Assembly: GCF_016097555.1 (NCBI RefSeq)
Contig: NC_054702.1
Coordinates: 86,632,525 to 86,696,524, forward strand
From: Gigantopelta aegis
Lineage: Eukaryota > Mollusca > Gastropoda > Neomphalida > Peltospiridae
Direction: 5' to 3'
Length of the DNA: 64,000 nucleotides
Shown: positions 1 to 64,000 of the stretch, one piece after another
Position numbering within the stretch: position 1 is the first letter of the stretch
How the letters are laid out: every line of letters begins with the position of its first letter
Position numbers and translations under genes: made by a program
The notes under the pieces: generated by a model
What the model saw: the letters and a program-made list of their open reading frames with translations, nothing else
What the model was told of the DNA's origin: nothing
Databases searched by the model: none

Positions 1-56
1 GTAAATAAAATGTGTTGAGTGCGTCGTTAAATAAAACATTTCTTTCTTTCTTTTTG
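1..56 (+). mobile_element. 3' end of a tRNA-derived SINE (tail type A)
   Basis: The window opens in the 3' tail of the SINE described at 48826-49140: the GTTGAGTGCGTCGTTAAATA tail followed by a T/C-rich run. The head lies outside the window. Confidence 0.7.
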
Positions 57-235
57 TATTTTAAAGAACATCTTTGCAAGCCAAGGTATTATTCCATATA
101 ACTACTGTATTTCGTAATGGAGTAGTTATACAGGAATGGTACCTTGGCTTGCGAAGATGCTTTCGCTTTTCACAGGCCATTCTTTCAAGCCCTGATAGTC
201 AACATGTACTTGTGAAATATTTGTATGTACATGTA

Positions 236-237
<2 letters not shown>

Positions 238-277
<40 letters not shown>
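238..277. repeat. (AT)n microsatellite
   Basis: An uninterrupted AT dinucleotide run of about 40 bp. Confidence 0.95.
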
Positions 278-281
<4 letters not shown>

Positions 282-873
282 TATTATGTAAGTATGCTAT
301 GACTGGATGGTTCATATTTATAATAATTAACTGGAGGTTCAGCCATTTTATTTTCAGTTCAATCCATCAGTGTTTTCCCTGCTGTAAAACAAATGTTATA
401 CTGTTAACAAAACAAAAGGTAGGGTGGAAAGCATCCAGGACTAACTCTAGCACTCCCCAAATTCACCAGTTGTGAATTTTATAAACTCTTGACAAAATTA
501 ATATTAATTTGGTAAAATAATTTGGATTTTGCAAAATTTAAAATTTAATAGATAATTTGGCAAAATTGTTTGCTAATTTAAAGTTATCCATGGCACCCTT
601 CTTGATCTGCCCATGTTATACCGACATTTAATATGGCAATTAAAGTCTCATACACGGTGTTTATGTATAAAACTTTGCTTCTGTCATAACACAAAAATAC
701 CTGACCCATGAAAATGTCAAGAGATTAAACACAAGTTGTCATTACTAAATATGTGAAATGTGCAACATTCAGACAAGTTTTCTCATGTGATTTAGAATGC
801 TTTTTGGAAAAGCTTTTATGAGAAACAATTTTGTTATTACTCAAATTCAATAAAATTATATTTTATTATTTTT

Positions 874-1452
874 AAAGGGACACACCCTAGTTACGGCTAT
901 TTGTTAACCATTACGGCATTGTTTTTTGCTATTAAACCCCATTTTTCACAAATAAAATTGCACTTTACTTACATTTTATTATTTAGAATACACATTTCCA
1001 TTCACCTTCATTTGTGAGATTTTTCTTCACAGTTCGTGAACATTTTCAGTAACAATAAAGTTCAGACAAGTAAGTATCTCAATACAAAACGTTACAAACC
1101 CTTAAAACCAATAATTTTGCTAAGTCTTACGATAACTGGAGAGGGGATACAACCAGGACAGAACAGTTGGAACATGTCCAGGAGAGGTGAAAAGAACGCA
1201 CCCCAAGTCTGTGAAATTTGTCGTGACGTAGGCATTGTTGTGCTTCGAGCAACATCTGCCGGTGACATCAGAATACAAACTTTCAAAATTATTTCAAGCA
1301 ATTGGGATATGGGGATTCCCATGGTATTTATCGATATAAAACCTGCTTTTTCACTCCATTTGATAAAAATGTGATCTAAGTGTGTTACAATTTTGTAGAT
1401 TAACCAAATTATAATTTATTTTCGCTGGATGGAACTAGGGTGTGCGGCTTTA
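874..1452. mobile_element. MITE, family A (AAAGGGAC...CCTAGTT ends)
   Basis: The left end AAAGGGACACACCCTAGTTA is mirrored by the right end AACTAGGGTGTGCGGCTTTA, giving short inverted termini. The internal sequence recurs at 9298-9674, 22690-23058 and (right half) 46860-47093. It has no coding capacity. Confidence 0.65.
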
Positions 1453-2450
1453 AGTAGCAAAATAACTTTCATTAGGTATGTATTTGCTACAAGTATTATA
1501 TTTATGTGTAATTTTATAAAGTTCTTATAAGAACTGCCATGTAATATATACATGTATATAGAATATCACGTGACAGGCTGTAATTAATGATGTTAAATGC
1601 CAAACTTCAGCACTACACTTAGCCATGCAAGTACATGCAGAAAAATAAACCTCTCTTTTAAGATCAGGGTTTCTGCCAGAGAGTGAAAAAGGGTATGGCA
1701 CCATACCCAAAGTTAATCTTTTGACAAAATTAATTACTCTTATCATTACTGATGATTTTCTTAACCCTAACCTTTAACTTAACCCATTTTCTTTGTAGCA
1801 GAAACACTGAAGATGGATTTATAGTTGTAGTTTGTATTTCACTAGTTATAGGTTTTATATTATTGAGGGGCTATTGATTTATGTATTCAGTGGATTTCGG
1901 ACTACATTTTGCAAATGTTAGAATGGTTTTCATCAAATTTAAAGGGGCAGGACACAGCCCAGAGGTAAAGTACTTGATCAACGTGCTTTAGTAGTGTCAG
2001 TAATCAGAACTATTCAATCAGTAATCATTTCTGCTTGTAACAAATAGACAACAATCATGGATGTTGTTTGGTCCTTTATTTCTTTTAGAAACAATTAGAA
2101 CAGATTGTTGTGTTGAACTTCTTGTATCTATAGTCCGTCCTATTCTCCTACAATATCTTTTCTGGGTAAATAATTTCAGTTTAGTTTGATATAAGAAAAA
2201 AGTAAAAGTGTTTTGGAACTAACAAAAAAAATTAAAAATTTTGGGTGCAGTTTAGAAAACAATCGGCTCAGAAATAAAAAAAACTTGTAGTACATTCTAT
2301 AGTATGAAAAAAGGCATTCCCTGTGGGAAGGACTATAGTGATCTAATCTGTAATCACTAGCAATTTATTTCTTGTAAATGAAAATGGTTACTGAATGGAT
2401 CTGTACTTAAGTTTAAATGTATTATATGGTTTGGTTATAAATGTTTTCAG

Positions 2451-2903
2451 ACTACCACACACCTGTAAGACAAGCCAACACCTCCCAGCGGCGAACAGCT
2501 AAAATCCCAGCATCTTACATTCCTCAACATGCACCAACTAACCCCATTTCAAACCCAGTCTTATCTATGCCGACTTCCCAACCACGAGTTCCTGGACAAT
2601 CGCTGCACTACTCGCCACTGCCGGTTAACACATCCATCATACCTGAGCGTCAGTACTACTACCAGCAGCACCTTACTAATGCCTCCATCAACCAGTTGTC
2701 TCAAGGTCTTCAGAACATCAGAGTTAGTGCCCCATCAACTTCAAGGACAGAGTCGGTGATGGCATCTAGAGGCGTTGGCGTAGCTTACTCCTATCCCATT
2801 AGTGCTGTTGGACAAGTCAGTACTGGCGGAATGCTACAGCAGACATCTCCGGGGTACTATCACAATATGTCGAGTCAAGTCTCAACCCAGCACCAGCAGC
2901 AGG

Positions 2904-2943
<40 letters not shown>

Positions 2944-5900
2944 ACAGCCGCAGCTGCAGAACCAACAGCCGCAAGGTCACCAGGTACAGACTGTCGCCTT
3001 GTATCAGCCGTCAGACGAACACAGCACAGCACCACTGGCAATGGTCAGAGAAGGTAAGTTTACTAATATTTGTACTTACCCTATATGCCATACTAGCTGT
3101 CCTATACATATACAGAACTTCACATATGTTGTTTTCGCTTCCTATTTATTGCACAAGTTTATTTTGCGCAAGAATATATACCACGAGACCGCGTAGTTGT
3201 CGAGTGGTATGTTCTTTCGCAAAATAAATGAGTGCAATAAATAGGAAGTGAAAACAACGTATGTGAAGTTCTATATTTATTACATACCTTCTTTTATGTT
3301 TTACAAAAACGGCTTTTAATTTAACGTCATAACAACACTTTGTTAAATATATGATCAAAAAGCCTTTCATGGATTTGCTTAACGTTACGAATCATACTCT
3401 GCCGCAGCCTTGTGTAATGTTTCAAATAAGATGTGACGTAATTTGTAAATCATATATGACGTCAGTAAATTAAAGGTGGTATAATGCAGTAAAAGGAAAA
3501 AGGGAATTCCCCATTTAAAAGTTCCGGTCCAGATTGCACATATGTGTAATACAAAATAAATTTATTACACGGTTGAAAATATTGAATAGGTATGTAATAA
3601 ATGTATATATCAGATGGTTTAAGGTGATACTGCACGATATGAATGCCTCATACAAGAATAGCTGATTGACAAGACAAACATTACGATTTCATCGGTTGCT
3701 ATGCAATTAGGTTTCCATGTGTCAAGGCACTCGTATTATGTGATTTTGCCTTTAGAGAATAAAATGTTTTGTCTAGAGGCTGATAATCATCTCTCTGCCC
3801 TGGACCTAGTAGTAGTAATGACAGTATTAAAAGTGTGTGAAACTTAAGTGGATGTGGACATGTATGGTAAAATAGTGGTACTGAAGATTTATATCCTATG
3901 TATCATTTCTAGAAGACAACAAGGACCCAGTTACAACCCAGTATGCAGGTAACCATGGTAACTATGGCAACAGTGAGTACATGAATCTGCAGTATGATGA
4001 AAACTACCAAATCGCCCAGTACCACCAGGAGATCCGGAACCACTATGCCCAGCAGAACAGCGCGACGAGCCAGCCCACCCTGCCCACCACCGCCGTGTAC
4101 TCGGATATAGATCACACACACAACACACAGCACGAGGTGCTTCCAGCCTCGTCAGCACCATCAAGTGAGGTTCTAGTTACACAGTGGTCCATGCATTTAA
4201 CGGCTAGCTCTGGGTGTGTAGAAAATTTCACCAAATTATCTATTAAACTCCAATAATTGCAGAAAGTCACCATTATTTTCAACAAAATATTCATGAAATG
4301 AAATTCTTTCACCATATTCAAATAAAATTTGCCAGTTGTGTTTGAAATTCGCAATTGATGAATTTGGTGAGTGCCAGAGGTAGCCCTGATTTTTTAGCAT
4401 ATCACTAGCACTGACAGCATCTCTGGCTGGTGCCCTATGTATTATGGTGGGGGCGAGACGTAGCCCATTGGTAAAGCACTTGCTTGATGTGTGATCAGTC
4501 TAGTATCGATCACTGTCAGTGGGCCCATTGGGCTATTTCTTGTTCGAGTCAGTGCACCACGACTGGTATATCAAAGGCTGTGGTATGTGCTATCCTGTCT
4601 GTGGGATGGAAAAATGTAATGGGTTTCCTCTGTAAGACTATGTCAGAATTACCAAATGTTTGACGTCTAATAGACGGGGGATGTGTTTAGCAAAACAAAG
4701 TATTCAGTACAATTCATAAATTGTGAATGGCCATATGCATTGGGGTTTTTTGTTTCTTTATTTTTATAGTGTCTAATAAATGTAATATTATTTCAGTGGT
4801 TCCAAATAGCTAATAATAACACAGAAAATTACATGTTCTCTAGAGCTCTTTGTGATATTTATAGCAATTGCTTTGATTTCTTATTGGATGTTCACAATTT
4901 CAGGTGGTTACGCTACCCAGGAAGAATTGCGTCTTCCTCCTGGCTGGTCTGAGGACTGGACGATGCGAGGCCGCAAGTTTTACATTGATCACAACACACA
5001 GACAACCCACTGGAGCCATCCACTCGAGAAAGATAGTCTTCCTACTGGCTGGGAACGCATCGAATCAAAAGAATATGGAATATTTTATTATAAGTAAGAA
5101 TTACAATTTATCAAATGTACTATTATAAGTAAGAATTATTATTATTACTGATTTGCTAGTTAGGTTGTTCGTATTTTAATAGAATCCAATAGCCAGTGAT
5201 TAATAAACAGACCTGTCAACCCTCCCGGATTCCGCGGGCGTCTCCCGGTGTTTGATCAAATCTCCTTTCACCTGTGCGGGAGACAGTTTCTCCTGTTAAA
5301 TGACATTTTTGTAAGCATAAAAAAAAATTGATCCTCTTTTGTCAGAATAACAGAAGGGAAGTAACTCTGCCTTTTTTTCTCATTCGGAAAATGTCGACTA
5401 CTTTCGGTTTCCGAGAATGTAACAGGCCGAATTGTCCCGACTGTTTAACCTTTGCCGAAGTGAGAATTGTGGGATAGCCTATTTATATTGTTAAAAAAGC
5501 ACATGGAGTTTATAAAATGACGTGTTATTATAATGTTTGTGGTCATCGTAATGGCTATGAAGCGTGTTGCCGCTAATTCAACAGGCATTCTTGTTCAACT
5601 TTGACATTCAGTGTTGCCATATAAAAAAACAAAAAAACTATCCAATTTAGTTCTAATAACACCTCTGAATTGTAAAAAGTCTTCCCACTGGATTACATAA
5701 TGCAACTATGACAAATCTGAACTGCCAGACTCCCGAGTTGACAGCGATACACACGATGCATGTTAAAATCACATGTCACAGCAAGACAACGAAAAGACCA
5801 ATTAGCTGTATAAACATACTTGTGTCAGTTAATTTTGTATGTTTGTGCGGTAAAATGTTGGTTATAAGGGTACACTTCAAGAAATTATTTTTGTACAATT

Positions 5901-8900
5901 AAAAAATGTTGTGTGTGACATTGACATAAAGTTACTCACGGAAATGGGTATAATTCCGGTATATTTCACACGATGTCCGTAATGAGGTTTTACTTATGAT
6001 TAATGAAAATACAATGTTTATTGCATCATTATAATGATTTTAAATAAGTACCACGCCACCGTTCCTCATTATAGTAAAAACTGAATATTAATTTATAAGA
6101 TTTATATAAATGTCTTTGGTACTTAGGTACACTAACCACAAATGATAATGTAACGCAACCTGTAAGGCTGTAAGTGTAATACCGTAAATGTACTAATTAT
6201 TTTTTTAATTCTTGTTCATGTTCTTAACATTTTTGGATAAAATATTTTTTTTTTTTAAATATGTATTAAATCATAATAATATTTAAACTTAAAAAAAAAA
6301 AAATAATAATAATTTTTTATTTACTTTTTTTTTTACTTTTTTTTTTTTAATGCCAAGATCTACGGTTAAGAAGTATATATGACATTATAAAGTATTCATA
6401 TAACTTATTGTAATAATGTTTTTTTTAAATCTTGTGATTTTGGGTTAAATTGTGTGAATTTAAAAAATCTCCTGCTTTTTGACAAAATCTCCTGCTTTTT
6501 CAACACACACCTCCTGCTTTCTCTTGACTAAAGGTTGACAGGTCTGTAAATAAATCAGTGTGCTCTTGTGGTGTTGTTAAACAATATTCGAATAGAATAA
6601 CTGAGGGATTTATCAATGAAATTTAACTTGGATGTCCATGGTATTGACCGTGATAAATTTAGTGTAGTTTGTGAATATATGAAATCTTTTTAATCTCTTT
6701 ATATTGCTAAGTTATAATAAATTAAAATGGGTTATATTTCATGTTAAAAGTGGTACTATTAAACTCACATGGTATTATTTTTAACTTGAGTTACCCTGAA
6801 TATTGGATTTAGTGAAAATAAGTGAACAAACCCTGAATATAACATTGTTATTTCTCATGAAGTGTTCAGAATAGCACATCCTTGATATTTTGCCATCAGA
6901 CATATTTTTATGTTCTTCATGGCAACATCATGTTTTTTGATGGTATGGTGTACTGTATTACTGTATTAAAATCTCTACTATTTCTTTCAGTCATACCACG
7001 AAACAAGCTCAGTATTTACACCCACTGTCTCCAATAGTGCCACAACACAACATGCTGATAGCGTACGGTAGACCGATCCAGACTGAATACCGACCACAAC
7101 GTCAGAGTAATGTGCTGGTACCGGCCAATCCATATCTACACACAGGTAGGTAGCAGCACATATATGTAACAGGACTCAGTCTTGTACATGTTTAACTCTT
7201 TCACCACGACAGGCCGGTATACCGGCTAGCGATATCCAGTGCCTCTCAGCACGACAGGCCGGTTTAGTGGCTTGTAACACCTGTTCATATTTGGCGCCGA
7301 GTGACGCGTCAGTATTATAATTAGACAAAATCTCGCGCGACCATAGCTGCCATGTGACACACTGTAATGGCTGCGCCCATGTTCAGCGAATTTTGAATGA
7401 GTTTTTCCAAGTTTATACTGATATTCTGACTGTAATTAAACATGAACCGAGGTGACGAAATTTCGTCTGTTGAAAACAATGATTGCGATTCAGATGATGG
7501 GTTTTCCGATGATGAAATGTGGGATAATATGGACTTTGGTGCATTTGATTTAATCGAGATTGGCGATCGTGAACGAAATGTCATTCAACATGGCAATTTA
7601 GAAGAAAATGATACCGATGACGAGTTACAAGATGACTTTCCACTGTTTTACCACGTGCCTGACTTTACCTGGACACATGAGCCATATTCGGTTACCTGCA
7701 GATCAACGTTTACTAAAAATCCGGGGCCCGTAAAAGTGTTTGACGTCAACACAAACGCCATAGAATACTTTTTGTTATTTTATTCCAATAGTGTATGGAA
7801 AAATTGTGTAATTTACCAACATGAATGCCAAAAAAAAGCGTGATACAGATCCTGCTAACAACAAAGGTGTGTGGTATGATGAAATGAAAGCTTATTATGA
7901 CTTGTTAATTTTGCAAAAGCATTGTAAATATATTTTTAAAATTGTAACTGGAATGTTCATGAATTAATTATCTAACAAGAAAAACATTTGTACTGTTGTT
8001 TTTTTAAATTACCAGTCCTACCTACTCAAATAGGTGAGTAATATGCATAGTTTACCTGTAATTACCAGATTTATACCTGTTGAATCTAACATTTTAAAAG
8101 TATTATTTGTTTTATCTAGACAGCCGCCCCATTCACCTTTCTGGAAATGTACAGCTTATAACTAAAATTAATGATAAAACAAGTAGTTTTATCCTTTAAC
8201 AAACATGATCATAAATCTGCTATTTAAACTCAGTGTGCAGGGAAGGTCAAGGCTGTAAAACTTAGTGGTGAAAGAGTTAAAGTCCAAACACAAGACTTAG
8301 CAAAGTCTCCAAACTTTAACTACATGCTGACTTAGCAAAGTCTCCAAACTTTAACTACATGCTGACTTAGCAAAGTCTCCAAACTTTAACTACATGCTGA
8401 CTTAGCAAAGTCTCCAAACTTTAACTACATGCTGACTTAGCAAAGTCTCCAAACTTTAACTACATGCTGTTTGTGTGGTGGAACTTTGTTGTTGAGTGCA
8501 GACTTTAAATGTTTTTTAAGTAATGTTCTAGGCCTGTGCTGATAAATAGTTAAAGATGACATTTAAGACTTTAAATGTTTTTTAAGTAATGTTCTAGGCC
8601 TGTGCTGATAAATAGTTAAAGATGACATTTAAGACTTTAAATGTTTTTTAAGTAATGTTCTAGGCCTGTGCTGATAAATAGTTAAAGATGACATTCAACA
8701 CTTTAAATGTTTTTTAAGTAATGTTCTAGGCCTGTGCTGATAAATAGTTAAAGATGACATTCAACACTTTAAATGTTTTTTAAGTAATGTTCTAGGCCTG
8801 TGCTGATAAATAGTTAAAGATGACATTCAACACTTTAAATGTTTTTTAAGTAATGTTCTAGGCCTGTGCTGATAAATAGTTAAAGATGACATTCAACACT

Positions 8901-11900
8901 TTAAATGTTTTTTAAGTAATGTTCTAGGCCTGTGCTGATAAATAGTTAAAGATGACATTCAACACTTTAAATGTTTTTTAAGTAATGTTCTAGGCCTGTG
9001 CTGATAAATAGTTAAAGATGACATTCAACACTTTAAATGTTTTTTAAGTAATGTTCTAGGCCTGTGCTGATAAATAGTTAAAGATGACATTCAACACTTT
9101 AAATGTTTTTTAAGTAATGTTTTAGGCCTGTGCTGATAAATAGTTAAAGATGACATTCAACACTTTAAATGTTTTTAAGTAATGTTTTAGGCCTGTGCTG
9201 ATAAATAGTTAAAGATGACATTCAACACTTTAAATGTTTTTTAAGTAATGTTTTAGGCCTGTGCTGATAAATAGTTAAAGATGACATTCAACACTTTAAA
9301 GGGACGTACCCTAGTTTTTAAACACTAACGCATATTTTCGACTATTAGAGTCATTTTTGATAACTTAAATGACACTTTACTTAGATTTTATTGTTTAGAT
9401 TATCCATTTTGGTACATTCGAAGTGTTTTTGGTCATCCTGGTGTTTTTAATATTACAAAATGCACTTCTCATATTTTTAAAAACGCATGTGCGTCTGAGA
9501 AGTAACAGTTATGGAGTCCAGTTTTAGTCTATTTTTAGAGGGTATATCATCATTACAAAGTCACAGACTCATGTTTCACTCAATTGTAACTTTATCCAAA
9601 TGTGTTGCAAGTTTGTAGATTAATTAAACTTAGCGTGCATTTTCATGGGTTCAAACAAGAGTCTCTCCCTTTAAAACATTCTCCAGTGGCGACAGCGGGT
9701 TTCTTCTCAAAATTTGTGTGGTCCTTAACCATATGTCTGACGTCATATAACTATAAATAAAATGTGTTGAGTGCATCGCTAAATAAAACATTTCTTCTTT
9801 TTTTCAATCTTGCTATAGTGATAAAGACATTGTGAAACCGTGTGATAAATTTATTTTAAATCACACATATGTGCGATCTGGACCGAAACTTTTAAATGGG
9901 GAATTCCCTTTTATTTTTACTGCAGTTAATGCCTTTTATATACTGATGTAATACCGGTATATGATTTACAAATTAGGTCACATCGTATTTGAAACATTGC
10001 ACAAGTCTGCCGCAGAGTATGATTCTTAATGTTACGTAAATCCATAAAAGGAGTTTTGATCATAGATTTAACAAAATGTTGTTATGATGTTAAATTAAAA
10101 ACCATTTTTATAAAACATAAACGAAGGTAGGTAATAAATACACAGCTTCGCATATGTTGTTTTCACTTTCTATTTATTGCACTCGTTTATTTTGCGAAAG
10201 AACATACCACTTGACCACTACGCAGTCTCGTGGTATATATTCTTGCACAAAATAAACTTGTGCAATAAATAGGAAGTGAAAACAACATATGTGAAGTTCT
10301 GTATATGTATAGACTTTAAAGTTTTATAAGCACAGGGCTTGTGGTCTGAATTTAAACAAATAACAAATGTATGTGGAAGTCAAAAATGCTGATGGCACAA
10401 ACTGTAGTACCGTATATCTTCGCCTGTAAGTCGATCTCGGCTATAAGTCGAGTCCCTAATTTCAAGCCCTGAAAACTTATTTTTTTTATTGGCCCGTTTA
10501 TAAGGCGACCCATGAAAAACAACTTATAAATATTGAAATATTTCTTATTTTCAGCACATGAGAACAATAATGTACAATATTTGAACCAAAAAAATGTATT
10601 TTACAAACTTCGGTTTTCACGTTTTGTACATCGCAATATAATCAGACTATTCCAATCAAACTATCATTATTACATAGCATCAAAATGAAATATTCCCTTA
10701 GTAGAGAGTGATTTCTGGTCATTTCATGTCAGATCACCCCATTAAATTTGGTATATAAGGTTATTTTGGCCAAAAAACCTGAAATTCCAAGTTTCAGCTT
10801 AATCGGACCAACAGTTTCCAAGTTATGGCCTTTTCTTTTTTTTAAATTTTGTCAAAAAAGGGCGTGACCGCCCTTTTTTAAATTGCCATAACTCAGCAAC
10901 CAATGGTCCAATTTTGACAAATGAGGTATCATTGAAAAGGGGGCTTTACAAGGAATCCAAATCTGGCATTATTCCTGACACTTGGGTTACTTTTGGGCTG
11001 ATGACCTTTTGACCTATATTTTGACCTTGTGGGACACGTGACTTTGAGATGACCTTTGATTAAAATTATAGCCCAACATGTTATCTACAAAATATAAAAA
11101 AATTGGATGTGAAAAATGTTTCATTAGTCAGCAATTTCAAATTGAAATATGTTTATCTGTTGTTCTATGCTCTCTGTGTATAGACTGCACATGTATTTAA
11201 GCACTATTAAATGTACATGCATCAACACTGTTTTTTGGCCACATTAACTCTATATACCAAATTTCATTGAAATTGGAGAGGGTAGGGTTTAAATTTCCCT
11301 TTTTTGGGGGTGATTTGACACGGAATGACCCAAAAGCTGTTTGACTGTTACTGTATGGTACTGTACAGATGGTTTTGTGCACAGACAACAACTTTATTTA
11401 TAAACACTGACAACATATCACTACAATAAAACTGAAAGTATCATGTTTTGCCGCCATATTAATACATGTAAGGAGGATAACTCTGGAAAGTACACTGGTT
11501 TTTGTACCAAATGATGTGTGTCCCTATTGCTCTAGTGAACTGCAGAGATCAGTCTATTTTAAGGGAAAGCTCAGTAATATTCATGAAGTTAATCACCGAC
11601 AAAACATTGTTTGAACAACCATTAATGCCAGTGACCAGATTTCAAAATAAACTCAGGCAACAGGTAGTTAATATTGTTTACATATTTACTATTAGTGATG
11701 ACTGTTAATTTAACTAAGTGGACTGTTGTCTTGGCATGTGAGTGAGATCGCACGCCTTTTCGCATAACCAAAATCGTTCTAATGCCAAAAAAAAAGGTTA
11801 TAAAAAATAAATGTGTCAAATTAACATATAAATACATGGCATACTTCAACAATAAAACTTGTAAAATAATCCCTATAACAGTAATATTTTTTGGTGAATT

Positions 11901-13982
11901 TTTTTACCCTCTTATAAGTCGACCCCCCAAGTTATAAAATAATTTTTGGGTGAAAACAATTCGACTTATAGGCGAAGATATATGGTAGCCTTTTTTCTGT
12001 AATAACTGTAATAATTTGGTGAGATGCATTTTAAGATGCTAGGGTCTCCACGAGTACTCGAGTACTCGGGCACGGGTCGAGTCTGGACTCGAGTACCCGT
12101 GCAGGGGAGAGCAATCTGATATAATTTGTTTTACCTCCCTGTCCTGACATTTTTGTAAACTTAGACGTTACAACAATGGACACAAAACAAAAATCTAACG
12201 TCAGGATTAATTTTGAATTAGATACCGAAAAAAAGAAAACAAAATGCCATCTCTGCGGCATTCTTTTGAGTTACAATGGTGGTACGACCAGTACAATGCG
12301 TAAGCACCTTCTTTTAAAACACCCCAGTGCCACGTGCGAAGTCTCACATCCCATTAATACTACTAGGCAAACAACTATCGGTAACTTTTGTCAATTTGCC
12401 GTGAAAAATCGTAAACCGGCAGACAGGCAGTGGTACTGTTCCTTTAATTTGATCATCGTAATATCAACAAATTTGTGAATATATTAATGACGTCACGTTT
12501 GAAACCAATCAAAACCACTGATATAAACTGAATAATTCTATCAATGCGCCATTCAGAACTCCTCGTACATTTCTTGTAACGTAGCGGAAAGTGACGAGGT
12601 GTTCCGATTGATCAATGCGCCACTTCAATGAATGATTTAAGTCTTGTGTAAGAAATTATGTTTTAAAAAAAACCAATTACATGAATTATGGATGCATTAA
12701 ACACATTCAGGACTTAAAGTATATATTATCTTGATTGTGAGTACTGGTTACTGTGTCAAATATAACTATATTTGGGATACACGATAATGCCTTCTTTCTT
12801 TCTTTTTTTAAACGTTATTCCTTAGTTTTATTATCATCTCGTATAAAAGCCGGGTACTCGGGTCCGGGTCGAGTTTGACAAACGAGTACTCGAGTCCAAT
12901 TTTTTGGACTCGTTGAGGCCCTATAAGATGCTCAACCTTAAATACCTAACTTTCTTATATATTTCTACCACTGCTTTTCTATCGTTCTTTCATTTTATTT
13001 AGATTCATGTTTGTCTGTTATATGTTGTTATATGGCAGTAGTTTCAACATATTCAGTTGTCTTTCAGAAATTCCTCACTTTCTAATGGTGTACTCTAAAG
13101 CTCCACCGGAACATGACCACAAACTCAAGGTACAGAGCGGAACAAAACAATGGGTGAAAATACCATCCATTAAACTGTTCATACACTTTGTCATACCTTT
13201 AGCAAAAACTTAATAACAAAGATAATGTTGAAATATCCTATTGATAATCATATTAATTTATATCCCATCAAGACATTAGAAAACAAAACACCTGCATTAT
13301 CTATTAGCAGATTGATGGATTTTGCTTCATTTTTAGTCTAAGGATAAATATTTATTCTTTCAATTAATTTAAGAATTGAATTGAAGAAAGGGGGCTTTTT
13401 TTGCCTTTAAAATATTCTGAAATTTATATTTAAATTCTATTATTTAAAAAACCCAAAAACAACCATTTTACCTTCAAATTGAATTTTGTCAAATACTTTT
13501 ATGCCTTTAAAATGTTTAATATTTAAAAGAAAAGTAAAAATAATGGGTGTCAAAAGTTTATCATTTATTTAATGTTTAAAATTAGTTTTTTCCCTTATTT
13601 TAAAAACTAAAGTTTTTGTTTGTTTCGTGAAAATGTTTAATATTAAAAATAATACTAAAAAATTGGTATCAAAGTTTATTATTATTTTTTTTTTTTAAAT
13701 CAGTTTTCTTTTTGCATTTTTATTTAAAAAACAAGTGTTCATTTGTTTTGGTCACAAAGATTGATATGTTTTGTTTGTTTTCAGTGGGAGTTGTTCCAGT
13801 TGCCAGATCTAGAGTACTACGATGCCTTGCTGGTTAGGTTGTGTAAAGAAGACTTAAGAAAAATAGTAATGGCGTATGAAGGATATCGAAGTGCATTATT
13901 ACGAGAACTTGAGCGTCGGAAAGACGAACGACAAGAACAACAACACAGAATGTTAACACAGAATGTTGAGACAAAAGTATAG
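2451..13982 (+). CDS. SAV1: Salvador homologue 1 (SAV1), Hippo-pathway scaffold, 5' partial
   Basis: Exons: 2451-3053, 3913-4164, 4904-5093, 6991-7145, 13068-13129, 13785-13982 (stop). All junctions are GT/AG and phases match (1, 1, 2, 1, 0). They give 485 residues; the N-terminal exon is not visible. Domains in order: a Ser/Pro/Gln-rich region with a polyQ tract (about 2893-2950); a Tyr/Asn/His-rich linker; WW1 ([20 protein letters not shown], ending HWSHP); WW2 ([14 protein letters not shown], ending AQYLHP), split by the 5093/6991 intron and with Tyr in place of its second Trp, as in vertebrate SAV1; the VPANPY motif; and a C-terminal SARAH helix ([19 protein letters not shown] onward). 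In animals SAV1 binds the Hippo/MST kinase through SARAH and promotes LATS-Yorkie/YAP signalling. The visible protein is already about 100 residues longer than human SAV1 (383 aa), mostly low-complexity N-terminal sequence. Confidence 0.95.
3102..3574 (+). mobile_element. Palindrome-headed repeat (copy 1), SAV1 intron
   Basis: Positions about 3114-3271 form a hairpin: GTGAAGTT arms around inverted CTATTTATTGCAC blocks, with ACCACGAGAC near the loop. The remaining roughly 300 bp has no hairpin. The whole unit recurs in opposite orientation at 9836-10312. It has no coding capacity and looks like a non-autonomous DNA element. Confidence 0.7.
4450..4700 (+). mobile_element. tRNA-derived SINE (tail type B), degenerate
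   Basis: A tRNA-like head (GAGACGTAGCCCATTGGTAA) is followed by the conserved middle (CACCACGACTGGTATATCAA) and a type B tail with a deletion in the middle-to-tail region. Confidence 0.75.
5208..6546. mobile_element. Non-autonomous hAT-like DNA transposon
   Basis: The termini CAGACCTGTCAACC and GGTTGACAGGTCTG are a perfect 14-bp inverted repeat. The flanks TTAATAAA (5200-5207) and TAAATAAA (6547-6554) match at 7 of 8 bases, as expected for an 8-bp hAT target duplication. Both ends contain CTCC-rich blocks (CTCCCGG on the left, repeated CTCCTGCTTT on the right). No transposase remains. It lies in the SAV1 intron that splits WW2. Confidence 0.8.
7196..8276 (+). mobile_element. Internally deleted piggyBac transposon
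   Basis: The element is flanked by TTAA on both sides (7192-7195 and 8277-8280). The termini CTCTTTCACCAC and GTGGTGAAAGAG are perfect 12-bp inverted repeats. A subterminal ACGACAGGCCGGT motif occurs twice on the left. It carries only the start of a transposase (7442-7843). TTAA targeting is diagnostic for piggyBac. It sits 50 bp after a SAV1 splice donor. Confidence 0.9.
7442..7843 (+). pseudogene. piggyBac transposase, N-terminal fragment (133 aa)
   Basis: The ORF starts with an acidic Asp/Glu-rich stretch ([22 protein letters not shown]), then [20 protein letters not shown] and PGPVKVF, then [18 protein letters not shown]. This order matches the piggyBac/PGBD N-terminal region, where a NPGP-like motif precedes the YF-LF block. 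Reading in another frame just past the stop gives a lysine-rich stretch and [12 protein letters not shown], which may be further transposase remnant. The DDD catalytic core is absent, so it cannot transpose by itself. Confidence 0.8.
8296..8469. repeat. 35-bp tandem repeat, five units
   Basis: The unit CTTAGCAAAGTCTCCAAACT plus 15 more bases is repeated five times with essentially no variation. It begins 16 bp after the piggyBac target site. Confidence 0.95.
8501..9300. repeat. 66-bp minisatellite, about 12 units
   Basis: The unit starts ACTTTAAATGTTTTTTAAGT and runs through GGCCTGTGCTGATAAATAGT. The first three units end in TTTAAG where later ones end in TTCAAC, and the last few have TTTTAGG for TTCTAGG, so variants are clustered as expected from local unit duplication. 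It lies in the largest SAV1 intron. Confidence 0.95.
9298..9674. mobile_element. MITE, family A
   Basis: The left end AAAGGGACGTACCCTAGTTT and right end AAGAGTCTCTCCCTTT are imperfect inverted termini. The body (TTAATTAAACTTAGCGTGCA and neighbours) matches the copies at 874-1452 and 22690-23058. It abuts the 66-bp minisatellite directly. Confidence 0.7.
9679..9805 (+). mobile_element. SINE 3' fragment (tail type A)
   Basis: It contains GGCGACAGCGGGTTTCTTCT, CCTTAACCATATGTCTGACG and the AATGTGTTGAGTGCATCGCT tail. The tRNA head and middle are absent. Confidence 0.8.
9836..10312 (-). mobile_element. Palindrome-headed repeat (copy 2, inverted), SAV1 intron
   Basis: This is the reverse complement of 3102-3574 over its whole length, with scattered substitutions. 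It carries the same AAATGGGGAATTCCC block, the CTGCCGCAGAGTATGATT block and the terminal hairpin (about 10143-10300). Both copies are in SAV1 introns, in opposite orientation, with three exons between them. Confidence 0.75.
10410..11985. mobile_element. pogo/Tc1-superfamily-like non-autonomous transposon
   Basis: The ends CCGTATATCTTCGCCTGTAA and TTATAGGCGAAGATATATGG are imperfect inverted repeats flanked by TA on each side (10408-10409, 11986-11987). Sub-terminal TAAGTCGA motifs occur at both ends (TATAAGTCGAGT, TATAAGTCGACC). It has no transposase ORF. A second element appears to be nested at 10718-11330. Confidence 0.75.
10718..11330. mobile_element. Nested repeat with about 24-bp inverted ends
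   Basis: The left end GGTCATTTCATGTCAGATCA is mirrored by the right end TGATTTGACACGGAATGACC. Sub-terminal blocks AATTTGGTATATAAGG and CTATATACCAAATTTCATTG are also mutually inverted. I see no clear target duplication, so exact borders are uncertain. Confidence 0.55.
12040..12923 (+). mobile_element. hAT transposon derivative (copy 1)
   Basis: The inverted ends TAGGGTCTCCACGAGT and ACTCGTTGAGGCCCTA match at 14 of 16 positions. A perfect 8-bp target duplication TAAGATGC flanks it (12032-12039, 12924-12931). Sub-terminal GAGTACTCGAGTACTCGGGC and GGGTCGAGT motifs appear at both ends. It retains a BED zinc-finger fragment but no hAT catalytic domain. A degenerate relative is at 32963-33603. Confidence 0.9.
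12176..12478 (+). pseudogene. hAT transposase N-terminal BED zinc-finger fragment
   Basis: The 100-residue reading frame contains [20 protein letters not shown] then KHLLLKH, a C-x2-C...H-x4-H BED-type finger as found at the N-terminus of hAT transposases. The frame continues as basic sequence and stops. The RNase-H-like core and dimerisation domain are missing, consistent with the element being 884 bp rather than 2.5-4 kb. Confidence 0.8.
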
Positions 13983-15394
13983 TGTGAACACTGTACATTG
14001 TGCAATAATTTATACAGCTTTTTGTGATGTGAAGTCTGTGACATTTTCTGAGGCCCTGTTTGGGTTTATAAGGAATACATCATAAAATTATTATTATTTT
14101 GGTGCCGTCAGCTTTGCATAACGTTTTCATCTCCTTGTTACTAATAAACATATATATCATGTTATTTTGTTGACAGCTGTTAAGTAAATCATGTTGAAAT
14201 GATGTTGAAGGAAGTCATATTTTATTATTTTTAGTACAACAAATTTTCGATTTAATCAAAAGCAGGCAAAATGGATACTGGTGTCCTATTTTATTATTTT
14301 CGAGTACAACAAATTTCTGATTTTAAAATCAAAAACATTGAATGTTTTTCAGTTATTTATAATAATTTTCAAATGAGATATCTTTAAATCTTTTAATTAT
14401 TTGCTCGAAGTTTTTTGTTCTGTACTGAGGTGTTACTACTTTTGCTTCAACTTCTGTAACATTGTTTGTGTCTACTGACAAGTTGAATACTGTTGAAACA
14501 TTTTTGTTTAGAAATATCTACTCTATATTATCAGTGCTTACCTCCCCTTGTTGGTTGTCATTCATTCAAATGGCTAAAATTAGACTTACGTTAAGTGTTT
14601 GGGCTCATTTATTGCAATTACATTCATGTATGTTGGAATATTTATAATCATTTCACTTACATAGGGTGTACGATACCAAATAAAATCCAATAGGCAACAG
14701 TGTTAACATAAGTGGTTAAAAACATTCTCTGCAATATATTAACCCATAAATATCAGTACTACAACTCCACCATCAAAGTATTAACTGAAGAAAGGTGGAA
14801 CCTTTCATTGCTCATTTTCTATCTAACCAGACATTTTTACAACACCCCTAGTTTCCCACAAAATTGTAGTATTTAGTTTTACAGGTACAGCACACATATT
14901 TCATGCATAAAGCTACTTGACACAGTGGTACTATGGTAGATGAAAATTGCTTAAGTTACAAAAAGACTATATGGGGAAATCATTTTTTAATGTTTTTCTC
15001 CATATCAAATGTCTTCTATTTTAAATGAAAAAAATTGCAGTATATAAAATGTTTTTGCGATTCATTAAAATGGCATAATGACGTTTGACATTTTTGTCTA
15101 AAATTCAGAACTGTTGTGCAGAGAAAAAGGTAACTTTTAGTATATTTAGTGTATGACAGGCTTCAGAATGTTCAGTCCTGGTGTTTTACATGCCCACGCA
15201 AGTCAGGAGCTCTGTGTCAAATGACTGATGAGCAGTCAATGTGCTAATCATTATTTTCTCTTAACATTTTGAATGCTTTAGTTATTTAATGATGAAATGG
15301 GTGATGTTTCAGAATTAATACTGAAACCACATCACAAGTGATAATGTCCATTTTAAGCAATACAATGATGTTTTTTTTAAATGGATTTTAAATA
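13983..15394 (+). other. SAV1 3' UTR and downstream intergenic DNA
   Basis: The first AATAAA after the SAV1 stop is at 14143-14148, followed by T-rich sequence, and is the most likely polyadenylation signal. The rest is AT-rich with no recognised gene or repeat. Confidence 0.45.
14143..14148 (+). terminator. SAV1: Candidate SAV1 polyadenylation signal
   Basis: A canonical AATAAA lies about 160 bp after the stop codon, with a T/G-rich stretch (TGTTATTTTGTTGACAG) 15-35 bp further on. Confidence 0.4.
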
Positions 15395-16998
15395 TACTAC
15401 TCAAAAGAATTTAAGGGTCAAAAATTTATAACCAAATAAGTTTCAGAGTGTATTAGATTGATGATGTAAACTACATCAAAAATTTAATTTATCATTCCAT
15501 ATTTGCAAAAAACACAAATAAACGTCACTGTATACAAGAAAGTCACATGACATGCTGTCAAAGTTGAAGGTTGTCAAACATGGATTTTACACATTAGAAC
15601 ATTCGTTTAATAGTGTGTGAATCCACCCCTGGCGCGAATACACTCGACACATCGTTGCCTCATGCTGTTGATCAGACGTCTGAAGAACTCTTGGGGAATG
15701 GCCTGCCACTCTGCCATAAGAAGTTGACCCAGATCATGAAGGTTGGCCGGAGGGGCATGGTTATCCCGAACTCTCCTGCCTAATTCGTCCCAGGCGTTCT
15801 CTATTGGGGCCAAGTCAGGCGAATATGCTGGCCAATCCATCCTGGCGATACCTTGTTGTCTGAGAAAGTCCGTTACCACCCTGGCGCGGTGGGGTCTGGC
15901 ATTGTCATCCTGCAGAACTGCCCCGCCGCCAATCTGCTGAAGGCCTGGGAGAACCAACGGCCGGATAATCTCATTCAGATAGAGGATTCCATTCAGATTG
16001 CCATCCACCACATAGAGGGGGGTCCTGTGGTGGATAGAGATGCCGCCCCACACCATGACGCTGCCACCACCGAACCGGTGACGTTGTCTAATGTTAACGT
16101 CAGCGAAGCGCTCCCCAGGACGTCTGTAGACACGAACCCGACCGTCGTTGAACTGGAGACTAAACCTGGACTCATCAGTGAACATCACTCGACCCTACTA
16201 AACACGTTGCCACCGCAGATGAAACGTGCACCAGTGACGTCTGGCCGTTCTGTGACGTGGTAGGAGTGGTGGTCGAACAGCCTGGCGACGGCAGCGTAGA
16301 TTATTGGCTCTCAGACGATTGCGTATGGTTTGATCAGACACTCGAGTTCCAGTCGCAGTCCGCAGATTGTCACGTAATCGACGTGCAGTGGTTGTGCGTT
16401 GACGTAGAGCCATATTGGTGATGTAGCGGTCCTCTCTATTTGTAGTGCTTCGGGGTCTTCCCGAACGTGGACGATTTCGAACAGAATTCGTTGCTAGGTA
16501 CCGTTGCCACAGTCGGCCAATGACACTCTGACTGACACCAAGTCTCAGAGCAACATTTCTTTGCGTATTGCCATCCTGAAGCCAAGCAATAGCCCTTCCT
16601 CGATCTTTGAGAGTCAGTTGACGTCGTACCATTGTCGAATTTGGAGTGTGCACCGTACATGAACGCAAGCTCCAATTATACGGAAATTCAGCATTGGGAA
16701 CATGGAATACACATGCAAAGCGTGCAAATGAAGCGCTTTGTGAAAAAGCAAGTTATGGGCACTTAGCAGACCTTTCGCTTTCGCCCTAATTTACGTGCAA
16801 ATGTAAGCATGTTTTCGCCATTAGAACTAGTCGACAGTGTCAATGACAGTGGATTTTAATTCATTTATGGGTTGCTTAGACCCACTTTCGTCAAAATGGA
16901 ACAATACCATGCGTGACATTATGGTCTAGCTAATATAACTGACATTCAGAAAATAATGTCAAAAATATCGTCTGACCCTTAAATTCTTTTGAGTAGTA
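15395..16998 (-). mobile_element. Tc1/mariner transposon, nearly full length
   Basis: The inverted ends TACTACTCAAAAGAATTTAA and TTAAATTCTTTTGAGTAGTA are identical over at least 25 bp, with TA at both flanks (15393-15394, 16999-17000). At 1604 bp with one transposase frame on the minus strand, it has the usual size and layout of a Tc1-type element. The GC-rich coding core stands out from the AT-rich surroundings, pointing to a recent arrival. Confidence 0.95.
15607..16632 (-). pseudogene. Tc1-type DD34E transposase with two adjacent TAG codons
   Basis: From the start MVRRQLTLKDRGRAI the frame runs to GGFTHY and a stop, 341 codons, the normal Tc1 length. It shows a paired-like HTH region (VALRLGVSQSVIGRLWQRYL), a GRPRS-type hook and the catalytic triad in MFTDESRF, VLQDDNARPHRA and YSPDLAPIENAW. 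The only interruption I see is two consecutive in-frame TAG codons at 16195-16200, just before MFTDES. Each could arise by one transition, for example from CAG TGG. Everything else, including spacing between the acidic residues, looks intact, so it was probably inactivated recently. Confidence 0.9.
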
Positions 16999-18340
16999 TA
17001 TATACTAGTACATCTCCCTATGTTTAAATATTTTTTACAGTTTTCAGAGTTAGTAAAATACTTCATATCATGTATGGCATCAAAATGAAGGTAGGATAGT
17101 GCTTTATAATGTCAATACAGGTTCTTACATGGAACACATTGTTATCAAAATTGTGATCACCAACAGTTGGTGATCTATTTTAAATTGATTCGAAACTAGT
17201 ACTTAATGTTTCAGAATTGTGATATGTGAAACTTGAATAGCAAATCATGGTATGATACTGAACTAGATGATCCCTGTCTTGACTTAGTACATATAAAATG
17301 AAGTGACTTTTATAACTTTGTTATCAGGAAATGGTACTATTTTGTATGGTCTCCTTCAGTTTATCCCTAATTGGACACAATAGTATAGATCATATACAAG
17401 ATTGAATTGATGTCACTTATGGTAAAGGTCACATGGAAATGTATTATCAGTGCATACATTTTATATACTAGTACAAAAATTAAAAAAACACTGATTTGTT
17501 ACTATATGAGGTGAAATTGCATACAACCCAAGAACAGATTTGGTGATTATGTGTAGTGTGACACATCAACAGTTCAATGAAATATTATGGTCTTGTTGTT
17601 TCTAGGGGTCTCACTTTTGTTTTTTAAGATGATAGTCATCACTATAGGATATTTGTTGTGTTCACAGGACATTGCCATACTCCCTTAGTTTGTTCCTTTA
17701 ATTTTATACAGTATGTAACGTCATCATGTGGAGATAGGCCTACTTCCAGTTTGCCAATACACTTTATTTACTAAATAAACATCATTTAAAAAAACTCCAA
17801 GTAAACTCTTAGCTCAGTCATCAGATCTTACTCCTATTGACATTTATAGAATGTGTTGGAAAAACGGGTTCATTGAAGCCAGTATGCACCAACCAATATG
17901 AATAATGTCAATGTTGCTATCCAAGAGTACTAGAGGTACATCCAAAGAGCAATACTTCATCGTTTAATTACAAGCATGTGATTCAAGTGTTATACACATT
18001 TTGGTCATACACATTAGTGACACTGAACACTATTTACTCCAGTTTCCAAATTAATTAACTATTGTGCTTGATATATCTTTGTTCTGCTTGCTTCATAATT
18101 ATTCACATGTCACCAGACATTTTGTTTTCTACGTTTGTGCATGGTAATGTGTTTTTAAGTTTTTAATTTGATCACATATCTACTTCAGAAGATTGTTTAT
18201 TAAATAGAGCATCTCCATTACCAATCCTCTGCTGGTCAGAGTACTGCTTATTTATCATATAATGTATTCATTTTTCATCGTATAACATACAGTAATGGGG
18301 AGTGTTTTCAAAATTTTGATTACTGACAGTTGATTATCCA

Positions 18341-18502
18341 GCGTTCTCATTATGCAATTTGTCATACCGACCTGTCGCATCCAGTTTGTCATTTGAAATA
18401 GAACATGTTCTAATTGGTATGACTCTGAAATGACTTGTTCTGATTTGGGAGTTTCGATCACATGTAATAGGTTCGGTGCAAATAATCGCATAATGAGAAT
18501 GC
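18341..18502. mobile_element. Small MITE with GCGTTCTCATTATGC ends
   Basis: The left end GCGTTCTCATTATGC and right end GCATAATGAGAATGC are near-perfect inverted repeats enclosing about 130 bp without coding capacity. Confidence 0.6.
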
Positions 18503-19739
18503 CCCTTTAGCAACTACTATTTAGTATTTTAGAAGTGTTGTGATCTCTGAATTTTGCAAAGTGAATCATGACGTGATATTGAACAAAATGTTCCCAAAAC
18601 ATATTGACATTAGCAACTTATAGCTAAAAATGTTTATCTATGTTAGGGTTTCTTTAAACTGTGTTTCAACTTATTTATTGAGAATCACAGAAGTGAATTA
18701 TTGAATACTGTGTATTTACATAATTCTGTTTAGACATTCTTTCCCCAGCATATTTACTGACTGCAATAATAAATTATTATTTTTAGGGTACTAGGTACCA
18801 TTATGTGCCTTTAAAATTGAAAAGTTAAAATGGAGTGGGATTTTAGGAGAAATATAACATATATTTTTTTAAAACCCAAATTATTTTGAAAATGAAACCT
18901 TTGTAAATATATTTTAAAATTTTCTAATCCTATAAATAGAATGTAATATATGATATATAAGTTATATTTTATAGTATACATAGAGCTACTTCGAACAATG
19001 CTAGAAAGTTATCTTTTTATACAAGAATAAATTCAATGACGCTATTCGTATATTATTCAGTAGATAATTTAAAACTGCTGAAGCAGTCAAAGAGGAAAAT
19101 ATTTTTGGAATAACAACAACATATACTGATGAGCAAACGAAAGATATCGATAATTTTTTTAGAAATAGTAAAACTAACACAAAACTCAAACAGCTCTAGG
19201 GATCAAATGTGCAATTTCACATAAACATGTTTCGTTATACTTGCACTTTCTTTTGATCATCAGTATATATTGCTGGTAGCAAAAGCTATCTTTGAAGATG
19301 GTTTTTCACATCTCAACTTCATACTGTGATTTTAAAACTTTTTAACATATTTATCTTGTGTCCTTTCGAAAACATTTTATACAAGATATATTTGTGTCGG
19401 TTTTGTCACGGGTGAATAACAAATATGACATGTAACAAAACAGTGTTATATATTTATGGTAGAATTTTATAGTTTTTAAAAGTTTACTCATTTTAAATAT
19501 TTATTCAACTTACACTTGCTTTTACTCGCCTATTTACTTCATTCTTCTTATTACCATGTTAAGTGTATCGAGTATGTTTAGTTTGGAATTCAGTTACTAC
19601 TAGAACAGGTGTAATGTACAGATGCTAGCTACAAAGAGATATTTCACTGCATGTGAAATGGTAGGGAAAGAATATTTGCTTTCACTTAGCACATTTTAAT
19701 CTACAGGTATTTAGGGTCCGATATATGGCTATTTTGATG

Positions 19740-19925
19740 CTTAGCTCTAGTATATCTTGCTGCCACAACATAGTAAAAAGCAGCAAGGTGTCTTTTATAT
19801 GCAATTCCCCAGAGACAAAAAAGCAGGTACCACTGTGACAGCCTTTGGTACATGTATGCCAGTCATGGGGTACTGTTTGAGACAGGAAAAAACAAGTGGG
19901 TCCACCAAGGGTATCTATCTTATGT
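19740..19925 (-). mobile_element. Degenerate SINE, minus strand
   Basis: It retains GTGTCTTTTATATGCAATTC, CCTTTGGTACATGTATGCCA and GTGGGTCCACC in the order of the SINE middle, with many substitutions. It is an old copy. Confidence 0.55.
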
Positions 19926-20849
19926 CCCTGTATTGAGGGGAAAAAAACCCTGCTCAATAGTTTATAATTATATAAAAAATTGGGTTTTTACAGCAGGCCT
20001 TTGTCGTTTTCTACACACACTAATTAGCCATATTATTTATTTATACATTAAGACTTTCAGCAAAGTACAGTTGTATTCTGTTTAACCAAGGTAATTAATT
20101 ATGCATTAAATACTAATTATTTCTTCACCAGAAGAGAATAGAGTATGGCCAGTTGTTTAAAGAGAGAGTGCGACATTTGCTTCTGGGCTGGGGAGGGGGT
20201 ATGGGGGAGGGGGTATGGGGGAGGGGGTATAAAAGGTTACTCAACATTTAACCATACACAGACAACCATGACTTCTTATTATAATGTTTTATTATGCTTT
20301 AGGTCAAATATTAGGCTTAAAGCTGGGTATGGTGAGTGTGTCATCTGTTGCCATCTGTAGTTTGTACCAGCACAGAAGAGATGTGTTTTGTCACATTCTA
20401 TTCAGGGCATTTCCTTTTTAACTGCGGGGTGGGAAATAGCCCAGTGATAAAGTGCTCGCTTGATGAACGTTCTGTTTTAATTGGTACCGTACTCACCACA
20501 TCCAGACCCAGCACCAATGTTTTCTGAGCCTTACTGAAAAGCCTGCCTTAAAAAATAACTTGATATTATTTTATTTCTTTAGAATGGCTCGCACAGGACA
20601 GAATTTTGTTTTAGCCAATATTCAGATATGCAGACAATTTCCTGGAACAAGTATTATAGCCACTTTGTATAAAAATTAGCAGTTGGCTAATCTGTATGTG
20701 GTCATTAGCTATATTGCAATATGACACAGAAGCTGACAGCCAGTCATATGGTGACAATTTAGAATTTTGAAAAGCAAATTTTTATTTTACCTAAACATTT
20801 TACGACCACCTATTATATTAAAACATTCTTTGATGTATCAGTGTATAAA

Positions 20850-20960
20850 TATTCCTGGTTATCGTGCTAGTTGCTCATGTTCTGAACTGCGTACGCTACA
20901 ACAGCTTGTTCTGAATGTGCACGTAAAGCCCTATGACCTGACCTGGTCTGAACTTGACCA
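20850..20960 (+). repeat. Fragment of a second short interspersed repeat
   Basis: CTACAACAGCTTGTTCTGAA and TGTGCACGTAAAGCCCTATG recur at 38220-38345 (ATAACAGCTTGCTCTGAATG). The stretch ends in repeated GACCTG units. A possible upstream part of the same family is at 21555-21715 (GTCTTTGGACCCTGTCATGG). Confidence 0.5.
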
Positions 20961-22689
20961 TCTGGTTTGTCCTTGGTCACCCATGTACTTTTAAGGTTAT
21001 CAAGTTATACTACATTTAATTTAGTGGTCATTGGATACCATTTATCTTATGGGTTGTTTCAAAAACCAAAACCAGGTTTAAAAAAAAATGTGTCTAACAA
21101 GCAACATCTGACCGGAAATAAGTTAGATATATATTTTTGTGTTGTGTTGAAAAAAAAAAAAAAAAAAAAGAAATGGTATACTAATGGACATAAGTGTAGT
21201 ATTCTATATTTCAGGGGTTTTTTTTTAGTATATATCCTCAAAAATCCAAAATTTAATGCAAAACCAGGTTTAAAAATTATTAAATATTTTTTTCCAAAGT
21301 TATTAATGGTACTTGCACTTGTACCAGTTATATGTGCATCATTGGTGGCAATCTGTATTTTAATTTTAATTTTAATGAACAGTTTAGATATGAGGTGGAA
21401 ATCATCACCCTGAAGTGGCCAGTCAAATGTTTTAAAAATGATCACCTACATTTAGTTTGCATCGCTATGTAATATGATAAATCTCACTTGGTGTTCTCTC
21501 AAATGATTGTATAATAAATGATTGTATTATATTCTGAGGGTCTATGCAGGAACACAAGTCTCAAGTCTCAAAGTTTAGTCTTTGGACCCTGTCATGGACA
21601 GAACTCTCGAGCGATGTCAGATGTTGTGCCCATGTCAGGCATGCTTGAACAGTTCTCTGATGGAAGCATGCCAATAATTACCCACACCCACACCCACAGT
21701 CTTCGGGAGTAAACTGGCCAGGTTACAGTTTAATAATTATAGAAAATAATATTTTTTATATTACATAGATTTTAAATCTGTAGTGTTGAACAATACCATT
21801 GTAAAGGTATCGTTCAACTTCACACTTAATCAGATTAAGACTGATCTGTTAGTAAGTGTTTTGTGATTAGTGCAGTCAAAAGGGGGCAGGCTGGTTTTTG
21901 TTCGAATGAAACGAAACTGCACAAATCTGGATAACAACATTTATTCATATTAGCATTACTACCAAACAGCTATGTCGGGTTGAAAACAAAGCACTACACA
22001 TTTTTACATGGATTACAACTAATTTTGAGGGTAGTATGATAGAAATACATGGTACATTTCCCCAGAATATCAGTCAAATTTGAGGTTTTGAAAGTCCAAC
22101 ATATTTTTTAATCTACATTTTCTGTTCTTTGAAGCCCGAGTACTGATTTTCTGTATAGACATCTCTCTTCTGACATATTTGCTGGAAAACAGGTTTTTTC
22201 ATCAGCTTAGACTATACGGACTCTTAATACATACTTAAAATCATGAATTTTGTCTCATTATCATTAAGTTTGTACTAACTTTTTATACTGATACCAATGG
22301 ACTGAAGATGTTAATTAAGACTTGTTTGTTAAATAGAAGTTGACAGGTTGGTGCTATGTACATACTAATCGGCATTCCATGTGTTGTAGCAGTTATTGTT
22401 AAGTTGTGGTATTCGTAGGACATATTGTGAAGTTTACTATAAATTATGTTGATTTTTAGTACCCCTTTGCTATTAAAATGGATATTAATGTTTGTTTTTT
22501 GTTTTTAATACTATTTTACATTTAAGAAAGCAGTTATACCACCGACTAAGCTACAGGAAAAGTATAATCTTAGTATCATGAAGATTTGAAATAAATCTTG
22601 AAGGTGAGAATAAAAACAATTAATCTTTAGTGGTCTCCAATATTAGCTTCTGTGTGGGACACAACTGATGCTGGATACATACAATATTA

Positions 22690-23058
22690 GAGTGACAGAC
22701 CTTAGTTTTTAAACACTACAACATATTTTTCACTATTAAATCCATTTTTTAAATAATTTAAATTAGAAATACTCCTATCTTATTATTTAAAATATTCCTT
22801 TTCGTACACCTGAAGTGGTTCTGGTCATCCAGATTTCTATAATTCCCCAAAATGCATTTTTCATAATTGTAAAATCACACGTTCGTCTGATGGTTATTGA
22901 GACATTGCTCTACTTGTATTTAGACAGAATTTCCCAGTTTAAACATCACAGACTTTAACTTCTCTCTGTTATAAAATTCTCCAAATGTTTTGCATGTTTG
23001 TAGATTAATTAAACTTTGTGTCCATTTTCATGGGCTGAAACTAGGGTCTGAACCTTTA
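22690..23058. mobile_element. MITE, family A
   Basis: It runs from GTGACAGACCTTAGTTTTTA to GGGCTGAAACTAGGGTCTGA plus a CCTTTAA end. The body matches the copy at 9298-9674 (GTTTGTAGATTAATTAAACT block). Confidence 0.65.
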
Positions 23059-23481
23059 ACATAACCAAAGGAATTGCAAATCCCACAAACCTCATCTCCT
23101 GGTCCATTTGTTTTTCATGTAATCAAAGATGGAGGTTTTTTTTTTTTTTTACACAACTTCGAAATCTATAGAATTTGAAATTTTTATCATATTTTATTCT
23201 GTCATTTTAATGGTGGAAATTGTTGACATTTATATTGAACATAGAAAAATGTAATAATAACTGCAAACATTGTCATGCATATTTTTGTTTAAAACAACTA
23301 AATATTGTTTAACAGTTACAACACATTAAACTGTCAAGAAAGAATTTGATTACAATTTTAACCACCCAGAATGAATGTTTAATGACACCCCAGCACAAAA
23401 TACACATCAGCTATTGGGCGTCAAACAAAGGGATGTATATGGAAATATTATTCAACTACCCAGATGAAATATATATATATA

Positions 23482-24526
23482 CAGTGAAACCCCTCAATAC
23501 CGGACATCCATGGGACATAAGTAAAATGTCCGGTTTTCAGAGGTGTCCGGTTTTCAGGGGTCTTCCTGGACGGAAATACCTTCCGTTCTCCATAAAATAG
23601 GGAAAGTGTTAACGTGTTTTAAAACAAGAACAACAAGACTATGTTGAAAAATGGTGCATTTATGAGCATTTAGAAAAATAAAAACATCCATGGGAGTAAT
23701 ATTGAATAAAAAATACATTAAAAAGTCCACAAATTATCAATCAATCGATAAATCGGCCTACGTTGAGAAACGTATCCATCGATGTCTGTTGTCTTTCACA
23801 TCTGTGTTTAACAATGGTTGCCTGCGTTAAACTTTCTAATTCCTGTACATGCAATAGCAAACGTTCATCTTTCTGTATTGGAAAGTCCTTTAAAATCTGA
23901 AGCATGTTCAACACGTCGGGATAGCTGAGATCGTTACCCGGAACCCAACACATTCACACAATAGGAAGGCAGCAAATTAAATTCCCTGTTATTTGTGTCA
24001 ATCTTTGAAGCAAGTCATGAGACATGTTTGTGAAGGATCACATTTAAGACCTTAAAACACACTCGTAACTTAATAAAGACATCTAACCCAAACCCGAACT
24101 CCGCTAATGTTAACCATAATTACAACACAATCAATGTGTTTACAGTAGTTAACTCCATACCAAAGCTTGCGATCAGTCCTTTTAATTGTGTATTGTCAAG
24201 TTGCTAATCTTGCCTGCTGAGCGGTACCTGTACTGTATGCAGCGGTGATTACACTGATAACAGCGATCTCAAGCATGCGCATATTGCACTAGCCATCGGC
24301 GTTCACAGACAGGTGGGCGCCATATTGATTGGTATCGGTTTGATCGTCCGGTTTTCAGGGGTAGGATTTACACTAAGTTGACACATTGGGACCGAATTGT
24401 TTGTCCGGTGTTCACTTTGGAGGGGTTTCCGGTTTAGAGGGGTAAAATATAGTGTTAAAAGATGTGTAAATCACGGGACCGCGGAAAACGTCCGGTTTTG
24501 AGGGGGTCCGGTATTGAGGGGTTTCA

Positions 24527-24529
<3 letters not shown>
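23482..24529 (-). mobile_element. Tigger/pogo transposon derivative
   Basis: The ends CAGTGAAACCCCTCAATACC and GGTATTGAGGGGTTTCACTG are perfect inverted repeats of at least 20 bp, flanked by TA. Several internal GTCCGGTTTTCAGGGG motifs sit in both sub-terminal regions. A CAGTG terminus with a TA target is typical of pogo/Tigger. Only the transposase C-terminus survives (23741-23953). An AT microsatellite abuts the right end and may be expanded target sequence. Confidence 0.85.
23741..23953 (-). pseudogene. Tigger/pogo transposase C-terminal remnant
   Basis: A 70-residue frame with LQILKDFPIQKDERLLLHVQ, LESLTQATIVKHRCERQQTS and MDTFLNV resembles the helical tail after the DDE core in Tigger transposases, which usually ends in a Gln/Thr-rich motif and a Phe-Phe-like terminus. 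The CENP-B-like DNA-binding region and catalytic core are absent. Confidence 0.6.

Positions 24530-24530
<1 letters not shown>

Positions 24531-24574
<44 letters not shown>
24531..24574. repeat. (TA)n microsatellite
   Basis: A pure TA run directly abutting the Tigger right terminus. Confidence 0.95.
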
Positions 24575-24576
<2 letters not shown>

Positions 24577-25374
24577 TAAACACTAAACAATGCAAACACT
24601 GGTAATCTGTATTTATTTATTTGTACACCTTGAACATTGTTCAGGTTGAGTGCAGGGATTACTAGGTACAATACTGACCTGGTTTTTGTTTTACTTTGGA
24701 CTATGATAGGACTGGATATATATTTTTATCTTGTGACCATGTACTAGAAGTAATCAGTATGCACCTGTGTGATCACAGACACATTATCTCTGCAAATCGG
24801 TCTGAAGTTTCGCGTCGGATGATCATCCAGATAATGTATTCTTGTCCTATTTACTAGAATAGACCATCTCACTTTTACCTCGACAGACCTCATTGAGAAA
24901 AAAAATTAAAGGGAGTAATTAACTTCTCCTCTAACTTAGATTATGGGGAGCCATTTAATATATTACCATGTTGATACCATATAAATGCACATGCTAAAGG
25001 GAGCTAAAAATTACTCTCCTTGATCTAGTCTCAGTGGAGTGATGAGGAGTGAGAGTGATAACTCTCCTTAAATGGCGAGGTCTGCCTTTAACATTAATTC
25101 AACATCTTTTAACTTTATGTATTCTCATCATATGAAAAATCAAGTTAACAGATATTTTTACTAATTAAAAGTAATTCACTGTCCATTCATCTGAATTTTA
25201 TAGCATATACTGGTAACACAATGTCGGAGGTGAAGAGTATAAATGTGTTTGCATTTTCCTAGCTAAGAAAAAAGGAAATGTTTGTTATCAACACCTCAGT
25301 ATATTGTTTAATTATCAGTAATTAGGTGTCCAATAAGAAACATGGTTGGTGTAAAAGTAATATGTAAGCTGTGG

Positions 25375-25545
25375 ACACATGTTGGATGCTGCATATAAAA
25401 GATCCGTTGCTGCCAATCGGATATGGTGTGTGGTGGCATCAGGTTTCTCTCTCATTGTAAGTGTGGTCCTTAACCATATGTCCAATGCCATATAACCGTA
25501 ATTAAAATTTCTTGAGTGTGTAAAATAAAAGATTCCTTACTTCCT
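25375..25545 (+). mobile_element. SINE 3' part (tail type A), degenerate
   Basis: GCATATAAAAGATCCGTTGC, TGGTCCTTAACCATATGTCC and a TTTCTTGAGTGTGTAAAATA tail occur in SINE order. The tRNA-like head is missing. Confidence 0.7.
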
Positions 25546-26173
25546 TTCATGTATGGGTGGCTGTGGGGAGGCCTGCCTCTGTTGTTTTGTTTTGTATAAG
25601 CTGGTGAATGGCATCAAAGCCATGACATGTTGTTAGACAATTGTGACACATAGTCGTGGCAAAGAAACCCATCGCAACCATGTTGGCAAATCTGTTCAGT
25701 CATTGGGGGACAGGACAGCACATACCAGCCTTTAATGAGTCTTATCAGGAGAGAATTGGTCCGATAACTAATTGCATATTGGATGAACTAGATCCTGTCA
25801 CCAGTTGTAAAATATGCATGTATATAGATGTGATTTGGCATCTAATGCAAGGGATATACATCTAGAAATACTGAAACATGCTCATGGCATTTTAGACAAT
25901 AAAACATTTAACATACTGATGGAAAGAAATAAGGAAATGTCAGGAATTGTATACCAAATTTAGTTCGATACTAGCACAGTAATGTTTGTATTTTATAATG
26001 TGGGACTAGATGTTGGAAGCAATGAACTGACTGCCAGTAAAGTGGTCAACGTCTGACACCATGGATTGAGGTTTTGGTTATAATCACTATTTGCTGTTAC
26101 TGTTAATTTGTGTGATCCCTTATTTTTTTCCATCAGTATACATCTAAAAATTATAACAAATACACAAATATAT

Positions 26174-26354
26174 AGTCAAACGCTCATTATCTCGACATCT
26201 GTTATCTCGTCCAGCCCAGGGTCTCTTTGATGTTGAGAAATGGTCCCAATATAAAATTTTCACTAACAACTGTATTATGCTTACTATCAAGAGCCACCGA
26301 TATCTGAAGCTGTTTGGTTCGGTCCTTTCAAAATTGAGATAATGACGTTTGACT
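26174..26354. mobile_element. pogo-like MITE, 181 bp
   Basis: The ends AGTCAAACGCTCATTATCTC and GAGATAATGACGTTTGACT are inverted repeats with one gap, flanked by TAT on both sides. It has no coding capacity. Confidence 0.7.
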
Positions 26355-27289
26355 TATTTCTTTTGAATATCTGACTTTTAATTGAAATAAAAATTACAGC
26401 ATTGAACATACTGCGATCGTTTAGATGCATTACCACCAAGATCAATATTGCTTCACTTATTACACAAAAAAGCAACAACAAAATGTTTGTAATATGACAT
26501 TATTTACTGGCACATACTGGAAGGCACAATATGACTATTTTGGCAATGTGGTAAGTTAGGTAATAATATAATGCTGGTCAGAACAAAATTAGGATCATAC
26601 ACTATTAAAATGGTAGGTAAAACTATAGGTAATTACCAATATTCTAAAATATGATTATTAAAATATACGATATCAAATGAACAAAGATTTTCCAACACAA
26701 AACATCCAGTAAACCGTATCTTGAAAAATTTCTACATTTATCTGTTTTTGTATGACACTCAAACAATTAAAATATCTTCTCACAGACACATTCAAACATC
26801 TTACAATATAAATAACAACATTGCAGTTTGGAAGACTACACTAAGTTAGTAGGGATGGCAGTTTGTACAGCTAAATGTCTGTCATAAGACAAAAAACCTA
26901 CATAAATAATAACAAACTTTAAAATATTCAGTTAGTGACAAATATCAAAATAAATTATTTTTAAATTTGACTTATATGTTTTCATGTGTTTGTCTTTAAA
27001 ACAAAAACATACACATAGAATAATACAAAGTACACGTATTATTTTAATATGCATTCTTTTGAACTGAAAAAGTTAACACCAATTTTGATGTATATCCTAA
27101 ATTTATGGACAGACATTTGATATAAAACGGATGCACAATTGGGAACTACTGACATAAAAACTTCATTAAAAAAGTATTGAATCACAAAATCAGTAGACCC
27201 CTATAGTTAACTAAGAGCGTGTTTCACCATAATAAAAAATACTCATTTGTAATACAGCTTAGCATGTTGGTAGATAAACTGACCAACTA

Positions 27290-28925
27290 TAGTAGAATCT
27301 TGTTGGCTCGACCTCAGAAGGGTCAAACACACGGCAACGCTCGAACCAAAAACGAAGTCCCGAGTTTTTTGTTTGGTAAACCCGTATATTAACTGATGAT
27401 GGGTCGAACACATCCAGGGTCGACTATAAGCCTTCGCTCAAACTAAATTATTGGTCCCACTTGTGTTAATAGCTATATTTTCCTCAAAGTGGTGATCCAT
27501 CAAATATCAAATGGTAAACCACCAAACAGGACCAATAATTTCTGCGTTTGCGCAGTTGGTTATTACAACCTTCGGATTAATTATTTAGGTGGAATGAACT
27601 ATAGATGAATCGGGGAATCACAACTATAGCCATGCAATCCTTTCGTTACCACACTTATCATGTTGTTTGTTAAGCGGCTATCGGTAATGATCTTTCAAGT
27701 ACAGCTCGTGTTACGGTAACTGTGAGATGAACCCTAATACCAAGCAAACAATTAGTGCACAAATGGGCCTCAGTAGGTATCAGGTCGTTTCGTAACCATA
27801 CCGTTTCGTACCATACCAGTTCGTACCCAAAAGCATACCAGTTCGTACCCAAAGGCATACCAGTTCGTAACCAGATCGTCTGCTTAAAATAGCACAGCAA
27901 ATGGTAGTGCAGGGTGCACATTACTTTCTACGTCCGTTCGGACTAAGCAAAAAGCAGATTGGACGTGTTGCGACAGATACTAAATATGTGTTAAAGCAAA
28001 TGGATAAATTAAAACAAAAAGTTGTATTCTTCTATCAAAAATGTATTATATCGGACAATGTAGGCATTATTAGACCTAAAAAAAAGTTCACATTCCAAAA
28101 AAATGGGATATCAGATCTTATATATTTTTGTTATATGTGCGTGCGTATGCGCACGTAAGTACGTGTGCGTGTATGAATGTTTTTGTTTTGAGCATATCTA
28201 CGTACGAAGAGAGGATCGGTCTTGCGAAATATTCCGATCGATATCTTGGAACGGTTATGCATAACAATAAACACCATCGCTGCACTGTGGAATCGACACC
28301 AAATTACAAGACAAAAGAATTGCTCTTTGGCTACGAAAAGGTATGCTTTTTGGTTATGAAACGGCATGCTTCAGTGATCCACAGCACATAATTGCTCATT
28401 TAATGCTTATAAAAGATACTGAGTGATTATTACAAAATTTGTTTTGCTAAATGTTACAATATGTTTGTAATATAACATTATAATTGTGTATTTAAAAAAA
28501 AAATTAATGTTAGGTGTAATGTATGACATTATTTAATTGGTTATGAACTAGTATGCTAGTGGTTACGAAATGGTATGGTACGAATGGGTTTGGGTACGAA
28601 ACGTCTAGAAACCCCTCAGTATAAAGTGTTACTTTGAACACGACTACATTTCTCGAAAGTGAACATTGCTGGGGGGGTTTTGTTGTTGAAATATTCAAAT
28701 TGTTTGGTAATAAATTCATTTAAATACAGATTACGAATTTGCCATTTATTGATTTTATTTCAGAACAATTACATGTATTACATAATTTGTATCTAATTCA
28801 GCTTTCTAACTGATGTTATGGAAATGTCCAATATTGACCGAATGGTTCGGTCGAACTACCCGATGGGTCAAACACTTTCTCGAGCATCGAGCATCGACAG
28901 GATTTGAGCCAACGGAATTCAACTG
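27290..28925. mobile_element. pogo/Tigger-type element carrying a nested transposon
   Basis: The left end TAGTAGAATCTTGTTGGCTC and right end GAGCCAACGGAATTCAACTG are imperfect inverted repeats, flanked by TA (27288-27289, 28926-28927). Sub-terminal GGGTCAAACAC and GGGTCGAACAC motifs match between the ends. A fragment of the same family is at 45547-45620. The interior is interrupted by the insertion at 27776-28613. No transposase is recognisable. Confidence 0.75.
27776..28613. mobile_element. Nested element with 8-bp target duplication
   Basis: A perfect CCTCAGTA duplication (27768-27775, 28614-28621) brackets ends that are inverted with gaps (GGTATCAGGTCGTTTCGTAA on the left, ACGAAACGTCTAGAAACC on the right). 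Sub-terminal units of the type CATACCAGTTCGTACCCAAA are repeated at the left and inverted at the right. An 8-bp duplication suggests hAT or a related superfamily. It has no transposase. Confidence 0.75.
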
Positions 28926-29065
28926 TATTAGATTTTGAACAAATTGACTAAAAAGTGAAGTAAATTATGACATATTTAAATAAAATAAATAACCCAGTAG
29001 TATAAATAATTTATAAAACAAATATACAGTATACTTCTCAATGTTGGCTAAAGCAAAATTCTTCC

Positions 29066-29202
29066 AGCATTGCCCTGATTGTAGTTATTAATGTCGGACA
29101 GCGTTGCCCTGATTGTAGTTATTAATGTCGGACAGCATTGCCCTGATTGTAGTTATTAATGTCTGACAGCATTGCCCTGATTGTAGTTATTAATGTCTGA
29201 CA
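29066..29202. repeat. 36-bp tandem repeat, four units
   Basis: Units of GCATTGCCCTGATTGTAGTT plus ATTAATGTCGGACA, nearly identical, lie about 500 bp downstream of the end of the coiled-coil gene. Confidence 0.9.
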
Positions 29203-29719
29203 AACACCAATGCTTAATGTATCAGAAAATATGATAATTTTGTCCAAAATATTTTTCATTATCAGTATGTTATTTGTTCTATTGATAATTTCAATCCTTT
29301 CTCTTTTGAATGTCCCCAATCTCTGTGCATTCTAAATTCAAACTGCATTTAGTGAATGACTGTGTACTTTGTAAAATAAACTACATTAAACTTTCCAATG
29401 CCAAAAACTGATGACACAAATGTTAGTTTAAACAATGGACAAATGCATACAAATTAAAGCATAACCTGCCCACATAAGTAAAACCAGTACATGTCGACAG
29501 TAGGTCCTCCACATTTTCCCAGTACTAACGACTCATTAAATACACAAGCATTCTTGAGGTTTGTTTTTCTATACTCTCGACAACCACCATAGTTTTTTAA
29601 CAAGAGAAATTACAACACAAATAATAATAAACATGTAAGTATTTGTCACAAGGTCACCTGAATGACTATTAAAACACAACCGTTAGGCCTACAGGTTTAA
29701 GAGAGTGTCACTGTAGGAA

Positions 29720-31767
29720 TCAGGGTGCATCGATAAACACTCTCTTCTTGATGGGGGACTTGGACTTGTGAGAATCGGGTGATGGACTTGGTACAAAAGA
29801 ACTGTTTGGGTGAGCCATGAGGGCAACGTCCGTCCTGTCATTCAAATGATCCTGTAAAAAACCCCCAAAAACATAACATTTAAAGGGACTGTCTCAAGCT
29901 TGTTGCCAATGTAAGATATTTCTGATTAGTAGAGATTTCTTTAACAAGTAAAATTATGTATTAACTACATTTTTTTTTTAATTTATAGTAACAGTGACTT
30001 TATATACTAGATATTTCTAGTTATCCCAAAAACTGTATTAGCTTTAATTTCATTTCATAAATTACCTCATTTTAAATGTTTTATATTTTAAAACGTCACC
30101 CTCATGCAAACAAGTGATTCAGATGTGTTGTCTATTTTGAAGAGTATTTCCCCAGTTAAAGTCACAGATTCTTGCTTCACTCTACTGTATTTATCTAAAT
30201 GTATCACAAGGTTGTAGATGAACCAAACTTGGGTTTTTGACTTTAAATGTTTCATATTTTATATTTTAAAAACTCATCCTCATGCCTGAGTAATAAACTG
30301 ATTTAGACTTATCATACAAATAAAACACATACTGGTAAAGGTAACATAAAAACAAAACTCTGAAATATTAATATATATGTCATGCATTTAAGAACTCAAT
30401 GAATTAAGTCACCTGGACAATTAGAATGAATGAATTTACATAAAATTTTACCAAAGTGCCTTAGATGTATATCTATGAACATAACATAATTTGTTTTACC
30501 TTTATTCTTGTGAGTTTTTCTTCTAGTTCCATTTTATCACCTGGTGGATCCAGTTCCTTCCTACACTTTTCATATATGTTATCTATTGCCATAAAAATTA
30601 TTCCTATTTCTGTTCTCTGCAATAAAAGAATGGAGGACATTAGTAGGTTAACATGAAATAGTATATGCAAAAAACATGAAACAACAATTGTTGATTATTT
30701 AATTTTTATTATATTTATTGAGGTTATAAACAGAAACAAATATAAAAAAAGGCAAAGCCAGTGTCACAAAATAGTGGATATATTCTTGTTTTGTTTATAA
30801 TCCCATATTTGTAAAATAATTTGTGATGACCGTTTTAACTTAATTCATAATAAAATTTAAAAAGACAGTATTCATGTTGCATTTAAAACATTTTTTTTTT
30901 TTTCAGTTTGAAAACATAACTAACCATAATGGTGAGGAATAAAAATCAGATTAAAAATTTTGGGTTCCTTTTAGATCTGTCACTGAGATAGAATGTAGCA
31001 TATTTCATTACTACATATTTCAATTTGTATAATATGCATGGTGGTTTTACTCAACGCTGCAAAGAGTAGGCTCACCCTTGATCTGAGTTCACCCTTGCTC
31101 ATGTGGAAAGACTGTTCCATCTCTTCATTGCTTTCTACCTGGTCCTCATGGATGTCCTGTAACCGTGACAACTCACTGTTGTTGAACATCTTCAGTTTAC
31201 TGTGTTCCTTGTTCAGCTCAGTCAGCTCACATTTCAACTCTTCCAACTGAAAACAGAAAAATAAAAAGTGAACATTGAAAGTGCATGTTTTAAAAGATGG
31301 AAACTAAATTTATTTAATTTATTTATGAAGCCAAGTATATACAAACTCTAAGATGATACGGTAGCAGCAACCACAACAAATGCAATCTTATAGACATGTA
31401 CTTTTTAATAGCCAATTACAGCCAATGATGTATAATACATGGAGCATGGAACACTTAAAATAAGGCTACAGTATGCTCACATATTAATGGCATACTGAAC
31501 AATACCATTATACAAAACTACATTTTTAAAATCAGAATTAATACAATTTTGGGGCAGGATTTAGTACAATGACAGAGCACTTGACTGAGATTCTATGGGT
31601 TGCTGGATCAATTACCCTTAATGGACTCAGATATTTGCCTAACCAATCAGTGTCTCACAACTGGTACATAAAAGGCCATGGTATGTACTGTCTTGTCTAT
31701 TGGAAAGTGCATATAAAAGATCCCTTGCTGCTTTATCAATAGGAGTATCCTATATGTTAGCAGCAGG

Positions 31768-31837
<70 letters not shown>

Positions 31838-34800
31838 ACCAAATGTTAAAATAACCATGTTATACAAGAATTAGATGGTTGTTAAAATATGTCATTAAAC
31901 AATCTTTAAACATTCTTTTTCTTATATTTCCATTTCCTGACTACTTTGATTACACAATAGTCCTCACCTGGTCCTCAATGCGTTCCAGATGGCCAACAAG
32001 ATCTAGGTTTGAATCGTTCAGTGTGCGGTGTCGCATCATCATTCCTTTGACCTTGTCTTCTGATGGAGGCAGGTAGTCTGTAAACCAACCAGATGAACAG
32101 ACATTAAAGACATTCCACACATATCTCTGCCAGTGCTAAATACATCTAACTGATATGTATACAGTAGAACTGGTTCTTTGAGGAATTCATCATACAGTAT
32201 AATCAATAATACCTATCATCTCTAAAAACAATAACAAAACAATATTTTGCATCCATTTGTTTTGTGCATCAGATGACCTACCAAAATACTGATGTTGCTG
32301 ACAAATTACTGGTCTGGTCTTTGTTCATTTTAAAGGCTGTTAATATATTATTTAAGTTACAACATTTTATATTTGATGTCTTGATGTGTTGTTAGTTTAA
32401 GATGTAGCTATTGTTGAAAACTGATTAATTACCTTCAGGCATTGCATCGATGACCTGCATGAGGAAATCTTCATACTTTTTGTACTTCGCAAGTTTATTT
32501 TTCAAGTATTTGTGCCTGACAAAACAACAATACAATGTCAACTGCAATATTTTTATATACATAGAATATATTGGGATGATTTTTGAAAATGTTTGGATTT
32601 TTTAAAATAATTTCTTTTTCAAACATCATGTTATTCAAGGAGAGTTCAGGGGAAAACTGCAACAAAAATAATTTCTAGGTCAAACCTTATTTTCACTGGA
32701 CTTATAAGGTCAGTATCAGATTTAGTGGAACCTGGCTATGTGATGTCAAATAATTTCATTTATTCTGTCTTGAACAAAAATAAGATCTTGAATATGATAT
32801 TGAAACATCACAAATGCCTGAACTGAAACTCTTTAAAACATTAAAAATTAATCAAATCACTATGGAGATTATAAAATGAGTATATGGGCAACATAAAATT
32901 TATAAAACAGCTTTAAAACTGTTTTATTTCTTAAACAATCCTCAGTTTTATACTTTTCCCAGTAGGATCACCATGAGTACACAAGTATCCGGGCACGGGC
33001 TGAGTCTTGCATGACTTGAGTCCATTCACAGGACTCAAGTACCTGTACAAGGAAGAGTACTCTCATTTAATTATATTTTTGACATCATTTTGCAATATGC
33101 ATACCGCCAGTTACATTATAGAGCTATGAGACATGGAGTGAAAACAAAAGTGGAACATGTGGAATGCAATACAAGGACATGATTTGACATCCACGTTCAG
33201 CACTGAAATTAAGATGCATAATGCTGTTTTACTTCATTCCTTAGTCTCATCGTCATCTTGTGTAAATGTTGGGTACATGGGTCCAGGTTGAGTTTTGACC
33301 CTTGAGTACTCAAGTTCAATATTTGAGACTTGGGTCCAGGTTGAGTTTGACCCTTGAATACTCAAGTTCAATATTTGAGACTCGGGTCCAGGTTGAGTTT
33401 GACCCTTGAGTACTCAAGTTCAGTATTTGAGACTTGGGTCCAGGTTGAGTTTGACCCTTGAGTACTCAAATTCAATATTTGAGACTCAGGTCCAGGTTGA
33501 GTTTGACCCTTGAGTACTCAAGTTCAGTATTTGAGACTCGGGTCCAGGTTGAGTTTGACCCTTGAGTACTCAAGTTCAATATTTTAGACTTGTGGAGGCC
33601 CTATTTCCCATAGCAAGACTAGTGTATACTTAATTACTTATTTACAATAGAAAAACAAATATACATAAAAACATACAAAAGTTATGGGGATAATTTTTAC
33701 ATGTTGTTAAATAGCAAATACCTGTCATGGAGCTCTTCCAACTGAGCCAGCAATACTTTAAGATCAGAATCTTTCTGCATGCGCAGTTTAACCTCTTGCT
33801 GGTACTTCTGAATAGCGCGCCGTCTCTTCGCCTCATTCTCTTGAATAAACTTCTCAAACTTCTCCACTCTGTCTTTCATCTGTTCAATAAATAACTATAT
33901 TAACTCCTAGCAAATAAAGTCGTTCATCTATTATAGCAAATAACTATATTAACTCCTAGCAAATAAAGTTGTTCATCTATTATAGCAAATAACTATATTA
34001 ACTCCTAGCAAATAAAGTTGTTCATCTATTATAACAAATAACTATATTAACTCCTAGCAAATAAAATCTTTCATATAATATAACAAATAAATCATTTTAA
34101 ATTTAAGGTCACTATGTCTGTTTCATCAGTTATAATAAAAACTATTAACTTTATGTAAATAATAAGTAAAAGCACCCATATTGTATTTAATTTACAACAA
34201 TAATAAGTAAAAGTAACACTAAAATATTCAGTTCAAGTAAATAATAAGTAAAAGCACCAATGATGTATTCAATTTATGTAAATAATAAGTAAAATTGTGC
34301 ATATTCTATTTAGTTTATGTAAATAAGTAAATGTACCCCATAATGTATTAACTTTATGTGATAATACATAACTGTACCCATGCTGTATTAATTTTTTGTA
34401 AAAAATAAGTACCGTAAATGCACCCATACCATATTCAGTTTATATATATAAGAAAAAGAACCCATATTATATTCAGTTTATGTAAATAATAAGTAAAATT
34501 ACTCAGTATTCAGTTTATGTATGTAAATTTAAAATTACCCATATTGTATTTAGTTTACATAAAAGTAAGTGTCCATATTGTATTCAGTTTATGTAAAAGT
34601 AAAAATACCCATATTGTGTTCAGTTTATGTATGTAATAAGTAAAAGTACCCATATTGTGTTCAGTTTATGTAAAAGTACCGTACCCGTTGTTGTTTCTTC
34701 TGAATCTCCACCTGCCGTTTGGCACACGCGTCCATACGTTCTCGGAAGTCTTGTCTCTTCTTCTCGAGGTCGGCGTGCACCTGCTGGACTTCCACATCTT

Positions 34801-36873
34801 TCTTCAGTAGGAGAGTCTTCTGTAGAGTGTTGATCCCAGTCTCCACCAGCTTCGCACCAGACTCCTTGACAACGGGGAACGCAGTAATATCATCTTCATC
34901 TTCTCTGGATTATTAAAACATTTACTAATTAATGCATTACATTTAAGCAATGTAATTGTTATTTTTAAATAACAAAAATGATGTTCTAACATGATTTTCT
35001 GCTTATTAAAATTAAAAAACAAAAGGATATTTGTTTCCACTTCAACTCGGCACATTTTAAACCAGCTACTTGGTATCTGACATATGCAGGGCCGTACCCT
35101 GACCAAAATCCATGGGGGGGCACTAAATTTTATAAATAATTTTTAACATACTATAAAGATTAAACATTTCTATGCTATTACTGGAGATATATAAAAAAAT
35201 AAAAAAAGGACAAGATTCTCAGGGGGGGCAGCTGCCCCTCCCTGCCCCCCCGGAGGGTACGGCCCTGATATGGTTACTTTGACACTTTGTCAAGAGAGAG
35301 GAAAAGCATCTTCCACCACTTAGACTACCGGTACTACTTCTAAAAAGCAGTCAGGACTGTACACACCATGGCCTTTGATGTACCAGTTGGAAGGCACTAG
35401 TTGGGATGGGGGAAAACCTGAGCCAGTTGAGGGCAATTGATCCTGAAATCTTATTGACCTGAGGGAAGCAGTCAACCACTGAACTAGATTTATGGATGTA
35501 GTCCTGAACAACCAGATCAGCTCTTTGGGCAATCCTTCTAAAACTTTAAAGTCTAAGCTCAAATTTTTAATGATATCACTTTAAAAGTTTCATAAGCATG
35601 GGGCCAGGGATTTGAAGGAAAAAAATTCTTGTCATTCTTATCAAGTAGTAGTCAGTGATCTTTCAAGATAGATAGATAGATAGATAGATACATAGATACA
35701 TACTTTCATAACAGATAGAAAAAGATAATGTTTTCCATAATTTTGATAGTAGAAAATCCACAATTGATTAAAAATTACCTGATGTCATGTCTTCTACAGA
35801 ATTTTTTTTTTCTTTCACAAACTTAATTATAAAAAGATTGTTTAAAAAAAAAAAGGTTTTAAAATTTATCTAAAGCTTGGAACAAAAGCTGGGAAAAGGA
35901 AACAGCTGAACAGTTATGGCAATCTTTGATATATCAGTCTTGGAGCACTGGGTTGGAATGGGAAATACAAAATGGCTTTAGTGATGATGAATGATCAGAC
36001 AATCAACTGCATCCCACTAAACGAAACCACATGACTCTCAGGGTTTGAATTTTACCATGGCACCAACTCTGTGAGTGCTGTGGTTGCCTCCTTACTTGCC
36101 AATGTGCCCCTAAAATCAGATGTCATTGCCACATTGCCCTTTATGTTGTATATGTATCTTTAATTGTTAAAAATAATTGGAATTTTCAAAAAATTGAGCT
36201 TGGAGAAACAATTTGCAAAAGTTTTGTTCATTGATTTTTAGAACAAAATAAGATTGCACTCAGTTTTGCTTCCTTGAAAAAAAAGTTTAGTGATGTCAAA
36301 TACATGCATATCATTAATTTATAAATATAAACACTTAATGATCTACAATTATGAAGACTGTTTAAAGTTTAGTTGAACAACCCACTTTTAAACAAAAATT
36401 GAAATAGAACATTCACAAGCCATAATTCATCACTAGTAATTTACTAGTGTGTAATCTGCAAACTACATGAGGCTTTGCCAGATTAATCCAGGATCTGTTA
36501 AGGGATTACATTTCACACTTCAATGCATTCACCACCGTGTACCCGTCTCAGAAGGCGACTTCTGCATGCTCGTGTGCTACTATGGTGTTTACATAACAGT
36601 AAACCACCACGACACGGGAAATACATAAAACAGTGTGAAATATTGTACATCATAAACAATGTACGACGACAAACAACAATAAATTATGATTACATTAAAA
36701 ATGCACGGGCCAGTAAACTGTCTACAGCTAGAGACGTCAAAACAATGTTATACAAATTGAGCACAATAAATAACATAAATATTTAATTTATCTTCTCACC
36801 GTTCGTGCAGCTGAGTCACGAATACGTTTCTCTTCTGGTTGTCTAGGTCAAGTTTGTAAGTTCTTGTCGCCAT
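29720..36873 (-). CDS. CCDC42/CFAP73-family coiled-coil protein (DUF4200), complete
   Basis: Eight exons: 36873-36800, 34904-34685, 33879-33722, 32515-32433, 32077-31968, 31246-31076, 30616-30500, 29851-29720. Junctions are GT/AG, phases match, total 354 aa. The start MATRTYKLDLDNQKRNVFVT is followed by an acidic EDEDD patch, then long heptad-rich helices. The DUF4200 region (about residues 55-180) has the LLLKKDVEVQ, RVEKFEKFIQENEAKRRRAI and KLAKYKKYEDFL blocks found in CCDC42 and CFAP73 proteins. A late TEIGIIFMAIDNIYEKC helix and a short basic Ser/Pro tail (SPIKKRVFIDAP) end it. Family members act in axonemes (CFAP73/MIA2 with the I1 inner-arm dynein in Chlamydomonas) or in sperm manchette and centrosome (CCDC42). 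Which subfamily this belongs to I cannot settle by eye. A ciliary or flagellar role is inferred from the family. Confidence 0.88.
29881..30245. mobile_element. Mosaic MITE: family B left end, family A right end
   Basis: The left part (AAAGGGACTGTCTCAAGCTT, GCCAATGTAAGATATTTC) resembles family B copies at 49238 and 61282. The right part (AAAGTCACAGATTCTTGCTT, GGTTGTAGATGAACCAAACT) resembles family A. It lies in the last intron of the coiled-coil gene. Confidence 0.5.
31552..31770 (+). mobile_element. Old SINE copy
   Basis: It keeps AACTGGTACATAAAAGGCCA, CATGGTATGTACTGTCTTGT and CATATAAAAGATCCCTTGCT in order, with a degenerate head. A TC microsatellite replaces the tail. Confidence 0.7.
31771..31833. 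repeat. (TC)n microsatellite
   Basis: An uninterrupted TC run of over 60 bp, apparently grown from the TTTCCTCTCTC segment of the adjoining SINE. Confidence 0.95.
32963..33603. mobile_element. hAT derivative (copy 2), degenerate
   Basis: The ends TAGGATCACCATGAGT and ACTTGTGGAGGCCCTA correspond to the ends of the copy at 12040-12923. Flanks TTTCCCAG (32955-32962) and TTTCCCAT (33604-33611) form an 8-bp target duplication with one mismatch. CCGGGCACGGGCTGAGTC and GGGTCCAGGTTGAGTT equal the sub-terminal motifs of copy 1. No BED finger remains. It lies in an intron of the coiled-coil gene. Confidence 0.85.
33274..33590. repeat. About 54-bp tandem repeat inside the hAT copy
   Basis: Roughly six units of GACCCTTGAGTACTCAAGTT plus CAATATTTGAGACTCGGGTC and a CAGGTTGAGTTT block. 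Copy 1 of the element has the motif once, so the expansion happened after or independently of insertion. Confidence 0.9.
33885..34085. repeat. About 50-bp tandem repeat, four units
   Basis: Units of AAATAACTATATTAACTCCT followed by AGCAAATAAAGTTGTTCATC, in an intron of the coiled-coil gene, directly upstream (gene sense) of exon 33879-33722. Confidence 0.9.
34120..34680. repeat. Degenerate 35-40-bp minisatellite
   Basis: About fourteen diverged units of the form CAGTTTATGTAAATAATAAG then TAAAAGTACCCATATTGTAT. It ends immediately at the splice donor of exon 34904-34685. Confidence 0.8.
35087..35267. mobile_element. MITE with CAGGGCCGTA ends
   Basis: CAGGGCCGTACCCT and AGGGTACGGCCCTG are inverted ends, flanked by ATATG on both sides. 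Runs of G (GGGGGGGCAC) and C lie inside. The same end type recurs at 37170, 37536, 55598 and 60209. Confidence 0.7.
35330..35500 (-). mobile_element. Old SINE copy
   Basis: It retains CCATGGCCTTTGATGTACCA and CAACCACTGAACTAG in SINE order. A second very degenerate copy lies at about 35895-36060 (CTTTGATATATCAGTCTTGG). Confidence 0.55.
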
Positions 36874-37267
36874 TATTCCCGATCGGTAGTGAAAACGAAA
36901 TTACGACAAAAAATAATAGTCCATTATGAAAGGTCGTTATAATTATTTCTCGCCACCGTGGTCCACCATTGTTAAACAAGTCTGTGCAACCAGCGCACCT
37001 TGGTGATGGTCATGTGACTTGTGTACGGCTGTTTTCAGTTCATGTGATTTACCTTACAAATTCTATAGCTAACGATCTATAATAGACTTGTCCCAATACT
37101 AGTCATTCTACATAGGCCAACTATGTATTAAAAAAAAAATAGTTTTTAGTACACTCATGTCCTTTAGATCAGGGCCGTAACTAGCGGGGGGAGGGAGGGG
37201 GTGGGGGGTGGGGCAGTTGTCCCCCAGAATTTTTTTTCGGGAAAGCATTCTAGAAACTTAAAAAGAA

Positions 37268-37495
37268 AGAAAGAAATGTTTTATTTAACGACACACTCAA
37301 CACATGTTATTTACGGTTATATGACGTCAGACACATGGTTAAGGAACATACAGATTTTGAGAGGAAACCCGCTGTCGCCACTACATGGGCTACTCTTTCC
37401 GATTAGCAGCAAGGGATCTTTTATTTGCGCTTCCCACAGGCAGGATAGCACAAACCATGGCCTTTGTTGAACCAGTTATGGAGCACTGGTCGGTG
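37268..37495 (-). mobile_element. tRNA-derived SINE, tail type A, head missing
   Basis: TTTATTTAACGACACACTCA, CCGCTGTCGCCACTACATGG and GATAGCACAAACCATGGCCT occur in order. The tRNA-like head is absent. Confidence 0.85.
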
Positions 37496-37535
37496 CTAAT
37501 ATGTATATTATATATTTGATACATAACGTACTGTA

Positions 37536-37703
37536 CAGGCCCGTAGAAACGGGGTGGGGGGTGGGGTGGGGGGGGGTGAGGTGTTCTACTCTATATAAAT
37601 TAATATAAAAATATAGTTTGTGCCACCCCACCCCAACATTAGAGGCTTTGCCCCCCGCCCCCACCTCCCACCCCACACTGCAGACATCGTTCCTACGGGT
37701 CTG
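37536..37703. mobile_element. MITE with CAGGCCCGTA ends
   Basis: CAGGCCCGTAGAAACG and CGTTCCTACGGGTCTG are inverted ends. The interior is G-rich on the left and C-rich on the right (GGGGTGGGGGG, CCCCCGCCCCCAC), as in the related MITEs. Confidence 0.7.
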
Positions 37704-37841
37704 CTGTAATTAACTGCAAATTCATGATGGTTAACATGCAAAAGAACAGAACGGAATTTTATTTGAACTGGGATCATACAAAATGCGACATGAGCAAACA
37801 ACTGTACATAATAAATACATCTAAGCCTACGTAGTTTAAGG

Positions 37842-38155
37842 AGCGGGACATAGCCCAGTGGTAAAGCGTACGCCTGATGTGCGGTCGGTTTGGGATCGAT
37901 CCCCGTCGGTGGGCCCATTGGGTTATTTCTCGTTCCAACCAGTGCATCACGACTGGTATATCAAAGGCCATGGTATGTGCCATCCTATCTGTGGGATGGT
38001 GCATATATAAAAGATCCCTTGCTAGTAATGAATAAAATGTAGTGGGTTTCCTCTCTAAGACTAACTGTCAAAATCACCAAATGTTTGACATCCAATAGCC
38101 GATGATGAATAAATCAATGTGCTCTAGTGATGTCGTTAAACAAAACAAACTTTAA
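37842..38155 (+). mobile_element. tRNA-derived SINE, full length, tail type B
   Basis: The head GAGCGGGACATAGCCCAGTG with a B-box-like GGGATCGATCC is followed by the middle (ATCACGACTGGTATATCAAA) and a type B tail (CAATGTGCTCTAGTGATGTC). It lies about 450 bp upstream of the first countin-like gene. Confidence 0.9.
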
Positions 38156-38604
38156 CGTAGATTAGTGTAGTGATTTAAATGTTTTCAAAATACGGTTCAG
38201 AAATATCCATTAGTTTGTAACCTAATATTCATGCCACACAAAACAGCACCTCTTCTTGAAGGAAGGGGAGTCAGAACTTGGGCCCATGACAGGCATGCGC
38301 TATAACAGCTTGCTCTGAATGTGCATGTTAAGCCACTAGACCTTGGAAAACAGACCACAGTATTTACAAATATTTGGTTCATCAAAATAATACTTTAAAA
38401 TAAGCTTTTTGCTTTTCTGAAAAAAAAGTGATGACATTATATATACTCTCTCTTTTTAAAACCTTGGCTACGGCCCTAGCATAATCTAAGATACTCTGAT
38501 AAGGACACGTGACCTTAACAAGCTGATTAAACTGTAATCAAGTGATAAAACAGATTTTACTAGTTCAGACGGATTTTCTTATCAGTGTCGAATTTGTTAC
38601 AAAG

Positions 38605-41600
38605 ATGAAGGTATGTATTTGATTTTCTCGCATTATTTATTCTATAGAGATTATTATACGAGCTTGTGTGTCGTACTGATTTTACGAAACGAGTGTGAGG
38701 ATTTTTGTATTGCCCGAGCAAGAGCGAGGGTAATACATGAATCCTGACACGAGTTTCGTAAAATCAGTACGACTCACACGCAAGTGTAATAATTTCTTTA
38801 TTATCCATATTATTATTGTTGTTTTCTTTATGAATAACAAGACCCAACTCAAAATGTTTCAGCCACAACCAGAAGGAGACGACAAAATGACGTCATATTT
38901 CAAATGCACAGTCTGAACTAGGACTGGAGAAGCAACATCATGTTATGACGTCGCTTCGTATGATTATTATTAACTCGGTTATGTTGAACCATATGGATAA
39001 TAAAAAATTATTATTACATGAATAAATTCCACCAAGCAGCCCATACGTACATCGCTTTACGAAGTGATCATAGCGTTAAGATCACCTTTAGAGCATAAGG
39101 TAGCTAAGATTGCTTTGTAAAACGGGGCCGTGATATTTGTTTAAGCTGCAGTTACAACAACTTTAGTGATTCACCTCCCAAAAAGCTAAGTTTGGTCGCG
39201 TTCCCATTCATAAAGTATATACAAAAGTATATACAGACTATTCCCAAAGAATCTGGGGCCGATTTCATTAAATATCGTAAGTTTACGTCTGCTACTAGCA
39301 GTTATACAGGTCGTGCGTTTACACGTGTTCGGTCCATCCAGAACTTTTATTACAGTTTCTACGTGATACTGAATTTTATTGTAAATTTTAATTGTATCTA
39401 TCTGTGATATTTGTATTTTTGCACAGTCCTTTACACTGTGTTTTTATTTACATCTTGAATTTTTATATTGATGTGATTCAACATTTAATGTTTTGCTTTT
39501 ACCATAGTGTGACACCCGCTGGGGTGTCATTAAACATTCATTCATTCATTCATTCATTCATTACACGTGTTTGGCGTCGATTTCACGTAGAAAATTGCTT
39601 CTTTACGGATGATGGAGCATTTTAAAGACAAAAGAAAATGAAATGTGTATTTCTAACTGTATTTGTTGTATTATAATAGTAATAAGAATTGTGGTTTAGT
39701 CGTAGATTTACCTTTACGTGCAAAACTAGGCTTACGATGTTTTGTGAAATTGGGCCATGGGGCCTAATTCACAAAGCTCTCTGAGGCTCTGCTAGACAAC
39801 AAAGCATCCTCTTTGCAAGTCTTTTAGCATTGCACTGCAATATCGCTAAGTTGCGATATTTTAGTGAATTAGGTCCCAAGACTACTGCATCTTCAACAAG
39901 ATTTCAGGACCTATACAGTTATGACCTATAGATCAAGATTAAAGACTAATGTTTCGCAAACACCTGGCATCATCACTGTTTTGACAGTGTTTCATGAGTG
40001 CATATACCATCGCAGTTGCTATATATATATCCACAGAGTTCTGCCTTGTGCATGTTTAAATTGGTCGTACCAGACAAGGAAGGATGTACATCGTCTTGGG
40101 GTGTACAGTCCATCTATCTACAGACACAACACACGACAGCGCTTTCTGGTAACAGTCACGACCTTGCCAAAAAGTCCTTTTGACTCTTGTTTTGTTTAGA
40201 GAAACAGATTTTGATTATGGTAATGGTTTTGCATGTTTAGATTTCGTTACAAGGTACAATCACAATATCACTGTTTTTAAAGGTACTGGTCACAGTTCTC
40301 GTGTCCGTGTTCGTGGTTCAGACGATGGCGGGGGAGGTGGTGATGCGGAGGAGACGGAACCAAGTTCTTCCGTCCACAAAGTTCATTACCATGGTAACGC
40401 GGACATCACGACTTGACTACGACAAATTGGACATGTGTCCAGTGTGTATCGACTTCGCCGATGAAGCTATTGAGATGTTGACAGAGCTAGCATTAGGTAT
40501 ATTGTCCAATATATATATCCGGCTGCCCAAAACAAGATGAACGCTACTTTACTGATTAATAACTTGGAAAGTATTTATACCAGTATAATAATATTCTGTA
40601 CTTCATTTTTGGTGGTTATTACCCATGTTCAAAGTAAATATTTCAAGTACACAGGTTGAATACCTCATAAGTAACAAGAGAATCAAACTTGCATGTTAAA
40701 AGATGTAATGCCGGAGTCACATACACTTAGGGTGGTGAATATCTGGTGCTCAGTGAGTACCACTGTGTGTCACTGTGATGACATCTGTAAAGTCAAAGTC
40801 AAAGTTTGTTTTGTTTAACGACACCGCTAGAGGACATTGATTTATTAAACATCGGCTATTGGATGTCAATCATTTGGTAATTTCGACATATAGTTTCAGA
40901 GAGGAAACCCGCCACACTTTTCCATTAGTAAAACGGGATTTTTTATATGCATCATCCCACAGACAGGATAGCACATTCCACGGCCTTTGATATACCAGTC
41001 GTGGTGCATTGGCTGGAACGAGAAATAGCTCAATGGGCCCACGGACAGGGATCGATCCCAAACCGATCGCGCATCAAGCGAGCGCTTTACCACTGGGCTA
41101 CATCCCACTCCTCTGTTAGTCAAATGCCAATTGTCAAATGCAGGTAGCCTGTTAGATTATGTTTCGACTTATTTTCACTGAAAATCTTTAATAGTACTGA
41201 TTACTCCAAGATTTGGAGAAACGGTTTTCAGTAACGGTCTCAATAAGGCTGACAAAGCTAAGATTAAAGCTTGTTTTATTGAAAAGGGATAAGGAGCAAA
41301 ACGATTATTGAATACATTTTTCGGGAAAAGATTGAAAGATAAGTTCTGTATACTATCTCATCGAGATTAAAAACACTGACTAAATAAGAAACCGGGGTCA
41401 GTGTGTCAATAGGACGAGGAATACAATGATAATTTTTAAAACTAAAATAAGGCAACTTGAATCAGCTTTTTAGCATTACATCGTTTGATATACAATTTTG
41501 ATTCTGTCACTATTTAAAACGCATTCTACCTATTTACTTGAAATTTTTACCAAAAATGAATAATACCCATAATGATATCAGATAATTTTCATGTTTGTTT

Positions 41601-44600
41601 TGTTTAACGACACCACTGGAGCACATTGATTTATTAATCATCGGCTATTGGATTTTAAACATATGGTCATTTTGACACAGTTATAGAGAGGAAACCCGCT
41701 ACATTTAGTAGCAAGGGATCTTTTTTATGCACCATCCCACAGACAAGATAGCACATACCACGGCCTTTAACATACCAGTCGTGGTGCACTGGCTGGAACG
41801 AGAAATTGCCCAATGGGCCCACAGTCGAGGATCGATCCTAGACCGACCGCGCATCAGGTGTGCGCTTTACCATTGGGCTAAATGTAGGTCTGTAGACAGG
41901 GTGTTTGAAGGTGAAGGGGGATTTAACAGGCGAATACGCACTCAGTATTTTGACTTATCCAACGTAATTGCTACATAATAAAACAGACATTTATTTTTAA
42001 TTATAACGCTTGTAAATACTTTTGTTGTATTATTTCCAGATATAGGCGTCTTGGATTCGTGCCAAGTATTGTGTGATGCTCTAGCCTCTAAAACAGGAAG
42101 CCAAATTCTAGGGGTGCTTTGTCAAATTTTCTGCGACATCGAAGGTATCAACGAGTTTGTGAAGATTTTACAAAAGTGAGGCCTATATACGATAGTGATT
42201 GTATATATTTAGCTTTATGCTTTAGTAAAGTGAACCTGCGATGTCTTTTCGTTAAAAATATTCGTCCTCCATTTTGTGTCATACACAGGGTTGCAATACA
42301 CACGCACACTCGTACTGTGAGTGTTTTCAAGGTGCAACGAATGGGACAGAAGTTGTTCCACCTTATCAGTCACCTTGTATCAACATTGTTTATGGCCCTG
42401 TCACACTGTAGCGTATCGTACTAGCGTATGTCAGCGTATGAAAAATATCACTCATACGCTGGTATACGCTGACATACGCTATGGGTACGTTAGGCATAGG
42501 CTGTATACGTTTGAAGGACGGTGGCATACGCTGGCATACGGCGAGGTAGAAAATAATTTTTAAGCATGTTTAAACATTTTGTGCGTACTCCGACGTATGG
42601 TTTATACGCTAAGCATACGTTAGGCAGACACTGAATACGCTAGAGGTATGTGACTCCTAGGTCGAGTACGCTGGTCGTACGCTGGCATGAAGGTATTGAT
42701 AGCGCATTGATAGCGCATGAGTAACGTACTTCTAACATATGTCTGACGTATCTGCAACGTATATAGACATCTTAGCGTATGCCTGACGATTGAGTAACTT
42801 AATTAACGTACAACTAGCATATGATTGGCGTCTGGCCAGCGTATACCCAGCGTATTGCCAGCGTTTTGAGAAAGTGTACATATAGGTTCCCATTTCTAGC
42901 TCTTCTTCACTTCTTCGTGGACCTCGGACGAGAGACGATGGAGGTAACTCTTCTCCAACACCAGCATGATCTGATGAATTTGGCAGTTCACCACATCCAA
43001 GATAACAGGAGAAGGAGGAGAAGAAGAAGAAGAAGAAGACGTGAAGTCTGGGTGAGGCCATGGATCGGCAGGCGACGGCAGTTTGGCCTCTACGACCAGC
43101 TTCTGGTGGAGCTAAGATCCTTCAAGAACTTCATGCGGATGCCCCCCGAGATGTTCGATGAGCTGCTAGCCAGAGTGGGTCCCAGGATCACCAAACAACA
43201 CACCTGGTCCAGGGAGCCCCTGGAGCCTGGACTGAAGCTCGCACTGACTTTACGCCACCTTGCCTCTGGGAGCAAGTATTCAACCATGAAATACGGATGG
43301 AGGGTCCCCCACAACACCCAGTCACTCATTGTCAGAGAGGTCTGCCAAGCCATCATCGATGAGTACATGCCCGAGGTGATGAACTGCCCCACCACTCCTG
43401 AGGGATTGCGTGCCATGTCTGACAAGTTCCTCCAGAAGTGGAACTTCCCCCATACATGTGGAGCACTAGATGGGAAGCACATTGCCTGCAAGTGTCCTCC
43501 AAAGAGTGGTTTCCAATACTTCAACTATAAGGGATTCTACTCTGTTGTACTCATGGCCCTTGTAGACGCGGATTACAAGTTCATCTGGCCAGACCCCGGC
43601 GGTACAGGATCAGCATCAGACGCACAGATCTACAATAACTCTGAAATCAAGGAATTTGCTGAAGACGGTACCATCGGATTCCCGGCCCCAGATACTCTAC
43701 CCAATGACTACCAGGATGTCCCCTACTTCTTCATCGACAACGATGCCTTCGCCCTCCGAGAGACCACGATGAAGCCATACAGCCTCCGGGATCTGGACAA
43801 TGAAGAGAGGATATTTAACTACAGGCTTTCCCGCGACAGGAGGGTGGTTGAAAATGCCTTCGGCATCCTGGCATCCATACGCAGAGTACGCTGGCCATAC
43901 GCTGGTCACACGCTGACATACGCTGGTCATACGCTGTCATACGCTAGCCATACGCAGAGTACGCTGGCCATAGGCTAACATTTCCTGACATTCGCTAGTC
44001 ATACGCTGGCCATACGCTACTCATACGCTACGCATAGGTTAAATACGGTAAGTATACGCACAATTCTGCATTTTCAAGGGCTTCTTGTGCGTATCAAAAT
44101 TATTTTATGAATTTTCATACGCAACTCATACGTTTCTCTCATACGCTATAGTGTGACAGGGCCATTAGATATTAATTCATGAGTACATAAAAAAGGCTCT
44201 TAAAGTTTAATTAGACATTCATAAAACACGAAAGGTCTCAACATCATGGAAGAATATTTATCCATATAAATTGATATGACATTTAGTTTATTGCATTTGC
44301 ATCATTATAAAAATGACCTATACAGTGCGGAGTCATTCTTTTCAACACACTGGTAAAGTTTAAGAAAACAAAGTGGTGTTGGGATGTTTTATAATTCAAG
44401 GGTGCAATTCAAGTGATGAGTGGAACATGAGACAATTTTATTTAAATCTTTTTTTGCATATATAATAATAATTATTATTATTGTTATACTAATAATGTTT
44501 CTACAGATGTGCTGTAATTAGGCTTTAATTTTGTATGTTGTTTTTATCTTTCTCATAATTGAATTGATAAATATGTTTGTGATGATAACAGTTTTAAAGA

Positions 44601-44638
44601 AATAGGGCAAGAAGGGGAGAAAGGATGACGTGATAGAG

Positions 44639-44721
<83 letters not shown>

Positions 44722-47270
44722 TATTCAAATATTCACATTCTCGTATAATTATTATAAACACTTTCTGACACACACACAAGCGTAAACATTGGCTTAAATA
44801 TGTTTTAATATTTAGGTTTTTTTTTTTTTTTTTTTTTTTTTTTGTTTAAATCTAGGTGTGTTTTATTTTCAACAGGGTAGATCTGGACGACATCTATTTC
44901 TGCGAGCTTGTCAAGGGATGTCCAGTCTTTGATGGAGGAGATGCCCACATCACTGAACTCACCATCAGTCCAGTGTCCGGCCCACGAGGTAAGATACGGA
45001 AATAATTTAACCCTTTTTAGTGTGCTGCAGTACAGTGCATCATCCATATCCACAATTCACATCAGTAGTCGAAATGATTAGGGACGTTTCTGTAATGATC
45101 ATATTGAATGGAGATTGGAGATACTTTCAAGGGATACCAGGTATCTGTAACATCCCATAAAATAATGTGGCATTATATTTACATGAAATTTGTTTTCTAA
45201 TGGACACACTATGAACCAGATTGATATCTTGCTTGCTGCTCATTAGAGCACTGTTACTTGGTCTCGTTTTACCATTATACATGTATTGCCTATAGTTCCA
45301 GATAGTAAACAAAGAATGATCCATTGCAGGTTTAGACTGTAAATATATTTTATTATTATCTTATTTTCACTTTGTAGGTAAAAGGGAGATAGACTTCACA
45401 TATATGACCAAAAATGGAACCGGAACTGGACAAATAGATATACAAGTTATTACAGTGGATAAATTTCCAGTAGGTGAGGAGTCAAAGAGGTATCCAGCAA
45501 ATCATGACAATTTAGAAATTTATGCTAATAATGCCAGGTACATATACAGTAGCATCTCGTTGGGTTGAACTCGGAAGGGTCGAATACACCGCAACACTCG
45601 AACCAAAAACGAAGTCAATACAATACAATACAATATTGTTTTTTCTCCAATATACAAGTATGTTTACTGGACATGTCAAGTGAATACTGGGGATATGTGT
45701 GAGTGCGTGTGCATGAGGACGTGCATGTGTGTCTGCACCCATCTGGACCCAATTTCATAAAGCACCGTAAGCCCAGTTATGCACGTAAATGTAAATCTAC
45801 GACTAAACCACAACTCTTTATTACTATTAAAAATATAGCTAATATAGTCTGAAATACAATTATTTCAGTTTCTTTTGTCCTTGAAATGCTCCATCTTTCA
45901 CAATGATGTAAATGTTCTACATGAAATGGATACCAAACATATGTAAACGTATGACCTAGTAGTAGAAGTAAAGTTACGATGTTTTGTGAAATTGGCTCCT
46001 GGACATCAGTAAGGTTTAGTTATAACGTTTAACCGGTATAACTCCTAGTAGCAGACGTAAAGTTACGATGTTTTGTGAAATTGGCTCCTGGACATCAGTA
46101 AGGTTTAGTTATAACGTATTACCGGTATAACTCCTAGTAGTAGACGTAAAGTTACGATGTTTTGTGAAATTGGCTCCTGGACATCAGTATGGTTTAGTTA
46201 TAACGTTTAACCGGTATAACTCCTAGTAGCAGACGTAAAGTTACGATGTTTTGTGAAATTGGCTCCTGGACAGGTTTAATTATAACGTTTAATACTTTAT
46301 GTCTTCCTTGCAATGTAAATTAATTTAGCAAAACACCAAACCTTGTGTGTTTTATTTTCCAGACTCAAGACTCTTCAACAAAGCCGGCGATCCAGGCAAC
46401 TACTCGTTTAAGTTCATACTAGACACCACGGGTGACTGCGATCCTCCGTGTGAAGAGTGGCAGAAAGGCAACTACACACTCATAGCATGTTAGTACATGT
46501 ACTTATTGCACTTATCTTTTCAGAAGCACGTTATAAGGTCAAACCTGATCAAGATTACGGCCACCTGTATTGAGCAGCCACCTGTATTAAGAGGCCACAT
46601 TTTAAATTGTTTATTCTCCCAAATCATCAAATATAGTACAAACTAACCTCTATTACTCAGCCATTTGTCTAAAAATGCCATTTTGCGATACCCCACTTGG
46701 TGACTGCTGAACACAGTTTGACTGTACTTCTGTACTTACTACTTGTACTTCTGTTGTACTTACTAACGATAAATATATGGGGGTTAATTCATAAAGGGTT
46801 TGGGAATGGTTGAATGGTTTTAAACTTTCGTTAATTGTTTTAAGCAGATTTTCTTTATGGAAATGTTTTTTGTAATACTCCAAAATAATTGTTTTCATAA
46901 TTATAAAAATGCATATACCTCTGCGAAGTAACGGTTCTCTAGCGAAGACCTAAGACGGTATTTCCCCGTTTAAACATCAACACTTTAGTTTCACTCTGTT
47001 TAACTTTATCCAGATATGTTACAGGTTTGAAGATTAACCAAACTTAATATCTATTTTCATGGGCTGAAACTTGGGTCTGTGCCTTTAAGTAGACATTTTA
47101 ACACTGTAGAAATAAAGTTTTAAACGACCTGCCTAGTTGACACTAATAATGTGTTCATTTTGTTTGTATTTCCAGCTGTTTGTAATGGTGAATGTGGCAG
47201 CAAACATCCACACAGCGCGATATACGACACTAGATCCGTGAAATTCACCATTACCGGCGACAAGAATTAA
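38605..47270 (+). CDS. Countin-like secreted saposin-B-domain protein, copy 1, complete
   Basis: Seven coding exons: 38605-38610, 40283-40496, 42040-42175, 44876-44988, 45378-45473, 46363-46488, 47176-47270. All junctions are GT/AG with matching phases; the product is 261 aa. The first coding exon is only ATG AAG. Exon 2 supplies a signal peptide (VLVTVLVSVFVVQTMAG) and an RRRR basic patch. A saposin-B-type domain follows with paired cysteines CPVC, SCQVLC, LCQIFC and FCELVKGC. The C-terminal half looks beta-rich, with NGTGTG, NYSFKF and NYTL (possible N-glycosylation) and late cysteines (CDPPCEEW, CNGECGS). This layout resembles Dictyostelium countin-type proteins; animal homologues are of unknown function, and saposin domains generally bind lipids. 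A Harbinger transposon sits in the intron after exon 3. Confidence 0.85.
38651..38805. repeat. Long imperfect hairpin, intron 1 of copy 1
   Basis: Arms of about 65 bp: GTCGTACTGATTTTACGAAA on the left and TTTCGTAAAATCAGTACGAC on the right, meeting near GCCCGAGCAAGAGCGAGGG. It is probably a foldback MITE. Confidence 0.75.
39400..39565 (+). repeat. 3' tail of an interspersed retroelement with (ATTC)n
   Basis: CCTTTACACTGTGTTTTTAT, GCTGGGGTGTCATTAAACAT and an ATTC tail recur in diverged form at 54850-55050, and inverted near 23370-23420. A simple-repeat tail suggests a LINE or SINE 3' end. Confidence 0.5.
39760..39877. mobile_element. Small MITE with GGGCCTAATTCACAAA ends
   Basis: GGGCCTAATTCAC on the left and GTGAATTAGGTCCC on the right are inverted ends of a 118-bp stretch without coding capacity. 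Confidence 0.5.
40803..41108 (-). mobile_element. tRNA-derived SINE, full length, tail type B
   Basis: The type B tail (TTGTTTAACGACACCGCTAG), middle (GATATACCAGTCGTGGTGCA) and inverted tRNA-like head (GCTTTACCACTGGGCTACAT) are all present. It lies in intron 2 of countin-like copy 1. Confidence 0.9.
41593..41882 (-). mobile_element. tRNA-derived SINE, tail type B, head slightly truncated
   Basis: TTGTTTAACGACACCACTGG to GCGCTTTACCATTGGGCTAA. It is a second copy in the same intron and orientation as 40803-41108. Confidence 0.9.
42393..44164 (+). mobile_element. PIF/Harbinger transposon, 1.77 kb
   Basis: The inverted ends TGGCCCTGTCACACT and AGTGTGACAGGGCCA are perfect over 15 bp, with the TTA target duplication (42390-42392, 44165-44167) typical of PIF/Harbinger. 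Both sub-terminal zones, about 400 bp on the left and 270 bp on the right, are packed with direct and inverted TACGCT / AGCGTA motifs. One nuclease-type frame lies between. I see no Myb/SANT-like second gene, which autonomous relatives normally carry. Confidence 0.95.
42938..43978 (+). CDS. Harbinger (HARBI1-like) DDE nuclease with repeat-encoded tail
   Basis: From ATG at 42938 the frame gives 346 residues without interruption. An arginine-rich stretch (codons AGA/AGG, about 43005-43045) is followed by the DDE_Tnp_4 nuclease: HTCGALDGKHIACKCP with the first Asp, then WPDPGGTGSASDAQIYNNSE with the second, and RRVVENAFGILASIRR with the Glu. This is the HARBI1 fold of PIF/Harbinger nucleases. 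After SIRRV the frame runs into the sub-terminal repeats and ends in a periodic tail (YAGHTLTYAGHTLSYASHTQ). The normal C-terminal helices after the catalytic Glu are therefore missing, probably through deletion. The start could be further upstream at a non-ATG codon, but 42938 gives the usual length. Confidence 0.85.
   Translation: MEVTLLQHQHDLMNLAVHHIQDNRRRRRRRRRRRREVWVRPWIGRRRQFGLYDQLLVELRSFKNFMRMPPEMFDELLARVGPRITKQHTWSREPLEPGLKLALTLRHLASGSKYSTMKYGWRVPHNTQSLIVREVCQAIIDEYMPEVMNCPTTPEGLRAMSDKFLQKWNFPHTCGALDGKHIACKCPPKSGFQYFNYKGFYSVVLMALVDADYKFIWPDPGGTGSASDAQIYNNSEIKEFAEDGTIGFPAPDTLPNDYQDVPYFFIDNDAFALRETTMKPYSLRDLDNEERIFNYRLSRDRRVVENAFGILASIRRVRWPYAGHTLTYAGHTLSYASHTQSTLAIG
44641..44719. repeat. 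(GA)n microsatellite
   Basis: A GA run of nearly 80 bp in the intron after the Harbinger insertion. A T-run (44818-44843) lies about 30 bp before exon 44876. Confidence 0.95.
45547..45620 (+). mobile_element. Left-end fragment of the 27290-type pogo element
   Basis: CAGTAGCATCTCGTTGGGTT, then GGAAGGGTCGAATACACCGC, then CGAACCAAAAACGAAGTC match the first 70 bp of 27290-28925. Only this end is present, next to a TACAATACAA repeat. Confidence 0.7.
45955..46290. repeat. About 90-bp tandem repeat, four units
   Basis: Units of GACGTAAAGTTACGATGTTT, then GTGAAATTGGCTCCTGGACA, then GTTTAGTTATAACGTTTAAC, nearly identical. It lies in the intron between exons 45378-45473 and 46363-46488, ending about 75 bp before the acceptor. 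Confidence 0.9.
46860..47093. mobile_element. MITE family A, right half
   Basis: CATGGGCTGAAACTTGGGTC with a CCTTTAA end and the GGTTTGAAGATTAACCAAAC block match other family A copies. The left end is not recognisable. Confidence 0.6.
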
Positions 47271-47816
47271 TCACAGACAACAGTTATGCTACAAAGTATC
47301 ATGACATTTATATTTATAATCATATGAACAATAACAATATAAAACTTCTATAAAAGAGAAGAGAAGAATTCATCCCGATAAATGTTTTGCAAGATATCTG
47401 ATTTTGAAAGCTTTGTTTTTGTTGCCATTGACGACAACGAGAAAACATCCATCACAATGTGATAATAACTCCTTATCAGTTGACAATCAACGTCGATGTC
47501 ACAACTTATATGGTTTATAATTCACATATGTTTCCAAGTTCAATCTAACCAACTCATTCAGGGTTGTAACCTACTTAGCCTAAAACAATTAGATCCGGGG
47601 GAGGGGGTCAACAAAAATATAAAAATAAAGAAGAAGAAAAATCGAGACACAGTACAATAATATGAGTTTCTCCAGTTGGCAAAAATGGCACTTTTAAACT
47701 ATAGAAGAAACGTGGGTTTTTGTTTGTTTTCATTTTATAGTGATGAGGGTGCAATTGCAAGCCAGTGTGTTCGCAATGTTCATTGACAGTGGGAGATTTG
47801 TTGCCATTGATTGTGT

Positions 47817-47822
47817 AATAAA
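47817..47822 (+). terminator. Candidate polyadenylation signal of countin-like copy 1
   Basis: AATAAA lies about 550 bp after the stop and is followed within 20-35 bp by a GT-rich stretch (TGTATGTATTGTTGTATTTT). Confidence 0.55.
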
Positions 47823-48179
47823 ATTATGAAACACAAATGTATGTATTGTTGTATTTTTAGTTAAATTGATAATTTAATGAAAATAATTTTGCGAATGTAG
47901 ACCTAGACAGTAGTAACGAAAGGATTACTGTTAGTCACCGTAACAAGCGTCCAATCAATCAATTAATCAGTCAAATAATCAGTCGTCCAGTTGACACGTA
48001 CTTACATTCACTGGACGTTCAAACACGTCTGTATAATGCTAGTGTCAAGTTCAAGTTCTTTAAATTTTTACAACTTATCAGCATAATACAATGTACAACA
48101 AAATAATAAATATATATAAGATATGTACAGGATTATATGGAGAGTGATTTAGTAAATAATAATAATAATAATAAATAAT

Positions 48180-48310
48180 AATAATTAGTAAATTATCATG
48201 ACAACCCATAGGCGTCAGTCATGACAACCCACAGGCATCGTGACAACCCATAGGCGTCAGTCATGACAACCCACAGGCATCGTGACAACCCATACGCGTC
48301 ATATCAACCC
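48180..48310. repeat. Short tandem repeat ACAACCCATAGGCGTCAGTC
   Basis: About five units alternating ACAACCCATAGGCGTCA and ACAACCCACAGGCATCG. Single units also occur just past the SINE at 48645-48680, so the SINE at 48314-48643 appears to have inserted into this array. Confidence 0.75.
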
Positions 48311-48313
48311 ATA

Positions 48314-48643
48314 GGAAGGAAGGAAATGGTTTATTTAACGACGCACTCAACACATTTTATTTACAGTTATATGGCGTCGGACATATGGTTAAGGACCACA
48401 TAGATATTGAGGGAAGAAACCCGCTGTCGCCACTTCATGGGCTACTCTTTTCGATTAGCAGCAAGGGATCTTTTATATGCACCATCCCATAGACAGGATA
48501 GCACATACCACGGCCTTTGATGTACCAGTCGTGGTCCACTGGCTGGAGCGAGAAATAGCCCAATGGGCCCACTGACGGGGATCGATCCCAAACCAACCGT
48601 GCATCAAGCAAGCACTTTACCACTGGGCTACGTTTCGCCCCTA
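48314..48643 (-). mobile_element. tRNA-derived SINE, full length, tail type A
   Basis: The tail GGTTTATTTAACGACGCACT, middle (GTACCAGTCGTGGTCCACTG) and inverted head (TTTACCACTGGGCTACGTTT) are all present. Flanked on both sides by units of a tandem repeat. Confidence 0.93.
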
Positions 48644-48825
48644 ACAACCCATAGGCATCATGACAATCCATTGACATCGGAAGATAACAGCGTGGGGTGG
48701 GGCAAAATATTATTTCAATATCCACCTGAGTGAGGGTATGTATTATTTTTAGTCCTTTTATATCAAGGCAATCTGGAATTATTGACAAAAAAATAAAAAC
48801 TCTTAAAGTTTTTCTGGAATGGGGC

Positions 48826-49140
48826 GGGACGTAGCCCAGTGGTAAAGCGTTCGCTTGATGCGCGGTCGGTCTTGAATCGATCCCCGTCGGTGGACCCATT
48901 GGGCTATTTCTCGTTCCTGCCAATGTTCCACAACTGGTGTAACAAAGGCCGTGGTATGTACTATCCTGTTTGTGGGGTGGTGCAAATAAAATATCCCTTG
49001 GTGTTAATCGAAAAGAGTAGCCCATGAAGTGGTGACAGCGGGTTTCCTCTCGCAATAGCTGTGTGGTCCTTAACCATATGTCTGACGTCACATAACCATA
49101 AATTAAATATGTTGAGTGCGTCGTTAATTAAAACATTTCC
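48826..49140 (+). mobile_element. tRNA-derived SINE, full length, tail type A
   Basis: The head GGGCGGGACGTAGCCCAGTG, with GGTAAAGCGTTCGC and a GAATCGATCC B-box, is a diverged tRNA. Then come the middle (GGCTATTTCTCGTTCCTGCC), a module with GGTGACAGCGGGTTTCCTCT, and the tail TGTTGAGTGCGTCGTTAATT. This copy best shows the family's structure of about 310 bp. Confidence 0.93.
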
Positions 49141-49237
49141 TTCCTTTTTATATAGTCATCACAATTATGTACGTTACTGCATTAATAAATTTCAAATAAT
49201 TTGCCACAACCACAATCGCAAGTATCATAAATATCAT

Positions 49238-49626
49238 TAAAGGGACATTCCTGAGTTTGCTGCAATGTTTCAGATGTTAGCGACTAAAAGAGACTTTTTG
49301 ACGACTGTAATTACATATCGAATATATTTTTCTGCATAAATTATTAGTGGCTTTATATTAAACGTGTTTCTGGTCGTTCTAATATTTGTAGTAGGTTAAA
49401 TTTCATTTTATTTCATAAAAAAGATTTTTTCGTACGTACGAAATTATTTGAAGACAAAATCCAGTTTGGGCTTCTTACAAATATTAAGACGACAAGAAAC
49501 ACATTGAATATACAGACACTGATATTCTATACAATAAAATATATTTAATATGTAAGTTTAATCGTTGAAATATTTTATTAGTCGGAAACATCTTACAATG
49601 CAGCAAACTCGGGAATGTCTCTTTAA
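49238..49626. mobile_element. MITE, family B
   Basis: The ends TTAAAGGGACATTCCTGAGT and CTCGGGAATGTCTCTTTAA are inverted. The body has a CGTACGTACG palindrome and GTGTTTCTGGTCGTTCTAAT. A related copy is at 61282-61650. Confidence 0.75.
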
Positions 49627-50481
49627 CAACAAGCATTCTAAGAGTACTACTACAGCAAACATGTCCACTACAGGGGACAACACATTTTGTATCTCCTACG
49701 TACAAATGCGGTAACAAGGTATTTCAAAAAAAGGCCCGTAAAACAAATTTTCATATGCTCTAAGTTTAAGGGCTACACTGTTACAGTACACAACATTTCA
49801 GCTCAATCCGGTTCATTCCGTATGAATCTATCCCAGCCTAGACATTGATATCGTAATTAATTTCTGACTGGATCCACCCATTTGATACGCCATTGCCTCG
49901 GTTATTTGTGTGATCGAGACCTGTGAGTTCAACTCACGATATCTTTTGATAGAAACAAGATACTGGTCAGTTTATTAACACAGTTTTATCTGTATTTCGT
50001 ACAACATAGTATATGATAGGGTAAATAGTAAAAGTACATGTATTGTAATGTACTTTAAATTAATCAGTGGCAGATCTAGAATTTTTAAAGGGGGTGGCGT
50101 CCAGATTAGATATATTGAGAAGATACATTGTAACTATTTATGAAAACACCGATTGCTGGTTTAAATATTTATCTTTGTAGAGTAAAAAAAACTCAAAATG
50201 AAACAAAGAAAACAACCAAAGAATTAAGGAAACAACCAAAGAATTAAGGAAACAAACAAAATAAAACAAATAAAAAACAAAATGAAAAACCCATAAAAAA
50301 TTCCCACCACACAATCTATCCACCCCGCCATAAATCCGCTCATGGCTGATGCTGCATGATATTGGTCAAGTTTTCGATTCGATAAAATTGACACCCCACC
50401 ATCTATTTTGAACTCTGGTTTCTAATCAGGTGACCCAATTTATCTAGCCGAGACACAGCTTTCCATAGTTGTCCAGTCGAA

Positions 50482-53400
50482 ATGAAGGTGCGTGTTTCAT
50501 TTTCTTATTTTTAAATTTATTTTATCTATTATATACTATTTTCTTAGAAATGCAGTTATGAAAAATATATGAACCTTAACTGCACACTATATTTTAATTA
50601 ATATTTGCTGAAATATTTAACATACGTCAAAAAAAGAAGAAATTAGAATATCTGATTAATTTTTATTGCATTTTCAAAAATGCTTTGATGAAATTATCAA
50701 TCTAATTAAAATTAGCTCCACTATTATATGTGGTAGAGCTAATTTTAATCAAATTGTGAAATTATCAACAATATAATAAAATACAGCATTTTATTTAAGA
50801 TCAGAAGGGTAATCAAAAGGCAGATTCTTCTAACAAATCTACTTTGAATTTGTCCCATAAGAGTACTGGTATCCCCGTCAGTGATTTTATATATCTTTTC
50901 GACTTGACGAAATTATTGGAACGGTGCGGCCACGAACAAGCTCCATTCTGTGAGAGTGGCAGTCTTCCTAAAGGCAGTGTAGGAACGATGGGGTGTTCTT
51001 GAGCATGGGCGTACATGGGGGGGGGGGGGGGGTTCGATGGGTTCGACCGACCCCCCCCCCCCTCCGAAATCGTTTTTTTATAATTTAATATATCTGACAT
51101 TGATATCTGACATTATTATATTTACTCAACATAGAAATATATGCCCAATATCTCTGCAATCTATTTTGGAACCCCCCTTTTCAAAATCCTATGTATTGGA
51201 ACCCCCCTTTTCAAAATCCTATGTACGCCCATGTCGAGTCGTATTGGCATCGGTCACACACATTTAACACATTCATTTATATTAAAGACAGACCCTCATC
51301 CTCAGTGTAAGCACTGCCAATGTTGTGTAATCATCTGAAACGGACACAAAATATATATTTAGTAACAGCAATATATTAGAATATTTTAAATTCCATACAC
51401 AATTAATTGTAAAGTTTTTTTAAAACAATTTGATTTTTATACAAAGTTTAAAAATATACTTACTTGTTTTTCTTATCTTTTTAAAAATATTTATTCACAG
51501 AACCCCTGTTTACATTTGATATCTGTCCCAACCGCAGTGATGAAGTGACAGAGTTACAATACAAAATTATACATTACCATTTTGGTATACAGATTTGGAA
51601 GAGTCAAGAAAACATAATTAAGTTTAGAAATAAGTAAAGACTTAACAATAAAAATAATAAAAATAATATGACTCATTTCATCCGTATTTATTGTGAACGT
51701 GATTCCAAGAATTGTGAACATATTTGGGTTCAATGTTGTTTTGAGTTTAGAAAATGTATGTCTTTACTATTGCTCTTAGCTCCGATCCAAATCACTTGAG
51801 ATTCATCATAGTTAATATTTAATCCAGACATATCAGCAAAAGCGTTCAATACTGTAACTAGTTTGAAAAGAGGTTTTTTTATTCCCACGAACAGTGAATT
51901 CAGTGTCATCTGCATATTGTGTCATAAGGAGATGCTCATTATAATTGACAGAAAGGCCTGTAATATATGGATTGTTTCTAACCATAAGAGCTACAATTTC
52001 TGCGCATAATAAAACTATATAGGTAGAAATAGGGTCGCCTTGTCTACAGCTTCCATGAATTTCAAACCATGTAAATGAAGTGCCATCATTTATTAAACAA
52101 GTTATGAAATATTTGAACCCACGTTCTTATGTCATTACCAAACCCCCCCCCCCCCCCTAAAAAAAAAAAAAAAACCCACCAAAAAAACAAAAAACAAATG
52201 AAAGGGATATTATTAATGAAGGACCAAGATACTGAGTCAAAGGCAATTTCAAAGTTTACCAAAAAATAACATCCCAGGAATATTTAACGTTTCAGCACTA
52301 ACTATAGAATCATATAATAAACGGATGTTGTCACCAATATACCGGTTTGCCATAAAACCAGTTTGATCTTCATTAATACGTTTTGGAATGTTTTTTAGTC
52401 TTTCAGCAATTACCAATGACAAAAGTTTCAAAGAGCAATTGTGACGGTACATGCTCTTAATTTCTTTTCGCCTGTGGCGATATTAATTGTTTTAGAGGAC
52501 CGTGTGCAGTTCCAAATGCACTTAGCCCAGATGGGCAATTTGTTACGTAATACCTTCGCGCGACCGTGCATTCCAATATGCACTTAGTCCAGCTGTGGAG
52601 GCCATGTGGCCAGTAGTTACGTAATACCTCTGCGAGTGCGGTTTTTACAACCGTGATTTTGGCGAATGGCGAGAGCCAGTCTGACGATCAGAGGAAGATA
52701 TGCCGGCGTGGTGGCTGTGGAAAATCCACATGATAAGATTCAGTACCGCCTTGTGTCCCCAGGCGATATTCGCTGTCTCTGAGAGTTTTGAATAAATAGC
52801 TAGGGTTTTAGAGATATCGGGGAGAAACATAAGGAAGGCTCCAGGGGATCGCTGTCCGTCCGGACTGGTAAATAATTTTATTTCTGCTCTGTGTATAACC
52901 TTGATGTGATTGATGTGACTTTAAATATTTTAATACTGTATTATACCAATATTATTTAGACGGTGCTGCCGGTCATCTGACGCAGTAATACTGTAGGCTC
53001 ACTGTTCTATATATATAAAAAGCTTAACCAGTCATCCTAGAGGACCTAGGTAAACTGTAGGTTATTGTCTTTATTGTGATAGGTACTAGTATTAAGTCTG
53101 TATTACAAGGTTACTGAATGAGTAGTTAAGGGTTAATTAAAAATTAACCAGTTAGGAATAGAGTTGTAATTCCTTTATTAATTAAGTACTCCGGGAAGCG
53201 TTTCTCAATTATTACACGTTATTGAACGAGTAGTAAGGGTTAATTAAAAATTAACCAGTTAGGAATAGAGTTGTAATTCCTTTATTAATTAAGTTCTCCT
53301 GGCAGCGTTTCTCAATTATCACACGTGTGGGTGTTGTGTCACGGTGAAGTGATTAGCATATTGTGTAAACTAGACACCTAGAGATTAACTAATTAAGTGA

Positions 53401-55853
53401 TCAGTTCTGGGTTGTTATTATTTGTTGTTGTTAATTAACTACTGCGGCAGTACATTTGTCAGCGTAGGTTAATACAGATTCCAAAGTGTATTGTGTTTTT
53501 GTTGTGTTTTCTAGTGAACTAAACGTGCTATAATAATATATACTTTATATAAGATCTTATCTCTGATCATACCTAGACGAGCCAGCGGGTATAACTGCCT
53601 GTTACAGAGAGATCTAATAGATATACAGTTAGGAGAGATATTTTGATAATCGTGTTTCATTCAGTTACGGGTATTATAGGATCCCCGTGACAGCAATTTA
53701 AAAGTACAATTGGGCGCCAGTTTTTCAAAATTGCTTCGGCTTGTCACCTTTAGGGATACATGTTATAATTCCTTGCTTTTGGGTAACCGAAAATACTCCT
53801 TTTTCAAAGCCTTCGTTTATTGATCTTAATAAATAAATGCCAATATCTTTTCAGAAAATTTTGTGAAACTCATAAGTATATTCATCAGGACTTTTGTTTA
53901 ATGTTTTAGGACGTTTAGCAATTCATCATAAGTAACTTCACCTTCAAGAGATTTAGCCTCACTTCATTTAACTTATTTATTGTATTATTTTGAAAAAAAC
54001 ATGGAATTAAGTTCATATTCAGGAATTAAATGGTTATTTTGATGCAAACAGATTTTCATAAAATGTCTTAGCTTCCCCAAAAATATCACGTGTGCGAGTT
54101 AAAAATGTATCATCTTCCGATTGAATTTGTGTCATTGACTTGCTAGTAAAATTCCTGTTTTCTAAATTACAAAAGTTTTTTTTTCTCTGTCATCAATCCA
54201 TTTAGCTCTGGAGCGAATAAGAATGCCTTCCATCGTTTTTCTTCTTATATTTTCTAGTTCCAGTTTTTTTGCTTGTAAGCGATCAAAGTCAATATTGTCT
54301 ATGTTATTTTCCAAGTAATTTATTTCCCTATTTAAAACTTATTATAGTTTCTTGCTTTCTTTATTCTTAAATGAGGCATTTGAAATCGTTTTACCTCGGA
54401 TTTCTATAAGAAGAGTTTCCATAAAAAGCTGATCATTAATCTTGAATTTTATTTCATGAGATATATCTTCTGGTGATATTGGTTCAAAACCGTTAGCAGA
54501 GTATTGCTGGACAACCTTAAAATTACTTCTTTTATAGCTTTAACATATTCCTTGTCACCCAAAAGGGAGTTATTAAATTTCCTATATGTGTTTGAGTTTT
54601 GTTGGTTTGTCAAGTTGAATTTTATGCTTAATGCTTATCTGGTCTGAAATATAATCGGAAATTATATTTGAGTCACTAATAAAAAAATATAAATCTTGCT
54701 AGATCAGAAAAAAAATCAAGTCTGGCTTACTTAATAGGAGTTTTCTTCTCCATGTAAATTGCTAGATTTGTGGATTATGATCACGTCATATATCAACTAG
54801 ATCTAGCTCACACATCATTTGTAAAACATGTTTATAGTTTGATAGTTATATACTTTGATATTTGTATTGTATTGTGCTTTTACCCCACAGCTCTTTACAC
54901 TGGTTTTTCTTTTACATTAATATATGTAAGTTTGATTTTTAAATTAATCTTATTCATATACAAATGTACTTACCTTCTACCTTTGTTTCACAACCAATAG
55001 CCGATGTGAATTTTTATACTGGGGTGTCGTTAAACATTCATGTATTCATTATTTAAGATCAATAAATAAAATATTTCATATAGCTGGCAAAACTAGAATA
55101 CAAAGAATATAAAATGCAGAACAAAAGTTGGTGTATTGTTAGTGTTATTACTATTTTTAAAGGTACTGGTCGCAGTTCTCGTGTCCGTGTTCATGGTGCA
55201 GACAGTGGCGGGGGAGGTGGTGATGCGGAGGAGACGAAACCAAGTTCTCCCGTCCACACAGTTCATTACCATAGTAACGCGGACATCACGACTTAACTAC
55301 GACAAATTGGACATGTGTCCACTGTGTATCGACTTCGCCGATGAAGCTATCGAGATATTGATATCTTTATCATTAGGTAATTACAAAACTGGCTTACAGA
55401 CTAGTATAAGATATTCAGTAACAGATGCTTTACTAACCCGAGTACTCTGACGGTAAGAGAGCGAGACTGACTTTTGGACAGTTGTTCAACAGTCCGTTTA
55501 GCTCTCTTACCGCCAGAGTACTCGGGCTAATACTATACTTTATTTACTTTGGGCCTAATGACTTTTGAAAACATACATATATTCTATACATACATATCAG
55601 GCCCGTACCCAATGGGGAGTCGGGGGGTCGGTTATTTATTTATTTATTACCATATTGGGCACTGACCCTTTTGTAGTCCTATTTCAATTCACATGCTAAG
55701 GAGAGCTCTGGTACATCAAAGATGGTTACACGTTAGTTATCACAAGTCCATTTAAAGATAATAAATGGTTAAACCTGAATTAAAACAAATAATAAATAAA
55801 TAAATACATACATACATACACATGTACACACACACACAGACACACACACACAG

Positions 55854-55887
<34 letters not shown>

Positions 55888-58800
55888 CTACTACTACTAC
55901 TACAACTACTACCGAGGTCGACTCGTGTGGTAACAGTGTATACATACAATTAACGTTTTCAGATATAGGTGTGATGGACTCGTGTGGTGACAGTGTATAC
56001 ACACATTTGATGTTTTTCGGATATAGGTGTGGTCGACTCGTGTGGTGACAGTGTATACATACAATTGATGTTTTTCAGATATAGATGTGGTCGACTCGTG
56101 TGGTGACAGTGTATACATACATACAATTGATGTTTTTCAGATATAGGTGTGATCGACTCGTGTAGTGACAGTGTATACATACAACTGACCTTTTCAGATA
56201 TAGGTGTGGTCGACTTGTGTGGTTACAGTGTATACATACAACTGACCTTTTCAGATATAGGTGTGATCGACTCGTGTAGTGACAGTGTATATATACATTT
56301 GATGTTTTTCAGATATAGGTGTGGTCGACTTGTGTGGTTACAGTGTATACATACAACTGACGTTTTCAGATATAGGTGTGATCGACTCGTGTAGTGAAAG
56401 TGTATATATACATTTGATGTTTTTCAGATATAGGTGTGGTCAATTCGTGTGGTTACAGTGTATACATACAACTGACCTTTTCAGATATAGGTGTGATCGA
56501 CTCGTGTAGTGACAGTGTATATATACATTTGATGTTTTTCAGATATAGGTGTGGTCGACTTGTGTGGTTACAGTGTATACATACAACTGACGTTTTCAGA
56601 TATAGGTGTGATCGACTCGTGTAGTGAAAGTGTATATATACATTTGATGTTTTTCAGATATAGGTGTGGTCAATTCGTGTGGTTACAGTGTATACATACA
56701 ACTGACCTTTTCAGATATAGGTGTGATCGACTCGTGTAGTGACAGTGTATATATACATTTGATGTTTTTCAGATATAGGTGTGGTCGACTATGGTGGTTA
56801 CACAGTGTATACATACATTTGACGTTTTCAGATATAGGTGTGATGGACTCGTGTGGTGACAGTGTATACATACAATTGGTGTTTTTCGGATATAGGTGTG
56901 GTCAGTTCGTGTGGCGACAGTGTATACATACAACTGACGTTTTCAGATATAGGTGTGATGGACTCGTGTAGTGAAAGTGTATACATACATTTGATGTTTT
57001 TCAGATGTGTGTGGTTAACTCGTGTGGTAGCAGTGTATATATACAATTGATGTTTTTCAGATATAGGTGTGATCGACTCGTGTAGTGACAGCGTATACAT
57101 ACAATTGTTGTTTTTTCAGATGTGTGTGGTTAACTCGTGTGGTAGCAGTGTATATATACAACTGATATTTTTCAGATATAGGTGTGATCGACTCGTGTGG
57201 TTACACAGTGCACACACACAATTGACGTTTTCAGATATAGGTGTGATCGACTACGGTGGTTACACAGTGTATACACACAATTGACGTTTTCAGATATAGG
57301 TGTGATCGACTACGGTGGTTACACAGTGTATACACACAATTGACGTTTTCAGATATAGGTGTGATCGACTACGGTGGTTACACAGTGTATACACACAATT
57401 GACGTTTTCAGATATAGGTGTGATCGACTCGTGTAGTGACAGTTTATATATACAGTTGATGTTTTTCGGATATAGGTGTGGTCAATTAGTGTGGCGACAG
57501 TGTATACATACAATTGACGTTGTCAGATATAGGTGTGATCGACTCGTGTGGTTACAAAGTGTACATATACAATTGATGTTTTTCAGATATAGGTGTGATC
57601 GACTCGTGTAGTGACAGTGTATACATACAATTGTTGTTTTTCAGATGTGTGTGGTTAACTCGTGTGGTAACAGTATACAATTGATGTTTTTCAGATATAG
57701 GTGTGATCGACTCGTGTAGTAGCAGTGTATACATACAATTGATGTTTTTCAGATATAGGTGTGATCGACTCGTGTGGAGTCTTATGTGATTTACTTGCCT
57801 CAAAAACGGGAAGTCAGGTTCTAGGAGCGCTTTGTAATTTCTTCTGTGACATCGAAGGCGCAAAAGAGTTTGCTAAAATCTTACAGAAGTGAGACTTTAC
57901 GATCATGGTGACTGTATATTTAGCTATCATAGTATAATCGTGTCACAAAGTTATGCGTTTTGTGGGAGGGAGGACGGTGAGGGGTAGGAATATCAATGAA
58001 ACAGTTTTTCCTCCATAGCCATTTCCACAGGCAGTATTCTTCGTTGTAAAAATAAACTTATGGCATCATATGGCAGTGAACTAAATCTTCCTAGATACTA
58101 TAACAATAAGCCAATTAACATATTGATGATGTGGAACTTAGCACCAGATATATAAACGGTGAGCTATGGTTCTTGCATGAGGAGGAGCATTTCATGCGAA
58201 CTGTTGGAAATGGTTTATTTAACGACGCACTCAACACATTTTATTTACGTTTATATGGCGTCGGACATATGGTTAAGAACCACACAGATATTGAGAGAGG
58301 AAACCCACTGTGGCCACTTCATGGGCTACTCTTTTCGATTAGCAGCAAGGGATCTTTTATATGCATCATCCCACAGACAGGATAACACATACCACGACCT
58401 TTAATATATCATTCGTGGTGCACTAGCTGGAGCGAGAAATAGCCCAATGGGCCCACCGACGGGGATCGATCCCAGTCCGACCGCGCATTTAAGCGAACAC
58501 TTTACCACTGGGCTACGTCCCGCCCTGCGAACTGTTGGAGTCACAATTGATTTCACAGTAGTTCATGAGTGCATGGTGTCACATAAGGCATAAAGTGTCC
58601 AAATACAATAACGGTTTTGTCAGTTTGAATGCTCAGTTAGGCTATAATCGTAAATAATACGTAATATATGCTTTATATTTATTACCAGTACTTGTCATTT
58701 AGTTTGATTTTACCCTAGAAGATTTAAATATTTTACTAACGAAAAGTCGAGAAATGTTTTTCATAAGCCGATTTCAGTAGAGAAACGTTGAAGTTAAAAT

Positions 58801-59407
58801 AAATGATATTGGTGTAATTTTAGGGAGGACCTTGACGATATCTATTTCTGCGAGCTCGTCAAGGGATGTCCAGTCTTTGATGGAGGAGATGCCCGCATCA
58901 CTGAACTCACCATCAGTCCAGTGTCCGGCCCACCGGGTGAGATACAGAAATCATTAAACTATACTCAACGAAATGAATTAAGGACCAGCAGATATTTTAG
59001 CATCATTTAACTATGCAGCGTCTTTTAATGTAAGGGATATTCATCAAACAACAAGTATGGTTACGAACCACTGATTAACGAAACACAGTCGTATGTGCAT
59101 TTCGGTAGTTTTTTTCATAAATGCACAAAACAAAAATCAATAAAATAACATAATAAAATAAAAACCACCGTGTTTTTATGTGTATCACGGGTCAAATTGT
59201 ACTGAAACAAGCATTAGAAGTCATCTGTAATAAAAAAAAAAAAAAAAACCCCATTAAAAAAGACATTAGCAAAGATAAGACATAGGTAAGGAACTGTCTC
59301 CTCCCACAGATGAAATTCAAATTAATAAATAGTCCCTCCGTCCCAAGTTGCTGTCATCTTCCGACACCTATGTTTTTTCAGTAAAGCAAATTCGCTATTT
59401 CTTGCCT

Positions 59408-59466
<59 letters not shown>

Positions 59467-59768
59467 AACAAACGAAAAAACAATCCATTCAGTTTGTAGT
59501 GTAAATGTATCAAATGACTATCTGGTTTTTGTTTGGTAGGTGAAAGGGAGATCGACTTCAGTTACGTTACTCGGAATGGAACTGGAACTGGGCAGTTAGA
59601 AGTTCACATTAATACAGTGGACAAATTACCACTTGGTAAGTCAGAAATCCACAGGTTCCAATACATGATAATGTTGTATCTGCTTCAAAGGTATCCGTGT
59701 GTGTATGTGTGCGTGTGCGTGTGTGTGTGCGGTACTAGTATATATATATATATGTGTATGTGTATGTG

Positions 59769-59846
<78 letters not shown>

Positions 59847-62840
59847 TACACACAAATATATATGTATGTATGTATACATACATAAATATATACATACATA
59901 CATACATACATACATACATAGGATGACTCGATAGCTCAGAACGTATCGTGGCAAGTCTACAAGTTGCGAGCGATTCAGTGCCATAGGTTCGAGTCCCAGC
60001 AACGACATGGGACAATTTGTAAGGCCAGAAAGGATTTTATTATTGCCTGCGCCAGTGCGTTAATATCTATGTATGTAACAGTCAACCTCGACATACATAC
60101 AATATACAGATATTCATACATCAAGACATATGTACGTGCGTGCGTGCGCGCGCGCGTGCGTGTGTGACTGTATGTGTGTGTGTGCATGCATATGTGTAGA
60201 TTTATGTACAGGCCCGAAACCAATGGGGGATTGGGGAGGGGGTCGGTCGACCCCCCTCCCCCTACCGGTGACCTTTTTTTTAATATGCCCCGGAGCCACC
60301 TAAGCAACTCGGGCGCTTCGCGCCCTCGCCTATCACATAAGCCTAAACGACCCCCCCCCCCCCACTCCTCTCAAAATCCTGGTTACAGGCCTGATGCATA
60401 CGTATACATGCACGCGAGAATATGTGTTCTCTGTGTATTTATTTGTGCGTGACAAATATTATACTGATGGTTCATGATAAACCCACGGGTCAATAAAGAT
60501 AAAAGAAATACTCATTAGTTTCATTTTTTTTTTAAATTCAAATAATTTTCAGTCAATCTGTTAAATAAATGGGATGAATTTTCAGTCAATTTGTAAACTG
60601 ACTGAAACTTTAGTCATTTTACAAACTGACTGATTTTAGGCATTCATTGCAACCTATGTAACATACACCTGGAAATTACTTGAGAACCACCAAGATTTGA
60701 TCATATGGCTTATACATTGGCAAGATATTGTGAACATTTTCTTGACACAAAACACTGAAATTAAAGGTCTTTGTATACAGAGGATATTGAAAACAAATTG
60801 CTAGTAAGTGATTCTTTTATAGAAAAAAGGTTTTTTTGTTTAACTACACCACTAGAGCACATTGATTTATTCATCATCGGCTATTAGATGTTAAACATTT
60901 GGTCATTTGGACCTGTAGTCTTACAGAGGAAACCCGCTACATTTGTCCATTAGTAGCAAGGGTTCTTGTATATGCATCATCCAACAGACATGGTAGCATA
61001 TACCACCGCCTTTGATATACCAGTCGTGGTGCACTGGCTGGAACGAGAAATAGCCCAATGAGCCCACCGACGGTGATCGGTCCCAGACCGACCGCGCATC
61101 AGACTAGCGCTTTACCACTGAGCTACGTCCCGCCCTATATAGAAAAAGACAGATACCTGAAAATGTATGGTAATTAACTATTGAGCTGGAATTACACGGA
61201 TGTGCTTCTCGTAAGTAGTTTCTTTATGCCATCTCGCTAAATACCCAGTGGATACAAAATAGAGAATTAGGAACGGTAGCCTTTAAAATGACTGTCATGA
61301 GTTTGCAGCCATTGTAAGATGTTTGCAAACAGAGCCTTGTTGGCGACTACTATTTCATACTAAATATATTTTCTTGTTTAGAATACCAGTGTCTGTATAT
61401 CGAATGTGTTTGTAGCACTCTTTTTTTTACTTTAATTCGTGATATATATTTTTTCGTACGTACGAAATTATTTGGAGGTAAAATCCAGTTTGGGCTACTA
61501 TAAGGATTAGGTCAACAACAAACACCTTGTAAATACAGACACTGATATTTTAAATAAGAAAATGTATTTAATTTGTATGTTACGTCATCGAAAAGACTAT
61601 TGGTCTGAAACATTTTATAATGGTTGTAAACTCAGGACTGTCCCTTTAAACTATTAACGAATAACGATTAGAGCTGGGCGGTATACCGTATCAATCTAAT
61701 TAAAATTAGCTCCACTATTACATGTGGATCTAAAGACAGCCAGTTGGAGCTCATGTCCACCAATCAAAACCTGGTAACATTTCGTCTGTAAATAATGATT
61801 TAAATATTGACCAATCACAATTCGCCTTTTATAACGTTATTTGGGAGCATACAAATTCTAAAAATATCGGGCGAGTCTATTTTAGTGGCCGCAGTACAGC
61901 GAACCATACCAATACGTACGGGGTGGGTTATCAGTCTTCAATTTTACATTAAAAATTATTTATTTATTTATAAAATTAAAAAAACCTAAATCAGTCTTCA
62001 GTTTTACATTACAAATTATTTATTTTATAAAATAAAACATGTTTTAAGGCATTCGTAATTCACACGAAACATGTCGTATACCCTCAGGATAATTCGGAAT
62101 GTTTTCAAATTATTTTTAAATCACTGGCAGGATTCTGCAAGTAAGGTTTTGATTGGTGGACATGAGCTCCAACTGGCTGTCTTTAGATCCACATGTAATA
62201 GTGGAGCTAATTTTAATTAGATTGTATACCGTATATACAGTTCGGTAGCGGTATTATGTCAATACCGATTTACCATACCGAGCAAATTTCAAAATACCGA
62301 AATTTCGGTATTAAAAAATATTTCCCGGAAAGCACTAATAATGTATCTGACAAACGCAAAATGGGTTGGTATAAATCAGACGAGAGCCTTGTGTATGGAA
62401 TTTAATTGTATTTAGATGAAATTAGCGGGTGAGCCTTAAGACAGGCATGCATGAGTATACCAAAAACAGCGCTCGATACCGCCCTGCTCTAATAACGATC
62501 AAATTTGATGTGGATGGTACAAAGCCTACTTTCGTTGTATACAATTTGTATAACCTAATTCAAACTCATTCATCCACTGACAAATATAACATTCAAAATA
62601 TTTGCTAAAACATTTATTTTTCTTATTAAAACAATTCCATACCAAAGATATTTTTAAATTTTTCCAATGACTTAAATGTCTGTGTATACATGTTTACAGA
62701 CATACGACTTTTCAACGAAGCCGCAAAACCAGGCGCCTACTCCTTTAGATTTATGCTGGACGCCGAGAAATCGGACGACTGCCACCCCGAGAAATTCCCG
62801 TGCGAAACGTGGAAGAAAGGAAACTACACGCTCGTAATAT
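50482..62840 (+). CDS. Countin-like saposin-B protein, copy 2, 3' partial
   Basis: Exons: 50482-50487 (ATG AAG only), 55163-55376, 57753-57888, 58824-58936, 59540-59635, 62700-62840. All are GT/AG and in phase. Sizes equal copy 1 (6, 214, 136, 113, 96) except the sixth, 141 versus 126 nt (five extra residues). The last exon, about 95 nt in copy 1, is not in the window. It has the signal peptide [17 protein letters not shown], the same RRRR patch, saposin cysteines CPLC, SCGVLC, LCNFFC and FCELVKGC, and [13 protein letters not shown] in the C-terminal part. By my count 60 of 71 residues of exon 2 match copy 1. It is a tandem duplicate in the same orientation 3.2 kb downstream. Introns are much larger, and the one before exon 3 ends in an array of acceptor-site copies. 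All six exons appear intact. Confidence 0.85.
50698..50756. mobile_element. 59-bp Mutator-like MITE
   Basis: CAATCTAATTAAAATTAGCT and its inverted partner AGCTAATTTTAATCAAATTG are nearly the whole element. A 9-bp duplication TGAAATTAT (50689-50697, 50757-50765) flanks it. The arms equal the outer end of the larger element at 61692-62224. Confidence 0.8.
51004..51234. mobile_element. MITE with CATGGGCGTACATGGG ends
   Basis: CATGGGCGTACATGGG on the left and CTATGTACGCCCATG on the right are inverted ends. A G-run (51017-51032) and C-run (51051-51062) flank GTTCGATGGGTTCGACCGAC. Inside, a GGAACCCCCCTTTTCAAAAT unit is duplicated. Confidence 0.7.
51690..54790 (-). mobile_element. Truncated L1-like LINE, split by a solo LTR
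   Basis: Read on the minus strand, the order is the end of an endonuclease domain ([32 protein letters not shown]), a linker helix ([29 protein letters not shown]), then reverse transcriptase: [40 protein letters not shown] and the catalytic TQYADDTEF at about 51900-51925. These motifs fit the L1/Tx1 type of non-LTR element. Multiple stops and frame changes run through it, and it has no intact ORF. The 5' half and clear 3' end are missing. It lies in intron 1 of countin-like copy 2, opposite to the gene. Confidence 0.85.
52440..53692. mobile_element. Solo LTR inserted in the LINE
   Basis: A 1253-bp stretch begins TGTGACGGTACATG and ends ATCCCCGTGACA (TG...CA, with the short inverted TGTGACGG / CCGTGACA type ends). 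A 5-bp target duplication GCAAT (52435-52439, 53693-53697) flanks it. LINE reverse transcriptase sequence continues on both sides. No internal retroelement region is present, so it is a solo LTR, probably Ty3/gypsy-type given the 5-bp duplication. An internal duplication of about 110 bp occurs at about 53115-53330. It is younger than the LINE it interrupts. Confidence 0.85.
54850..55050 (+). repeat. Diverged retroelement tail
   Basis: CTCTTTACACTGGTTTTTCT and ACTGGGGTGTCGTTAAACAT match the tail at 39400-39565. It sits about 115 bp before exon 2 of copy 2, while the match in copy 1 sits about 720 bp before its exon 2. Confidence 0.45.
55436..55528. repeat. Short foldback element
   Basis: ACCCGAGTACTCTGACGGTA on the left and ACCGCCAGAGTACTCGGGCT on the right form arms of about 27 bp with a loop of about 40 bp. 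It lies just after exon 2 of countin-like copy 2. Confidence 0.75.
55598..55680. mobile_element. End fragment of a CAGGCCCGTA-type MITE
   Basis: CAGGCCCGTACCCAATGGGG and a GTCGGGGGGTCGG block match the left ends of related MITEs (compare 60209-60393). No partner end is found. Confidence 0.5.
55797..55912. repeat. Compound microsatellite (ATAC, CA, ACT)
   Basis: ATAC units, then a CA run of about 60 bp with a few changes, then ACT repeats. It directly precedes the acceptor-site array. Confidence 0.9.
55915..57752 (+). repeat. Minisatellite built from a 3' splice site and exon start
   Basis: About 31 units of 57-59 bp end at the real acceptor of exon 57753-57888. Each unit has a pyrimidine stretch with CAG (GATGTTTTTCAG or GACGTTTTCAG), then the first bases of the exon (ATATAGGTGTGATCGACTCG), then about 25 bp of spacer (AGTGACAGTGTATACATACA). 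Three units have CGG for CAG (near 56019, 56887, 57468), and three read ATGTGTGTGG in place of ATATAGGTGTGG. Three neighbouring 59-bp units (about 57232-57409) are almost identical. The corresponding intron of copy 1 has a single acceptor and no array. Confidence 0.95.
58209..58525 (-). mobile_element. tRNA-derived SINE, full length, tail type A, with target duplication
   Basis: A perfect 14-bp duplication TGCGAACTGTTGGA (58195-58208, 58526-58539) brackets the insertion, as expected for LINE-driven retrotransposition. Tail (GGTTTATTTAACGACGCACT, the first bases shared with the duplication), middle and inverted head (TTTACCACTGGGCTACGTCC) are all present. It is the best-delimited SINE copy in the window. 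Confidence 0.95.
59413..59462. repeat. (CA)n microsatellite
   Basis: A CA run of about 50 bp, 78 bp upstream of exon 59540 of countin-like copy 2. Confidence 0.95.
59695..59922. repeat. Compound GT / TA / ATAC microsatellite
   Basis: A GT-rich run, then GTGTAT units, a TA run (about 59776-59843), then ATAC and TACA units. It begins about 60 bp after exon 59540-59635. Confidence 0.95.
60209..60393. mobile_element. MITE with CAGGCCCG ends
   Basis: CAGGCCCGAAACCAATGGGG on the left and CTGGTTACAGGCCTG on the right are imperfect inverted ends. Inside are GGTCGGTCGACCCCCCTCCC and a C-run. It belongs with the 35087, 37536 and 55598 group. Confidence 0.65.
60825..61137 (-). mobile_element. tRNA-derived SINE, full length, tail type B
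   Basis: The tail TTGTTTAACTACACCACTAG, middle (GATATACCAGTCGTGGTGCA) and inverted head (CTTTACCACTGAGCTACGTC) are present. It lies in the intron before exon 62700. Confidence 0.92.
61282..61650. mobile_element. MITE, family B
   Basis: TTTAAAATGACTGTCATGAG on the left and CTCAGGACTGTCCCTTTAAA on the right. The TTTTCGTACGTACGAAATTA centre is shared with 49238-49626. Confidence 0.7.
61669..62491. mobile_element. hAT-type element carrying a nested foldback element
   Basis: The ends TAGAGCTGGGCGGTATAC and GATACCGCCCTGCTCTA are inverted, with a perfect 8-bp duplication ATAACGAT (61661-61668, 62492-62499). The interior right side is rich in ACCGAAATTTCGGTATT-type palindromes. No transposase remains. 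The element at 61692-62224 inserted only 23 bp from its left end. Confidence 0.88.
61692..62224. mobile_element. Mutator-like foldback element with 80-bp identical arms
   Basis: The first 80 bp (CAATCTAATTAAAATTAGCT through CCACCAATCAAAACC) recur as an exact inverted copy at the right end. A perfect 10-bp duplication TATACCGTAT (61682-61691, 62225-62234) flanks it. Duplications of 9-10 bp with long inverted arms fit Mutator-like elements. The interior of about 370 bp is AT-rich without a transposase. Perfect arm identity suggests recent mobility or gene conversion between the arms. Confidence 0.88.
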
Positions 62841-62982
62841 GTTAGTATACACTGCCACTTTATTGACTAGTTAAATTTTGATTAGAGAAAACTGGCTAAA
62901 GTGTTTTTCATAAGCAGAAAGGGATCTTTTATATGCTTTTTCAAACAGATGTGATAATACACCCACTGCATTTGATATTCAA

Positions 62983-63228
62983 GGACGTTGCCCAGTGGTA
63001 AAGCGTTCGATTGATGCGCAGTCGGTCTGGGATCGATCCCCGTCGGTGGACCCATTGGGTTATTTCTCGTTCATGTACTATCCTGTCTGTGGGATGGTGC
63101 ATATAAAAGATCCCTGGCTGGTAATTGAAAAGAGTAGCACATGAAGTGGCCACAGCGAGTTTCCTCTCTTAACCATGTCTCTGACGCCATATAACCGTAA
63201 ATAAAATGTGTTGAGTGCGTCGTTGTTC
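62983..63228 (+). mobile_element. tRNA-derived SINE, tail type A, internally deleted
   Basis: The head GACGTTGCCCAGTGGTAAAG, a B-box with GGGATCGATCC, then CTATCCTGTCTGTGGGATGG, and the tail TGTTGAGTGCGTCGTTGTTC. The middle that normally reads CACGACTGGTATATC is missing. Confidence 0.88.
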
Positions 63229-64000
63229 ATGAGTCATGTTATGGGGCTACAGGAAAATATATATCGTGGTTGGTGAAGATGTGGATACCCCCCCCCCCCA
63301 CACACACACACACGCACACCGCTCTCAATCAGAGAAGTTCAGCCTGCGAACATTTCGCTAACGTTCGCGAACTATTTGATTGGTTTCCGACGTGGCCATT
63401 TGGTTTAATGTGAAGCGCATAGACCAGTCTAGCGGACGATTTTCTGCTCTGTCTAGCTGAACGTAGCCCTAGTGACTAGTTACAATTCTATTCTGCAAAA
63501 GAAGAATCAGCAACTTTATGTACATACATATATATAGCCTCTATTAGAAATTCGAAAAAAAAGGCAGAGTTACGTCCCCTAACCACTCTTTACTTCTGGC
63601 GCGTTCCGGTTTGAACAAACATGGACGATCATGATATAAATTCCTGTATCAGCGATGAAAATGTGCCTGCAAAAAAGATTACAAAGGTTAGGTTGCAGGA
63701 ATATTTACGTATAAGGGAGCTTCCAACAACGGAACAAAACCAATGCTGGAAAAACGAAGGTCACAGTTGTTTGTGAATCTCCAGCTGAGATTTATGCATG
63801 CCAATCCCTGGCATCATAAATGTCCCCACCTATGCTTTAAAAATAAAGAATGATACAGGTAAAAATTTAGTTGATGAAATTGCGTTTTGTTATAACTGAT
63901 CATGTGATAAATATAGGAGATGAATCTAGCAAGCTGTCACACACCCTGATTGTTTTGGTTTTCTTGCATGGAAATTATTATTTTTTTTTTTTTGCTTCAA
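63229..64000. other. End of window: intron of countin-like copy 2 or its flank
   Basis: It includes a C-run and CA repeat (about 63289-63315), an unassigned stretch with short inverted motifs (GTTCAGCCTGCGAAC, AGTCTAGCGGACGA) and a SAP-like remnant (63621-63776). The final exon of copy 2 (expected to read like CNGECGS...) was searched for and not seen. Confidence 0.4.
63621..63776 (+). pseudogene. Short SAP-like remnant, probably transposon-derived
   Basis: A 51-residue frame begins MDDHDINSCISDENVPAKKI and continues KVRLQEYLRIRELPTTEQNQ. The LQEYLRIRELPTT segment resembles the first helix and turn of a SAP domain (leucine-rich helix, then GLPTSG). A one-base frame change shortly after would continue as basic sequence. 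It starts within the last 400 bp of the window, so its context is unknown. I would not call it a host gene. Confidence 0.3.

Follow-up and report, generated by a model that had tools for sequence, protein, structure and literature searches.

The closest described relatives of the array considered here are the so-called mirages of amphioxus, minisatellite duplications of intron-exon boundaries found in Adh3, TnC and the globin genes BflGb6 and BflGb9 (PMC3087553), to which PGBD5 has been added in a paper that also cites TnC (PMC3902484). According to these two papers, AG and GT are retained in many, not all, of the units, RT-PCR suggested no interference with splicing (PMC3087553), and mirages are likewise reported not to disturb splicing in the other (PMC3902484). 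The units are of 10–72 bp in Adh3 and of 150–160 bp in BflGb6, where each consists of the 3' end of the intron and the 5' part of the exon; two haplotypes of BflGb6 carry 6 and 3 units, and the units at the edge of its cluster are excluded from homogenization (PMC3087553). A human case is the VNTR in intron 18 of ABCA7, whose 25-bp unit starts with the donor of exon 18. VNTR length there is inversely related to expression, skipping of exon 19 increases with length, and retention of one unit, at about 2%, is independent of it (PMC5954066).

A literature search (titles and the openings of abstracts) gave, among the matches listed, no acceptor-carrying example beyond amphioxus. The minisatellite of human IFI6 (6-16) reportedly supplies multiple splice donors for one transcript. 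Recursive (zero-exon) splice sites consist of an acceptor AG and a donor GT fused with no gap.

The window considered in this study is the whole stretch of 64,000 nucleotides taken from the gastropod Gigantopelta aegis, and coordinates are those of the window unless prefixed with C4, the contig on which the window occupies 86632525-86696524. It holds two tandem members, c1 and c2, of one protein family that is cysteine-rich and has a start that looks, by eye, like a signal peptide. Translation, homology, and AG/GT ends served to define the exon borders, which are collected in Table 1 with the other features of the locus. The original prediction described these genes as saposin- or countin-like, a label that the searches did not bear out: Pfam gave no saposin or countin match, NCBIfam returned 0 families, and a search of PDB sequences found only two HORMA chains (E 1.5–1.6) and no solved saposin.

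Table 1. Features of the c1 and c2 genes and of the repeat array at the start of c2 exon 3. A slash marks the cut.
Feature	Position	Strand	Basis
c1, 261 aa	exons 38605, 40283-40496, 42040-42175, 44876-44988, 45378-45473, 46363-46488, 47176 to stop near 47269	+	
c1 exon 3, homologue of c2 exon 3, single acceptor, without repeat unit	42040..42175	+	
c2 exon 2, upstream splice partner; donor GTAATT at 55377	55163..55376	+	translation, homology to c1 40283-40496
(CA)n and (CTA)n microsatellites, left bound of array	55806..55912	+	sequence, TRF
Boundary minisatellite, leading partial unit and 31 decoy units	55916..57752	+	TRF start 55918; 2 further bases by eye
Dimer/tetramer higher-order repeat within array	56191..56809	+	230-bp shift 99% identical over 274 nt
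Three successive identical 59-bp units	57235..57411	+	unit comparison
c2 true exon 3, 136 nt; donor GTGAGA at 57889; first 25 nt are the exon half of the unit	57753..57888	+	
Donor-like TAG/GTGTGA, cut after exon base 6	57756..57764	+	true exon 3
c2 exon 4	58824..58936	+	
c2 exon 5	59540..59635	+	
c2 exon 6	62700..62840	+	
c2 exon 7	outside window, near C4:86700907	+	

Exons 2 through 7 of c2 retain open frames and AG/GT ends, and a first exon resembling that of c1 (ATGAAG/GTA[AT]) was not found upstream of c2 within the window. Compared between c1 and c2, exon 2 has a dN/dS of 0.63, indicating weak constraint, and exon 3 has a dS of ~1.8 and a dN of ~0.16. Silent divergence between the two genes is uneven, with dS at 0.13 in exon 2 and 0.26 in exon 4 and at ~1.8 in exon 3 and ~0.9 in exon 5; the pattern looks like patchy gene conversion between c1 and c2, sparing the exon that bears the array.

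The surroundings contain other repeats. The intron of c2 between exons 5 and 6 has an 81-bp perfect inverted repeat (61692-61772 and 62144-62224), two adjacent near-perfect minisatellites (35 bp x 5 and 66 bp x 12) lie at 8294-9300, and the intron of c1 before exon 6 has an 89-bp minisatellite of 3.6 copies (45955-46272), which stops 90 bp before the exon and so does not span the boundary. There is also a long open frame at 42818-43978, within the intron that separates exons 3 and 4 of c1, which resembles a PIF/Harbinger transposase, and open frames at 15607-16752 on the minus strand that resemble a transposase of the Tc1/mariner type.

TRF, run on the window, places the array in front of exon 3 of c2 at 55918-57777, with a period of 58, 32.2 copies and a score of 2357, and scores its description as a dimer higher (period 115, score 2467); the maximum score over 100 mononucleotide shuffles of the c2 intron was 50. 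Each unit pairs the final ~33 nt of intron 2 with the opening 25 nt of exon 3. It had been predicted that about 20 bases of the exon are repeated and that the array stops exactly where the true exon begins, and both statements require correction, the first to 25 nt and the second because homology extends into the true exon, as far as 57777. Including the true junction at 57753 there are 32 acceptor positions, 29 with CAG and 3 with CGG. The 31 decoys ahead of the true junction comprise 28 with CAG and 3 with CGG (exon starts 56021, 56890 and 57470), numbers that agree with the approximately 31 copies and 28 CAGs originally put forward. Successive units are spaced by 58 bp (12 cases), 57 (8), 59 (6), 56 (2), and 50, 60 and 62 (one each), and so the proposed unit of 57–59 bp holds for 26 of the 31 spacings and fails for the rest, the full range being 50–62 bp.

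The left edge of the array falls within a unit, right after the (CTA)n microsatellite. Units differ pairwise by a mean p of 0.130 (465 pairs, nine of them identical), and second neighbors are closer to each other than next neighbors are (p of 0.094 at lag 2 vs 0.144 at lag 1). The dimer pattern and the triple of identical units show recent turnover. Three features of a mirage are seen here: the tandem unit combines an intron end with an exon start, the splice signal survives in many though not all of the units, and the lag pattern together with the identical pairs (9/465) is that of concerted evolution within the cluster. The assembly places the array in a contig of 120.6 Mb.

Protein and exon searches found four nearby relatives of c2, c1 and c4 on the plus strand and c3 and c5 on the minus strand, and the genome search gave one further weak exon match on another contig. 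Only c3 among the four shares the boundary duplication of c2. It is an inverted paralogue, 139 kb from c2, in which just one decoy and a leading partial unit stand before the true exon, the left edge again having CTA repeats, so that decoy numbers stand at 31 in c2 vs one in c3, a comparison of paralogues and not of haplotypes. An element similar in appearance to the one at 15607-16752 lies just upstream of the c3 boundary. A search of the genome with the unit, whose match counts are lower bounds, placed the matches listed at these two genes, both on the contig of the window, and among the matches listed there was no second allele of the array. In c4 and c5, no repeat unit was found where exon 3 begins. 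As had been claimed for the paralogue at 42040, c1 has one acceptor, and the unit search listed no match there. The exon 3 starts of c1 and of c4 are each identical to the exon half of the unit at 17 of 25 nt.

By this distribution the founding duplication of the boundary is to be placed at a time when c1 and c4 had already branched off but c2 and c3 had not yet parted, the latter because c3 carries one decoy. The claim that the minisatellite arose after the gene duplicated is therefore right with regard to the split of c1 and c2, c1 being without the unit, and has to be modified with regard to the split of c2 and c3, which the founding event predates. The reverse history, in which the array is older and the exon start was recruited from it, was considered and rejected: the homologous exon start occurs in c1 and c4 in the absence of any unit, and so the array copied the gene. 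The origin of the array as a boundary-spanning minisatellite, dated relative to the paralogues, is in this sense confirmed by the sequence comparison.

The paralogues lie in mirrored order, c2/c4 at C4:86687.7-86715.2 kb on the plus strand and c3/c5 at 86829.3-86805.0 kb on the minus strand. Exon 2 of c3, c4 and c5 was not found within the stretch 86690001-86908000, and the genome search reported exon 2 for c1 and c2 only; since c3 is otherwise close to c2, this suggests that c3 has lost its exon 2. The exon 6 of c3 is present twice, one copy with a stop, and the acceptor of c5 exon 3 reads CTG, and on these grounds the mirrored c3/c5 segment looks degenerate.

How old the diversity of the array may be can be judged against the divergence of c2 and c3. 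Their flanks differ at 103 of 1558 aligned columns, counting the three longest alignments and leaving out shorter, partly microsatellite matches. The units of c2 (0.130), and its two unit classes (which differ by 0.157, bootstrap 0.099–0.221), have diverged more than these flanks, which suggests either that the array was already diverse before the split and that c3 later contracted, or that the array mutates faster. The margin for diversification before the split is thin, because the silent divergence between the exons of c2 and c3 is 0.096 and because neither unit class taken by itself shows a clear excess (shares of 0.09 and 0.05 of the bootstrap values lie at or below 0.069). In exons 3 through 6, 10 of 111 synonymous and 10 of 375 nonsynonymous sites have changed between c2 and c3 (Fisher p 0.006), as counted with the stop-free copy of the two c3 exon 6 copies; p is 0.002 without exon 6 and 0.02 with the other copy. 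From the silent excess it follows that, with the boundary duplication already in place, at least one of the two branches retained its coding function.

The consequences of using a decoy were predicted by joining exon 2 to each of them in turn and translating the product across the remaining units and onward into exon 3 and exon 4. A stop appears in all 31 products, 102–1843 nt upstream of the exon 3/4 junction. By the 50-nt rule established in mammals, mRNAs with stops so early would be targets of NMD. The two cases singled out in the original prediction translate as described there, the decoy at 57695 adding 58 nt and shifting the frame and that at 57645 adding 108 nt and reading DVCG-stop, and the more general expectation that decoys yield null transcripts extends to the whole set: decoys would be null if used. 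Skipping of exon 3 also shifts the frame (136 nt).

By locally measured features the true acceptor is indistinguishable from the decoys. Five of the 31 decoys are identical to it from -20 to +6 and ten from -14 to +6, and its pyrimidine content (8/11) falls within the overlapping range of theirs (6–9). The true acceptor is preceded by 26 nt free of AG; the corresponding stretch is 25–26 nt in 27 of the 31 decoys and 13, 20, 27 and 30 nt in the others, and at 25–26 nt the tract, and probably the branch point, would be contained within one unit. The notion that RNA structure hides the decoys found no support, in that local folding gives the true acceptor a predicted unpairedness of 0.47, inside the range of the decoys (0.29–0.59). 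What does distinguish the true acceptor is position, since it alone adjoins the body of the exon and it is nearest to the donor at 57889.

No selective purging of decoys is seen, 28/31 having retained CAG. The interval from -8 to +11 has 5 inferred changes vs 19.3 expected (permutation p ~0.001), the fewest among all 58 circular windows of its size, and that from -6 to +9 has 5 vs 15.3 (p 0.008), both intervals having been picked after the column entropies had been viewed. The interval -10 to +6 gave p 0.07 and -8 to -1 gave p 0.09, and those that span the acceptor more widely are unconserved (-20 to +3, 22 changes vs 23.4; -15 to +3, 19 vs 18.3). Conservation of the acceptor core, over the first two of these intervals, is suggestive and is not counted here as evidence for function.

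The unit also contains a donor-like site, TAG/GTGTGR, which would be cut six bases past the acceptor. It is found in 27 of the 31 decoys, 24 of them with CAG, and scores 2.3–2.7 bits by a donor weight matrix, which gives 2.5 for the exon 3 donor of c2 and 2.9 for that of exon 2. Acceptor and donor are separated by a gap of six bases, and the AG is not fused directly to the GT as in a recursive site. If the transcript were re-spliced by way of the six-base exon, the product would be open and in frame for all 24 of the CAG decoys that have the site, with ATATAG as the predicted in-frame insert, encoding Asp-Ile. A 24-nt microexon, consisting of the exon half of the unit and ending in TGTG/GT, was considered as well. 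The necessary GT is present in 14 of 31 units, and in 11 of the 14 the 24-nt insert is open and in frame; the donors, GTGGTAACA and GTGGTGACA, score -0.2 or less, and the reading was set aside as weak.

With moderate confidence I take the array to be a mirage, mainly a tolerated by-product rather than an evolved switch, at which the last acceptor is mainly used with some leak. Duplication of a 58-bp segment in the shared ancestor of c2 and c3 is shown by the unit that the two genes have in common and by their similar left edge, and unequal exchange or slippage may then have changed the number of units, to 31 in c2 and one in c3. For the spliceosome the final acceptor would most likely remain the main partner of exon 2, since it alone borders on the complete body of the exon and no other lies nearer to the downstream donor; partial leak to the decoys would give stop-bearing mRNA that is destroyed. 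Since the local features measured do not set the true acceptor apart, the case for the last acceptor draws on exon definition and on analogy. In favor of the mirage reading are the higher-order dimer repeat and the runs of identical units, typical of minisatellite turnover, and the published mirages, which share this anatomy and were reported without disturbance of splicing.

The same stop-bearing products, the frameshift on skipping exon 3, and the five decoys that match the true site exactly from -20 to +6 would also suit an array that acts as a dial on expression, the possibility raised in the original prediction, with decoys used in proportion to their number, or with a longer array causing exon 3 to be skipped, so that the number of units sets the level of c2 protein. 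ABCA7 offers a precedent, in that expression was reported to fall and exon 19 skipping to rise with VNTR length (PMC5954066). The same paper, however, puts the isoform that retains a unit at ~2% whatever the VNTR size (PMC5954066), and the published mirages are reported to splice normally (PMC3087553, PMC3902484). I consider copy number as a dial rather unlikely. It might instead be that c2 is decaying, given its weakly constrained exon 2 (dN/dS 0.63) and the failure to find a c1-like first coding exon upstream in the window, and that the array is the neutral debris of a dying gene, for which the degenerate state of the c3/c5 segment (c3 exon 2 not found, the stop in exon 6, the CTG of c5) also speaks. 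Exons 2–7 are nonetheless open with AG/GT ends, c2 and c3 differ at a larger share of silent than of replacement sites, and a six-base first coding exon would be easy to overlook; a dying c2 is an improbable explanation.

The donor-like sites bring up a ladder of recursive splicing, in which a transcript caught by a decoy is re-spliced onward and left with the Asp-Ile codons ATATAG in frame. The sites are present in 27/31 decoys and in the true exon, at scores comparable to those of the c2 donors (by the same matrix), the 24 CAG decoys with the site all give open products in frame, and the interval -8 to +11 is the least changed of the 58 (5 vs 19.3). Recursive sites, however, are in general gapless, six bases would make an extremely short exon, the interval was chosen post hoc and those from -20 and -15 to +3 are unconserved, and the donor-like site is part of the copied exon and is hence repeated anyway. 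I give such a ladder very little credence, and it is equally far-fetched that the array is a working part built of 24 acceptor-plus-donor modules (CAG, ATATAG, GTGTG), in which the number of units would govern how much leaks into null mRNA and would likewise set a series of Asp-Ile insertions. Finally, the boundary duplication might be real and the copy number of 31 an artefact of assembly, as the mirage in haplotype 1 of BflGb6 was reported to be apparently aberrant in the draft genome assembly (PMC3087553). The differences among units (mean p 0.130 over 465 pairs, 9 identical) speak against a mere doubling of reads, the array sits in a contig of 120.6 Mb, and c3 has a separate short version; an artefact is the least credible of the explanations considered.

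The array constitutes a natural competition experiment, in which the spliceosome has a choice of 29 CAG sites, five of the decoys being identical to the true site over -20 to +6, and the same genome contains a close paralogue with one decoy, c3, for which exon 2 was not found. Normal splicing would mean that exon definition prevails over local strength and over first-come timing alike; if splicing is disturbed, an array of variable length could tune expression.

The c2 array belongs to a known kind, the mirage, and what is new is its length and the paralogue with one decoy. The other systems resemble it in part. The IFI6 minisatellite, like the c2 array, supplies multiple splice sites, which are said to be donors, not acceptors. 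Recursive splice sites resemble the c2 unit in having acceptor and donor close together within an intron; in the unit the two are six bases apart and repeated in tandem, and their use is a prediction. The ABCA7 VNTR, as described, is likewise a tandem array that abuts an exon and has a splice signal in its unit, and its length is polymorphic and related to expression and to splicing, where exon skipping rather than unit retention is affected; its unit, however, carries a donor and lies in the intron, copying no coding sequence, whereas that of c2 carries an acceptor. The amphioxus mirages come closest, being tandem minisatellite-like duplications across an intron-exon boundary. The c2 array, with 31 decoys of ~58 bp as against the 3–6 units of 150–160 bp in BflGb6, is probably a case of a mirage outside amphioxus, and its host genome, unlike that of amphioxus, which is about half the size, amounts to 1.15 Gb.
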